Assembly: GCA_037893245.1 (NCBI GenBank)
Contig: JBAIAA010000904.1
Span: 372,001-436,000 of the forward strand
Source: Crossaster papposus
Lineage: Eukaryota > Echinodermata > Asteroidea > Velatida > Solasteridae
DNA length: 64,000 nucleotides
Reading direction: 5' to 3'
Shown here: positions 1 to 64,000 of the stretch, one piece after another
Layout of the letters: each line of letters starts with the position of its first letter
How positions within the stretch are numbered: the first letter of the stretch is position 1
Made by a program: the position numbers and the translations under genes
The notes under the pieces: model-generated
Databases searched by the model: none
What the model was told of the DNA's origin: nothing
What the model saw: the letters and a program-made list of their open reading frames with translations, nothing else

Positions 1-246
1 GAAAGAGCCGTTAGAATTTGAATTGTTGCGTCGTCATAGCTACGCTGCTTGTATCATCGCGTCATTATCTATTTTTTGTCGCCGGCGGCTACCTGACCTA
101 CATTTACACTACAATTTAGACGTATAGCCAAATGTGGTTTCTTACACGTCCGGTCAGGTAGCAGCCGGCGACAAAAAATAGATAATGACGCGATACAAGC
201 AGCGTAGCTATGACGACGCAACAATTCAAATTCTAACGGCTCTTTC
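1..246. repeat. Foldback (hairpin) element, probable MITE
   Basis: Bases 1 to about 100 are the near-perfect reverse complement of about 150-246, with a loop of roughly 50-60 bases. The outer ends read GAAAGAGCCGTTAGAATTTG and, inverted, ...TTCTAACGGCTCTTTC. The window begins at or inside the left arm, so the true left end and any target duplication cannot be seen. No protein is credible here: the open frame across the hairpin simply reflects the palindrome. This is a short nonautonomous DNA element or a foldback repeat; the superfamily is not assignable. Confidence 0.8.
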
Positions 247-276
247 CAAAAAAATAGCACAATGACTACAATGACC

Positions 277-1063
277 TAGCCTTGGTCAAGGCGAGTTCGT
301 CGTTATCCGTCCGTCGTTATCCGTCCAGAAATACACTGTGCGCGCGCCCCGCATTGCTAGCTTGCGCCCCATGCAAAGATACAGCGCGAACAGCGACCTC
401 ATACGGCCACTATTTATGCAAATCTACTGAGGCTACTTTTTCGCCTTGGATCATTGGGTTTTTGAAATCTTATGTTTTTCCTATATTTTGCGCCACATTT
501 GTGGCGCATGACCTCGTATGCGAATACAGATAAGTATAGGCGGGGCTAAGATGTGAAGTGTCCAATCACAACGCGGTTGAAACCCGACGTCATCAAATTT
601 GATGCAGCATGACATTTAAGACAAAATGGCAGATATTCAGCGTCGTCTTTCGTCCGAAGATCTGTCGTGTTGTTTGAATTTTGCAGCGAAAATATTATCC
701 CTCGAAGATTTTAGACCCGAGCAGCGAAAGGCCATTAGAATCCTTTCTTCGTGGTCTTTGTGAATTTGCCGACAGGTTATGGGAAATCCGTCATTTTTCA
801 GGCAGCCTGAGCCCCATTTTGCTCGGAGCTCGAACGTACGGCCAGGTACTCGGCGTCAGTTTTCAGCGTGTTCGGTCAGTTTCTTATCGCCGCATAATCG
901 GCATTAACCCAGGCATGCTGGTCTGTGCGGTATCGCCACATTGTGGTTCAAGCATGGTCCAACGCTGTGGGGAGGGGGCATGTTTACGGGTGCAGAACCA
1001 ACCTTCAAAGTGATCGCAATATCGTAATTTAAACAGGGACAAGTGTCTTATATCCCCAAATAA
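277..1063 (+). repeat. Left 787-bp terminal inverted repeat
   Basis: Matches 12837-13623 in inverse orientation; every stretch compared was identical. The outermost bases form an imperfect palindrome (CCTTGGTCAAGG, 279-291) followed by a direct repeat of CGTCGTTATCCGTC (298-326), a plausible transposase-binding site. The inner boundary is sharp: after CCCCAAATAA the two arms diverge (TATATC on the left, CTCCTC on the right). The arm contains a decayed RecQ-helicase start at 626-1013. It is far longer than the 13-28 bp repeats usual for CACTA elements. Confidence 0.93.
626..1013 (+). pseudogene. RecQ-type helicase N-terminal fragment inside the left terminal repeat
   Basis: An ATG at 626 (AAAATGGC context) opens a 45-codon frame to a stop at 761-763 that contains LEDFRPEQRKAI, the RecQ motif 0 pattern (FRxxQ). 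The frame then breaks: the continuation LESFLRG lies in a second frame and the Walker A stretch VNLPTGYGKSVIFQAA (754-804) in a third. Further on, LVCAVSP (about 919-939) recalls helicase motif Ia. Three frames are needed within about 180 bases and a stop follows the Walker A stretch, so the copy is dead. Family recognition is from motif order and spacing. It is probably a host or element gene fragment captured by the transposon and duplicated when the terminal repeats formed or were homogenised. Confidence 0.75.
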
Positions 1064-1629
1064 TATATCTTATATCCCCTTGGATCATTAGGTTTTGGGG
1101 GCGGTGCTCATTATGCTAATAGATTAAGCTGACCTTTATAGTCGTTTTCTTATTGGTCGATCGTTGCGTAGAAACTGCATAATTTGAGCTAGCGGTGAAA
1201 GGTCACTCTCTAAATTCCAAAGAGTGAAATAATCACTCGTTTTGCCGATTGAAAATATTGTCACTCTTATAGATTGAATTTCTGAGTCAGTACGAGTGAA
1301 ACAAATGAAAATAAATGGGTCGGGAGTGAGGATGAGATTGTTGTTCAATCTGTTTTAAAGATTGAAGTTGACTGTGCGTCATATCCAATAAGAGAAGTGT
1401 TTGGAATCACGTGGTGATTATGCTTATTTCTTTGATCCAATAACACGCGCCCATTTGGATCACGTGGTGACGCTATCTTGTGGGCAGTACCCGGTACGGT
1501 ACGGCCTGCATGATGATTCGCGGCAGGCTAGGCGGCTACAGCGCATCTAGCGCAGGCTGGCTAGGCGCGCGCGGCGATAGGCAGTACGTACGTACATCGG
1601 CGCTAGGCTGGGCCGGGATCCAGGATAAA
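1064..1629 (+). promoter_or_regulatory. Upstream region of the SAM-domain gene
   Basis: After the subterminal motif array (1200-1345), the sequence turns GC-rich from about 1480 and holds imperfect repeats of GCAGGCTAGGCG-like words (about 1520-1615) and an alternating GTACGTACGTAC run directly before the coding exon. No clear TATA box could be assigned. Position just upstream of exon 1 makes it the likely promoter/5' leader; this is inference from position and composition. Confidence 0.4.
1200..1345. repeat. Left subterminal array of TCACTCT/AGAGTGA and GATTGAA/TTCAATC motifs
   Basis: Within about 150 bases there are TCACTCTC (1203), AGAGTGAA (1221), TCACTC (1233), TCACTCTTA (1261), CGAGTGAA (1293) and GGAGTGAG (1324), interspersed with GATTGAA or TTCAATC heptamers. 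The same two motifs are clustered near the right end (12228-12440). Known: En/Spm-type elements carry subterminal arrays of a short motif bound by the accessory protein TNPA. Inferred: binding sites for a protein encoded by this element. Confidence 0.6.
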
Positions 1630-4600
1630 ATGGACATGGATAATCTCCGGCAATTCCTTTCGACGAAAGGAATAGACGAAACTTCAATGTTGGCACTTGA
1701 ACGTACGTAAACCTATATATAATCATGCATAATACTTATGTTTTAACAATAAGATATAGTTGTAGGATATAGTCCCTTATTTCTCCATGCTAGTCCTAGC
1801 CTACCGGCAATACCATATACCGTACGGTAACTAAATAATGATTATGTACATGTACATGTACGTTCGTGGTCGAGGTGGTCATGTTCCCGGGTTGTTGTTT
1901 TTTTCTGAAGTTTTCAGTCCCCATTGTCAAGGCCTATGCTATGCCTGGGCTAACTGATAGTTTTATTTTTTTAAAGCCATATGTTGGCCTCAATTATCTA
2001 ACACATTTAATTTCTAAGCAACCACACGGGGACGATTCGATTGCGCGTGTTTGTTGGGGAACATGTCAACTCGTACGCGAACCAAATCGTACACGGGGCA
2101 ACTCGTACGCAGATAGGTCAACTCGTAACCGGGACAACTCGTACGGTCAACTCGTACGCAGAACAACTCGTACTCGTAGTCGTACGCCAACCAATTAGTA
2201 CACCAGCCAACTCGTACGCGGCTCAAAATGTTGGTTTACGAGGTACGAGTGGCATTGATAAATAAAAAAGGCAAATACTCTAGCTGTTTAGGGGCATCTA
2301 CTATTACTAACTGACTAATCTAAGCCAAGGCAAGGCGAATCTGTAGGATTTTTTGCATTATTAACCTTGACCTACGTTGTACACATTTTAATTTGTCAAC
2401 AATTTTAATTCCATTTAAATGTAAGGATACTGTGCAAGTTGCATGAGATTCAGATCTGTTTAGTACGTCTCATCTCTTTTGGTTTTTAAGAAAAAGCTTA
2501 AGACTTTTCTTTTTACAAAGGCATTCGACTAATATTTTACTATTTATTAATATTATACATCTTGCTTTTAATTTCGTAATCATCGTTTGACATAACTTAA
2601 TTGTTTTAATAATTAATATTTTTAGACGAATGTTTTCCTTTGATTAGTATTTTTAAGATACATGTAACAAAAAAGTATACGAGTTGTCCCGCATACGAGT
2701 TTGTCGCGTACGAGTTGACCTGTATTCTGTTTTAATTGGGCTCTATTTCAAAATGACTTTCCTAAGCCTAAAAATTAAGCTTATAGACCCATATCATAAT
2801 TATCTCAAAATGACCCATTTGGGGGAAATTTCGGGCGGTAGCGTTAACAACATTGTAGACAAACAACACAGGAGTTATCTTCATAAAAACTTAAACTTTG
2901 CTGGGGGAGGGGGGGGAGGGGGGGGGGGGGGGGGGGGGCGGCTAGATGTGGTAATAAGGGAGTGTGTGGTTTTTAGGGAAAAGTAAGGGATTCTAGTTTA
3001 TAATTCATGTGACTTCCATCCTTGCAATGTACCTGTACATTTCACTCATTCCTTTTGCCCTTCAGTAGTAAAAGGGACTTGACTTAAAAAAAAAAAAAAA
3101 AAAGTTTTTCATTGTCATGAACTGTATACTTGAACATGGGCTGATACATGTATCTGCATGTCCGCCTGGGCCAATATGAGGATTGGTTTTTTTTAGTCCC
3201 TGCCTTATCCGTGCGTTTTCCCTGGGATACTCTGCTGGGGTTTTCCTCTCACTTCTAAAACTGTACCTTTTTCTCATTGTCTTCTCTTATACAGGTTTCT
3301 TCAGGCTTGCGAGCTACAGTGCCTAGAGAGCTTTTTGGGGGATCCTTAGTTTCATTACCGGAAATAATTGATTGATTAATTAATAATAACAAGTTCAAGA
3401 ATGGGTTACAAATGCTACAAATGTGGAAGATCCGTCAGTGACTCCTCGAAGGGATTAGCATTACATTTACGTTTAATTCATTCTTATCGCTTTGGAGAAC
3501 GATTAATTTGTGGTCAAGAAGGTTGCATGAAAATGTTCACATTAATGAATTCATTTCTAAGGCATATCAAACGTGAACACCCAAGGCCTGTACATATTCC
3601 TGTTAATGTGGAAGAAATTCATGTTGAAGAGAATGTCGGTGATGTTGGCAGTGATAGCTCAGAATCAGACAGAGATGACGAGAATGATATTGTGGATGAT
3701 CGCCAAGTTGAAATTGAATATTTGGAAAATTTTGACCTAGATTCATTGAAGACACTAGCTGTTTCTCTGATTGTGCAATTGAAATCTTCATCATCAATAA
3801 CCTTTTCTGCCATACAAACTGTTATGAATGGTTCAAAGCTCATGTTTCAAGACACAATGGCTTCACTTGGACATAGTGTGCTTAATGTTCTACAAGCCCA
3901 TGGAGTAGATACTAATGAAGCAGACGTGCGAGGCCTTTTGGAAAAATTCTCATCGTTAGCTAATCCCTTTGTGGGTTTGGAGACTCCTAGGCAGCAAATG
4001 AACTACTTGATTGAACAATTGATGTTAGTATCTCCAGTGGAGAGGGCCTTGGGCACAAGAATTGACCGTGTTATGGACAGAAAAAGTGGACAAATGGTGC
4101 AGAAGGTTGTAACAGAAACTTTTCAGTATATACCTGTTCTTGAAGTACTGAAGCTCATTCTCAGTGAAGAAATGACGGACCTTATTGATAACGAGCGAAA
4201 ATCCCCAGAGGGATATTTAGCAGGCTTCAGAGATGGTGAGCAGTATAAACAATTTGGGACTTTTGTAGAACATCCAAATGCTTTACGTCTACAGCTGTAT
4301 TACGACGATGTGGAGGTTGTGAATCCTATTGGAAGTAAGACAGGAATTCATAAACTTGGTCTGTTTTACTATTCAATCTTAAATCTGCCAAACCATCTAA
4401 ATTGCAGCATGAATAGTATACACCTTCTTGCAGTCTGCTACGCTTCTGATCTAAAACGTTATGGATTTGAACCAATTTTGCAACCCTTTGTTGAAGAAAT
4501 GAAGCAACTTGAGGGTGATGATGGTGTTGATTTGGAAATGGATGGTCAACAAGTGAGAGTTCGTGGTACTTTAGTATCATTTAGTGCCGACTCCCTGGCT

Positions 4601-7600
4601 GCACATGACCTGCTTGGCTTTATGAGCCCCTCAGCAAATAGTCTTTGCAGGTTGTGCAAAGCTAACCGTGCAGATACACAGGTCATTTTTTTGGAAGAAG
4701 ATTTTGAGATGCGTACAATTGAAGAACATGATGATTGTGCAGAGGCTGTCGCTCGAAGGGTGAATGGGGATCCAGCAACTGGCATACGGAAAGGGTGTAT
4801 TTTGAATACATTGCGGAATTTCCACTGTGTTACAAACTATAATTTAGATATAATGCACGATATGCTGGAAGGCGTATGCCCATATGAGGTGAAGTTGTTA
4901 CTCCATCAATTTGTTTTTGTAAATAATTTCATAAGCTTACCTGAGCTAAACAGACGACTGAAGTTGTTTAACTATGCTCTAACTGATCGAAAAAACAAAC
5001 CATCTGCTCTGATGTCTGAGCGTCTGAGAAACCTTGCTGATCATAAACTTGGACAAAAGGCCTGCCAGATGTGGTGCTTAACAAGGATGCTGCCTCTCAT
5101 TGTTGGGGACAAGATTCCACAAAACAATGCCTACTACGACCTGCTGCTGCTCCTTCTTCAGTGCATGGACATTATATTTTCTCCCCAGCTTTCTGTAGGG
5201 CAGACACAGTTCTTGAAATACCTCATACAAGATCACCATGAGCACTTCAAGATCTTGTTTCCAAATGAAAGGTTCATAAACAAGCATCATCACATGGTTC
5301 ACTACCCAACCTGCATAAAAATGGCTGGACCTATGTCAACCATGCAGTGCTTAAAGTATGAAATGAAACACAACTTCAGCAAGAGGATGGCCTCGGTTAA
5401 CTGCAATTTTAAGAACATTGCCAAGTCAGTTGCATGTAAACATCAAGTGCTGCAGTGTGCTGTGTGGTCTGGAAATGGGCTAAGACTTGACTTTGAATGC
5501 AAAGGGGGTTGTGTAACTGCAGTCGAGTCAGTTTTAGGTCATGAAGCCATCAGAGAAAATCTCCAAATTCAAGGAGATGATGTGTTTGTTGCTAGTCAAA
5601 TTAGGCTCTATGGAACCGAGTACAAACCAAATCTGTACTTGGTGACACACATGTCTGAAGAGAGAGGATTGGAACCCCAGTTCAGTCGTATTTGCAGCAT
5701 TTTGGTTTGTGGGCAAACACCAGAAGACGTCCATTTTGTTACTATAAAGACCACTGTGGAGGGATTCTTTCCACATTTCCATGCATATGGTATACATGAA
5801 GTTGAACATCCACCGACATATGAAATAGTTCAGCTGCACAATCTCGTTGACCATCTGCCCCTTTCTGCTTTAAGAAGCTATGAGAGGGGCTCAACTGTGT
5901 ACGTGTGCCCAAGATATTCTCTGATGCAACCAAGGTACAATAACATGTTGTGATATTGTGATAAAATGTGTGACCCAATGTCAAACCAAACAAAAACAAT
6001 GGCCTAACACATTTAAGGCACTTGAGGTAAAGTAAAGACTGTCAATTTTATAACAGTCATGTAATTTGTCCATATAGGTAATGATGTTGACCTGGATATG
6101 TTGTCTTCACTTACTAAAGATGACCTAAAAGAAATTGGTGTCAGCTCGTTTGGCATGCGAAGACGAATAAAGCTAATCATAGAACAAATGGACAAATCAG
6201 AATCAATTCAGGTAAGTAAATCCAGGACAATTCAGTTTAGCTAGGTGAGTAAGTAGCAAATAATTTGTACATGACTACATTTAAATGATTTAAATGTGCT
6301 TAATTGTAAAATTTTAGAGCTGCGTGATTATACGTATACAGATTTTTTCACCCCTTGACGCCGGGAATGGCTGATCGAAGCCCACAAAATCGTTTGGAAA
6401 GCTGTTGTGCTATATATTCCCGTAGAACATGGTCTGTGCCACAGTGCATGCAGTGCAGCTACTGGACAAGGGCTGCTGTGCAGTCATGCATCAATTAGCT
6501 ACATGAATATTCACCTTTCCAATCAGACTGGGTGTATTGATCAATATGTGTTGACTGAATTTAATGCAAATCTGATACTCAACATATTTCATGAATGCTG
6601 AATTTGGTGTCCATACTCATGATTTGCTTTACTCACTCCAGGATATACAGACCAGCACTCCATCAGATTGTGATGGGCTTGATTCATCACCATCTACAAA
6701 GAAGTTTAAATCTTCGTTAGACTCCAATTCGGTAAGCTGGCAATATTTCACTTATGAACAAGTAAAAATAGACTATCTGACGGTGACGACGCTCTACGCG
6801 TAACATACGTTACTCGTGTACTACATTGTGTACTTCCCTGAAACTTCATTTCGGCCACTGGTTTTAGGCTTTATTTTGTACGAACCTTCTTCAAAAGGAG
6901 ACATGATCTAGCTAGAATAGTGATTGACATTTGTAATCTGCTGTCACTTTGCAAGAGTCGCTTGTTCACCACAATCTAAATTCGCCATGTTTGGTTGCTT
7001 TATTCGCTTTGATTTTCAAGATGGCGTACCATGGTAAAGGTTTGTTGTAGTGCATTTTTGCATTTAATAATTATTTAGTTTTTGTGTTTCCCAGACATTT
7101 AACCTCAGACAGGCCCTAACAGAGAATTATCCAGATGTCATAGCCCGTCTGGACGAAGGGGGTGTCCCAAACATGCAGATGCGCAGGACGCTGATCCGTA
7201 TTGCAGTTGCAGCCTTAATAAAGAAGTTTGGTCCGTGAGTACAACATTGATTTAAAAACCCAAGTAGTTTTACTTTAAGAATAAAATGTCGGCTCCAGAA
7301 TGTCAGCTCATGAATAAAAAATGTTCCTAATTAGGAGAATTCGTGATTCTTGAGCTGACGAACTAGTGCTCAATGTGTGCATGCACACACATAGGTTGAA
7401 AATATCCTTTAAGTTAAAAATATTCTCATTAAAAATGTATTTCATTGTGTTGAATATGACAGATACCCAACTTCGATGCAGAAAACTGCTCTCGCAAAGG
7501 AAATAGTGCAGGTGTTTCCTTCTTCTCGGGATGCAACTCCTGGATTGGAGGGCTATGTAAGTTCATAATGTAATTGACTTTAAACAATACACAATACCGG

Positions 7601-10600
7601 CTGGCGCTCTACCAACTGAGCTATCTTGCCCTACGTTGGCGGTCTCCCAAATTGTCAGTATCTTTGTTTGACGGCGCTAGTCAGAAGTCATAAATGCCAG
7701 ATTGGCGTATAGACATGGATCACACCAGATTTTACGACTGACTGGCGCCCTCGAACAAAGATACTGACAATTTGGGAGACCGCCAACACCGGGCAAGATA
7801 GCTCAGTTGGTAGAGCGCTTGTCTGGTATTCCGAAAGTCCCATGCAAGTTCAAGCCGCATTGCCGATTTCTTTGTTCACTTTGAAATTCTACTTTAAACA
7901 AGAAAAATGTTTGAGTTTGATCTTATGAATTGAATGCAGTAAATATTAACCCTAACTCCTTTTGGTGATTTACTGAGAACCTTCCTCATCCTTGCAAATC
8001 CCAACACCCTGTGCTGTTAAACTGTGCACTAAACAGCTGGACTCCATCAAACCCTTGTGTTGGATTAATAATAATTTCCCTTGTAAATGTCTGGAGACCC
8101 ATTCCGGGAAAACTATTTGTTTGTTTACACAATACATTTACCACTGTTTCCCATGGCCAGCATCACAAGCATTCATAGTCAATTTTGCATGATGCATGCA
8201 AATGCACACACAAATTTCACTAAATCCACCATTTCATTTCTTCATTTGTAGAATTATGATAAAGCAACAGAACAAAAGCATTTAGTGAGAAGTATAGTAC
8301 CAAAACTACTGGAAAATATTTGTATTTAAAAGTTGTAATGCTTTTATTTGTAGGAGCATTTCTACGACAATGGCCAAGGCTTCATCGAGTATCGACTAAA
8401 AACAATTAGGACATCCTTGAAACTGACGGACAAACGACGACGCCCATCAAACTCATCATCTACCAGTCCAGATGTGTGTTCAGTTGAGAACGATGTGGAA
8501 ATTCCAGATCAGCAAACCATAGAAAAGGTAATTTTACAATTTATTGTGGAGGCAGTTTTTAAAAGGGCTGACTGAAAATGGGACTTGGGAATCTGGATTC
8601 TAACAACCTTCTGATGAGTGATGCTCAATATGGCTTAAGACGTTCTAGATCAACCGGAGATCTTTTGGCTCTATGCGCAACTCTCTTCCCCAACATTTGT
8701 TTTCACCCAGTACAACTTGGCATCATTCAAGAAAAAATATTTACTGGTGTTTATTGAAGGTCAACTGGATGAAGTATTCACCACCAACAAAAGACAATGC
8801 AGCCAAGCACAGGATGTATTTCAAAGACACCTTCAAAGTTCGCCGTCAGTTTGTCCTGAAGAAACCAGAAAAGACCATAACTGAAGTAATTGCAGAGTAT
8901 CCGAGATTTAAGGATCTTCCACAGCTGGTAAGTAACTGCAGTATTTCAATGGTTAAACTTGGAATGAGTGTGCAATTGAAAATGTGGTGCATATGGTATC
9001 TCAAGGCCGAATAAGTTGAGGTTAGTCGATGTTGGTTAATATGATACAGAATAATAATAATATCAATAGTTAAGTAGGTTATTGGTTAACTTGTTTAGTG
9101 GCAGTATAACCTCAGTGCATTTTATTTAATAAAAAGCCTTGCTCTCCACAGTTGAGACCGTTAGTCAGAACACTAAAATTTGGTTGTTTTATTGCTTCAC
9201 TGCGTTTATTCTGTATTTCTTGTTTTAAAAAACTTGCATGAATCTGCAAAATTGCACTTTATTGTTGTTTGTTCTGCAACTTAAAAAATACTATAACAAT
9301 GTGATATGTATTTCCCCAGATAAACTTGGACTTTGAGACTATGTTCCCAGAAGAATGCGACAAACTACTGACAACGTGGGATTCCTTCTACCGGGATCGC
9401 ATCATTGCTGTAGGCGCTCAAGAATCCGAATCTGTTTGCGACCTCATTAAATTATTTGAGCATAAGAACAGTAAGTTTACTTGCACAGTGTGTATACAAA
9501 ACTAGGTAAACATGTAAAAGTTATGAAATAAAAAACCTAAAATGACTCCATCTGAAATGGTGGTTCATATCACTTCAGTCATTGATTGTTCTCAATAAAA
9601 TTAATAAAGACATCAATGAAAAGATAATGAACCACTTTTGACGGTGTTCAAGTTCTTATTTTATTTCCGCACAAACACATTATTTTGAGATCATAGCTGT
9701 AGCAAAACCTCTTTACAGTGCAGTTTGCATAAACATGCTTATTACTGAGGCCAGTTTATACTTGAGTTGTATGGAGTCAATCAAAAGTCAATTTACAAGT
9801 CGGGTAAATATTATCAAAAGAAATAATAACAAAAGCATGCTTTTAGGATAGGGACTGAATGAATTGCTATTGACACGAACTCGGCTTAGAAATGACAATT
9901 TCTTGTTGCATTACTCATGATGTCAACAATGGACAAGAACATCACAAATATTATAGTCACTCGCTTTAGTTTAATCATTCTAAGGCAGTGACTCAATGGG
10001 TTTACAAGGTAAATTCAAACCACATTCTTGCACAGGTTAATTCATGTCACTGTAGCACCATCCTGTTCAGTACATGTATACAACAAATTAAGGGTGGGGT
10101 CAGTTCCACTTTTCTTCTTAAATTTCAATTCAATTTGATGTTAATTTCAGTAATGAATTGTTGTATTTACCTGTAGTTGTCAACTGCATTCTTACACAGG
10201 AGATATCTGTGCCTTGCACGTTCTTACTTACCTGCTACATCGATCTGTTAGCAGGAAGAAAGGACAGAGGTCTCCTGCAGCAACTAGACCTGAGGCTGTC
10301 CTCTATGTTATCCAGAACATACCAGTAAGTTCATAATGAGTTTTAAAGAGTACATGTACATTGTATGCAAATGTGCAGCCATTTTGTTCATACTGAGATC
10401 GATATATCAAATTGAAAATATTTTGTTCACCGAGTTTTGTGACTCAAGTCAAATTGAGTCAATTAGGTCGAAAAGTTGAGTCTAGTTATTAAGTATTTTG
10501 ATTGAGTAAATTTGAGTCATAAATCGCCACAAGGCCAATTATAAAAAAAAATGCATCTAAATTTCAATTCCAGAATAGTTTTTATTCTGGAAGTGTATGT

Positions 10601-11407
10601 GTATACATTTTGCATCATAAATCTTTGCAAATATTTTCTGCAAAGTTTTGCTATTAGTGCTATTAGCCTACATTCGGGTCAAGTCAAGTCTTTAGATAAA
10701 GTCAAGTTATTTGCATGGAGTAACTTTAGAGCGTGCCGAGTAATTGACTTGAGTCATTACAACTTTAGGGCCAAGTCACACCAGGAATTTTCACAACCAA
10801 CTTACGCTATTGGATTCGGAACCATACGGGAACAAGTACATTTTGCTAACAGTTTGGCGGGTTGTTTCCTCAAATTTAAATACAAGCCAGCAAGCGTTTT
10901 ATTGAAAGTTGCCTTTTAAATTGTCTTGTGTAACATGCCCTCTCCCCCTCGCATGAATGTTCTTAATATCGCCAAATTTGAAAACATTTTGTTATCGCAT
11001 GTGTATGCCTGTGGAATGCATAGTAGTTTGAAACTAGACTACATCTGCTCTCAGATATTAAGTTCCTGTTCTTTGGTTCACAGGATGGGTGCGATGTTCA
11101 AGCTGCAGCAGCTGACAAAGACAGCAAATACACCCAGCCATATCTGCTGTCGGTGGGACCAGAGAAGCAGCCCAAGCAGTTCTTTCTCATTCTGGATAGA
11201 ATTGCTATTTCTGCTGGGATGAACCTGGTGCAAGCCCTAGACATGCTGTTCAAATCACATTATGTGTTCAATGTGGAGTACTCGCTTACACAGCTGCAAT
11301 TTTGGGATTTTTTTGCTGCGATGGTGTACAAAGTTATCAAGCCAGCAGAGGCAAAGCCTGCTATTCGTTCACTTGCAACAATGTTGAGTGGTATTGCTCT
11401 AAAGTAG
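1630..11407 (+). CDS. SAM-domain protein of the transposon (SAMD3-like), ten exons, 490 aa
   Basis: Exons read as 1630-1702, 6078-6211, 6642-6731, 7095-7234, 7463-7556, 8354-8527, 8760-8927, 9320-9470, 10200-10324 and 11084-11407. All borders are GT...AG and the phases join without a break, giving 490 codons plus TAG. Exons 1 and 2 together make one SAM domain (residues about 3-62; LRQFLSTKGIDE at the start, LTKDDLKEIGV near the end), typical of protein-protein or self-association. Residues about 100-180 include FNLRQALTENYP and YPTSMQKTALAKEIVQVFP; about 178-190 read EHFYDNGQGFIEYRLKTIR. From memory this resembles the SAMD3-like proteins abundant in fish and invertebrates, which have similar length. 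Intron 1 (1703-6077) contains the entire zinc-finger/Tnp2-like gene. Its position matches tnpA of En/Spm, so a role as accessory DNA- or transposase-binding factor is plausible but unproven. AATAAA polyadenylation words lie at 12059 and 12122. Confidence 0.82.
2030..2725. repeat. Array of CAACTCGTACGC-type words in intron 1, with inverted copies at the far end
   Basis: Between 2067 and 2220 the word CAACTCGTACG or a close variant recurs about eight times at irregular 15-25 base spacing. At 2678-2722 the inverted form (CGTACGAGTTG, ATACGAGTTG) appears three times. Short open frames across it on both strands arise from the repeat and are not genes. It may be the remains of a foldback insertion or a regulatory array. 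The stretch 2270-2670 between the arms is AT-rich and featureless. Confidence 0.6.
2903..2938 (+). repeat. Poly(G) tract
   Basis: About 36 bases of almost pure G, broken only by two A, upstream of the transposase-like gene in intron 1 of the SAM gene. It can form a G-quadruplex in principle and is also a place where assemblies are unreliable. Confidence 0.85.
3401..5953 (+). CDS. Putative CMC/EnSpm-type transposase, zinc finger + Tnp2/DUF4218-like, 850 aa
   Basis: One uninterrupted frame. Residues 5-27 and 37-60 form two C2H2 fingers (C5-x2-C8-x13-H22-x4-H27; C37-x4-C42-x12-H55-x4-H60), likely DNA binding. Residues about 65-110 are acidic. The core shows LYYDDVEVVNPIGSK (D302/D303) followed by YYSILNLP, resembling the D-GFNPFG...NLP pattern of Tnp2; NLDIMHDMLEGV (D483, D487), resembling Tnp2 LDVMH; and HHHMVHYPTCIKMAGPM followed by KYEMKH (E654), resembling the DUF4218 block (HLPxxxxxxGP...ERY). 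D302/303, D483 and E654 are therefore candidate catalytic DDE residues; this is pattern inference, not alignment. The gene lies wholly in intron 1 of the SAM gene, same strand. The ATG at 3401 precedes the first zinc finger by four residues; a spliced upstream leader is possible. No frameshift or stop is seen, so it may be functional. Confidence 0.8.
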   Translation: MGYKCYKCGRSVSDSSKGLALHLRLIHSYRFGERLICGQEGCMKMFTLMNSFLRHIKREHPRPVHIPVNVEEIHVEENVGDVGSDSSESDRDDENDIVDDRQVEIEYLENFDLDSLKTLAVSLIVQLKSSSSITFSAIQTVMNGSKLMFQDTMASLGHSVLNVLQAHGVDTNEADVRGLLEKFSSLANPFVGLETPRQQMNYLIEQLMLVSPVERALGTRIDRVMDRKSGQMVQKVVTETFQYIPVLEVLKLILSEEMTDLIDNERKSPEGYLAGFRDGEQYKQFGTFVEHPNALRLQLYYDDVEVVNPIGSKTGIHKLGLFYYSILNLPNHLNCSMNSIHLLAVCYASDLKRYGFEPILQPFVEEMKQLEGDDGVDLEMDGQQVRVRGTLVSFSADSLAAHDLLGFMSPSANSLCRLCKANRADTQVIFLEEDFEMRTIEEHDDCAEAVARRVNGDPATGIRKGCILNTLRNFHCVTNYNLDIMHDMLEGVCPYEVKLLLHQFVFVNNFISLPELNRRLKLFNYALTDRKNKPSALMSERLRNLADHKLGQKACQMWCLTRMLPLIVGDKIPQNNAYYDLLLLLLQCMDIIFSPQLSVGQTQFLKYLIQDHHEHFKILFPNERFINKHHHMVHYPTCIKMAGPMSTMQCLKYEMKHNFSKRMASVNCNFKNIAKSVACKHQVLQCAVWSGNGLRLDFECKGGCVTAVESVLGHEAIRENLQIQGDDVFVASQIRLYGTEYKPNLYLVTHMSEERGLEPQFSRICSILVCGQTPEDVHFVTIKTTVEGFFPHFHAYGIHEVEHPPTYEIVQLHNLVDHLPLSALRSYERGSTVYVCPRYSLMQPRYNNML
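7594..7868. repeat. Hairpin repeat with tRNA-like (Pol III box) sequences, in an intron of the SAM gene
   Basis: Bases 7594-7685 and 7738-7830 are inverted copies around a loop of about 50 bases. The right arm plus downstream sequence (7791-7866) looks like a tRNA gene: A box TAGCTCAGTTGGTAGAGCG and B box GTTCAAGCC, with GGCAA near the start able to pair with TTGCC near the end. The left arm holds the A-box half in reverse. The cloverleaf is imperfect, so this is a tRNA-derived SINE or foldback element rather than a working tRNA. It interrupts only intron sequence (7557-8353). Confidence 0.65.
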
Positions 11408-12224
11408 TTACTTGAGTAGGAACTAGAGTTGTGACAAGTTTCCAGAGACTACCTGACCAACAAAAGCGATTGTGCGGTCTCAGTGTGTTGTTGTTTTATA
11501 GTAACTAAATTCTTTATGCATTTTGTGCAGTGAAAAAAGCTTCAAAACAGTTAACTTCCAGTTTTTATATAGCAGTTAATTGCAGCACTGCTGGCGGGTT
11601 TGTACTTTGCATCATCATGACCTATACAAACTAAATCGTGAATTGGTTGTTAGGTTGATTATTTGGTGATCAGCCTGTTGCCTCTTGTTTGTTTGATTAA
11701 ACTCCCATTTGTTATATGGGTCATTTTGATGTACATTGTAGATTGTTGGTTTTTCTGTACATTTGGTTTCATTTTAGTTATTCGGGTATTGCCTGGGTCT
11801 TTATTGGTTTTTCTGCCCGATTGCCTTCTGTCCTATTAATGGGTCTTTAGTTTTCATGTAGTGTATTTGTTGTTTGTTCGTTTGGACTTTTCTTGTCTTG
11901 GCTGGTTGTGTGTTTGTGCAATAATGGCAATTTGATTGGGTGTTTTTACCGTGGCTCCCATGTTATTTGATTTGCCAACTTTTTTTTTTACTATGTGTGT
12001 CAAATTTGGAAGAGTACTTTACATTTTTAACTTTGTTTATGTGCAAATTCATTTTATGTAATAAAGGAATCTATTTGTTCTTTGTTAATAATACATGTAC
12101 ATTGTACATTCTTTATTCTGCAATAAACAAAACGTTTTTTCTTGAAATGTTGATTGTTGTGCATTTTCTCCCCACTATAGACATGTTGTTTGCAATTAAT
12201 CTTTACCATTAATAATCGCTCCAA
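11408..12224 (+). other. 3' untranslated region and spacer of the SAM-domain gene
   Basis: No coding frame is convincing. T-rich stretches and two AATAAA words (12059-12064 and 12122-12127) follow the stop codon by about 650-720 bases and are candidate polyadenylation signals for the SAM gene transcript. Confidence 0.5.
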
Positions 12225-12445
12225 ATTAAGAGTGAGCCAGCCGTTTCAATCGGATTTAGAGTGAAATTCAGTCAATCGAACAGAGCGAATTCCAATCTTA
12301 ACTAAGAGTGATTTTCTTCAATCTGAAATTAGAGTGATTTTCACTCCTAATCGTCTTGTCCCTAGTTCCAGTGGGTGAAAGAGTGGAAATTCACTCTTTA
12401 AGAGTGAATGTTCAATCGTTGGAATTAAGAGAGAGCTAGCTCGCA
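12225..12445. repeat. Right subterminal array of AGAGTGA/TCACTCT and TTCAATC motifs
   Basis: AGAGTGA occurs at about 12229, 12257, 12305, 12331 and 12402, with TCACTC at about 12340 and TCACTCTTTAAGAGTGA as a palindrome at about 12392-12408. CAATCG/CAATCT-type words separate them. No gene overlaps this stretch. It mirrors the left array in motif content but not in exact spacing. Confidence 0.6.
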
Positions 12446-12836
12446 AGTGTTTACGAACACCGCCATCGTTGACATATTTTATCGGGAGAAAGTTGAGTGA
12501 TTTTTACGAAGGCTTGTAGGAATTACACATGAAGATTTGAACTGTCTTGCTTGATTGGTTAGGGTCGCAGTTATTTTCGCTCGTTTTGCTGGGTATTTTC
12601 TTGAATGTTGACAATGTTATGGTCAAAACTAGTTGTGTTTAGCTGCTTAGTTTTGAGTTTTCAACCGCGGTGACTGGAGAAAGCCGCGACTCTATTGAAA
12701 CGTGTCGAACTCGGCCCTACATTATTTCGCACACATCTAATCCAGCTGATCTGAAAACCGTGGCTCGGTAAAACGCGGAACTCTGATAATTAAATGCCTT
12801 GCCGGTTGAATTTTGCCAAGAAAATAATCTGAGGAG
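12446..12836. other. Spacer between right subterminal array and right terminal repeat
   Basis: About 390 bases with no gene. It contains AACCGCGG..., TGAAAACCGTGGCTCGG-like words resembling each other at 12660 and 12757, but no clear array. Nothing else is seen. Confidence 0.5.
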
Positions 12837-13623
12837 TTATTTGGGGATATAAGACACTTGTCCCTGTTTAAATTACGATATTGCGATCACTTTGAAGGTT
12901 GGTTCTGCACCCGTAAACATGCCCCCTCCCCACAGCGTTGGACCATGCTTGAACCACAATGTGGCGATACCGCACAGACCAGCATGCCTGGGTTAATGCC
13001 GATTATGCGGCGATAAGAAACTGACCGAACACGCTGAAAACTGACGCCGAGTACCTGGCCGTACGTTCGAGCTCCGAGCAAAATGGGGCTCAGGCTGCCT
13101 GAAAAATGACGGATTTCCCATAACCTGTCGGCAAATTCACAAAGACCACGAAGAAAGGATTCTAATGGCCTTTCGCTGCTCGGGTCTAAAATCTTCGAGG
13201 GATAATATTTTCGCTGCAAAATTCAAACAACACGACAGATCTTCGGACGAAAGACGACGCTGAATATCTGCCATTTTGTCTTAAATGTCATGCTGCATCA
13301 AATTTGATGACGTCGGGTTTCAACCGCGTTGTGATTGGACACTTCACATCTTAGCCCCGCCTATACTTATCTGTATTCGCATACGAGGTCATGCGCCACA
13401 AATGTGGCGCAAAATATAGGAAAAACATAAGATTTCAAAAACCCAATGATCCAAGGCGAAAAAGTAGCCTCAGTAGATTTGCATAAATAGTGGCCGTATG
13501 AGGTCGCTGTTCGCGCTGTATCTTTGCATGGGGCGCAAGCTAGCAATGCGGGGCGCGCGCACAGTGTATTTCTGGACGGATAACGACGGACGGATAACGA
13601 CGAACTCGCCTTGACCAAGGCTA
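12837..13623 (-). repeat. Right 787-bp terminal inverted repeat
   Basis: Inverted partner of 277-1063. The outer end reads ...GACCAAGGCTA and is followed by ACATAAGCCCAGTAATT, which is block R found elsewhere as ACATAAACCCAGTAATT (32261, 45894, 56328). This places the right transposon border at about 13621-13623. Confidence 0.93.
12887..13274 (-). pseudogene. RecQ-type helicase N-terminal fragment inside the right terminal repeat
   Basis: Exact inverted twin of 626-1013: the ATG maps to 13274, with the same frame breaks, Walker A pattern (PTGYGKS) and stops. Identical decay in both arms shows the damage preceded, or was homogenised by, the process that keeps the two arms alike. Confidence 0.75.
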
Positions 13624-14375
13624 ACATAAGCCCAGTAATTAGAATTAACACAATGGTACTTAGCCTAAATTAATTTGTGAAAACGTAAATTCAAGTTTTC
13701 CTACATTGCTGCCCTTTCTGTTTAATGTGTTTTTCCATAATGAAAGGGGTGCACGTGTTTACGCGAGCGCGGCCGAAAATGTAACAATGATGTGTGGCTC
13801 TTCGTGAAAAAGAAAATACCCTTGACCTACTTTTACGCCTTTCTATGCAATACATTTTGTACACTACACGTTCAAGGGGCAGTAACGTTTGTCTCTTCGT
13901 GAAAATACAAAATGCAATTTTCGAGATGGCTGCATGCCCCTTGCACCAATAATGCAACTCAAATAATCAATACTGTTTTGCTAACAGAAGCACGCGAATT
14001 TCTTTTTACAGCGTTTTAAAGCAAAACAGTTAGAGAAAAAAAAAAAAAAAAAAAAAAAATGTCAAGTTTGACATGTGTGGCTCTTTGTAAATACAGTGTA
14101 TGTGGCTCTTAACATAAGTTAAGAGTTTCAGAGAACACTATTTTGTTCGATTTGAATAATTTCGATGCGATAAATATTGATGATTGGGCTTTATATTTGT
14201 GTGTGACAGATTTGTGTGTGCACGTGCGTACGTTAGTAAGGGATTCTCTTGGTTTCCGGTTTTCAGTTGACAATGACCAAACAATGTACAAATGTAGAAC
14301 GATATACAACAGTAAACTGAACTATTGGCATGTCATTGGTGATTAGAAACAGACATGACTGGTTACAATGTCACG
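13624..14375. repeat. Repeat block R, copy 1 (3' flank of TRIM units)
   Basis: Begins ACATAAGCCCAGTAATTAGAA and recurs at 32261-32930, 45894-46600 and 56328-57030, each time ending just downstream of a TRIM exon 2 (ACTGAACTATTGGCATGTCA). Recognisable sub-blocks include GGCGCACGTGTTTACG, AAGATGGCTGC and GACCAAACAATGTACAAATG. The open frame around 14143 recurs in copies at 46366 and 56793 but starts at TTG and is broken in other copies, so it is not taken as a gene. Confidence 0.8.
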
Positions 14376-14607
14376 TAACACCTGGTGATACATCTTGACT
14401 GAGTAGTAGTCAGCCACACCAGCTGCCCATCTGATGTGAATGTGATTATGTAGGGCCAGTGCAGACCCTGTGCAATGCACTTGAGAAAGCGACCTTGAGG
14501 GTCATAGTGGTGGATACGACCCGTGGTAAAATCATTATACATTGCAACATAGATAAATATACCTGAGCAACCAGTGCACACACCGCGGCAGCGCTGTACT
14601 GGTTGAC
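14376..14607 (-). pseudogene. TRIM-NHL exon 2 scrap (locus 0)
   Basis: Matches the last third of exon 2 of the TRIM-NHL genes (for example GIYVAMYN, HHYDPQG, FLKCIAQG). The normal stop is mutated, frames are disturbed near the end, and two small insertions break the NHL strand pattern. At 14607 the match ends abruptly after CTGGTTGAC and joins ATTTTCGCTTATTCTATTTAGCAC, which is block C sequence (compare 29459 and 44232). It is the leftover edge of an earlier duplicated unit. Confidence 0.85.
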
Positions 14608-15840
14608 ATTTTCGCTTATTCTATTTAGCACTTTCTGAATTCATAAAATTAAAAGGGAAACGAATCAGGCAAGATGCGAAGTAATTTGTTTAATTCTAGT
14701 CTAGTTAATTCAGTTTTAAATATCTGTCTTTAACCCAAAGAAGTAAAATATAAGTTAGCAATGCGGGAAAATTATACATGTGTGAAAGTCAAAATCAAAC
14801 AGTAAACTTTGGCAATATTTATCCCCGCTTTTTATCGCGTATACACATAGTTGTTATGCTAAAGGTGAATTCGAATAGCCAAACTGGCGCAACTGGAAGT
14901 TCGAGCGAATTCGGGCGATTCACAATGCAGTGCGCCACCAAGCGTTTGACTCAAAAGAGCCACTTTTAAACTTTACGGTCGACTTCTTCCGTATATCATA
15001 CTGTAGTTAAATATCTATTCTGCATTGTTCACGCGAGGTACAACACAGACATCAATGTATCCGGAAGCGTCGTTGGTTAAAACATTGTTATTTGCAGAAA
15101 AAAATTGGAACTTTAATCGTGCGCGTCAAAAAAAACGTAAAAACTGATGAGTTCATGCAAAATGAATACCGTTTTTCAAACTGATGCCGACTTTTCCCCA
15201 TGATGCACTGCGAGTATAGCAGGATTTGCGCCTCCAACGGCAGCTTCTAGGTATTGTGAATCGCTCGAATTTGAATGACCAAATGTGAAATGTTAATGTC
15301 TCATTCTTGAAATTGAATTGTTGCAAAATACTGTTGAATGCATCGAGATTGAAATTGAACAATATATTTAGTTAATTGAAATGTTGATCTAAAACGTGCA
15401 TCCAAATTCGTGCGAAAATGGGTGATTCGTCATCATTTGGCTGCCAAATCTATTAAACTGACCGGGAAAACCTATATTAAAAGTATAGTTTTAGATTAGC
15501 TATGTACATAGATGTTGCTATGACTAATACATTGTACTGCCATCAGCAAACATAATCAAAGAAAATGATTTTGACGATTTAAAAAAAAAAAAAATGTAAA
15601 TAGAGAACAAAAGAGGTCCAATTGTGGATCCTTGAGGGACAGCATATGGAATTTGTTTAGAGAGAGAACTCGTAAAGACAAATAATTATAATACCATGGT
15701 TAATAGTATCAAAGGCATTAGAAAGGTTAAACAAATATTTCAAGTGTACTAATAAAAGGGGTGAATTAATATTAGTAGTTACTTTAGATATTAGATATAT
15801 TACATTTATATTAAACAGTATAATATATTTTAAATAATGA
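14608..15840. repeat. Degenerate tail of block C plus spacer
   Basis: Pieces match block C of the other units: the GTAATTTGTTTAATTCTAG part (14682), TTTATCGCGTATACACATAG (14830), GCGCAACTGGAAGTTCGAGCG (14887), and GTGCGAAAATGGGTGATTCGTC followed by TTTGGCTGCCAAATCTATT (15411-15455). The latter region gives the empty-site sequence for the insertion at 30497-31171. No gene is seen. Confidence 0.65.
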
Positions 15841-16249
15841 CCTACTTTTACGCTATTCCATGCAATATATTTTGTACAAGATCAAGGGGCAGTAACGTTT
15901 GTCTACTCTCTTCGTGAAAATGCATTGTCAAGATGGCTGCCCCCTTGCACCATTAATGTAATCTATATGGATAATAGTGTTTTGCTTACAGAAGCATGTC
16001 AAAATGGTTAAGTACAGCGTTTTAAAGCAAAATAGTGAGAGGAAAAAATCAATGAAAATATCAATGATTGAGCTTTATATTTTGTGTGACGGTACAATGC
16101 ACGAGCGTTGGTAAGGGATTCTCTTGGTTTCCGGTTTCAGTTAGCAATGACCAAACAATGTACAAATGTAGAACGATATACAACAGTAAACTGAACTATT
16201 GTCATGTCATTGGTGATTAGAAACTGACATGACTGATTACAATGTCACG
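15841..16249. repeat. Second, truncated copy of block R before TRIM copy 1
   Basis: Starts in the middle of block R (GACCTACTTTTACGC at 15839) and runs to the TRIM exon 2 end with the usual CAATGACCAAACAATGTACA and ACTGAACTATTG words. It shows that block R occurs twice within 2.5 kb here, once before the exon scrap and once before the intact gene. Confidence 0.7.
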
Positions 16250-19086
16250 TCACACCTGGTGATACATCTTGACAGAGTTGTTGTCAGTCACTGCCAGCTG
16301 CCCATCTGATGTGAATGTGATTCCAAAGGGACAGTACAGACCCTGTGCAATGCACTTGAGAAAGCCACCTTGAGGGTCATAGTGGTGGATATGGCCCGTG
16401 TTATAACCATTATACATTGCAACATAGATACCTGAACTATCAGTGTACACACCGCGGCAGCGCTGTACTGGTTGACCATTGATGGTGGGTTTGATAGTGC
16501 ACCGTGTAGTACCATTAACATCAGCAACATTTACTGTCTGTGACTGTGAACTGATGACAATTCTATCATTGCTGTCTACAGCCAGATAGTAAGGTTTAAC
16601 CTTGACTGGTATGGTACGTAGGAGCTTACCATCAGTGGGCCTGTGTTCAGTCAACACCAGCCTCTTGACATCACCTACTACGATGGTACCATCATTCTTG
16701 ACAGCTACACTGTAGAGGTCCACTGCGGTCTTACCGACCTCACTCGGTGGCACTGTTGGGAACTCAAAGGCCAGCGTGTTGTCGCTGTTGAACACCTTCA
16801 CATGGGATTCGCCTCCCTCGACGACCACCAAACGATTGTTGGTGCGTGTAGCTGCGATGCGGTGTGGACCTGTAGGAGTCATGATGTCAAAACAAACAGA
16901 CAAGCATTAAGCATTTATTGCACAATCCGTTCAAAAAAGACATTCTTGAAAGAGTAAAAACTTTAGAAAAATGCCTGTCAAAAATACATTGTTCAGATTT
17001 GGTGTACATGCTTGAGAAATCACCACGTCTTATAATTCATCTTGATGGTGTTTATTTATGCCCCAGATTGTGGGGCATAACATGCTTCACCATGATTTAT
17101 CTTTCTGTGTAAATAATGTGCTATATAGAATTTTTTTAAATGCCTAAGAGTGATAAACATACACTGCAAAAACTGTGTTTAGCTCGTAAACACTTTTCTA
17201 AACACTTTTTTCTATCAGTTTGTAAACGTTTTTACATGCTAAACATGCCTGTTTAGCATTAAGGATGGAGTTTCAGTAATTGAACATCAATGTTTAGAAA
17301 TTGGATACGGGTATTAGCTGCAAAACATGTCAACTGTTTACTCGGTAAACACAGGTTTTGGAGTGTAAATCTGTGGATATCGTTGTTTACCGATGTTTTC
17401 TTTCATCAAATTCACAGTATTTATGTGTTTTTTTTCTCTGTAACTATCAGATGTATTTTGCTTGGAATTCTCATCTTTTGCAAAGAGCTTCAGGAATAAA
17501 GCAAATCAAATTACTGAGGTGAAATTTTCATTTTTGGTTTGTCCACTTTTGAAATGTTGTTTTCATGGAATATACATTGAAGTTGAAAAACATTCCCATG
17601 TCATGAATACCAACTTATTGAATACAGTAAATCATTATTTTGTTTTAAATTTTACAGTTTCAATGGAGTTTTATTTCCTTTTGTTTTTACCTTATTTGTT
17701 AAAAGTTTAAATACAGAGAATATTAGTGAAGAGCGAATGGAAATTGTTCAAGTGCATAATTTCGCAGATGGCATGTAATTTTAACTTACGTCCTTGCATC
17801 GGGATTGTGCTTTTCTGGTTGCCATCGATGCTGCAGATCACGACTCGTTTGTTGTTGTAGTCAGTCACTGCAATCTCATCAGGTTGACGAGCAGCAATGC
17901 CCCAAGCCCCTTTGAACTCTCCTGGACCGCTTCCCTTTCTACCAAACTCCCCACACAGCTCCCACTTGTCTTCCATCACCACCTCACCCAGATTGATGTC
18001 ACCAATCCCCCCACTCTGCTTGAACTTCAGAAATGCCAGCCTGTCATCAACTCTAGGAATAGCCTGACCGGCCAACCGTTTCAAGTCTTCGCTGATTGTA
18101 AGATACAGTGACAGGAAGTCACTATCCGATGCAGTCCTTGTCACCTCTCTAGCTGTATCTAGTGAAAACTGAAACCTCTCCATAGCCAAGCTCGCGGTTT
18201 TCTCACATTCTTCCAGTTTCTGCTCACGATCCGATTGAATGTTTTTGATGTCGTCAAGAATGCGATTTTCTTGGGCCGTGATCTCTGCTCGTATCTTAGC
18301 TGCTCTGTCTTGCACTTCTGTTGTGACCCTCCTGAGTGTGAGACTCAAATCTTCTTTCAGTCGTAAGACTTTTTCTTGTGATTCTTGGATTTGCTTCATT
18401 GAGTTTTCAAGTGGATGAAACAGTTCAGCCAACGATTGCTTGTAAGTGGATGCTGCCTCGTATCCCTCAATGTACGAGTGTTCTGGCATACGGTGGTTTA
18501 CGACCGTACAGTCTCGGCAGATGAGTATTTCACACGTGGTACAAAAGAACCTTGCTGCTTCGCCTGCATGGATCGGACATTTTGGATGTTGTTTCTGATG
18601 TTTCTTTGTCAGTGTAACCTTCCCCTCACGAATGTCCTTCAGTGGAGTCACCTTGTGGTTAGATGAGACAGCAAATCGAAGATGCATTTTACTACAGACC
18701 GAGCACAAATTCTGGTCGCAGTCCAGACATCTATGCGTTGCCTCATTGGCTTCCTCACAAATACCACACAAAATACTAGCATCACCCAAACACACTACCT
18801 TCTCCTGAAGTTCAATCTCCTCAACCAAACCGATTAGATGAAAGTTGGTTTTCAGACCCTGCACCCCCGCCTCTGTAAGCTTCGTCTCCTGTCGACACAC
18901 GGGGCAAGGAATCTCCGTACAGCCCTGGTGCTTCGTGCTGTGGTATTTTAGCAGACATTGCTCACAGAAACTGTGGAGGCATTCCAGTATCTTAGGCCGT
19001 TCGTATCTCCCTTGACAAATGCAGCATTCCAGATGCTGTCTGCTAATTGTCTCTAGAGCTAAGCTTATCGCAGGTCCGGTCGCCAT
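16250..19086 (-). CDS. TRIM-NHL protein, copy 1 (two coding exons, 638 aa)
   Basis: Minus strand: exon 1 is 19086-17790 (432 codons plus one base), intron 17789-16870 (GTAAGT...TACAG), exon 2 16869-16250. The split codon joins to Arg and the frame stays open. Domains: C3HC4 RING (C21, C24, C36, H38, C41, C44, C61, C64), B-box 1 from about C107, B-box 2 from about C170 to H203, coiled coil about 215-315, then NHL repeats from about 376 (FGRKGSGPGEF, IAVTDYNNKRVVI) through exon 2 to QLAVTDNNSVKMYHQV. RING/TRIM proteins are usually E3 ubiquitin ligases, cytoplasmic, with NHL propellers that bind RNA or protein; substrate here is unknown. Shorter than vertebrate TRIM2/3 because there is no filamin domain. 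A strong splice acceptor (TTTTTTCCAG) lies ten bases before the ATG, so a noncoding first exon is likely. Confidence 0.9.
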
Positions 19087-19096
19087 TTTGTTTTGT

Positions 19097-19312
19097 CTGG
19101 AAAAAAGAAAAAGAATGTGTTCATGAATGTATTTAATAATACAGTAGGTATCGACAGCCAGAGCTTTAGATGTGAATTTAAAAGAAGTGCCAAATCACCC
19201 TCTTACCAAAACTGCACATCCTCTTTAAACTATCAGTATCATCACTTTTTTTTCTCCCATTTGTCAATCCAATCCGTTATGGAAAATAATGGGAATTCAT
19301 AAGTAACTTACA
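19097..19312 (-). other. Probable intron in the 5' untranslated region of TRIM copy 1
   Basis: On the minus strand a GGAT|GTAAGTTAC donor (intron starting at 19311) and a pyrimidine tract ending in CAG just before ACAAAACAAAATGG bracket about 215 bases. Both signals are kept in copy 2 (donor about 37143, acceptor about 36942), while the DNA between varies in length. The acceptor is also kept in copy 3 (about 58669). Inferred from paralogue conservation; no transcript evidence. Confidence 0.45.
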
Positions 19313-20870
19313 TCCTAACTTGAAAGCCATGCAAGTTGTTAAGAGAAAACATTAAACCAAATTCCATACATAATATTCAGGGAATTAAGATGTGGTTCGA
19401 GGTCATGTATCATGCAAGTTTGACCTTTGATTGTCTCTACCGTTGTTAGAGTCCATACATGTAGCAGGCATCAATGGGAAGACAGTCTAGATGATAAATT
19501 GAGGAAGTACATCGTTTGGCGAAATTATTTGAGCACAATCGGTGTGTAACTCAAGATACAGGGGGTGGTCATGCCAGTATTGCCACAAGTTGTCACAAAA
19601 TGTGTTCATCACAAAATGTACAGATATGCAACAAACTAACCACAGCTAGCTACCGGTACTGTCAAAAGAAGTATTACATTGATTTAAGGGAATAAATGTG
19701 TGTTCGAGAGGTTTTCAGCCAAAAAACCCAGAAAATCCCGGAAAATTGTCGCAAGTAAATGTTGGTGTTTCGCCATTCTGTGTGAGTCAAATGACATGTT
19801 TCCGCCTCTGTCGCTCTACACAATACAATTGTACATGCAATAAAGCGTATTTACTATGAACCAGACTATTGCCATTGGCAACCTCATTCCCAGGGCGTCG
19901 AGATGTATGCGCCCAACACTACCCGCTCTTACTATTGGAGACGATGTACGGTTGGAAATAAGGTGAGCCCTGGGGACAGGTATAATGCGACATCGCTTTG
20001 TTGCCAGCTGGTTTTAAACACTTCCAGCCATGTCTTTATCGTCCATTTATTACCGGCCACGTGACAGGCTCTTGACCAATAGGAATGCCTAAACTGTCCC
20101 AGGTATTTATGAATACATATTAATATGTTAAAATCCAGATAATTATGTACAATGAAAATAAGCGCTTGACTTGTTAACTTTTTAGCATTTTTTGCACTGA
20201 TTGGTTGCGGTCCTAAAATACTGTTCACCGACAACACACCGATAAACCGGCACAGCACCGACAACACACATGACACACCAACAACACGCACAGCACCGAC
20301 AACCCACCCAAAACGTAATCTATATTGGCAAAGAGGTATAGCAAATACTGAAATAGTACACACGATACAAATGATTGTGCTTGACTTGAGCCTGGCCCTG
20401 GCCTGGCTAGGACTAGGTTACATTTCTTTTGTGAAAATTAAATTTGTTTTTACGCAAAAATATATCTCTAATTCCAAAAAAACAGCGTCAGGTTTCACAA
20501 TTCTTTCCCATTTTCTAATTGACCGATAATATTAATAATATCTTTGCTCACTTTTTGTTATTGGTCCTTTCCAGTCCTCGAAGCAACACGGAATTAGTAG
20601 TAGTACAGTACATGTACATGTATGTATTATCTAGTCGACATTGAATGCAACATGATGAAGAGCGCCCCCAAGACAACACGCCCATCGTTCTGACTCTGGC
20701 CGTTTTCCAAGCCCAGTAGGCTCCATCAGCCTCTATTACCATTGACGAATTACTGCATAAACGAAGCCAAAACGGAGACGAAGCTTGGGCTTGGAAATCG
20801 ACCAAAAGCTTTTTTCCATTGCCACCTGATAGACCACAGGGCATGGCTGCAAAATGTGCTCAGAAATCAA
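19313..20870. repeat. 5' flank of TRIM copy 1, shared with copies 2 and 3
   Basis: Aligns in pieces with 37144-38620 (for example CAGGGAATTAAGATGTGGTTCGAGG, GACAGTCTAGATGATAAATTGAGG) and more loosely with 58850-59640. It contains a degenerate ACAGCACCGACAACACAC repeat (20220-20310) and the sequence AACAGCGTCAGGTT...CAATTC. It should contain the promoter. The open frame at 19932-20363 on the minus strand crosses the CA-rich repeat and is not credible. Confidence 0.6.
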
Positions 20871-22317
20871 TTTCCTTGGCGCACCTCTTGAATCTAAGTG
20901 GAATCACTGCAGTCTGTTAGCTGGGATCATGTGGATCACGAAAAACCGTGACCAAAATCCCCAATCGCAAGTTCACCAGTTAATTAAATATTTGCATTTT
21001 AATCACCTGTGTATAACGGGCGCCCTCTATTGACCAGGATTGGAAAGCTGTGTACATTTTCAATGGGAAAAGATTGCTTATTGCAGTTGCTTGCTCAAAA
21101 GGGAATCTACACAGACAGAATTCGATTAAAGAGGAATTAGGGTGTGTTTTAATGTCTTAATACAAATTTTCATTTTGTTCATTGCCATAATTTGAACTTT
21201 CTAATAGAGTGTCATTTTTGTATTGTTATTGTTTGTTTTTTGTATTATAATCTTTCTTTTTTTTGGGGGGGGGGTGGGGGGGGGGGGGGTTAAAAATCTA
21301 AATGTAAATTGTATGAAAAAATATATACACGACCAGATTTTTTTTTTAGCTTTAGTCTTTGATACATGTTTATTCCTGACGGTAAAACTGAAATTTGTCC
21401 ATGTCTTTAACAATGTACATGTGAGTGGGTGAACAACAACTCGTACCGATTTACATTAAATACACAATTCTGTTATAACAAACATTTTGCCCATTTCCAG
21501 CTGAATTTATATTAGGTAGAGTCAGATGGAAAGCAGACTGTGTGATACAATGTTTCTGTGGTGACAAGATCATTCCCCTCGATCTGTGAGAGCAGCCACT
21601 GATCTTCTTTTTTCCTCGCTGCTTCCAGAAGCTTTCCTGCAGTTAGCGTCTGGCATTGTGAAAGTTTGTCAAGGACAGTTGTTTGGTTTTTTGTGTCCAA
21701 ACTCCACCTCTGTTCTATTTTTTTAACGGCATATACTCAACTACATCACGTACTGTTGACAATGCGGATTCCTGCGGTACATCAACCAGTGCGTGTACGA
21801 TTGGAATGCCGATATGATCATCTCCGCTTTTTCGGCGATTTTTGCTTGGGTACATTTTTCCACCTACCGGCACAAGCGTGGAATTTTTTTAAACTCTTTT
21901 CAGAGAACAACAAAACCCTGGAATCTGCATCTGAACCGTGCATAATACACTTTTTGTGTTCAAATCGCTATCATCTGAGCAGCTCGTGTCAACAGCGCCT
22001 ATGCTCGCTCTATTTCACAACGCCCGCTATTGGTCCATTTTCCCACTATTTGCGCAAACGTGCCGCACCACGACATAAGGGCCTCGTTGATTGGTCGTTG
22101 AAAAACATGAATTTTAAATTGAGATTTTATCGAGTACTGGTTCGCAGACCGTTTGGGGATTTTATTTGCGAGTTTCCCAACAACTTCCTAAGTAGTTTAA
22201 AGTAAAATTTATATAGATTCACGATATGCGTCAAGAAGGTGCAAGATAATGATGAGCACAACCTGCGCGCGCAAGGCCGAGGGCGCAGCGCGAGGGTTTA
22301 TCGGGTGCACTACACTG
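20871..22317. other. Unit-specific spacer between TRIM copy 1 and block P
   Basis: Not matched in the other units, where different mobile elements lie at this place. It contains a poly(G) tract (21265-21289), a minus-strand fragment of a protein-coding sequence (21512-21700) and a GC-rich stretch (22265-22300). About 1.4 kb probably holds one or more old insertions whose ends I could not define. Confidence 0.5.
21512..21700 (-). pseudogene. Fragment of an unrecognised repetitive protein gene
   Basis: The 62-residue frame reads like real protein (KLSQCQTLTAGKLLEAARKK, LLSQIEGNDLVTTETLYH, then C). A motif of the form YHxxC after an acidic helix is, from memory, common in N-terminal parts of uncharacterised multi-copy proteins of marine invertebrates. 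No start, finger partner or continuation was found on either side, so it is a dislodged exon or relic. Function unknown. Confidence 0.4.
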
Positions 22318-22990
22318 ATTGTGTGGGCACGATCTACCACTAATTAACTACATTTTCTCATTGTCACACAGAAAAAGGCCATTATACCATGGAGAAATAA
22401 GATGTCTCCATGATTATACTATAGACTGCGCTCGTTCACAACCACACATCTCACTAAAGAGTATAGTGGCGTTACTTCAAAGTACATGTACTATCTTATT
22501 CGTATTGCCTTTTCGCAATGCAAACCTTTAAATCTCATCTAAACTGATTATGACATCCATGAATATAATATTTAATACACGTTCTAAAATTAATATAATG
22601 TTCCTTACACTACCTCCATGCTTACACTCTTTGTAATTTCCCTTTCATTGTCTTTGTAACCTGTGCCTATAGACACAGTTTTAAGAACAAAGTCGTCTGT
22701 GCCGGGCTGCTTCCGTCAAATCTGCTTACAACCAAAAAAATCTCATCTCATGTTGCGTACCGTAGTTTCTTCCCTATTGTCTTAATTATGTTGTATTGCC
22801 TCCTCTGCAATTATTTGTTTCCTTGTTATTTTAATATTTTCTTATTTCCTTTTTTTTTTTTTTTTTCTCATTCCTTGATAGTTTTAATTTATCATATTTT
22901 CCCCTCCATTTATTTTGTTGTGTCAGTCATTGTCTTGTTTGTTTGATTGTTTGTTGAGGTGTTTGTTTGAAAATACGTTTTCACGGATTA
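22318..22990. repeat. Repeat block P, copy 1
   Basis: Begins near TGTGTGGGCACGATCTACCAC and includes AATTAACTACATTTTCTCATTGTC, CGTTCACAACCACAC, and CCTTACACTACCTCCATGC. It recurs at 39990-40560 and again at 63885-64000 (cut by the window end). It lies upstream (5') of the TRIM genes in every unit, marking the duplicated segment. No gene. Confidence 0.8.
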
Positions 22991-22992
22991 GT

Positions 22993-23007
22993 CCCCCCCC
23001 CCCCCCC
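22993..23007 (+). repeat. Poly(C) tract
   Basis: Fifteen C in a row at the end of block P; the corresponding place of the next unit (40693-40712) also has a C run, so the tract predates the duplication. Confidence 0.85.
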
Positions 23008-23029
23008 TTCTTCCTCTTATATCCTATAC

Positions 23030-24480
23030 ACCCCTATATATCTCAACTTGGGAATGACTGAGATTTCGGCAATGGTTGGAAATACCTGACTATTTTCAAA
23101 CACTTCCCCAAATTTATTAAATTAAGTTAAACCTCATTTGTTTGGCAATACTGTTACACATCCGCGCATGCTGTTGTCAACCAACTAGTCTGGTTTCCTA
23201 ACCTGATAATTCTCTAACATCTATCAATTGCTCTGTTTTTCCTGAATGAAGTCGAGGAACATCATTAATGTTCTTGGTTTTTCCCAGCATCTATTCACGC
23301 AAAACTTTAAAAAATTGATCTCTGTCACAATATTTACCATAAATATAAACTATATTTCAAACCCAAAGATTTAGAAAATTACAACAAAAGCAAATGGTGT
23401 ATATACTACTTTCCAATCATGTAACTTTGAAACCTAGAGGCGTACACTAAGAAATTAAAAAAATCTATATAAAGCCAAAAACACGGTATACAGTATATCT
23501 ATATATTTATCTATCTATTGGAATTATTTTATAAAAGCAAATCTTCCAGAAGGAACAATACCATTGGAGAACTAACCTACTGGGCGAAATGTTCATGTAA
23601 AATCTTAGTATGAGGGTACAGCATTAACAATCATTGAAAACGAGGCATTTTGTTCATCTATCGCCACCACGACATTATTCAAAAGTGTACCCCATAGATC
23701 TTGCTACATTATGACTCGCACACTATTAGAAAATAAAAGAAAATCCGAACAAATAATACATTTTTACTCGCTTAATTGGTGTTAAACGTCGCGGTTTTAG
23801 TAAAATATTTATCCATTTTGTGTGTAAAATAACATCAAAATTATCAGAATAATGTAATATAGGTTTTCCCGACCAATTTCGAAAAAATAGCGCTTCAATT
23901 CATCTTGATAATGACCAATGTGAAGCGAATTAGCTCTCGGCTGACGTTCCGTGGTACCTATTAGATTTTAGACGTTCAAATTCGACGTTTCATACCAGTC
24001 ATATTCATGTTTTACTCATCCTACGTTAAATTTTTGGCATTTGGTTTAAGTGGTCATTTGAGTTAGCAGTCGGTTTGGTAAAAGCTTATTTGCATAAGAT
24101 CCATATTCGTCTTTTCGTTTTTATTTGCGCTCATTCTATTTAGCACTTTCTGCATCCAAAATATAGGTTTTTCCGGACGATATCGCAAAATGTGCACATA
24201 AATTTGTAACTGGTGCATTCGTTTTCGGGCGAAATAGTATGAACGTTTACATTCCCGTTTTCTTTTTAACAATAGATAATTCGTTTTTGCATAATGGTGC
24301 ATCCAGTGCACTGAATTTAGTATATTGATAGTTCATTTTAGCGCCAATTTGAATGCACACCCGCAATCATGTTTTCCTTCTAATTTATCAACATTCAATT
24401 TCGCTAATTGAGCAGCCGATTTTCTACGCATTTGTATGCCTGGTCAAGCATTGGAATCCATATGTGTTATCAGAAGTAAC
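23030..24480. repeat. Duplicated AT-rich block B, copy 1
   Basis: Very similar to 40740-42155 over its whole length (for example ATCTATTCACGCAAAACTT, ATCTATCGCCACCACGACATTATTCAA, GGTTTTCCCGACCAATTTCGAAAA). It is also more distantly related to block C (28380-29500 and 43165-44270), which shares many of the same words, so blocks B and C are themselves old duplicates. No gene is seen. Confidence 0.8.
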
Positions 24481-26110
24481 ATATGGGGAATTAAACCATG
24501 CAGGTGGTCTCGTCTTTGAAACTACCAAATAAATCTATATTAACCACTAAGTGGAAGAAAAAACCTTTCTTTGCCCAGCATTTGCTACGATCATATAGCT
24601 AGATTTTACTTTATGCCCCCTAAAATTTTCCAATAAGGGCTGCAAGAGGGAGATACAGATGGGTCTCGAACGTTGATCGAAATCGTCTCATCGATGCCTT
24701 AGAGGCTGACGACGCGGACTACTTAGATAGCAAATAGACTGGACATCAACCACTCATGTCTTGGTGGACAGTTCATTAACGGATAGACAATTGAAGTCAT
24801 TAACAAAAACAAAATAACCTCAATTCTTCAAAATCCTCATTTGGATAAATTCCTAAGTAGCCTCAATCTTGCAAATTCATCTGATGCATCAACTTCCAAG
24901 TGACCTCATTCCTGCAAAAACCTGCAAAGAGGATTTTGGAGGATTTGGGATGGTTAGGGTTAAAATAAATTTAAGAGCCAACACATAAATTAATGATCAA
25001 TTTGTCCCACGATACATTGATTTATTAATGATTTAATCCAAGTTGTATCGTGAATTATATATCCATATGTACTTTATTGAAATTGAATGCAGAATAGGCG
25101 AATTTAAATTATAACAAATGAAAAAGAATATTCAATTCAGGCCGTGACACAATGATAAATCGATTTGCTGCGAAATAGATTGCACATTCTTAGAAATCGG
25201 CCACGCATACGCCAAACCGAAACCCCAATCACGTGATTGTAATCGTTTTATATGGGGAATTAAACTAGGTGGTCTCGTCTTTGAAACATACCAAATAAAT
25301 GCTTTATAAACCCCTAAGTTGAAGAACAAAAATCTTTATTCGCTCAGCATTTGCCACGATCGCATCTTATTGCTAGATTTTAATTTATGCCCCCTAAAAT
25401 TTCCAATACTGGCTGCAAGAGGGAGATACAGACGAGTCTCGGACGTTGATCGAAATCGTCTCATCGATGCCTTTGAGGCTGATGACGCGGACTACTTAGA
25501 ATATACTGGACATCGACCACTCATGTCTTGGTGGATAGTTCGTTGACGGATAGACAATTGAACTGATAACATGATAGAGAAGTCATTTACAAAAACATAT
25601 TAACCTCAATCCTCCAAAATCTTCATTTGGATAAATATTCAAGTAACCTCAATCCTGCAAATTCATCCAGCATTAGGCCTTATGACCTAGAGCCTGCATT
25701 GTCCTCAAGTGGCAAACCCCTAAACGCCCTCAATCCTGCAAATTCATCGGATGCATCAACTTCCAAGTGACCTCATTCCTGCAAAATCCGGCAATTTGCA
25801 AAGAGGATTTTGAAGGATTTGGGATGGTTAGAGTTAAAATACATTTAAAATAAAGAGCCAACATATTATTGATCAATTAGTCCTACAATACATTGTTTTA
25901 TTAATGATTTAATCCAAATTGTATCGTGATAGCCATATATACTTTTTTGAAATTGAATGCAGAATACGCGAATTCAAATTATAACAAATGAAAAAGAATA
26001 TTCAATTCAGGCCGTGACACAATGATAAATCGATTTGTTGCGAAATAGATTGCGCATTCTTAATAATCGGCCACGCATACGTCAAGCCGAAAGCCCAATC
26101 GTGTGTTTGT
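24481..26110. repeat. Tandem duplication of about 770-860 bp
   Basis: The stretch beginning ATATGGGGAATTAAAC (24481) and the one beginning ATATGGGGAATTAAACTAGG (25252) run in parallel, including GGTGGTCTCGTCTTTGAAAC, GGCTGCAAGAGGGAGATACAGA, CTCAATCCTGCAAATTCATC-like words and GATTTGGGATGGTTAG. Each holds one copy of a fossil transposase helix-turn-helix. A third, shorter copy lies at 42155-42460. Confidence 0.8.
25386..25546 (+). pseudogene. Fossil transposase N-terminus (helix-turn-helix), best copy
   Basis: Starting near ATGCCCCCTAAAATTTCC, a short frame gives MPPKIS..., and after a frame change RGRYRRVSDVDRNRLIDAF then EADDADYLE. An R-x-R-R-V-S...R-x-R-L-I-x-A-F pattern is typical of the N-terminal helix-turn-helix of Tc1/IS630-like transposases (pattern recognition, no search). 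Related copies at about 24645-24780 and 42300-42450 have different stops. No DDE domain follows; minisatellite or spacer sequence takes its place. Confidence 0.5.
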
Positions 26111-26589
26111 AATCGTTTAAATGAAACGCTAAGCACATTCATTTATTTGAATTAAACAAAATAAAATTGAATTCTCGTTTTTGCGAAAATGAAACTCGGA
26201 CATACGTCGTTCTGAAAATCAGCTCGATATTGAATGCACCTTTTACAAATGAATGTGTAAATGTTGCGATATCGTCCGGGAAAACCTATCATTGATGTTC
26301 ACCTTGTATCTTTTTGGTATTGAAGTGGTCAAGTTTACTTTTTCTTAAAAACCTGAGAATATATTCTTTCCATAACACCTTTTGTCATCCGTTTATTTAA
26401 GATTTTGGGAAACATTCCCGATATAAGGCATATAATTTATTTTCGTCGAAGTTTTGTGTTTATTTGTATTAGGCCTACTGTGTAGTTGGCCAACAACTCT
26501 GTGGTGAGTCTGACGGTCCGCATTGGGTTATTTTGCATACCAGCACCGCGGAAACCGCTAAATACAGGGGATGACCGTTCGCTCAATCG

Positions 26590-27924
26590 TCCGCTCATGA
26601 AGGGACCAAGAGCTCACAAGGGACTCTAGCTCGCCCGCTTATATGAAGAGGACCAATAGCTCATACGATACGATAGCCCGTCCGCTTATGAAGGGTACCA
26701 AGAGCTCATAAGATACGATAGCCCGTCCGCTTATGAAGGGGACCAAGAGCTCACAAGGGACGATAGCTCGCCCGCTTATGAAGGGGACCAAGAGCTCATA
26801 AGATACGATAGCCCGTCCGCTTATGAAGGGGACCAAGAGCTCATAAGGGACGATAGCTCGCCCGCTTATGAAGAGGACCAAGAGCTCATAAGATACGATA
26901 GCCCGTCCGCTTATGAAGGGGACCAAGAGCTCACAAGGGACGACAGCTCGCCCGCTTATGAAGGGGACCAAGAGCTTATAAGAGACGATAGCTAGCGCGC
27001 CCGCTTATGAAGGTGACCAAGAGATAAGAGACGATAGCTAGCCCGTCCGCTTATGAAGGGGACCAAGAGCTCACAAGGGACGATAGCTCGCCCGCTTATG
27101 AAGGGGACCAAGAGCTCATAAGATACGATAGCCCGTCCGCTTATGAAGGGGACCAAGAGCTCATAAGGGGCGATAGCTCGCCCGCTTATGAAGAGGACCA
27201 AGAGCTCACAAGGGGCGATAGCCCGCCCGCTTATGAAGGGGACCAAGAGCTTATAAGAGACGATAGCTAGCCCGTCCGCTTATGAAGGGGACCAAGAGCT
27301 CACAAGGGACGACAGCTCGCCCGCTGATGAAGGGGACCAAGAGCTTATAAGAGACGATAGCTAGCGCGCCCGCTTATGAAGGTGACCAAGAGATAAGAGA
27401 CGATAGCTAGCGCGCCCGCTTATGAAGGGGACCAAGAGCTCATAAGAGACAATAGCTCGCCCGCTTATGAAGGGGACCAAGAGCTCACAAGGGACGATAG
27501 CTCGCCCGCTTATGAAGGGGACCAAGAGCTCACAAGGGACGATAGCTCGCCCGCTTATGAAGGAGACCAAGAGCTTATAAGAGACGATAGCTAGCGCGCC
27601 CGCTTATGAAGGTGACCAAGAGCTTATAAGAGACGATAGCTAGCGCGCCCGCTTATGAAGGGGACCAAGAGCTCATAAGAGACAATAGCTCGCCCGCTTA
27701 TGAAGGGGACCAAGAGCTTATAAGAGACGATAGCTAGCGCGGCCGCTTATGAAGGGTACCAAGAGCTTATAAGAGACGATAGCCCGTCCGCTTATGAAGG
27801 AGACCAAGAGCTCATACGAGACGATAGCTCGCCCGCTTATGAAGAGGACCAAGAGCTCATAAGAGACGATAGCTTGCGCGCCCGCTTATGAAGGGGACTA
27901 AAAGCTCATATGAGACGATACCTT
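26590..27924. repeat. 45-bp minisatellite array (about 28 units)
   Basis: The unit reads about CCCGCTTATGAAGGGGACC, AAGAGCTCATAAGAGACGAT, AGCTCG. Most units are 45 bp, others about 49-51 bp with an extra GCGC or TAGC. Because 45 is a multiple of three, long frames stay open on both strands: plus reads AYEGDQELIRDDSSP per unit, minus reads VPFISGRAIVPCELL. The longer units break both frames. A shorter array of the same unit is at 42452-42720. No evidence of a real protein. Confidence 0.9.
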
Positions 27925-28379
27925 CCTAGCTGAAATTGAAGAATGGATTGATGAAATTGAAGAATGGATTGATAAAAATAATTGTGAAAAGAAATGAAAA
28001 CCAACTACTGAAGGCGCGTTTGGCGTTCCATAATAGCCCGTCCGCTTATGATCATGAAGAGGACCAAGAGCTCTATTAGAGTATTTTGAGTTACAGTACT
28101 TAATTATTTTCTTTAATTAATAAGTAAAGGTAATTGTGAGATTTTTTTAATCCAGAAGTAAACGTATTGATTAGCATTTGTTATTGTCCAATTGAGAAGT
28201 AATCCAACTTGAGTAATTTATTCGATAAATGTTTTTTCCTAGACTTTTTTTCCTAGACTAAAAACACCCAAAAAATAAAACAATATTAAAGGCTAAAGGA
28301 ATATTATATTTGTAAATGTGAATATATAATTAATTGTGAATAAATTGTAATATTTTTAATATAGTAAATAAACTTGAAT
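27925..28379 (+). other. Minisatellite-to-block C junction
   Basis: Directly after the array, a plus frame in step with the unit reads FLAEIEEWIDEIEEWID and then KNNCEKK and a stop (27925-27997); the paralogue at 42720-42798 encodes nearly the same acidic tail. A lone half unit recurs at 28038-28072. The rest (28080-28379) is AT-rich without genes. The tail may be the end of an old reading frame in which the minisatellite expanded. Confidence 0.45.
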
Positions 28380-29834
28380 GTTTTTGCCCGCTATACCCTA
28401 TACACACACCCCTTATAATTTATATCTCAAAGAAATTATTAAGATTTCGGCAAAGGTTGGAAATACCTGCCTATTTTCAAACACTTCCCCCAATTTATTA
28501 AATTAAGTTACACCTCAATTGTTGGCAATACTGTTACACATTATTTTGTGCATGCAGTTGCCAGCCAACTAGTCGGGTTTCTAACCTGATATTTCTCTAA
28601 CATCCATCAAATGCACTGTTTTGTCTGAACGAAGTCAAGGAACACCATTACATTTCCTGGCGATTCCCAGCATCTATCCACGCAAAACCTAAAAAATTGA
28701 TCTCGTCAAAATATTTACCATAATAATAAATCTTATTTCAAACCCAAACATTTTCGAAAATTACAACAAAAGCAAATGGTGTATACTACATTCAAATCAT
28801 TAAACTTTGAAACCTAGAGAAGTACATTCAGAAATTCAAAAAATCTCTATAAAGCCAAAAACAGTGTATACAGTATATCTATTTTTTCTATAGATCTATG
28901 TGTCTTTTTGCCGATTAAATAAAAAGAAATCTTCCAGAAGGAACTTATCAATACCTTTGGAGGACTAAGCTACTGAGCGAGTTTTTATATAAAAATCTTT
29001 ATGAGGGTACAGCATTAAAAACAATCATTGAAAACGGGTCCTTTGTTATCTATCGCCACCACGACATTATTCAACAGTGTACACCTTAGATCTTGCTACA
29101 TTATGTCCCACACATTTCAGTCTTTTAGAAAATCCGAACTAATAATACATTTTTACTCGCGTAATTGGTGTTAAACGTCACAGTTTTAGTAAAACATTTA
29201 TCTATTTTGTGTGTAAAATAACATTAACATTATCATATTAAATTATTATAGGTTTTCCCGACCAATTAGCTCTCTGCTATCGTTCGTGTGGTTCGTATTA
29301 AATTTCAGCCGTTCAAATTCGGTTTCATACCCGACAAATTCATGTTTTACTCATCCAACGTTAATTTGTTGGCATTTGGTTTAATGGTCATTCAATATTT
29401 AGCAGTCGGTTTGGTAAAAGCTTATTTGCATAAGATCCACATTCATATTCGTTTTCATTTTCGCTCATTCTATTTAGCACTTTCCGCATCAAAAACATAA
29501 CAAGGGTAACGACTCGGACAAGATGCAAAGTAATTTGTTTCAACTTTTTCACAAGTTTAATTCTAGTCTTGTTTGTTTAGTTTTAACGAATCCGTGTTTA
29601 ACCCAAAGAAGTAAAATATAAGTTAGCAATACGGACAAATTTTACCTACGGAGTGAAAGTCAAGTTACAAACAATAAACTTTGGCAATAGTAAACTTAGG
29701 TTTCCCCGCTTTTTATCGCGTATACACATAGTTTTTGTATTTTTTTACTTGTTACTTTTAGCTCTTTTATCTTGTGTATTTAATAGAAATCTGTGGGTTT
29801 TTTTTTCTTCTAACTGATTTTTCTTTTTGATGTG
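28380..29834. repeat. Duplicated AT-rich block C, copy 1
   Basis: Almost identical to 43165-44612 (for example CCCGCTATACCCTATACACACACCCC and AACCTGATATTTCTCTAACATCC). The open frame at 29288-29500 is conserved in the paralogue (44062-44274) but begins at GTG and has no recognisable motif; conservation reflects recent duplication. Ends precisely where the TTAA-flanked MITE begins. Confidence 0.85.
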
Positions 29835-29838
29835 TTAA

Positions 29839-30177
29839 AGGTAGTATACACCATTGGTAATTGCTTGAATTATCATGAATGGGTAGATTTGGGGGGCTGT
29901 ATTAAATAGTAAATATCGTTTAACTGACTTTTCCGAAGTTTTACAATCATGGATGCCGAGAAAAGCACGAAAAACAGCCTTTGTTTTCAACCGGGGTCGA
30001 GCAGTTATTCTTATGTTATCTTTGTTTTTTTCGCTTTAAAAAAAACTAATTACAGGATATCTAGCGCAATCCTTTTGCTGAATGCCTAGAATCATTATTT
30101 ACTTTCAATTGAGTAAGGTATTTCTTAATAATTCAGAAGTAAATATTTTCGATATCTGCAAATGGTGTATACTACCT
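29839..30177. mobile_element. TTAA-flanked MITE, 339 bp, with paralogous empty site
   Basis: Terminal inverted repeats AGGTAGTATACACCATT... and ...AATGGTGTATACTACCT. TTAA stands on both sides (29835-29838 and 30178-30181). The paralogous unit at 44608-44620 reads GTGTTAAACAAGCGG with one TTAA and no insert, which is the exact empty site. TTAA target duplication is known for Kolobok and piggyBac elements; the AGG terminus does not decide between them. It carries no gene. Confidence 0.92.
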
Positions 30178-30496
30178 TTAAACAAGCGGCAAAAAGATTT
30201 TGTTGCTGCTTCTTTGTGGCAGAATGTTGTTAGAAAAGTTCTCATTTACTTAATCAATTTGGAATAAGGCACTGTATAATTCTAAAGAACTGAACCGTTG
30301 TCGAATTCCTTTGCTTATATTCCATATACTTGCCGAACTGGCGCAACTGGAAGCTCGAGCGAATTTGAATGACCCAATGTGACATTGTTGCAAAATGAAG
30401 TTGGATGCATCGAGATTAAAAATAAACAATCTATTTAGCTAATACAAATGTTGATCTAAAACGTGCATCAAAATTCGTGCGAAAATGGGCGATTCT

Positions 30497-31171
30497 TATT
30501 TATTTATTTATTTGTTGTTTTATTTAACCAGGGTGGCCTTATCAGTTAAAAAAAATGCTTTCCAAAAGGGCCCTGCATATAACCTAAATAGTATTTAAAA
30601 CATAAATTGAAATAAAACAAGACCAAAAATAAAACAAAAAATCAAAAATTTAAATCAAAAATTTAAATCTAAAATTAACATTTTAAATTAACATTTTAAA
30701 TTAACATTCAAATTAACGTTCAAATAAAAATGAAAAGGACCATAGAGAAAAAGATATATTAGATCCAAAGACTATTCCAATAAATACAAACAGCACCTTA
30801 ATTAAAAGCATTAAGATTGCTGTTTCATAGGAATTTTAAAAAACATGTTAAGATTAAGCAAACAAATACAACGATGAAACATAATTATAGCAAACAAAAT
30901 TCATATAAAATACGAATTTGAATATGCAAGACAATAAGAACAAATATTAAAATACATATAAAAACAATGACAGCAAAGAAAGAACAGGACAAATAAAAAA
31001 CATCAGAACAAGAAATAAAAATGAATAAAAACAAGGACTAGGCTTAATAAACATTGGTTTTCGATAAGTAGACTCTTGAGACAAAATGAACTTAAAAGAT
31101 ATAAAAATAAAGTTGCCAGCAACATTAATTAAAAAGAGCTTTAAAAACATTAAAAAGAGCTTCAAAAACGA
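30497..31171 (-). mobile_element. Retroposon-like insertion with (AAATA)n tail on the minus strand
   Basis: The paralogous units (15425-15445 and 44960-44980) run straight from GGGTGATTCGTCAT to TTTGGCTGCCAA, whereas here about 675 bases intervene. Read on the minus strand the insert ends in GGTTAAATAAAACAACAAATAAATAAATAA, a typical tail of a SINE or truncated LINE. The interior is A-rich with simple repeats (ATTTAAAATTAACATT-like) and no protein. CGATT occurs on both sides and may be a short target duplication. Confidence 0.65.
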
Positions 31172-32260
31172 TTTGGCTGCCAAATCTATTAAACTGACCG
31201 GGAAAACCTACATGTTTATTAAAAGTAGTTTCATATTAGCTATTTCTGCAAGTACATTGTACATCAATGTTATGGCTAATACAATGTACTGCCATCATCA
31301 AACACAATACAAAATACATATACATGTATACAAAAATTATTTTGACGATTTGTTAAAGACTGTAAAATAGAAAACAAAAGAAGTCAAACTATGGATCCTT
31401 AATGGAAGCCATATAAAAAGAAATTAGAGAGAAGACTCGTAACCCTCTAAAGATAGATAACTATAATACCATGGTTAATAGTACGAAAGGCATTAGAAAG
31501 GTCTAACAAATATTAAAAGATTACTAAAGGGTGAATTAATATTAGTAGTTACTTTATCAATTAACTGAGAGATAGCGTGCGATGTTGAGTGATGTTCGGT
31601 TAACAAAACTGTATATTAGATATATTATATTACACAGTGTAATAATTTTTTTAAAATAGCGGTACGACTGTAAGTGTATAGTTACAATTGAGATTGGTCC
31701 ATAATAATCAACCAATTTCGAACTAGCAACTCTTGAAGATAGAAGTAACTCTGGCAACTTTCACTTTTGCAGGATTTATTCCTGTTGAGATGGGGAACAT
31801 TCACGATGAGGGGGCTCAAGGCTTAGAAAGTGCACAAGTAATTTTCTTTATTAGTGAACTGTTTATTAGATCACAACCTGTAATATTTTTCTTTGGCAGG
31901 TTATGTACGATATCACTGATTTATTGACTCTTAATTACTTGGGGGAGAAAGGTTAGGATTCGACAAATAAACATACATGTAACACTAACCGTTACATGTG
32001 TTTGGGTGATTTTATCACCGAGGATTTGACCAATCACAGTAAAATAACTATTAAAATGATCAGCTATATGATGCAAATTGTCATAGTTTTACCAATGAGC
32101 CACACGTGTGGATTTTGAAGAAAAAAAAGTTTGAGATAATCGCCTGTGGAGTTTCTCATATAATTATATTAAAACTGCAAATAATACTACTTTGCAACAA
32201 CTTTTGCAGTAAGGAAACCTTCACATGATTCTATGAGAGGTCATTTTTTACATAAACCCA
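31172..32260. repeat. Block C end and spacer, copy in unit 2
   Basis: Parallels 44976-45893 and, more loosely, 15440-15840: TTGGCTGCCAAATCTATTAAACTGACC..., AATACAATGTACTGCCATCATCAAACACAATA, and GTGCACAAGTAATTTTCTTTATTAGTGAACTG. No gene. Confidence 0.7.
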
Positions 32261-32930
32261 GTAATTATAATTAACACAATGGTAATCAGCCTAAATTAAT
32301 TTGTGAAAACGTAAATTCAAGTTTTCCTCAATTGCGGCCCTATCTGTTCAATGTGTTTTTTTCATAATAGAAGGGGCGCACGTGTTTACGCGAGCGCGGC
32401 CGAAAATGTAACAAATTTGTGTGGCTTTTCGTGAAAAAGAAAATACTCTTGACCTACTTTTACGCCTTTCTATGCAATACATTTTGTACACGTTCAAGGG
32501 GCAGTAACGTTTGTCTCTTCGTGAAAATACAAAATGCATTTATAGAGATGGCTGCCCCTTGCACCAATAATGTAACTCAAATAATTAATAATGTTTTGCT
32601 TACAGAAGCATGTGAAAATATTTACAGCGTTTTAAAGTAAAATAGTTAGAGAAAAAAAATTAATAATAAAAAATGTCAAGTTTGACATGTGTGGCTCTTA
32701 ACATAAGTTAAGAGTTTCAGAGAACAATATTTTGTTCGATTTGAATAATTACGATGCAATAAATATCGATGATTGGGCTTTATATTTTGTGTATGATAGA
32801 TTCTTTTATGAATATATATGTGACGTCACACTGCGGGAGCGTTGGTAAGGGATTCCCTTAAGCTTGGTTTCCGGTTTCAGTTAACAATGACCAAACAATG
32901 TACAAATGTAGAACGATATACGATATAAGA
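32261..32930. repeat. Repeat block R, copy in unit 2
   Basis: Same order of words as 13624-14300, up to GACCAAACAATGTACAAATGTAGAACGATATAC. Here the block is interrupted by about 1.2 kb of inserted DNA (32930-34112) before resuming with TAAACTGAACTATTGCCATG. Confidence 0.8.
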
Positions 32931-32956
32931 TATACGATATACAATATACGATATAT

Positions 32957-33419
32957 CATGTGCCTCTGTTTACTATATTTGAATGTGCCCGGTAATATGG
33001 GCACACGTCGTGTTTTACATTAATTTGGTTAACCAGTTCGCGCCGGGATTATTTTTACATCGCCGAGCCGACGGGCGGGATTATTTTTAACGAAACTCGA
33101 TCCGAAGCGTGTTCAGGCCGATAGTGCTGGGTAGCACACCCACGCATTTCCGGCCTTGCGCGCTGCTGACATACATTTCCGAACTTGAACTTGGCGTATT
33201 TATTCGTCATCCGTTTTGAATTTGGGGAAATTTTGGCGTTTATATACGTCATCCGGCGCGAACTGGTTAAGAGGCGACATCAGAGGTCACATAATTCAAA
33301 GGTGGTCTGACCTGTGGCGTCACTCCTCAACCAATTTTTATGCAAAAACACGATGTGTGCGCATTATTGCCGGGCACATTTGAATACAGATGTAAACACG
33401 TGACATTGGAGGGCACATC
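32957..33419. mobile_element. TIR element (ATGTGCC...GGGCACAT) carrying a nested MITE
   Basis: The left end CATGTGCC...TTTGAATGTGCCCGGTAATA is matched in inverse by TATTGCCGGGCACATTTGAA...GGAGGGCACAT on the right, as are ACACGTCGTGTTTTACAT and its inverse GCAAAAACACGATGTGTG. It lies in block R where sister units have no insert. A shorter TTAA-flanked element (33029-33270) sits in its middle. No coding sequence; superfamily not assigned. Confidence 0.7.
33029..33270. mobile_element. piggyBac-like MITE nested inside the 32957-33419 element
   Basis: Starts TTAACCAGTTCGCGCCGG and ends with its exact inverse CCGGCGCGAACTGGTTAA, 242 bp including both TTAA. TTAA followed by CC-rich termini is the usual form of piggyBac-type nonautonomous elements. 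The interior has GATTATTTTTA twice (33047 and 33080). No gene. Confidence 0.8.
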
Positions 33420-33942
33420 ATCTATACAACATTAATAAATACATAGGAGAGTTGCTGGCTTCTGATTGGTCGAGACTCGATCACGCGGAGTGGATTATCA
33501 GGTAGTAATATCATGGGTTTCAAGAAGAAGCGAATAAATGTTCCCTGAACCAGCATATATCAAGCATCATGTAAGCCAATGATTGGCCGAATGCAACAGT
33601 TCTACGGTAACTTGTAACAAGGACGCGTCAAATCTTGATACTGCGCGCTATAAATGTACGCGTAGAATGTTTGTATCTATACGCGCTGCATTTTTCAAAA
33701 TGCGCGTGTCGTCTGTTAACGCGAGGGCGTTGCTATGCACGGTGGGCATCAGTGGTCAGCTAGTCTGGTCTCAAAGTATGGGTTATAATAACAACACATA
33801 TTGAAAAGACAGGGTACCATGCATAAGCTAAAACATGGCCCCTAAACATGAACACAAAACGCTGGAAATATCGCCGAAAGAAAAGTCACCGTAAAATTTG
33901 GAGCATTTTCACAATTGTTCTCGTTAAAAAGGTATTTATTAA
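33420..33942. other. Unmatched insert sequence near TRIM copy 2
   Basis: About 520 bases absent from the sister units. It has CpG-rich words (ACGCGTCAAATC, CTATACGCGCTGCATTTTTC) and no convincing gene. It may belong to a further mobile element whose ends I could not find. Confidence 0.4.
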
Positions 33943-34109
33943 AGGTAATAACAGTGCGAGGACCCGGTTATTACTGCGTTATAATGACCGGGTTGGGGGA
34001 TGACCGCTGGTAATGGACCTCGCCTTCAACTCGATCCTTTACCAGTGGTCATCCCCCAACCCGGTCATTATTACGCAGTAATAACCGGGTCCTCGCACTG
34101 TTATTACCT
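33943..34109. mobile_element. Near-perfect hairpin MITE, 167 bp
   Basis: AGGTAATAACAGTGCGAGGA... and ...TCCTCGCACTGTTATTACCT are exact inverses and complementarity continues to a short loop near 34015-34035 (CCTCGCCTTCAACTCGATCC). The two arms match almost base for base. It is absent from the same place in copy 1 (16188), copy 4 and copy 3. Confidence 0.85.
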
Positions 34110-34175
34110 AAGTAAACTGAACTATTGCCATGTCATTGGTGATTAGAAACGGACATGACTGATTACAATGTCACG

Positions 34176-36931
34176 TCACACCTGGTGATACATCTTGACT
34201 GAGTAGTAGTCAGCCACTGCCAGCTGCCCATCTGATGTGAATGTGATTCCGCAGGGAGAGTACAGACCCTGTGCAATGCACTTGAGAAATCCACCTTGAG
34301 GGTCATAGTGGTGGATATGACCCATGTTATCATAATTATGCATTGCAACATAGATACCTGAGCTATCAGTGTACACACCGCGGCAGCTCTGTACTGGTTG
34401 ACCATTGATGGTGGGTTTGATGACGCGCTGTGTAGTACCACTGCCATCAGCAACATTTACTGTCTGTGACTCTGAACTGATAACAATTATATCATTGCTG
34501 TCTACAGCCAGAAAGTAAGGTGCTACCTTGACTGGTATGGTACGTAGGAGCTCACCATCAGTGGGCCTGTGTTCAGTCAACACCAGCCTCTTGACATCAC
34601 CTACTACGATGGTACCATCATTCTTGACAGCTACACTGCAGAGGTCAACTGCGGTCTTACTAACCTCACTCGGTGGCACTGTTGGGAACTCAAAGGCCAG
34701 CGTGTTGTCGCTGTTGAACACCTTCACATGGGATTCGCCTCCCTCGACGACCACCAAACGATTGTTGGTGCGTGTAGATGCGATGTGGAGTGGATCTGTA
34801 GGAGTCGCGATGTCAAAACAAACGATCATTATGCATTTATTGCACAATCCTTACAACACAGACATTCTTGAAAGAGTAAAAACTGCAGTGGAAAAATGTC
34901 TGTCAAAGAATACATTGTTAAGATGTGTACATGTTTGAGAAATCACCGCGTCTTATAATTCATCTTGCATGATCTTGTTATGTTTGGTGTTTATTTATGC
35001 CCCAGATGATGGGGCATGAACTGCTTCACCGTGATTTATCTTTCTGTTTGAATAATATGCTATATAGAATTTTAAGAAAGGTCTTCCTTGCATATGATAA
35101 ACATATGATAAACATATACACTGCAAAAACTGTGTTTAGCATGTGAACACTTTGTTGAAAGCTTTATTACTATAAAGTGCAATAAAGTGTTTACATGCTA
35201 AACTTGTTTAGCATGAAGATAGATACTGTAGTGTTTAGTCATTAAACATCCATGTTTAGAAATTGGACACGGGTGTTTAGCTGCTAAACATGTTAAATGT
35301 TAGCAAAACAAATCTGTTTACTCAGTAAACACAGGTTTTGAAGTGTAAACCCGCGTATACTGATGATTACGCGAAAATATTTATTTCATCAAATTCACAG
35401 TATTTATGTTGTTGTTCAGGCAACTATCAGATGTTTTTTTCTTGGACTTTGAAATTTTGTTTTTATGGAATAGGCCTATACATTGAGATTAAAAAACCTT
35501 TCCGTGTCATGAATATTAACTTATTCAATAGATCATTATTCTGTTTCAAATTTACAGAGAATATTACTAGTGAAGAGCGAAGGGGAATTTGTTCAAGTGC
35601 ATCATTTCGCAGATGGCAAGTAATTTTAACTTACATCCTTGCATCGGGATTGTGCTTTTCTGGTTTCCATCGATGCTGCAGATCACAACTCGTTTGTTGT
35701 TGCAGTCAGTCACTGCAATCTCATCAGATTGACGAGCAGCAATGCTCCAAGCCCCATTGAACTCTCCTGGACCGCTTCCCTCTCTACCAAACTCCCCACA
35801 CAGCTCCCACTTGCCTTTCATCACCACCTTACCCAGATTAATGTCACCAATCCCCCCACTCTGCTTGAACTTCAGAAATGCCAGCCTGTCATCAACTCTA
35901 GGAATAGCCTGACCGGCCAACCGTTTCAAGTCTTTGCTGATTGAAGGATAGAGTGACAGGAAGTCACTATCCGATGCAGTCCTTGTCACCTCTCTAGCTG
36001 TATCTAGTGAAAACTGAAACCTCTCCACAGTCAAGCTCGCGGTTTTCTCACATTCTTCAAGTTTCCGCTCACGATCCGTTTGGATGTTTTTGATGTCGTC
36101 AAGAATGCGATTTTCTTCGGCCGTGATCTCTGCTCGTATCTTAGCTGCTCTGTCTTGCACTTCTCGAGTGACCCTCCTGAGTGTGAGACTCAAATCTTCC
36201 TTCAGTCGTAAGACTTTTTCTTGTGATTCTTGGATTTCCTTTATTGAGTTTTCAAGTGGATGAAACAGTTCAGCCAACGATTGCTTGTAATTGGATGCTG
36301 CCTCGTATCCCTCAATGTACGAGTGTTCTGGTTTGCAGTGGTTTACGACCGTACAGTCTCGGCAGATGAGTATTTCACACGTAGTACAAAAGAACCTTGC
36401 TGCTTCGCCCGCATGGATCGGACATTTTGGATGTTGTTTCTGATGTTTCTTTGTCAGTGTAACCTTTCCCTCACGAATGTCTTTCAGTGGAGTCACCTTG
36501 TGGTTAGATGTTGCTGCGAATCGAAGATGCATTTTACTACAGGCTGAGCACACATTCTGGTCGCAGTCCAGACATCTATGCGTTGCCTCATTGGCTTCCT
36601 CACAAATACCACACAAAATACCAGCATCACCCAAGCTCACTACCTTCTCCTGAAGTACAATCTCCTCAACCAAACCAATTAGATGAAAGTTGGTTTTCAG
36701 ACCCTGCACGCCTGCCTCTGGAAGCTTCGTCTCCTGTCGACACACGGGGCAAGGAATCTCCGTACAGCCCTGGTGCTTCATGCTGTGGTATTTCAGCAGA
36801 CATTGCTCACAGAAACTGTGCAGGCATTCTAGTATTTTAGGGCATTCGTATCTCTCGTGACATATGCAGCACTCCAGATGCTGTCTGCTAATTGTCTTTA
36901 GAGCTAAACTTATCGCAGGTCCAGTCGCCAT
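34176..36931 (-). CDS. TRIM-NHL protein, copy 2 (two coding exons, 638 aa)
   Basis: Minus strand: exon 1 36931-35635 (1297 bp), intron 35634-34796 (GTAAGT...TACAG), exon 2 34795-34176 (620 bp). Exon lengths equal those of copy 1 exactly and the split codon joins in frame (Tyr instead of Arg). RING, two B-boxes, coiled coil and NHL strands are all present with zinc ligands intact. Scattered replacements relative to copy 1 include QGRYER to HERYEC in the RING and HRMPEHSYI to HCKPEHSYI in B-box 2. No stop or frameshift. Presumed E3 ubiquitin ligase with an NHL binding platform; target unknown. The 5' leader again has a pyrimidine tract and CAG ten bases before the ATG. Its 3' side is heavily invaded by MITEs but the coding end is untouched. 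Confidence 0.9.
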
Positions 36932-38674
36932 TTTGTTTTGTCTGGAAAAAAAAAAAAAAATGTGTTCATGTGTTTAATAATAGGTACCGACAGCCAGAGC
37001 TATAGATGTGAATTTAAAAGAAGTGCAAAATCACCCTCTTACCAAAACTGCACATCATCTTTAAACTATCAGTATCATCACTTTTTTCACCATTTGTCAA
37101 TCCAATCCGTTATGGAAAATGCTGAGAATTTATAAGTAACTTACATCCTAACTTGAAAGCCATGCAAGTTGTTACAAAAAAAACATTAAACCAAATTCCA
37201 TACATAGTATTCAGGGAATTAAGATGTGGTTCGAGGTCATGTATCATGCACGTTTGACCTTTGATTTTCTCCGCTGGTGTTAGAGTCCATAGCAGGCATC
37301 AATGGGAAGACAGTCTAGATGATAAATTGAGGAAGTACATCGTTTGGCGAAATTATTTGAGCACAATCGATGTGTAACTCAAGATACAGGGTGTGGTCAT
37401 GCCAGTATTGCCACAAGTTGTCACAAAATGTGTTCATCACGAAATGTACAGATATGCAATAAACTAACTACAGCTGCAGTACAGCTAGCTACTATCAAAT
37501 GAAGTATTACATTAACCCTAACCCTATACTTTTTACTACTAGTAGTAAAACGTAGTATGCAGTACTCTCACTGACTTGTGTGCAATGCCTGTAGTAATTT
37601 TTAGCATTTGGTACTTCACCCCTAATTGCACTCGTAGTACTTTTATAGCATTTGGTCCCCTTTGCTTGCTGAGTGTGCATGTGTAGTATGCTGTGTATAG
37701 GGTGATCTAAACTCTACAGCAAAAATTGTCCTTTGGGACACAGCAATGAGTCAAGGCTGGACTACTGCATTTTTTGCCAGGTAAGTATTACTGACCTGTA
37801 GTGCCACTGTTACTATTTTGAAGTTGGTAGTATCTGTACTCTGTCAGTACACACCCAATCATCAGTCACGGATGCGCTACCGGTACCGAAACTCACGTAA
37901 GAATAGACAAAGTACGTAGGATTGCGGTCACATATGACGTAAGAATAGCCACGGTGTAACTTTGAGCATTTTTACACTGATTGGTTGCGGTCCTAAAATA
38001 CCCCGGTAATATTCACCGACAACCCACCCAAAACGTAATCTATATTGACAAAAAGGTATAGAAAATACTAAGTACACAAGCACACACGATACAAATGATT
38101 GTGCTTGACTTGATGAGCCTGGGCCTGGCTGGGATGGGTTATTACATTTCTTTTGTGAAAATGAAATTTGTTTTTACGCCAAAAATATACCTCTATTTTG
38201 AGATATATATTCTCTAATCCAAAAAACAGCGTCAGGTTGCACAATTCTTTTTCATTTTCTAATTGACCGATAATATTATCTTTGCTCACTTTTTGTTATA
38301 GGTCCTTTCACTCAGTCCTCGAACTCGAAGCAACACGGAAGTACATGTACTTTAATAAAGGTAAATCATTAATGGACAACAACAAAGTCGACAATGAATG
38401 CAACATGACGAAGAGCGCCCTCAAGGCAACACGCCCAGCGTTCTGACTCTGGCCGTTTTCCAAGCCCAATAGGCTTCATCTGGCTCTGATACCGGTACCA
38501 TTGACGAATTACATATACTGCATAAACAAAGCCAAAACGGGAACGAAGCTCGGGCTTGGAAAACGGCAAAAGCTTTTTTCCAATGGCCACGGTATACCTG
38601 ATGAGGCATTAGGATGATCGCAACCAGCGCGAGGGCGAGGCGCCGCGGTGTTATTAATACTAGGGTTAAATATG
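36932..38674. repeat. 5' flank of TRIM copy 2
   Basis: Parallels 19087-20850 with local gains, notably about 350 extra bases at 37510-37870 containing ACTACTAGTAGTAAAACGTAGTAT-like TAGTA words. Contains the putative 5' UTR donor (about 37143). Beyond 38600 the sequence is GC-rich (CAGCGCGAGGGCGAGGCGCC), as at 22265. No gene accepted. Confidence 0.6.
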
Positions 38675-39966
38675 CAGCCGCGGATCCAGGGGGGGGGGGG
38701 GGGGGGGGGGGCCGCGGGGGCACGTGCCCCCTAGGTAAAATGAGTTTTAAAAAAAACGGGGTGTGGGGGAAAAGAGGGGGAGGTGAGAGAAAAGGAAGGA
38801 AGGAGAATCGGATCGGAGGATCTGCTGTGTCTATTTTGGGGCATAATATAATACTGACAAAAAAGGGTTATCAATCCACGGAACCCCAGTTTGCGACACG
38901 CACCCGTTTAATTTCTCCATGCACAAGAAGCTCTCTTAGGGTCTCTACTCGCAGCGGGAGAGCGAGGTTGGTGTTATCCGCAGAAGACAACCTGAACCCG
39001 CAACCCGCCTGGCGCGCATCCAGCTGCTCGTTGGTATCATCAGGGGTGGCTCCGTTAACCAACGTATGATACTCGCACTACCTGGCATCGAGGACATGGT
39101 GGACATGTGGTCATTGAATTGGCAGTACTGTCCCCTTCATTGCCAATAAGGCTACCCTTTTATTGCAGTATGGATGAATGTTTATGTTGTTAATGACCTT
39201 GTGTAAGAATGTTAGTTAGTGGGTTGGTTTGTTCACGGAGCTATGGTTTGTCCAACCCAAGCTAGGACATTGTCCGAAATCTTTTTGGCGACATTTTTGC
39301 TATATAATATTTAAATATATTCTCGCATTTTCCAGTTTTGGGTGTGACCCACATTCATATATAAACTTATATATCTTTATAATCTCCATAATTCTGCATT
39401 TTATCTCCATATAATCTTGAAAACTTGTCAGAGTAAAGAGGACAGGAATCGCCTCAAATTGCACCACAAAGCCCTTAAGCGGGCCCCGGAACCCACGTCG
39501 TAAAGGCCCCACGCTCACATTTTTCAATTTGGGGGGTGCCCCACAATCACCAATAAATGTATGTGTAATATATATTTATATATATTCTCTATTATAATCT
39601 CCATAATTCTCGAAATCGCCTCAGATTGTACCACAAAGCATATCGAGTCTATTTTAGACCGCACGCTTCGCGCGCATTTTTCAGTTTTGGGTGTGCCCCA
39701 CATTCATATATAAATTAGTATATATTTATTTGTTATATTCTCCATTAAAATCTCCATAATTCTCCATTTTATCTCCATATCTTTTGTATAACTTTTGCTA
39801 AAAACAATCACAGGAAAGAGGCCGGGAATCGCCACAGATTGCACCACAATGCATATAGAATCCAAAACTTTCCCGCACCCACGCCTTAAGGGCTTCGCGC
39901 TTTGCGCTCGCATTTTCCAGTTCGGTGTGTGCCCCCCGTCTAAAAACAATCCTAGATCCGCGTCTG
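38675..39966. mobile_element. hAT-like nonautonomous element, 1.29 kb, with 5-bp target duplication
   Basis: Begins CAGCCGCGGATCCAGGG and ends with the near inverse ...CAATCCTAGATCCGCGTCTG. ATATG flanks both sides (38670-38674 and 39967-39971). In TRIM unit 1 the corresponding sequence reads straight through (GGGTTTATCGGGTGCACTAC), supporting an insertion. CAG...GCGGATC termini recall hAT elements; 5-bp duplications are known in one hAT subgroup, while most hATs make 8 bp. The right half has about three tandem copies of a roughly 180-300 bp unit (CATTTTCCAGTTTTGGGTGTG, CTCCATAATTCT, GAATCGCC, TTGCACCACAA). No transposase frame. Confidence 0.75.
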
Positions 39967-39971
39967 ATATG

Positions 39972-40690
39972 GGTGCACTGGCACTGATTGTGTGGGCACG
40001 ATCTATCACTAATTAACTACATTTTATCATTGTCGCACATAAAAGGGCCATTATAGACTGCACTCGTTCACAACCACACAACTCACTAAAGAGTATAAAT
40101 AGTGGTGTTACTTCAAACTATCTTAGTATTGCCTTTTCGCAATGCAAACCTAAATCTAAACTGATTATGACATCCATGAATATAATTTTTAATACACGTT
40201 CTAAAATTAATCTTATGTTCCTTACACTACCTCCATGCTTACACTCTTTGTAATTTCCCTGTCATGGTCTTTAGAACCTGAGCCTATAGACACATCTTTA
40301 AGAACAAAGTCGTCTGTGGGCTCCTTCCGTCAAATCTGCTTACAATAAAGAAATATCTCATCTCGTGTTGCGTACCGTAGTTTCTTCCCCATTGTCTTAA
40401 TTATGTTGTCTTGCCTCTTCCGCAATTATTTTTGTCCTTTTTATTTTAATATTTTCTTATTTGCTTATTTCTTGTCTGTTTTTTTTATTCCTTGATAGTC
40501 ATATTTCCCCCTCCATTGATTTTGTTGTGTTAGTCATTGTCTTGTTTGTTTGTTTGTTTGTTGGGGTGTTGGGGTGTTTGTATGAAAACACGTTTCCTAA
40601 AATGTATTTACTTTACCTGCACAGGGTCCTTGAAAAACGGATTTGTTCCTTTGATGAGCCGTATACCCAGCACAATAGTAGAGGGAGAAC
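39972..40690. repeat. Repeat block P, copy 2
   Basis: Same sequence as 22300-22990 (TGATTGTGTGGGCACGATCTATCACTAATTAAC, CACTCGTTCACAACCACACAACTCAC), with a poly(C) run at its end (40693-40712) as in copy 1. Open frames here are repeat-derived. Confidence 0.8.
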
Positions 40691-40739
40691 CTCCCCCCCC
40701 CCCCCCCCCCCCACACACTCCTCTTCCTCTCTTGCCCCT

Positions 40740-42451
40740 ATATCCTATACACACACCCCCTATATATTTCAAAGGAATGACTGAGATTTCGACTATTTTC
40801 AAACACTTCCCTCAATTTTTTTTAATTGAGTTACACCTCATATTTTGTTTGGCAATACTGTTACACATTCCGTGAATGCTGTTGTCAGTCAGTAGTCTGG
40901 TTTCCTAACCTGCATCTATCAATTGCAGCTTTGTTTTGTCTGAATGAAGTCAAGGAACAGCATTAAGGTTCTTGGTTTTTGGCCCAGCATCTATTCACGC
41001 AAAACTTAAAAAATTGATCTCTGTCACAATATTTACCATAAATAAAAACTATATTTCAAACCCATACAATTTAGAAAATTACAACAAAAGCAAATGGTGT
41101 ATACTACCTTCCAATCATGTAACTTTGAAACCTAGAGGAGTACATTCAGAAATTCAAAAAATCTCTATAAAGCCAAAAACACGGTATATAGTATATATAT
41201 ATTTCTCTATCTATTTGCCTTATTTTATAAAAGCAAATCTTCCAGAAGGAACTATATCAATACCATTGGAGAACTAACCTACTGGGCGAAATGTTCATGT
41301 AAAATCTTAGTATACAGCAATAACAATCATTGAAAACGAGGCATTTTTTCATCTATCGCCACCACGACATTATTCAACAGTGTACCCCATAGATCTTGCT
41401 ACATCATCACTCGCACACTATTATAAAATACAAGAAAATCCGAACAAATAATAAATTTTCACTCGATTATTTGGTGTTAAACGTCGCAGTTTTAGTAAAA
41501 TATTTATCCATTTTGTGTGTAAAATAACATTAAAATTATCATAATAATGTAATATAGGTTTTCCCGACCAATTTCGAAAAGAGTAGCGTTCCAATTCATC
41601 TCGACTGACGTTCCGTGGTACCTATTAGATTTTAGACGTTCAAATTCGACGTTTCATACCAGACATAGGCCTATTCATGTTTTACTCATCCTACGTTAAA
41701 TTTTTGGCATTTGGTTTAAGTGGTCATTTGATTTAGCAGTCGGTTTGGTAAAAGCTTATTTGCATAAGATCCATATTCGTCTATTCGTTTTTATTTGCGC
41801 TCATTCTATTTAGCACTTTCTGCATCCAAAATATAGGTTTTCCCGGACGATATCGCAAAATGTGCACATAAATGTGTAACTGGTGCATTCGTTTTCGGGC
41901 GAAATAGTATGGACGTTTACATTCCCGTTTTCTATTTAACAATAGATAATTCGTTTTTGCATAATGGTGCATCCAGTGCACTGAATTTAGTATATTGATA
42001 GTTCATTTTAGCGCCAATTTGAATGCACACCCGCAATCATGTTTTCCTTCTAATTTATCAACATTCAATTTCGCTAATTGAGCAGCCGATTTTCTACGCA
42101 TTTGTATGCCTGGTCAAGCATTGGAATCCATGTGTGTTATCAGAAGTAACATATGGGGAATTAAACCATGCAGGTGGTCTCGTCTTTGAAACTACCAAAT
42201 AAATCTATATTAACCACTAAGTGGAAGAAAAAAACTTTCTTTGCCCAGCATTTGCTACAATCGCATCATATAGCTAGATTTTACTTTATGCCCCCTAAAA
42301 TTTTCCAATAAGGGCTGCAAGAGGGAGATACAGATGGGTCTCGAACGTTGATCGAAATCGTCTCATCGATGCCTTTGAGGCTGACGACGCGGACTACTTA
42401 GATAGCAAATAGACTGGACATCAACCACTCATGTCTTGGTGGACAGTTCAT
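40740..42451. repeat. Duplicated AT-rich block B, copy 2, with fossil helix-turn-helix
   Basis: Parallels 23030-24780, ending with the third helix-turn-helix relic (GGGAGATACAGATGGGTCTC... at 42323, stops in frame). After TGGTGGACAGTTCATTAA the sequence passes directly into the 45-bp minisatellite, whereas in unit 1 about 1.8 kb lies between. Confidence 0.8.
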
Positions 42452-42720
42452 TAAAGGGGACCAAGAGCTCACAAGAGACGATAGCCCGTCCGCTTATGAA
42501 GGGGACCAGGAGCGCATAAGAGACGATAGCTCATCCGCTTATGAAGGGGACCTAAGAGCTCATTAGAAACAATAGCTCGCGCGCCTGCTTATGAAGGGGA
42601 CCAAGAGCTCATAAGAGACAATACCTCGCGCGCCCGCTTATGAAGGGGACCAGGAACTCATAAGAGACGATAGCTCGCGCGCCCGCTTATGAAGGGGACC
42701 AAGAGCTCATACGAGACGAT
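42452..42720. repeat. 45-bp minisatellite, short array (six units)
   Basis: Same unit as 26590-27924 (CGCTTATGAAGGGGACCAAG, AGCTCATAAGAGACGATAG), only about six copies, followed by the same acidic-tail frame (FLAEIEEWVDEIEEWID, 42721-42798). The copy number difference between paralogues (about 28 against 6) shows length change after duplication. Confidence 0.9.
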
Positions 42721-43164
42721 ACCTTCCTAGCTGAAATTGAAGAATGGGTTGATGAAATTGAAGAATGGATTGATGAAAATAATTGTGAAAAGAAATGAAA
42801 ACCAACTACTGAAGGCGCGTTTGGCGTTTCATAATAGCCCGTCCTCTTCACGATCATGAAGAGGACCAAGAGCTCTTTTAGAGTATTTTGAGTTACTTAA
42901 TTATTTTATTTAATTAATAGGTAAAAGTAATTGTGAGATTTGTTTAATCCAGAAGTAAAAGTATTGATAAGCATTAATAAGTAATCCAACTTGAGTAATT
43001 TATTCGATAAATGTTTTCCTTTTTTTCCTAGACTAAAAACACCCAAAAAGTAAAAAAATATTAAAGGCTAAAGGAATATTATATTGGTAAATGTGAATAT
43101 ATAGTTAATTGTGAATAAATTGTAATATTTTTAATATAGTAAATAAACTTGAATGTTTTTGCCC

Positions 43165-45331
43165 GCTATACCCTATACACACACCCCTTATAATTTATAT
43201 CTCAAAGAAATTATTGAGATTTCGGCAAAGGTTGGAAATACCTGCCTATTTTCAAACACTTCCCCCAATTTATTAAATTAAGTTACACCTCAATTGTTGG
43301 CAATACTGTTACACATTATTTTGTGCATGCAGTTGCCAGCCAACTAGTCGGGTTTCTAACCTGATATTTCTCTAACATCCATCAAATGCACTGTTTTGTC
43401 TGAACGAAGTCAAGGAACACCATTACATTTCCTGGCGATTCCCAGCATCTATCCACGCAAAACTTAAAAAATTGATCTCGTCAAAATATTTACCATAATA
43501 ATAAATCTTATTTCAAACCCAAACATTTTCGAAAATTACAACAAAAGCAAATGGTGTATACTACATTCAAATCATGAAACTTTGAAACCTAGAGAAGTCC
43601 ATTCAGAAATTCAAAAAATCTCTATAAAGCCAAAAACAGTGTATACAGTATATCTATTTTCTCTATAGATCTATGTGTCTTTTTGCCGATTAAATAAAAA
43701 GAAATCTTCCAGAAGGAACTTATTAATACCTTTGGAGGACTAAGCTACTGAGCGAGTTTTCATATACAATCTCTATGAGGGTACAGCATTAAAAACAATC
43801 ATTGAAAACGGGTCTTTTTTTATCTATTGCCACCACGACATTATTCAACAGTGTACACCTTAGATCTGGCTACATTATGTCCCACACATTTCACTCTTTT
43901 AGAAAATCCGAACTAATAATACATTTTTACTCGCGTAATTGGTGTTAAACGTCACAGTTTTAGTAAAACATTTATCTATTTTGTGTGTAAAATAACATTA
44001 ACATTATCATAATAAATTATTATAGGTTTTCCCGACCAATTAGCTCTCTGCTATCGTTCGTGTGGTTCGTATTAGATTTCAGCCGTTCAAATTCGGTTTC
44101 ATACCCGACAAATTCATGTTTTACTCATCCAACGTTAATTTGTTGGCATTTGGTTTAATGGTCATTCAATATTTAGCAGTCGGTTTGGTAAAAGCTTATT
44201 TGCATAAGATCCACATTCATATTCGTTTTCATTTTCGCTCATTCTATTTAGCACTTTCCGCATCAAAAACATAACAAGGGTAACGACTCGGACAAGATGC
44301 AAAGTAATTTGTTTTAACTTTTTCACAAGTTTAATTCTAGTCTTTTTTGTTTAGTTTTAACGAATCCGTGTTTAACCCAAAGAAGTAAAATATAAGTTAG
44401 CAATACGGACAAATTTTACCTACGGAGTGAAAGTCAAGATACAAACAATAAACTTTGGCAATAGTAAACTTAGTTTTCTCCGCTTTTTATCGCGTATACA
44501 CATAGTTTTTGTATGTTTTTACTTGTTACTTTTAGCTCTTTTATCTTGTGTATTTAATAGAAATCTGTGTTTATTTTTTTCTTCTAACTTATTTTTCTTT
44601 TTGATGTGTTAAACAAGCGGCAAAAAGCAACAAATTTGGTTATTTTGTTGCTGCTTCTTTGTGGCAGAATTTTGTTAGAAAAGTTCTAATTTACCTAATC
44701 AATTTGGAATAAGGCACTGTATAATTCTAAAGAACTGAACCGTTTTCGAATTGTTTTGCTTATATTCCATATACTTGCAGAACTGGAGCAACTGGAAGCT
44801 CGAGCGAATTTGAATGACCCAATGTGAAATGTTAATGCCTCATTCTTGAAATTGAATCGTTGCAAAATACAGTTGGATGCATCGAGATTAAAATTGAACA
44901 ATCTATTTAGCTAATAAAAATGTTTATCTAAAACGTGCATCAAAATTCGTGCGAAAATGGGTGATTCGTCATAAATTTGGCTGCCAAGTCTATTAAACTG
45001 ACCGGGAAAACCTACAAGTTTATTAAAGGTACATGTAGTTCCATATTAGCTATATCTGCAAGTACATTACATCAATGTTATTATGACTAATACAATGTAC
45101 TGCCATCATCAAACACAATATACAAAAATAATTTTGACGATTTGTTAAAGAGTAAAGACTGTAAAATAGAAAACAAAAAAAGTCAAATTATGATTCCTTA
45201 AATGGAAGCCATGTAAAAACAATTCGAGAGAAGACTCGTAACCCTCTAAAGACAGATGTGAATACCATGGGTAATAGTACCATGGGTAATAGTACCAAAC
45301 GCAATAGTACCAAAGGCATTAGACGGTGCGT

Positions 45332-45332
<1 letters not shown>
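43165..45332. repeat. Duplicated AT-rich block C, copy 2
   Basis: Near-identical to 28380-29834, then to 30182-30496 and 31172-31500, without the MITE and retroposon present in unit 2. It provides the empty sites for both. Homology stops at the poly(C) tract. No gene. Confidence 0.85.
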
Positions 45333-45366
<34 letters not shown>

Positions 45367-45394
45367 ACCCCCACCCCCCCCCCCCCCCACCCCC
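45333..45394 (+). repeat. Long poly(C) tract at a homology break
   Basis: About 62 bases, nearly all C with four A. In the paralogue (31495-31790) about 270 bases of ordinary sequence stand between AAAGGCATTAGA and AGGATTTATTCCTGTTGAGATG, whereas here the tract replaces them. Confidence 0.85.
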
Positions 45395-46613
45395 TTTTTT
45401 AGGAATTATTCCTTTCGAGGTGATAAACATTTACGATGAGGGGGTTCAAGGCTTGGAAAGTGCACAAGTAATTTTCTTTATTAGTGAACTGTTTATCAGA
45501 TCACAACCTGTAATATTTTTCTTTGGCAGGTTATGTGCGATATCAATGATTGATTGACCCGTTAATTACTTGGGAAAGAAAGGTTAGGATTCGACAAATA
45601 ATCATAACACTAACAATTTTACATGTGTTTGGGTAATTTTAACAGAGGGTTTGACCAATCACAGTAAAATAACTATTAAAATGGTCAGCTACAGTATATG
45701 ATTATGATGCGGATTATCATACATGTAGTTCCACCAACAAACCACATGTGTGGATTTTGAAGAAAATCGTTTTTGAGATAATCGCAGGAAGATTTTCTCC
45801 TACTTTAAAACTTAAAAAAATACTACTTTATTTGCAACAACTTTTGCAGTATAAAGGAAACCTTCACATGATTCTATGAGAGGTGATTTTTTTACATAAA
45901 CCCAGTAATTAGAATTAACACAATGGTAATGGTAAATTAATTTGTGAAAACGTAAATTTAAGTTTTTCTACAATGCCGCCCTTTCTGTTTAATGTGTTTT
46001 TCCATAATGGAAGGGGCGCACGTGTTTACAGGCGCGCACGGCCGAAAATGTAACAAAGATGTGTGGCTCTTCGTGAAAACAAAATGCATTTATCAAGATG
46101 GCTGTCTCTTGCATCAATAACGTAATTAACCCTAACTCCCTAGGGTGTGTGCAAAATCATATTGATTTTGGAGGATTGAGAACTGTAAGGGTTAATATAA
46201 TTAATGACGTTTTGCTCACAGAAGCATATCAAAATGTTTAAGTACAGAGTTTTAAAGCAAAATACTGAAAAACAAATCGGAAAAAAAATGTCATTGTTGA
46301 CATTATGTGGCCCTTTGTGAATGTGTGGCTCTTAACATAAGTTAAAAGTTTCAGAGAACACTAATTTGTTCGATTTGAATAATTACGATGCGATAAATAT
46401 CGATGATTGGGCTTTATATTTTGTGTGTGATAGATTATTTTATGAATATGTGACGTCACACTGCACGAGCATTGGTAAGGGATTCCCTTGGTTTCAGGTT
46501 TCAGTTAACAATGACCAAACAATGTACAAATGTAGAACGATATACAACAGTAAACTGAACTATTGGCATGTCATTGGTGATTAGAAACTGACATGACTGA
46601 TTGCAATGTCACG
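45395..46613. repeat. Spacer and block R, copy in unit 3
   Basis: Starts AGGAATTATTCCTTTCGAGGTG and continues through GACCAATCACAGTAAAATAAC and block R (45894 onward) to the TRIM exon 2 end. From about 45620 it is near-identical to 56064-57040, including an added TAATTAACCCTAACTCCCTAGGG stretch (46123) not present in units 1 and 2. Confidence 0.8.
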
Positions 46614-47230
46614 TCACACCTGGTGATACATCTTGACTGAGTTGTTGTCAGCCACTGCCAGCTGCCCATCTGATGTGAATGTGATTCCAAGAGGCCAGTA
46701 CAGACACTGTGCAATGCACTTGAGAAAGCCACCTTGAGGGTCATAATGGTGGATATGACCCTTGTTTTCACCATTATAAATTGTCACATATATACCTGAG
46801 CTATCAGTGTACACACCGTTGCAGCTCTGTACTGGTTGACCATTGATGGTGGGTTTGATGACGCGCTGTGTAGTACCATTGCCATCAGCAACATTTACTG
46901 TCTGTGACTCTGAACTTATGACAATTCTATCATTGCTGTCTACAGCCAGGTAGTGAGGTGCAACCTTGACTGGTATGGTACGTAGGAGCTCACCATCAGT
47001 GGGGCTGTGTTCAGTCAACACCAGCCTCTTGACATCACCTACTACAATGGTACCATCATTCTTGACAGCTACACTCCGAAGGGTAACTGCAGTCTTACCG
47101 ATCTCACTCCGTGGCACTGTTGGGAACTCAAAGGCCAGGGTGTTGTCGCTGTTGAAAACCTTCACATGAGATCCGTTGCCCTCGACGACCACGATTGTTG
47201 GTGCGTGTAGATGCGATGTCCCATGGACCT
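46614..47230 (-). pseudogene. TRIM-NHL exon 2 without exon 1 (copy 4)
   Basis: Exon 2 reads openly from about 47192 to the normal stop at 46614 (192 codons, ending QLAVADNNSVKMYHQV), but five bases (CAAAC or equivalent) are missing after ACCAC near 47192 compared with copies 1-3, putting the exon start out of frame. The acceptor side also has extra TATA bases (47231). No exon 1 exists before the LTR element that begins at 47438. Clearly nonfunctional as a TRIM gene. Confidence 0.85.
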
Positions 47231-47437
47231 GTATATAGGAGTCATGATGTCAAAACAAACAAACGACCATTATGCATTTATTGCACAATCCTTTCAAAAA
47301 AGGCATTCTTGAAAGAGTAAAAACTGCAGTAGAAAAATGTCTGTCAAAGAATACATTGTTAAGATTTGGTACACATGTTTGAGAAATCATCGCGTCTTAT
47401 AATTCATCTTGCATGATTTTGTTATGTTTGGTGATAA
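47231..47437 (-). other. Intron remnant of TRIM copy 4
   Basis: Matches the 3' part of the TRIM intron (compare 34800-34985) up to TTGTTATGTTTGGTG, where homology stops. ATAA (47434-47437) then abuts the LTR element and recurs at 56043-56046. Confidence 0.7.
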
Positions 47438-48957
47438 TGTAACCACGAAAAATGGTACAGTTAGAAAAATACTAATAAAGCTAGAGGGATTGCAGTGAGG
47501 ACCAAAGATCTAAATGAAGAGTCGCAGATTTTCCTTAAATAACTGGGGCAAGAACACTAAATTTTGCACTGAAACAACACTATGAACTTTTAATTAAACT
47601 TTGGCCACTGGTGTTTGAACAACCCAGAATAGTTTACTTTAAGCCAGAGCAAATGTTAATTAACTCAAGATTAAACTCAAAAATACAAAATATAAAAAAA
47701 AGAAGTAAAAACCCAACACAGCACTAATAGCGGATTACTCTCGAAGCACAATCAGAACAAATAATGAATAGCCTGTAAATACAAAGAAAAATGCAAAAGA
47801 AATGATTAAAGATCAAGTTAAAAATAAACATAAATAAAATATGCATTTCCAATTATACCATGCACAGTACACTTTTCCTGTACAAAACTGTACTGGGGAA
47901 AACTTAAGAGAAAATCATCTCTCCAAGACACCTCAAAAATCTAAATAACAAAGGAACTGTTGACTGTGGCAGGGGATTAAGTAATAAAAACCAGCCATAA
48001 ACTTGAAGAAGCTACACAACCCTATGGAACTCATTAGGTATGCAAATCCCCCAAATAAACATCTTGAGAAAATAAGAGATGCACAGGTAAAGCATGGTCC
48101 AAAAGAAAAAATCAGGTTTCTACATAAAATGCACAGTGTATCAGCATCAAACCTATGTTTAAAATTACTATAAAACAGTCCTTAGAAAAGTCAGTCAAGT
48201 AAATCCAGACTAATATCATACAAAAACTCCTCTTCATTATATCCCAAAACCATAGACGCAGCAAGTAAAATCCAGTCACAAGTGCTAACACTTGATGCAC
48301 AAGTTTGGCCAAGGTACTGATTAAAGTGCCTCCAAACTAAACAAGGAAAATGACATAAAAACACTGGTCCTTAGCAAAATGACTTTACTAGGTTTAGGAA
48401 TAATAATTAGTTTCCCAAAGTTTCAGAACCTTCAACAGTAACCTTTATACAATGTGAACAAGGCTTCACTTAGTAAAAATAAACTTTCTTTGGAAACCTA
48501 CCCAAGGCAAAGAAACAGTTTCCATACTCTGAAAGTTTTATCTCAACAACAAAAATAATGCACAAAAAGGCAAATATGTACACAGATTAGACAATGTACA
48601 AAATAAGTAAATAAATGAAAACTCACCAGAATTATTGAGCAAACAGGAAAATACAGCAACTTGATGTCCAGACTTTTAAGATTTTTGGAGGACACAAGAG
48701 AAACTTTAAGTAGGTCTGTCCTCCATGTTGTATCTCTGCTCACTGACCCATACTAGCACATGTGGCCAGTGGAACACAAAGCAATAGACTGGTAAGCCTC
48801 GCATCATTAATTAAGTAAAGAGTAAATTAAGTCAATGTACTACGCAGGGGTGCCACTCCTATAAAAAAACAGTAACTTTAGGGGAACCACTTTGCCAAAA
48901 ATCCCATTGTAAACTAAAAGGATGAATGAAAACAAAGTTAAATTTCACTCCTCTACA
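47438..48957 (-). repeat. 3' LTR (relative to element direction), 1520 bp
   Basis: On the minus strand begins TGTAGAGGAGTGAAATTT and ends CGTGGTTACA. The purine-rich stretch AAAGAATGGGCGTG immediately before it on the minus strand (48958-48971) is a weak candidate polypurine tract. Open frames within it (for example 48112-48312) are repeated in the other LTR and are not genes. Confidence 0.92.
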
Positions 48958-49051
48958 CACGCCCATTCTTTAAAACCTTGTTGTCCTCAACAATTAAAGA
49001 AAACAATCTAAAGGGAAATACATCTGGGAAGTACGTCGTCTTTCGGTTTCA

Positions 49052-52000
49052 TCAGGCTTCATCATGATACCTCATCGGTGGGCGGATGGTCCTCTTTGGT
49101 CGGCCGGTGTCCAACATCTCGTCAACAGAACTGGAATCAGTTTCATCAATAGATGGAGATTCATAGAAGTTTACTGAAGAGAGTTCAACATCACTGAAGT
49201 CTTCTGGAGGGGGAATCACATCAGTCAAACCAGGGTGATGAAGGATTAAGTCATCTCGGAACTCGTCAGGAGGTTCCATGGTAACGTCCATACCAGAAGA
49301 AGATTGAAGAAGCGGGTCAGCATTGGATATCTCCTCTTCAAGGGGAACTTCGAAAGGGCAAAGGGAGATCAGGTTGCGGTGGACCGTCCTCACCTTTTGC
49401 GTTTCCAACTGCTTCACAGTGTACACTGGAATACCATCTAGCTTCTTTACAACCAAGTAAGGAGTATCTTCCCATCGGTCTTTCAGCTTACACTTTCCTC
49501 TCGGTGTTAGATTAAGCACGAGCACCAGATCTCCTACTTGAAGTTCACGTTCACTGACCTTCTTGTTATAGGCGCTAGAGCTGCTTCAGTCGTGCCTTAT
49601 CTGCATTTGTCTCTGCCAAATTGAACGCCTTGGTCATTTCTTCCTTCAGCATTTTGACGAAAGAGTTGTAGTCACGATGAAGATGTTGTGTGTCTTCTCC
49701 TTGGCAAGGGAATATCACGTCCACTGGCAGCTTAGGTTCCCTCATAAACATCAGGAAGAAGGGCGAGTAGCCTGTCGAAACATGCTGCCTGCAATTGTAG
49801 GCATGGGTCAAAACTTCAACGTGCGTTGCCCAATTCACCTTCTTCATTGGATCAAGGGTCCCTAGCATCGATAAAAGAGTTCGGTTAAACCTTTCAGTCA
49901 TTCCGTTGCCTTGGGGATGATAGGGTGTTGTCTTGCTCTTGGACACTCCCATTACTGCACAGAGTTGACGGATTACTTCAGACTCAAAACACTTCCCTTG
50001 GTCGGAATGCAGTCGCTCTGGAATCCCGTAGTTCGAAATGTATCTCTCCCACAATACTCGTGCCACCGTCGTCGCTTTCTGGTCTCTTGTTGGGTATGCC
50101 TTGGCATAACGAGTGAAGTGGTCCGTCACAACGAGTAAGTGCTCATACCCACCAGTAGACTTCTCGAGACTCATGAAATCGATGCAGACTAGTTCTCCTG
50201 GACGACTTGTGCGAATACTCTGCAACCCAGCGCTCCGTCTTTCTTCTGGACGTTTACGTAAAGTGCAACGTTCACAGGTTTGTATGTAAGTCTTTACGTC
50301 ACAGTATGCACCAGGCCAGTAGAAACGTTTTCTGACCGATCGGAGAGTCTTCTGGAATCCAAGGTGTCCCAACTCGTCATGGAGGTTCTTCAGGATTGTT
50401 TTATGTAGCGAACGAGGTAGAACTGGGATGTAATTCATGTCTTTACCCTCTCCGTTTCTATAGACCAGCAGTCCCCCTTTTTCCTGAAGGTGGTCCCATG
50501 AACGAAGTAGTCTCTGAACATCTTTTCCTTCACAGTTGGCTTGTCTTTGACTCAACTTGCTACGTCTGGTTGTCTTGAGATGTAGAATGCGTGTGATACC
50601 TTCATCTTCCTGTTGAGCATCCTGAAGTTTCCCGCCATCTTGAATAGTACTGGTTCCATACTTCTCAGCTGAAGCGTTGTCAGGTTCGGAGGTCTCTTTA
50701 GGTTGCAGGGATCTCAGTTCATCAGCTCCAGATTGTCTTTGGCTGTCCGTCTCCGTTGATACATCATGGGTCGAAAGAGTAGCTTGCACGTGGACCTCAA
50801 CATCTTCCGTGGGATCCTGCTTATCGGCGGAGCCATTCTCGGTTGCGTCCAATATGCGGGTTACTTCTCTTCTAGTAATTCTCGAAAGTGCATTAGCATT
50901 TGCATTATTCTTTCCTGGACGATACCGTATGTCTAATTCGAAGAGAGATAGGTCATTAACCCAGCGTTGACTATGAGCATCCAGCTTAGCACTCTTCAAT
51001 ACATAGGTCATAGGATTATTGTCGGTTACCGCTGTATACCTTGTGTCCATACAGATAATCTCGAAATTTGGTAGTCAGGGCCCAATGTAATGCTCGAAAC
51101 TCTAGCTTGTGTGCTGGATATTTCTTCTCGGCTGAAGAGAGAGCGCGGCTCGCATATGCCACTACACGTTCACGGCCATCCTGTTGTTGGGTAAGTACTG
51201 CACCAAGGCCTTCAAGAGATGCATCAGTCTGTATGACGAAAGGAATATCATAATCAGCATAGGCTAAGATGGGAGCTGATGTCAACTTGGATATCAACGT
51301 CTGAAATGCAACACTACATGCATCCGTCCAGACAAACGGTGGGTCTCGGGTTCCACGCTTACCCCCAATGAGGCCGAAAAGAGGACTCGCCACCTTTGCA
51401 TAGCCTTGGATAAACTTCCGATAATATCCAGTTATCCCAAGGAAACTCCTGACATCCTTTTTTGATTTGGGGATCGGCCAATTCTGTACAGCTGTTACCT
51501 TCTCAGGGTTTGTGGAAATACCTTCTGCCGAGACAATATGACCCAGATATTGAACACTGCTCTTCAGGAAGTGACACTTGGAGGGTTTAAGCTTGAGGTT
51601 ATTCTGTCTTAATCGGTCGAACACTTGGCTTAGTCGAGTGATGTGTTCTTCAATCGTCGAACTGTAGATGATGACATCGTCGAGGTAGAGCAGGACACTT
51701 TCAAAATTCATGCCGCTGAATACATTCGACATCAAGCGTTGAAATGTGGCGGGTGCGTTAACAAGTCCAAATGGCATCCTGGTAAACTCGTACAGGCCCA
51801 TCGGGGTAGTGAAAGCTGTTTTTGCCTGGTCCTTCTCAGCAACGCCAACTTGGAGATAGCCAGAGGTCAGATCTATGCAAGAAAAATACTTAGCTTTTCC
51901 CAAAGCATCCAGCGCTTCTTCGATCCGCGGTAGAGGATACGCATCTCGAATTGTTCTGGAATTCAGCTTGCGGTAATCGACACACAGTCGAATGCTGCCA

Positions 52001-53118
52001 TCCTTCTTTCGGACGATAACCACTGGAGAAGCGAATGAGCTTTGACTGGGTTTGATGACGTTTGTTTTCTCAAGATCCTTGATGTGCTTTCGAACTTCTT
52101 GAAACTCAGCGGGTGGGATACGTCGGTACGGCAAACGAAATGGGGTAGCATCACTCAAAGGAATCTCGTGCTCAGCGGTTTGGGTCATGCCAATGTCGAG
52201 GGAATCTTTGGAAAAGACATCAGAATTGGTTTTGAGAAGGTCCTGAATGGCTGCCTTTGCAGAGGGGGTCAAATCATCAGAATCAATGTCGGGCAAGGGG
52301 GATTCATCTGAAGCTGTGTGTGGATCTGCAGTCTCGGGCTCTGGCGTGGAATTAATGACTTGGATATGGGACAGCAATGCCACAACTGCATTCCTTCTGA
52401 CCGTCACCTTCTCATGAGACAAGTTGCACAGCCGAATGGGTACTTTACAGTCTCGGACTTCAACCAACATTTGCCCAACAGCTAGACTATTGTTCCTCTT
52501 GCCCTCCACCGGTGCTGTGATGCATCTGCCTTTAGTAGATTTTGGAGTTTTGGCCGTTATGATTATTTCTGCTCCAGGCTGTACTTCAAGTGTACGTCGT
52601 CCTGTGTAGCGAAGATGACCAATCTCTCCATTGGTACGAGCAATGTCTGTGCCATTACTGTTGACGCACTGGAAAGCTGAATGCCAAGCAAAGGACTCTT
52701 TCTTCATCTTGGACATCATTCCCCTGCCAAACTTCTTGTGGATGGAATCTCGTAAGGTGAGGATCACATTGGTGCCTATCAAAAGTGGAATAGATCGCCG
52801 GAACTCTGTTACTGGTACAACTAAGGCGGGGACATTCTTGGTAACTTCTCCAAGTGCATCCATGGTGAGGAGTATATACCCCTGATGTGGAACACTCTGG
52901 CCTCCTGCGCCACTGATAATGATGGGTAACTTCTTCAGATCCTGATGCTTCAGAGTAGGCTGGGCCAACACGAACTCATCGGTTATGGTCGTCACTTGCG
53001 AACCGGTGTCGAGCAAAGCCTTACATTTTCTTCCTGAAATAGTGACTTTTGTAGTGTTAACTGGGCCTACAAGTCCATCAGTATTTGATTGGTGTTCCTG
53101 GTTGGTCTGCACCAACAT
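49052..53118 (-). pseudogene. pol: pol of the LTR element: protease, reverse transcriptase, RNase H, integrase; two frame breaks
   Basis: First segment 53118-51016: retropepsin ALLDTGSQVTTI, reverse transcriptase with LCVDYRKLN and YLDDVIIYS, RNase H start (IQTDASLEGLGAVL). Its frame is open upstream to overlap the end of gag in the -1 direction, the usual route for Gag-Pol in this group. Second segment 51050-49575: RNase H end, integrase HHCC zinc region (HLGFQKTLRSVRKRF...CERC) and DDE core (IDFMS, SDQGKCFES, YHPQGNGMTERF). Third segment 49525-49052: integrase C-terminal basic region (KLKDRWEDTPYLVV) and GRPKRTIRPPMRY tail. The frame changes near 51,030 and again near 49,560, each by a single-base step, so this copy cannot make a full polyprotein. 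They could be real mutations or sequencing errors. Confidence 0.9.
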
Positions 53119-53198
53119 CCTGTCTTGTCGTTTCTCTTTCTCATTAGGGCGATCTCTTTCTAAACCACCTGCCGACTGCCCAGCATCCGCAGGTCCAT

Positions 53199-54404
53199 CT
53201 AGTTTAAAGGACTCTGACTGGATCTGCCTTGCTCCATCCTTCTGCCTGGTCTATTGCACTCCCTCGCAAAATGGCCGACTTCTCCGCAGTTATAACATCT
53301 TTGCTGGCTTTGTGGCGCAGGAAAACGTCGGGATTGGTAGTTGCCATGTGGATGTGTAGGGGGCCTCTGCACAGGGGGTACTCGTCTGAGGGCGTCCTCT
53401 ATGTCATCAACACGTTGGGTTAGCGAAGTCTGCCCCTGAGAAACTTTATCCAGCATCGATAGATGTTTCCTCATCATGCTGGTCAATTCTTCTAGTTGCT
53501 TATTGACATCGGTGGCAACCTGGGGATTCGTGTGGGCTGGTTCCGTCGTGGCTTTGGTAGGACAATTTGATGGAGAGTTGGTCGTGTGCTGATTAATCTG
53601 GTACCTCTGCCGTCTAACCTCTCTGGCATGCCTCGCTTCTTCAGTGATGACACGGAGCTCTTGTCGGAGGGATCTGAAGGACATTGTTCTTGGTTGCATC
53701 GGGGCCAGTCTCTGCCTCACACTGTCGTCCCGCAACCCCTTCATGAACTGGGTCGTGAGGAGTAGGTCCCGGTCCTCACCTAACTGTCCCCATTGTCTTC
53801 CCTGGCGTCGGTTTACATCCTCCACATGTCTCAGCAAGGCCTCGAGAGCTATAGCATAGTCGGTTGTCGTCTCCTCTGACTTCTGTATACGAGAGAAGAA
53901 TGTCGCTATCGGTGTTGTGGCCGTGCTCCCCTCTCCAAACTCTTCTAACAATTCGGTAAGGGCGGCTTCTGCGGTTTTCAGCCCTCGACACTCAAGGTTG
54001 AGCACTAAGTCTCGGGCTCTCCCTCGTGTGTGCCTCACCACCTCGTGGAACTGGACGTGGTCTGGCTGGGGTCCCTTCAACTCCAATAGATATCTGATAT
54101 CTCTCACCCAGTCTTCAACTCTCAGATTACTGCGTTCCGATGAAGACCCGGAGAAGGTTGGGACGTTCTTAAGTTGATGTGATGTGTAAGTCAGTGGAAA
54201 ATATGGCTGTTGTGTTGCCGTCTGAGCTGCTTGGTGTTCCATCGGTGTCAGGGGGTCAAAGTCTGTCATAAGGGGAGTCCTTGGGTGGAGTTGATGTGGC
54301 ACAAAAGGATTGGACGGGCTCCCATGGTAAGACAGGACTGGTGGACTTGAGTGGCTTGGTGTATCTGCCATTATGCACGTTGAAAGCTCTCCGACTAAAA
54401 GCAC
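53199..54404 (-). CDS. gag: gag of the LTR element, 401 aa (or 390 from the internal ATG)
   Basis: Open frame with a retrotransposon Gag-like capsid region (VPTFSGSSSERSNLRVEDWV, then about 180 helical residues) and a C-terminal CCHC zinc knuckle, CYNCGEVGHFAREC (residues about 372-385), for RNA packaging. The second Met (54371, MADTPSHSS) may be the true start since the preceding eleven residues are not gag-like. Ends 53199; pol overlaps in -1 frame. No internal stop. Confidence 0.85.
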   Translation of the reverse strand: MLLVGELSTCIMADTPSHSSPPVLSYHGSPSNPFVPHQLHPRTPLMTDFDPLTPMEHQAAQTATQQPYFPLTYTSHQLKNVPTFSGSSSERSNLRVEDWVRDIRYLLELKGPQPDHVQFHEVVRHTRGRARDLVLNLECRGLKTAEAALTELLEEFGEGSTATTPIATFFSRIQKSEETTTDYAIALEALLRHVEDVNRRQGRQWGQLGEDRDLLLTTQFMKGLRDDSVRQRLAPMQPRTMSFRSLRQELRVITEEARHAREVRRQRYQINQHTTNSPSNCPTKATTEPAHTNPQVATDVNKQLEELTSMMRKHLSMLDKVSQGQTSLTQRVDDIEDALRRVPPVQRPPTHPHGNYQSRRFPAPQSQQRCYNCGEVGHFARECNRPGRRMEQGRSSQSPLN

Positions 54405-54508
54405 TGTGTTGGATTTTTTTTTTTAATGTATTGACTCTACTTAAAAAAATATTTTGCCCCAGATGAATAAGAAAAATTGGCTAAATTTCCAAAAGAAATA
54501 TATCAATT

Positions 54509-54531
54509 ACCCGGATTCTCACCCAAAAAAA
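54509..54531 (-). other. Candidate primer binding site
   Basis: Just inside the 5' LTR on the minus strand, after a short T run, comes TGGGTGAGAATCCGGG, which starts with TGG as expected for complementarity to a tRNA CCA end followed by an acceptor stem. The offset of about five to six bases from the LTR is larger than usual and I cannot name the tRNA. Confidence 0.4.
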
Positions 54532-56042
54532 TGTAACCACGAAAAATGGTACAGTTAGAAAAATACTAATAAAGCTAGAGGGATTGCAGTGAGGACCAAA
54601 GATCTAAATGAAGGAGTCGCAGATTTTCCTTAAATAACTGGGGCAAGAACACTAAATTTTGCACTGAAACAACACTATGAACTTTTAATTAAACTTTGGC
54701 CACTGGTGTTTGAACAACCCAGAATAGTTTACTTTAAGCCAGAGCAAATGTTAATTAACTCAAGATTAAACTCAAAAATACAAAATATAAAAAAAGAAGT
54801 AAAAACCCAACACAGCACTAATAGCGGATTACTCTCGAAGCACAATCAGAACAAATAATGAATAGCCTGTAAATACAAAGAAAAATGCAAAAGAAATGAT
54901 TAAAGATTAAGTTAAAAATAAACATAAATAAAATATGCATTTCCAATTATACCATGCACAGTACACTTTTCCTGTACAAAACTGTACTGGGGAAAACTTA
55001 AGAGAAAATCATCTCTCCAAGAAACCTCAAAAATCTAAATAACAAAGGAACTGTTGACTGTGGCAGGGAATTAAGTAATAAAAACCAGCCATAAACTTGA
55101 AGAAGCTACACAACCCTATGGAACTCATTAGGTATGCAAATCTCCCAAATAAACATCTTGAGAAAATAAGAGATGCACAGGTAAAGCATGGTCCAAAAGA
55201 AAAAATCAGGTTTCTACATAAAATGCACAGTGTATCAGCATCAAACCTATGTTTAAAATTACTATAAAACAGTCCTTAGAAAAGTCAGTCAAGTAAATCC
55301 AGACTAATATCATACAAAAACTCCTCTTCATTATATCCCAAAACCATAGACGCAGCAAGTAAAATCCAGTCACAAGTGCTAACACTTGATGCACAAGTTT
55401 GGCCAAGGTACTGATTAAAGTGCCTCCAAACTAAACAAGGAAAATGACATAAAAACACTGGTCCTTAGCAAAATGACTTTACTAGGTTTAGGAATAATAA
55501 TTAGTTTCCCAAAGTTTCAGAACCTTCAACAGTAACCTTTATACAATGTGAACAAGGCTTCACTTAGTAAAAATAAACTTTCTTTGGAAACCTACCCAAG
55601 GCAAAGAAACAGTTTCCATACTCTGAAAGTTTTATCTCAACAACAAAAATAATGCACAAAAAGGCAAATATGTACACAGATTAGACAATGTACAAAATAA
55701 GTAAATAAATGAAAACTCACCAGAATTATTGAGCAAACAGAAAAAATACAGCAACTTGATGTCCAGACTTTTAAGATTTTTGGAGGACACAAGAGAAACT
55801 TTAAGTAGGTCTGTCCTCCATGTTGTATCTCTGCTCACTGACCCATACTAGCACATGTGGCCAGTGGAACACAAAGCAATAGACTGGTGCGCCTCGCATC
55901 ATTAATTAAGTAAAGAGTAAATTAAGTCAATGTACTACGCAGGGTGATAAAAAACAGTAACTTTAGGGGAACCACTTTGCCAAAAATCCCATTGTAAACT
56001 AAAAGGATAAATGAAAACAAAGTTAAATTTCACTCCTCTACA
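54532..56042 (-). repeat. 5' LTR (relative to element direction), 1511 bp
   Basis: Pairs with 47438-48957 as a direct repeat. Differences include an added G near 54613, AAGATTAAG for AAGATCAAG, TCTCCC for TCCCCC, and a shortened GCAGGGTGATAAAAAAC where the partner has GCAGGGGTGCCACTCCTATAAAAAAAC. Confidence 0.92.
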
Positions 56043-57040
56043 ATAACAGTTGCATGTGTTTGGGGGATTTTATCACCGAGGGTTTGACCAATCACAGTAA
56101 AATAACTATTAAAATGGTCAGCTACAGTATATGATGCGGATTATCATACATGTAGTTCCACCAATAAGCCACATGTGTGGATTTTAAAGAAAATTGTTTT
56201 TGAGATAATCGCAGGAAGATTTTCTCCTACTTTAAAACTTCAAAAAATACTACTTTATTTGCAACAACTTTTGCAGTATAAAGGAAACCTTCACATGATT
56301 CTATGAGAGGTGAATTTATTTTACATAAACCCAGTAATTAGAATCAACACAATGGTAATGGTAAATTAATTTGTGAAAACGTAAATTTAAGTTTTTCTAC
56401 AATGCCGCCCTTTCTGTTTAATGTGTTTTTCCATAATGGAAGGGGCGCACGTGTTTACAGGCGCGCACGGCCGAAAATGTAACAAAGATGTGTGGCTCTT
56501 CGTGAAAACAAAATGCATTTATCAAGATGGCTGTCTCTTGCATCAATGATGTAATTAACCCTAACTCCCTAGGGTGTGTGCAAAATCATATTGATTTTGG
56601 AGGATTGAGAACTGTAAGGGTTAATATAATTAATGATGTTTTGCTCACAGAAGCATATCAAAATGTTTAAGTACAGAGTTTTAAAGCAAAATACTGAAAA
56701 ACAAATCGGAAAAAAATGTCATTGTTGACATATGTGACTCTTTGTGAATGTGTGGCTCTTAACATAAGTTAAAAGTTTCAGAGAACACTAATTTGTTCGA
56801 TTTGAATAATTACGATGCGATAAATATCGATGATTGGGCTTTATATTTTGTGTGTGATAGATTATTTTATGAATATGTGACGTCACACTGCACGAGCATT
56901 GGTAAGGGATTCCCTTGGTTTCAGGTTTCAGTTAACAATGACCAAACAATGTACAAATGTAGAACGATATACAACAGTAAACTGAACTATTGGCATGTCA
57001 TTGGTGATTAGAAACTGACATGACTGATTGCAATGTCACG
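56043..57040. repeat. Spacer and block R, copy in unit 4
   Basis: Starts directly after the LTR and target duplication with CAGTTGCATGTGTTTGGGGGATTTTATCACCGAGG, then follows 45620-46613 almost base for base. The beginning of this block is the partner of 45608, not of the TRIM intron, so the retrotransposon stands at a unit-unit joint. Confidence 0.85.
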
Positions 57041-58658
57041 TCACACCTGGTGATACATCTTGACTGAGTTGTTGTCAGCCACTGCCAGCTGCCCATCTGA
57101 TGTGAATGTGATTCCGCAGGGAGAGTACAGACCCTGTGCAATGCACTTGAGAAAGCCACCTTGAGGGTCATAGTGGTGGATATGGCCCGTGTTAATACCA
57201 TTATACATTGCAACATAGATACCTGAACTATCAGTGTACACACCGCGGCAGCTCTGTACTGGTTGACCATTGATGGTGGGTATGATGGTGCGCAGTGTAG
57301 TACCATTGCCATCAGCAACATTTACTGTCTGTGACCATGAACTGATGACAATTCTATCATTGCTGTCTACAGCCAGATAGTAAGGTGCTACCTTGACTGG
57401 TATGGTACGTAGGAGCTTACCATCAGTGGGCCTGTGTTCAGTCAACACCAGCCTCTTGACATCACCTACTACGATGGTACCATCATTCTTGACAGCTACA
57501 CTGTAGAGGTCCACTGCGGTCTTACCGACCTCACTCGGTGGCACTGTTGGGAACTCAAAGGCCAGCGTGTTGTCGCTGTTGAACACCTTCACATGGGATT
57601 CGCCTCCCTCGACGACCACCAAACGATTGTTGGTGCGTGTAGCTGCGATGCGGAGTGGACCTGTAGGAGTCATGATGTCAAAACAAACAGACAAGCATTA
57701 AGCATTTATTGCACAATCCGTTCAAAAAAGACATTCTTGAAAGAGTAAAAACTTTAGAAAAATGCCTGTCAAAAATACATTGTTCAGATTTGGTGTACAT
57801 GCTTGAGAAATCACCACGTCTTATAATTCATCTTGATGGTGTTTATTTATGCCCAAGATTGTGCGGCATAACATGCTTCACCGTGATTTATCTTTCTGTG
57901 TAAATAAAGTGCTATATAGAATCTTCTTTCAGTCGTAAGACTTTTTCTTGGGATTCTTGGATTTGCTTTATTGAGTTTTCAAGTGGATGAAATAGTTCAG
58001 CCAACGATTGCTTGTAAGTGGATGCTGCCTCGTCTCCCTCAATGAACAAGTGTTCTGGTTTGCAGTGGTTTACGACCGTACAGTCTCGGCAGATGAGTAT
58101 TTCACACGTGGTACAAAAGAACCTTGCTGCTTCGCCAGCATGGATCGGACATTTTGGATGTTGTTTCTGATGTTTCTTTGTCAGTGTAACCTTTCCCTCA
58201 CGAATGTCTTTCAGTGGAGTCACCTTGTGGTTTGACATTGCTGTGAATCGAAGATGCATTTTACTACAGGCTGAGCACAAATTTTGGTCGCAGTCCAGAC
58301 ATCTATGCGTTGCCTCATTGGCTTCCTCACAAATACCACACAAAATACCAGCATCACCCAAGCTCACTACCTTCTCCTGAAGTACAATCGCCTCAACCAA
58401 ACCGATTAGATGAAAGTTGGTTTTCAGACCCTGCACCCCCGCCTCTGTAAGCTTCGTCTCCTGTCGACACACGGGGCAAAGAATCTCCGTACAGCCCTGG
58501 TGCTTCGTGCTGTGGTATTTCAGCAGACATTGCTCACAGAAACTGTGCAGGCATTCTAGTATCTTAGGGCGTTCGTATCTCTCGTGACATATGCAGCACT
58601 CCAGATGCTGTCTGCTAATCGTCTCCAGAGCTAAACTTATCGCAGGTCCGGTCGCCAT
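57041..58658 (-). pseudogene. TRIM-NHL copy 3, internal deletion
   Basis: Exon 2 (57660-57041) is intact and 620 bp as in copies 1 and 2. Exon 1 starts normally at 58658 (RING and both B-boxes, zinc ligands present) but stops at EKVLRLKED (about codon 246), where the DNA jumps into the intron. Relative to copy 1 about 1.2 kb is gone (about 17135-18349), removing the coiled coil, the first NHL strands, the splice donor and half of the intron. The joint lies in GAATCTTC, with AAT shared by both sides, as in microhomology-mediated deletion. The remaining frame could give a 248-residue RING/B-box-only protein. Confidence 0.88.
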
Positions 58659-59683
58659 TTTGTTTTGTCTGGGAAAAAGAAAAAGAATGTGTTCATGTAT
58701 TTAATAATACTGGTATCGACAGCCAGAGCTCGAGCCTCTAGATATGATGTGAATTTGAAAGAAGTGCAAAATCACGCTCTTACCAATACTGCACATCCTC
58801 TTTAAACTATCACTTTTTATATTTTCTTCACATTTTTGCATGATTGGTTGCGGTCCTCCTGACAACACGCACAGCACTGACAACACACTTTGTATAGCCA
58901 CCTTCTTATTATTCCTCCATGTATTAGCACCACTGTGATACACACGATTACATTCCTTTTGTGAAAATCATATTTTAAATGGAATTTGTTTTTTATACAC
59001 AAAAACATATCTCTAAGGCCAAATAAAAAAAAAACATGTTTAGCGTCACCGCCCGCTTCCTTTTTGGGGGCCGCCTCCTTTTTTCTTTTTTTTTTGATAA
59101 ATCTGAATTTTTTTTAATGATAATAAAATTTTAAGATCGTATTTTAGACTTTAGCATCACTGTGTACATGCTCTGGAACTATATTTTTTCTAATAGGAAG
59201 GCTAGGGTGTGACGTGTAGTCGTGTACAGTGCATACTTGATCGACCCACATGAATTTTAATTTCTAATCGTGGGTGAACCATGTTTTAATTAAATCATGT
59301 AAATTGGAAGATTCATGATTCGTTTACTGCATGACTCGAATTAAGATGTGTCGGGCGGCCATTTTTTTAAAAACAGCGTCAGGTTGCACATTTTTTTTCA
59401 AATTGACCAATAATAATATCTTTGCTCACTTTTTGTTACTGGTCCTCGGTCCTCGAAGCAACACGGAAGTACACAAACTCGACATGCAACACGGAGCGCC
59501 CCCAATTCAAGAGACAACACGCCCAGCGTTCTGACTCTGGCCGTTTTCTAAGCCCAAGCTTAGGCTCTATGTGGCTCCATTACCATTAACGAATTACTGC
59601 ATGAACGAAGCATAAACCGAGACGAAGCTCTTTTTCACACCTACCTATACTGTCTTGTTGAGCACAACTGCCGAACTGCGTAA
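58659..59683. repeat. 5' flank of TRIM copy 3
   Basis: Keeps the pyrimidine-CAG acceptor before ACAAAACAAAATGG and shorter matches to 19200-20830 (CATTTTTGCATGATTGGTTGCGGTCCT, AACAGCGTCAGGTTGCACA, CAACACGCCCAGCGTTCTGACTCTGGCCG). It is shortened and rearranged relative to the other two. No gene. Confidence 0.6.
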
Positions 59684-59699
59684 AGGCCGGTTCATACTT

Positions 59700-60130
59700 T
59701 TTCATTTATTTTCATTTATTATTTCTCAGGTGAACAAGAACATGACAAAATACAATGCATAAGTAACAAAATACAATACATAGAGTAGGCCTACAGGACG
59801 AGACTGATAACATTCCTGAAGGATTGCCAAAAAGCGAACCTAATCACTATCTGGTGGCTCTCCCATAATGCTATCAGTTAACGACAGTTACAGTTAAACT
59901 TACAGTGATCATTTGTACAAGTTGTTGGTTATTTTTCTTTAAAACAATGATAATATCCTTAGAGTACGGATAGCAATTACGTGACTGGTATTTACAAAAT
60001 ACCACTTGGGGAAAACATATGTGGACGAAGTTAATTATGCCCGAAGTCGAATTATCCCAGGTTTTGAATAAAAGTGCCCAAGCTACTGTATGAAGAATGT
60101 TAGCAGAAACTTCTTGCGGAAGAGTGTCCC
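59700..60130 (-). repeat. Possible retroposon 3' end inside the Harbinger-like element
   Basis: Starts TTCATTTATTTTCATTTATTATTTCTCAGGTGAACAAG; on the minus strand this ends in an ATAAATGAAAATAAATGAAA tail, as SINE or LINE 3' ends do. The body shows no protein. Boundaries on the other side are uncertain. Confidence 0.4.
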
Positions 60131-61089
60131 AGATGCGAGGGAATTAAACATACAGGGACTGGCGGAAAAACAATGGTACGTGCTGATTGGTGGGAATGCG
60201 TGTGCGAATGCGTGTGCGAAGCGAATTTTACGTCATCATCCTGTTCGCAAATGCTTCGCTGCGTACTTCGCAGAGAAATATCGCCCCGGATGTGAAAATG
60301 TTTCGCTTCGCAGGCAGTTTCGCCCCAGTTGAGCAATGTTCAACTCTAGGGAACATTCGCAAATCCAACAACCAATCAAATCGCAGTACATGTATTAATT
60401 TTTACGAGACTGCATGAGGGGAACCAACTGTGTGACTGATCGTGTACTGCACATGCATCAAAATGGAGGAATAATTCCTCCACTAGGCGGTCACCCGGGG
60501 TTTGTCGGTTCTCGGGTTTGTAGCTACTTCCCTGGATGGAGATAGTTAAGCCATTTGAAACATAACTGAAATATGTTGCTTCAGAATCTCAAGATTGTCT
60601 GCCTGATTTCAAAAGCACCATCATACTTGCATAAATCGTGCAATATTGCTGTCTATTAACCCTGGGAGACACCACCTTTTTCTTTTTTGTCGAGGCACCT
60701 CGTGCCTCCAAAGGGGGGACGTTTTATGTTGGGGGTAATGAACTGTGTTTGGGGGTACAAATCTTTTTCTCACGGTCTCAACAGATGGATATAAGGACCC
60801 TGGACACACATATCAAAGATTTAAACATTCTGGCTATTTTATGTATTTTTTAAAGGACATCCATTGCAAGCATGTAAACATTGAAATCAGTATTGCGCAA
60901 TACAGACATGAAACAGCCATATGATACAAATAACAACGACCAACAGCTCTAACTACCCCCCAGGGGATATCTGGGTGGCGATTGATAACAGCTGTGTTTG
61001 TTCTCTACCAAGGCCGCTCAAAGAGATGTCAGAGACTTTTTTTGACAGCGGCTAAACACAAAGGGATCAGATTTCGATTTGTCTGCACA

Positions 61090-61515
61090 ACTCTATGGCT
61101 TTTGGCCCAAACCATTATTTTGAAGGGATGTTTCACCCCCTGAATGACCTCCTGGGTTAGAATTTTTTTCCCAGTCCATTAGCCCGATAGGACAAACTTT
61201 GAAAATTCGACCCTTAGACGACCTTTGACCCCGGAAGACCCGAAAAACGCTAACCCGTTTTATTTTTGCCACGCTCACCTCGCATCGAGCATTGCGATCA
61301 CCGAGTTTAAGCACGATCCGACCAACTTCAAAAAGGTGACCCCTAGATGACCTTTGACCTCGTACGCTCTAGCGAATGCAAACTGGTTCTTGCGGGGACC
61401 GAGCCGGACCCACCCACCGAGTTTGAACGCCGCACGACCCCGGGAAGGGGACGAAAAAGCGCGCACAGACACACAGACAGACAGACAGAGAGTAGCGTAT
61501 TATTATATAGGATCT
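61090..61515. repeat. Dispersed repeat ending in (ACAG)n
   Basis: Words such as CGACCCTTAGACGACCTTTGACCCCGG and CGACCC...ACCCCTAGATGACCTTTGACCTCG recur at about 150-base spacing, and the block ends CACAGACACACAGACAGACAGACAGAGAGTAGCG then TATTATTATATAGGAT. This structure (unit repeats then a simple tail) is typical of a dispersed transposon 3' end. Type not assigned. Confidence 0.45.
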
Positions 61516-61559
61516 ACCGTGACCATTGATCTCCATTATGACCGTGACCGTACTACATG

Positions 61560-63540
61560 AGGGCGCACTTTTAGGGCCTTTTCGAATTCCTGGATTGAGT
61601 TGTTCTTCGTCTTAGGATTAAGGGGATTTTAGGCTACTGCGAGAACTCCAGCCACATTATGATGCCTGTTGTGCTTCAGAAATTCAATCAGTCAGTTGAT
61701 ATGAACCAATGTTTGGATATTTCTATTCCCTTCATTTATATTTACTTCTTGGTGATTCCGAGGTCGCAGGTGAACCGAACCGAAAGTTTAAGTACGCGTA
61801 GCAGACGACAAAATAATGATCGGCGCAATATCTTTGCACGAACATTTCATGCATTTAATAGTGGTTGTTCATTCATTTTACCATTACTGACAATTTTGTT
61901 CTTCACTTCCATCACACTGAAACAATAACATTAACTTCGTAGAAATTTCTCATAAACATTTCTTGTAAACACTGAAAGATGGTTGACTTTGCATCAAACG
62001 ATTCGTAAAAAGTATGAACGTCATTTTCGCAACGAATTAATTCGGCACATCGCGCTGCGAATTATTTGCGCCCAGTCAGGGTCTTTGATTTTTTTTGTTA
62101 TATCATGTGGGGGGTGAGGTGAGTCTAACCAGGTCGCTGACACATTTTTATTAGGAACAAATTCTGAAAAATAGAGGTTCACACAGTTCACAGCTCACCT
62201 GGGTTCAACTACTACGAATTTCCCATCATCTATGGAAACTTTCAGACGCTTGCAGTCAATTGCAGATGACGAATTCCGACTCCAACTAGCTGGAGAAGGC
62301 TTCAAATCATCCAAATTATCGAAATCAAGTTGATCGAATTTGACTTTCCGGCACTTTTGTACTACAATGCCCAATAATTCCGATTTGCAGCGTTAGTCAT
62401 ATGGCTGCTATGCAATGATTTCCCAGCTACACTGGAATCCAGATGTACGGCGGACCACGACCCAGATTAGTCTCGTTCGGTCCCTTCAGGTAAAGTCTAT
62501 CCGGACGGATCCGAGATAACAGTTATCAAAACTGTATCGAGTTGGTATATATAATGTGCGAACTATGGAAAGTGCCTGCCTGAATCATGAAGCCCTAACT
62601 TTCGCGCTGCTCCCCGGCGGGTCCCGTTTCTTCCCATCTGGTCGAATTCGAATCTGGTATGAAGCCACGAACAATGATCAGAATTGAATGGACAAACAAG
62701 ATCTTGTTTTAGTCAACTGTTCAAAGACGAAAACTAAACTCTAAATATCGACAAATAGCAATATCATTTTCGATCATCCTAGATGAGATCTAGGTGAAAA
62801 CCAGAAAAGGTACGTCACTTTGGTGATAATGTCTCTGTTTCGTTACATAATGTTCGAACGGTCTCGCTCATCTGATCCATGGTCTTGATAATTCGTTCCA
62901 TCGGTAATAAATTCACGACCTTTCTATTAGAACGTCAACTTAACAGACGATACAATAATTGAAAAACTGAAACACGCACTGACTTTTTCAGCACTGATTG
63001 TACATGTACGTGATATTAGCACCGAATTACGATTATGCAAGAAACAAATTTCGCCGAAGATGGTTTTCCGAAAACAAAATAGTTGTCAGTCGATAGTAGC
63101 CGGCGACGGTTTCTTATTCGAATCCGATCTAATCTAGACTATCAAGGACACACAACACATGATAAACTGCAGAGGCTATCAAAAACTGATTTATAAAAAC
63201 TTGTTTGTGACAAATAGTGATTACGCTCCTCATAGAGCGACTTTTCCAATACAAACATGTGAAATAGCGACAATACGATGTCCCGACTGCGGATTGGAAA
63301 TCAACTGGACATCTGTACGTAAGAGATTTCATAATTTTTTATATTATTTATGTCGATTCATGTGGCAATTTATTGGCTCAATTCATGCATGCTCAATAAT
63401 GCTGAAGTGATGGAGGCTTCAGATCGAGATCTTCCATTACGCAACCACTCATAAACTCTATGTGAAAATGACTAGAATGCGAAAATGAACATGCCTGAGG
63501 GCCGGAGGGGTGATCTGGAAGCATTGACCTCTCAATGCTA
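61560..63540. other. Interior of Harbinger-like element without recognised genes
   Basis: Several 60-90 codon open frames exist on both strands, none with a motif I recognise. GTATGAACGTCATTTTCGCAACG (62013) resembles the element ends, hinting at nested copies. 63540-63720 has repeated GCGAGCTAGGGGTAGGTCT and GCGAGGTAGGGGTGGGTCT words. Confidence 0.4.
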
Positions 63541-63884
63541 TTTTTTTCCTGCGAGCTAGGGGTAGGTCTTGTAGTAACTGACCTCACAATGAACTGACCC
63601 CTGACCTCCCGCGAGGTAGGGGTGGGTCTGGATCTGGAAGTCTGCTCTAGAAAAAAAATCATGGGAAAAAGGTGGGTCTCCATGCAGAAAATTTGGCAAA
63701 GGTGGGTGGGTCACTGGTCAGATTTATGTTAGGATTTTCTACACATGATATAAAAAAAAAAAACACCCGAAGACCCTCGGATCGGCCCAGTGTAAGAATT
63801 CGCACGATTAAAATTTGCATCGCATTCGCATGAAGTATGAACCGGCCTTAACGCGGTGTAACTCGGGTTATGGGTGTACTAATT

Positions 63885-64000
63885 GTGTGTGCACGATGTC
63901 TACTACTAATTAACTACATTTTCTCATTGTCATACCGAAGAGGGCCATTACAGACTCTGCACCCGTTCACAACCAAGGGATCATAATTGCCTTTTACTTA
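63885..64000. repeat. Repeat block P, copy 3, cut by the window end
   Basis: GTGTGTGCACGATGTCTACTACTAATTAACTACATTTTCTCATTGTCAT... matches 22318 and 39992. It implies that the unit structure continues beyond the window. Confidence 0.8.

Follow-up and report, generated by a model that had tools for sequence, protein, structure and literature searches.

In the maize element En/Spm, the tnpA gene consists of 11 exons, and the large reading frame in its intron 1 forms part of the tnpD transcript, as described in the available text of PMC2613891. A choice of transcripts of this kind was published in 2006 for SmTRC1 of Schistosoma mansoni, an animal CACTA-like element (TRC group) with a Transposase_21-type protein, in which the transposase frame is left out of short spliced transcripts and two tandem frames are carried by a longer one (PMC1636069, available portion). 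Because En/Spm-like transcripts are thus already on record for an animal CACTA-like element, the principle is not new to animals. The catalytic and zinc motifs of the wider CMCT clade (EnSpm/CACTA-Mirage-Chapaev-Transib) are defined in the accessible part of PMC12730594, where CA..TG edges are said of most CMCT elements, and where the ESTA (EnSpm-like) elements, which combine CMCT motifs with similarity to RAG1 and TA beside their repeats, are reported from fungi with TA duplications.

The window, that is, the whole stretch of DNA analysed here, comprises 64 kb from Crossaster papposus and contains a transposon of 13,347 bp at 277-13623. Judged from its sequence, this is very probably a full-length two-gene CMCT transposon in an animal genome, with nested genes and an En/Spm-like choice of splicing. 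The first-pass annotation had proposed an element with these bounds, with a transposase gene inside intron 1 of an accessory gene, and the arms, the transposase reading frame and a test of the first accessory exon all bore this out. Its features, together with several predicted ones, are the following.

277..1063, + strand: left terminal inverted repeat, 787 bp, 100% complementary to 12837-13623
1204..1267, no strand: left subterminal cluster, 3 CACTCT/AGAGTG motifs
1630..1702, + strand: accessory exon 1, N-terminal half of the SAM domain
3295..3400, + strand: candidate transposase mRNA leader, after a pyrimidine-rich acceptor and with no ATG before 3401; site placed by consensus only
3401..5953, + strand: transposase open reading frame, 850 aa, intact
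6078..6211, + strand: accessory exon 2, C-terminal half of the SAM domain
6642..6731, + strand: accessory exon 3
7095..7234, + strand: accessory exon 4
7463..7556, + strand: accessory exon 5
8354..8527, + strand: accessory exon 6
8760..8927, + strand: accessory exon 7
9320..9470, + strand: accessory exon 8
10200..10324, + strand: accessory exon 9
11084..11407, + strand: accessory exon 10, with the stop codon
12060..12127, + strand: candidate shared polyadenylation signals, AATAAA at 12060 and 12122
12229..12406, no strand: right subterminal cluster, 7 CACTCT/AGAGTG motifs
12837..13623, - strand: right terminal inverted repeat, 787 bp; its outer edge is where the homology of three paralogous flank copies starts (13624)

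As in maize En/Spm, a transposase frame sits in the first intron of an accessory gene with many exons (ten in this element), there are clustered subterminal repeats and the DDE core is related by its motifs. The parallel in layout that had been drawn with maize, which could reflect either deep conservation or convergence, agrees with the available text of PMC2613891, and the nested plan is backed by the relatives described below. Unlike En/Spm, the edges are not CACTA, the inverted repeats measure 787 bp as against 13, exon 1 would be protein-coding, and the accessory protein carries a SAM domain and has no Pfam match to plant accessory (TNPA) families, although remote homology beyond the reach of profiles is conceivable. 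SmTRC1 differs in another way, being ~4.5 kb long with 54-bp repeats that start CCC; its other protein portions are described as not detectably conserved, and no SAM domain is named for them in the available portion of PMC1636069.

The subterminal motif CACTCT, counted on either strand, has no copies elsewhere in the element and 11 in the 50 kb that follow it. When k-mers with fewer than three different letters were excluded, an equally clustered 6-mer occurred in 0 of 1000 random sequences and 0 of 77 real control segment pairs, the condition having been set post hoc. By raw count the repeats were less striking: an equally frequent 7-mer turned up in 66 of 500 random sequences, and an equally frequent 8-mer in 31 of 500 (one-base runs included). 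The motif is like the maize TNPA site, which ends in ACACTCTTA; the full 12-base string of that site was absent from the papers among the matches listed. The clusters sit 140 and 430 bp to the inside of the 787-bp arms, away from the element ends, unlike the maize element, in which the subterminal repeats are found next to the ends.

BLAST revealed paralogs of the right flank within the window at 32250, 45894 and 56323 (~90% identity). All three match from exactly 13624, which supports the right edge independently, and the position 13623/13624 is a genuine boundary. The edges read TAGCC..GGCTA, for which one parse is TA / GCCTTGG...CCAAGGC / TA, and the first two bases of the left arm (TA) may be a target-site duplication. 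The palindromic TA is all that the two edges have in common, and no duplication is demonstrable there, because the three paralogs have TT before their counterpart of 13624, as against TA at the element edge, and because no counterpart of the left flank was found upstream of them (local scores 17, 19 and 18, within the shuffled range). The element resembles ESTA in its CMCT motifs, its similarity to RAG1 and the TA beside its repeats, with the difference that the TA here is a candidate duplication (PMC12730594, accessible part). The terminal CCC core suggested for animal elements in the available portion of PMC1636069 was absent from the edges, which begin with GCC or TAG according to where a duplication would end. 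CACTA or CAC..GTG termini with a 3-bp duplication were not seen at the edges, and no convincing inner ends of this kind were found. Since the termini fail in this way, we file the element, from its sequence features, under the CMCT clade and not under CACTA in the strict sense.

Both arms (626-800, mirrored at 13100-13274) hold what appears by eye to be the beginning of a RecQ-type helicase gene in broken form, with LPTGYGKSVIFQ in one frame. When two pieces of this fragment were compared with Pfam, one had no match and the other matched DEAD at E 0.051; it is possibly a captured gene start.

The decay of this RecQ-like frame, the position of the subterminal clusters inward of the arms, and edges that depart from the CA..TG said of most CMCT elements (PMC12730594, accessible part) would all fit a different arrangement, in which the 787-bp arms come from another, outer mobile element that has been combined with a CMC element whose true ends are internal. 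We consider this unlikely, although it is compatible with the nested gene plan. A scan for pairs of inner ends with a duplication returned 53 weak pairs (at least 10 of 14 bases) and none that was convincing; the best were two at 12/14 with a 3 bp duplication, while two control segment pairs gave none and one (12/14, 4 bp). The right outer edge, moreover, is the genuine boundary defined by the flank paralogs. The identity of the arms and the intact reading frames suggest recent movement of the element, though arm identity can also come from gene conversion. Most of the left flank (window 1-246) is occupied by a nearly perfect fold-back, with arms 1-55/192-246 at 100% and 56-98/152-194 at 98%, that stops 30 bp short of the left edge of the transposon. 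Positions 1-16000 contained nothing at the gathering score of Rfam.

The transposase comprises two C2H2-like fingers, a RAG1-like DDE core and a C-terminal domain resembling BAH. D302, D397, C416/C419, H630/H634 and E654 are present in the transposase and in 29-30 of 30 aligned proteins, and from the CMCT motif definition (PMC12730594, accessible part) we infer that D302, D397 and E654 are the catalytic residues. The sequence LDIMHDMLEG at 482-491 fits the motif of the TRC group, [LVI]-D-x-[LM]-H-x3-L-G (PMC1636069, available portion), apart from an E where the motif has its second L. As in RAG1, ProtoRAG and Transib, the protein combines DDE and zinc motifs with a predicted transposase fold, here over ~460 residues; on the side of differences, identity to RAG1 is 13-16% when the structures are aligned, and no RAG2-like partner was seen in the element. 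If its partner is indeed a protein other than RAG2, such a RAG1-like transposase would be informative for comparisons bearing on how two-component recombinases arose.

The comparison with Pfam that the first-pass annotation had proposed for this protein came out weakly positive. DUF4218 was matched at E 0.029 (14.7 bits, below the curated cut-off of 27) and the scan returned no match to Transposase_21 (PF02992). The relatives match in part, with Transposase_21 in 6 of the 30 aligned proteins (best E 3.5e-5) and DUF4218 (PF13960) in 4 (best 0.0039). The assignment to the CMC type stands on the catalytic and zinc-motif residues and on the fold, with the qualification that the termini are not CACTA. 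In viral contigs, a single-protein search gave no pattern match and an alignment-based search gave 78 pattern matches with 0 relatives; in prokaryote genome contigs there were 27 pattern matches, also with 0 relatives.

The accessory gene lies on the same strand as the transposase, and its ten GT-AG exons join without stops into a 490-aa protein. We infer this splicing pattern from the sequence, the exon set having been chosen for its fit to relatives among 128 stop-free combinations of candidate splice sites. Intron 1 (1703-6077, donor GTACGT) encloses the whole transposase reading frame. The claims that the gene starts at 1630, that exon 2 lies at 6078 and that the first intron measures 4375 bp were upheld, as was the claim that ten exons join in phase and that both genes are free of stops. 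The peptide of exon 1 was compared with the N-termini of P0053 and P0055, the two annotated relatives with full N-termini, and scored 23.0, which ranked first both within 1-6077, among 135 candidates compatible in phase (runner-up 2.0), and on the + strand of the window, among 1431 (runner-up 15.5). This score was reached by 0 of 200 random 6-kb sequences from a first-order Markov null, the maximum of which was 20.5.

When the 490-aa protein was scanned against Pfam with E up to 1, SAM_1 and SAM_2 alone were matched, and both pass their cut-offs. Exon 1 brought no gain in these scores (SAM_1 28.4 bits with it and 32.1 for exon 2 alone; SAM_2 26.7 vs 27.5), and two close relatives, P0054 and P0056, have other N-termini. 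Both observations would suit two adjacent, separately spliced genes of one transposon, with the exon at 1630 unused and no true nesting. We hold this to be improbable, given that the exon-1 peptide outranks every other candidate in the window and the random null, that the relatives have the same residue at the junction and that the donor is GTACGT.

No DNA-binding domain was recognised in the accessory protein by the Pfam scan or in the structure of its proxy, P0053, which had a mean pLDDT of 70.3 and no PDB match with E <0.001 (Foldseek). Two of the introns hold repeats. Upstream of the transposase in intron 1, at 2055-2235 and 2678-2732, short repeats surround CAACTCGTACGC, with inverted copies ~500 bp downstream. 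Intron 5 contains at 7604-7818 an inverted repeat with 81-bp arms (93%) and, by eye, tRNA-like box sequences; ARAGORN found no tRNA in this repeat, which is perhaps two tRNA-derived repeats placed head to head.

Among 7997 candidates scored, 28 relatives of the accessory protein were found. The nearest are from the sea cucumber Apostichopus (P0053, P0056) and from octocorals (P0054, P0055). In P0053 and P0055 the N-terminus of the SAM domain matches and is joined at the same residue, while N-termini differ in the remaining 2 of these 4 close relatives. In fish, 22 proteins (P0059-P0080) match the accessory protein in its C-terminal part (25-31% identity, 39-80% of the query covered), and the SAM domain was replaced by another N-terminus in 4 of 4 examined; these proteins could serve other transposons as partners, or could be domesticated copies.

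Of 31 relatives scanned against Pfam, four (P0007, P0016, P0022 and P0023) run from the transposase into the second half of a SAM domain, and in each the fusion point is at or beside the residue where exon 2 starts here. P0007, P0022 and P0023 are Holothuria gene models and P0016 is an unnamed protein. An Apostichopus model, P0057, similarly passes from a transposase C-terminus into later accessory exons. These fused models are probably gene-prediction chimaeras, yet they show that other elements, too, have the transposase immediately ahead of accessory exon 2. None of the fused models examined contains exon 1, transposase and exon 2 in one piece. Because the sea-cucumber models and the unnamed protein run from transposase into the SAM half, the pairing of transposase and SAM is old. 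Only the sea-cucumber models and P0016 showed the adjacency, the cnidarian P0054 and P0055 being accessory models alone. When the accessory part of P0007 was used to look for long fused proteins, P0007 itself was the sole hit among 7989 candidates scored.

The three Holothuria models, split at the fusion point, and the window element provided six pairs, for which the identities of transposase and accessory protein were 63/50, 54/43, 51/38, 55/45, 49/40 and 48/38.5 percent. The two identities drop together (rho 0.83, p 0.04), which is supportive only, since the six pairs are not independent. That the SAM gene is a host gene into whose first intron a CMC transposon fell by chance is very improbable, even though transposons are common in introns and the short exon 1 could be the host's, because both genes lie within one pair of identical 787-bp inverted repeats, the order of transposase then accessory gene is kept in relatives and the two proteins diverge in parallel.

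For the nested two-gene transposon, a single primary transcript with a choice of splicing is most likely, on the pattern of maize tnpA/tnpD (PMC2613891, available text) and SmTRC1 (PMC1636069, available portion). One promoter region upstream of 1630 would give rise to a transcript with two fates. Removal of the whole 4.4-kb intron would reunite the split SAM domain and yield the 490-aa accessory protein. If the intron were kept, or entered at the acceptor before 3295, the transposase would be made, with the accessory exons downstream in the same RNA, which would end at the signals near 12060-12122; if exon 1 were spliced to 3295, the product would contain a short upstream reading frame. The transposase would then cut and join at the element ends, and the accessory protein, which could form multimers by means of its SAM domain, may bind the CACTCT repeats in the role that TNPA has in maize and may help to pair the ends or regulate the element. 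The choice of splicing would in this way set the ratio of accessory protein to transposase.

A stretch of 200 bp beginning at 1464, within which exon 1 starts, has 60% GC as against 40% for the window and is a possible promoter region. No AATAAA or ATTAAA lies between the transposase stop and exon 2. AATAAA occurs further at 2261 and in several accessory introns, and for this reason the shared 3' end is weakly supported.

A SAM accessory gene in a CMC element was described in none of the titles and abstract openings of the open-access matches listed, Repbase and most subscription journals being outside the search. Within that scope, we found no earlier report of the SAM partner, of a domain split around the transposase or of its presence in echinoderm and cnidarian models. 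Some uncharacterised SAM gene models of sea cucumbers and octocorals (for example P0022, P0023, P0053 and P0055) could be explained by such a partner. With its intact frames and identical long ends, the present copy could be used to test a two-protein CMC system of animals directly. A more speculative reading, which we regard as doubtful though conceivable, is that an animal CMCT lineage (in echinoderms and cnidarians at least) has a SAM-splitting intron plan homologous to that of plant En/Spm, so that one splicing switch would predate the split of plants and animals and the accessory protein would have been replaced or have become unrecognisable. If the nested two-gene interpretation of the present element is true, nesting with a splice-controlled ratio of two proteins would be a recurrent or ancestral control device of CMC elements and not a plant peculiarity.

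Elsewhere in the window, minus-strand frames that by eye are TRIM-NHL-like are repeated at 16250-19086, 34176-36931, 46614-47192 and 57041-58658, in duplicated blocks of ~85-97% identity. Overlapping self-matches in steps of ~45 bp at 26587-27920 suggest a tandem-repeat array, and long frames on the minus strand at 49052-54404 resemble a gypsy-type retrotransposon, with gag-, protease/RT- and integrase-like portions by eye.
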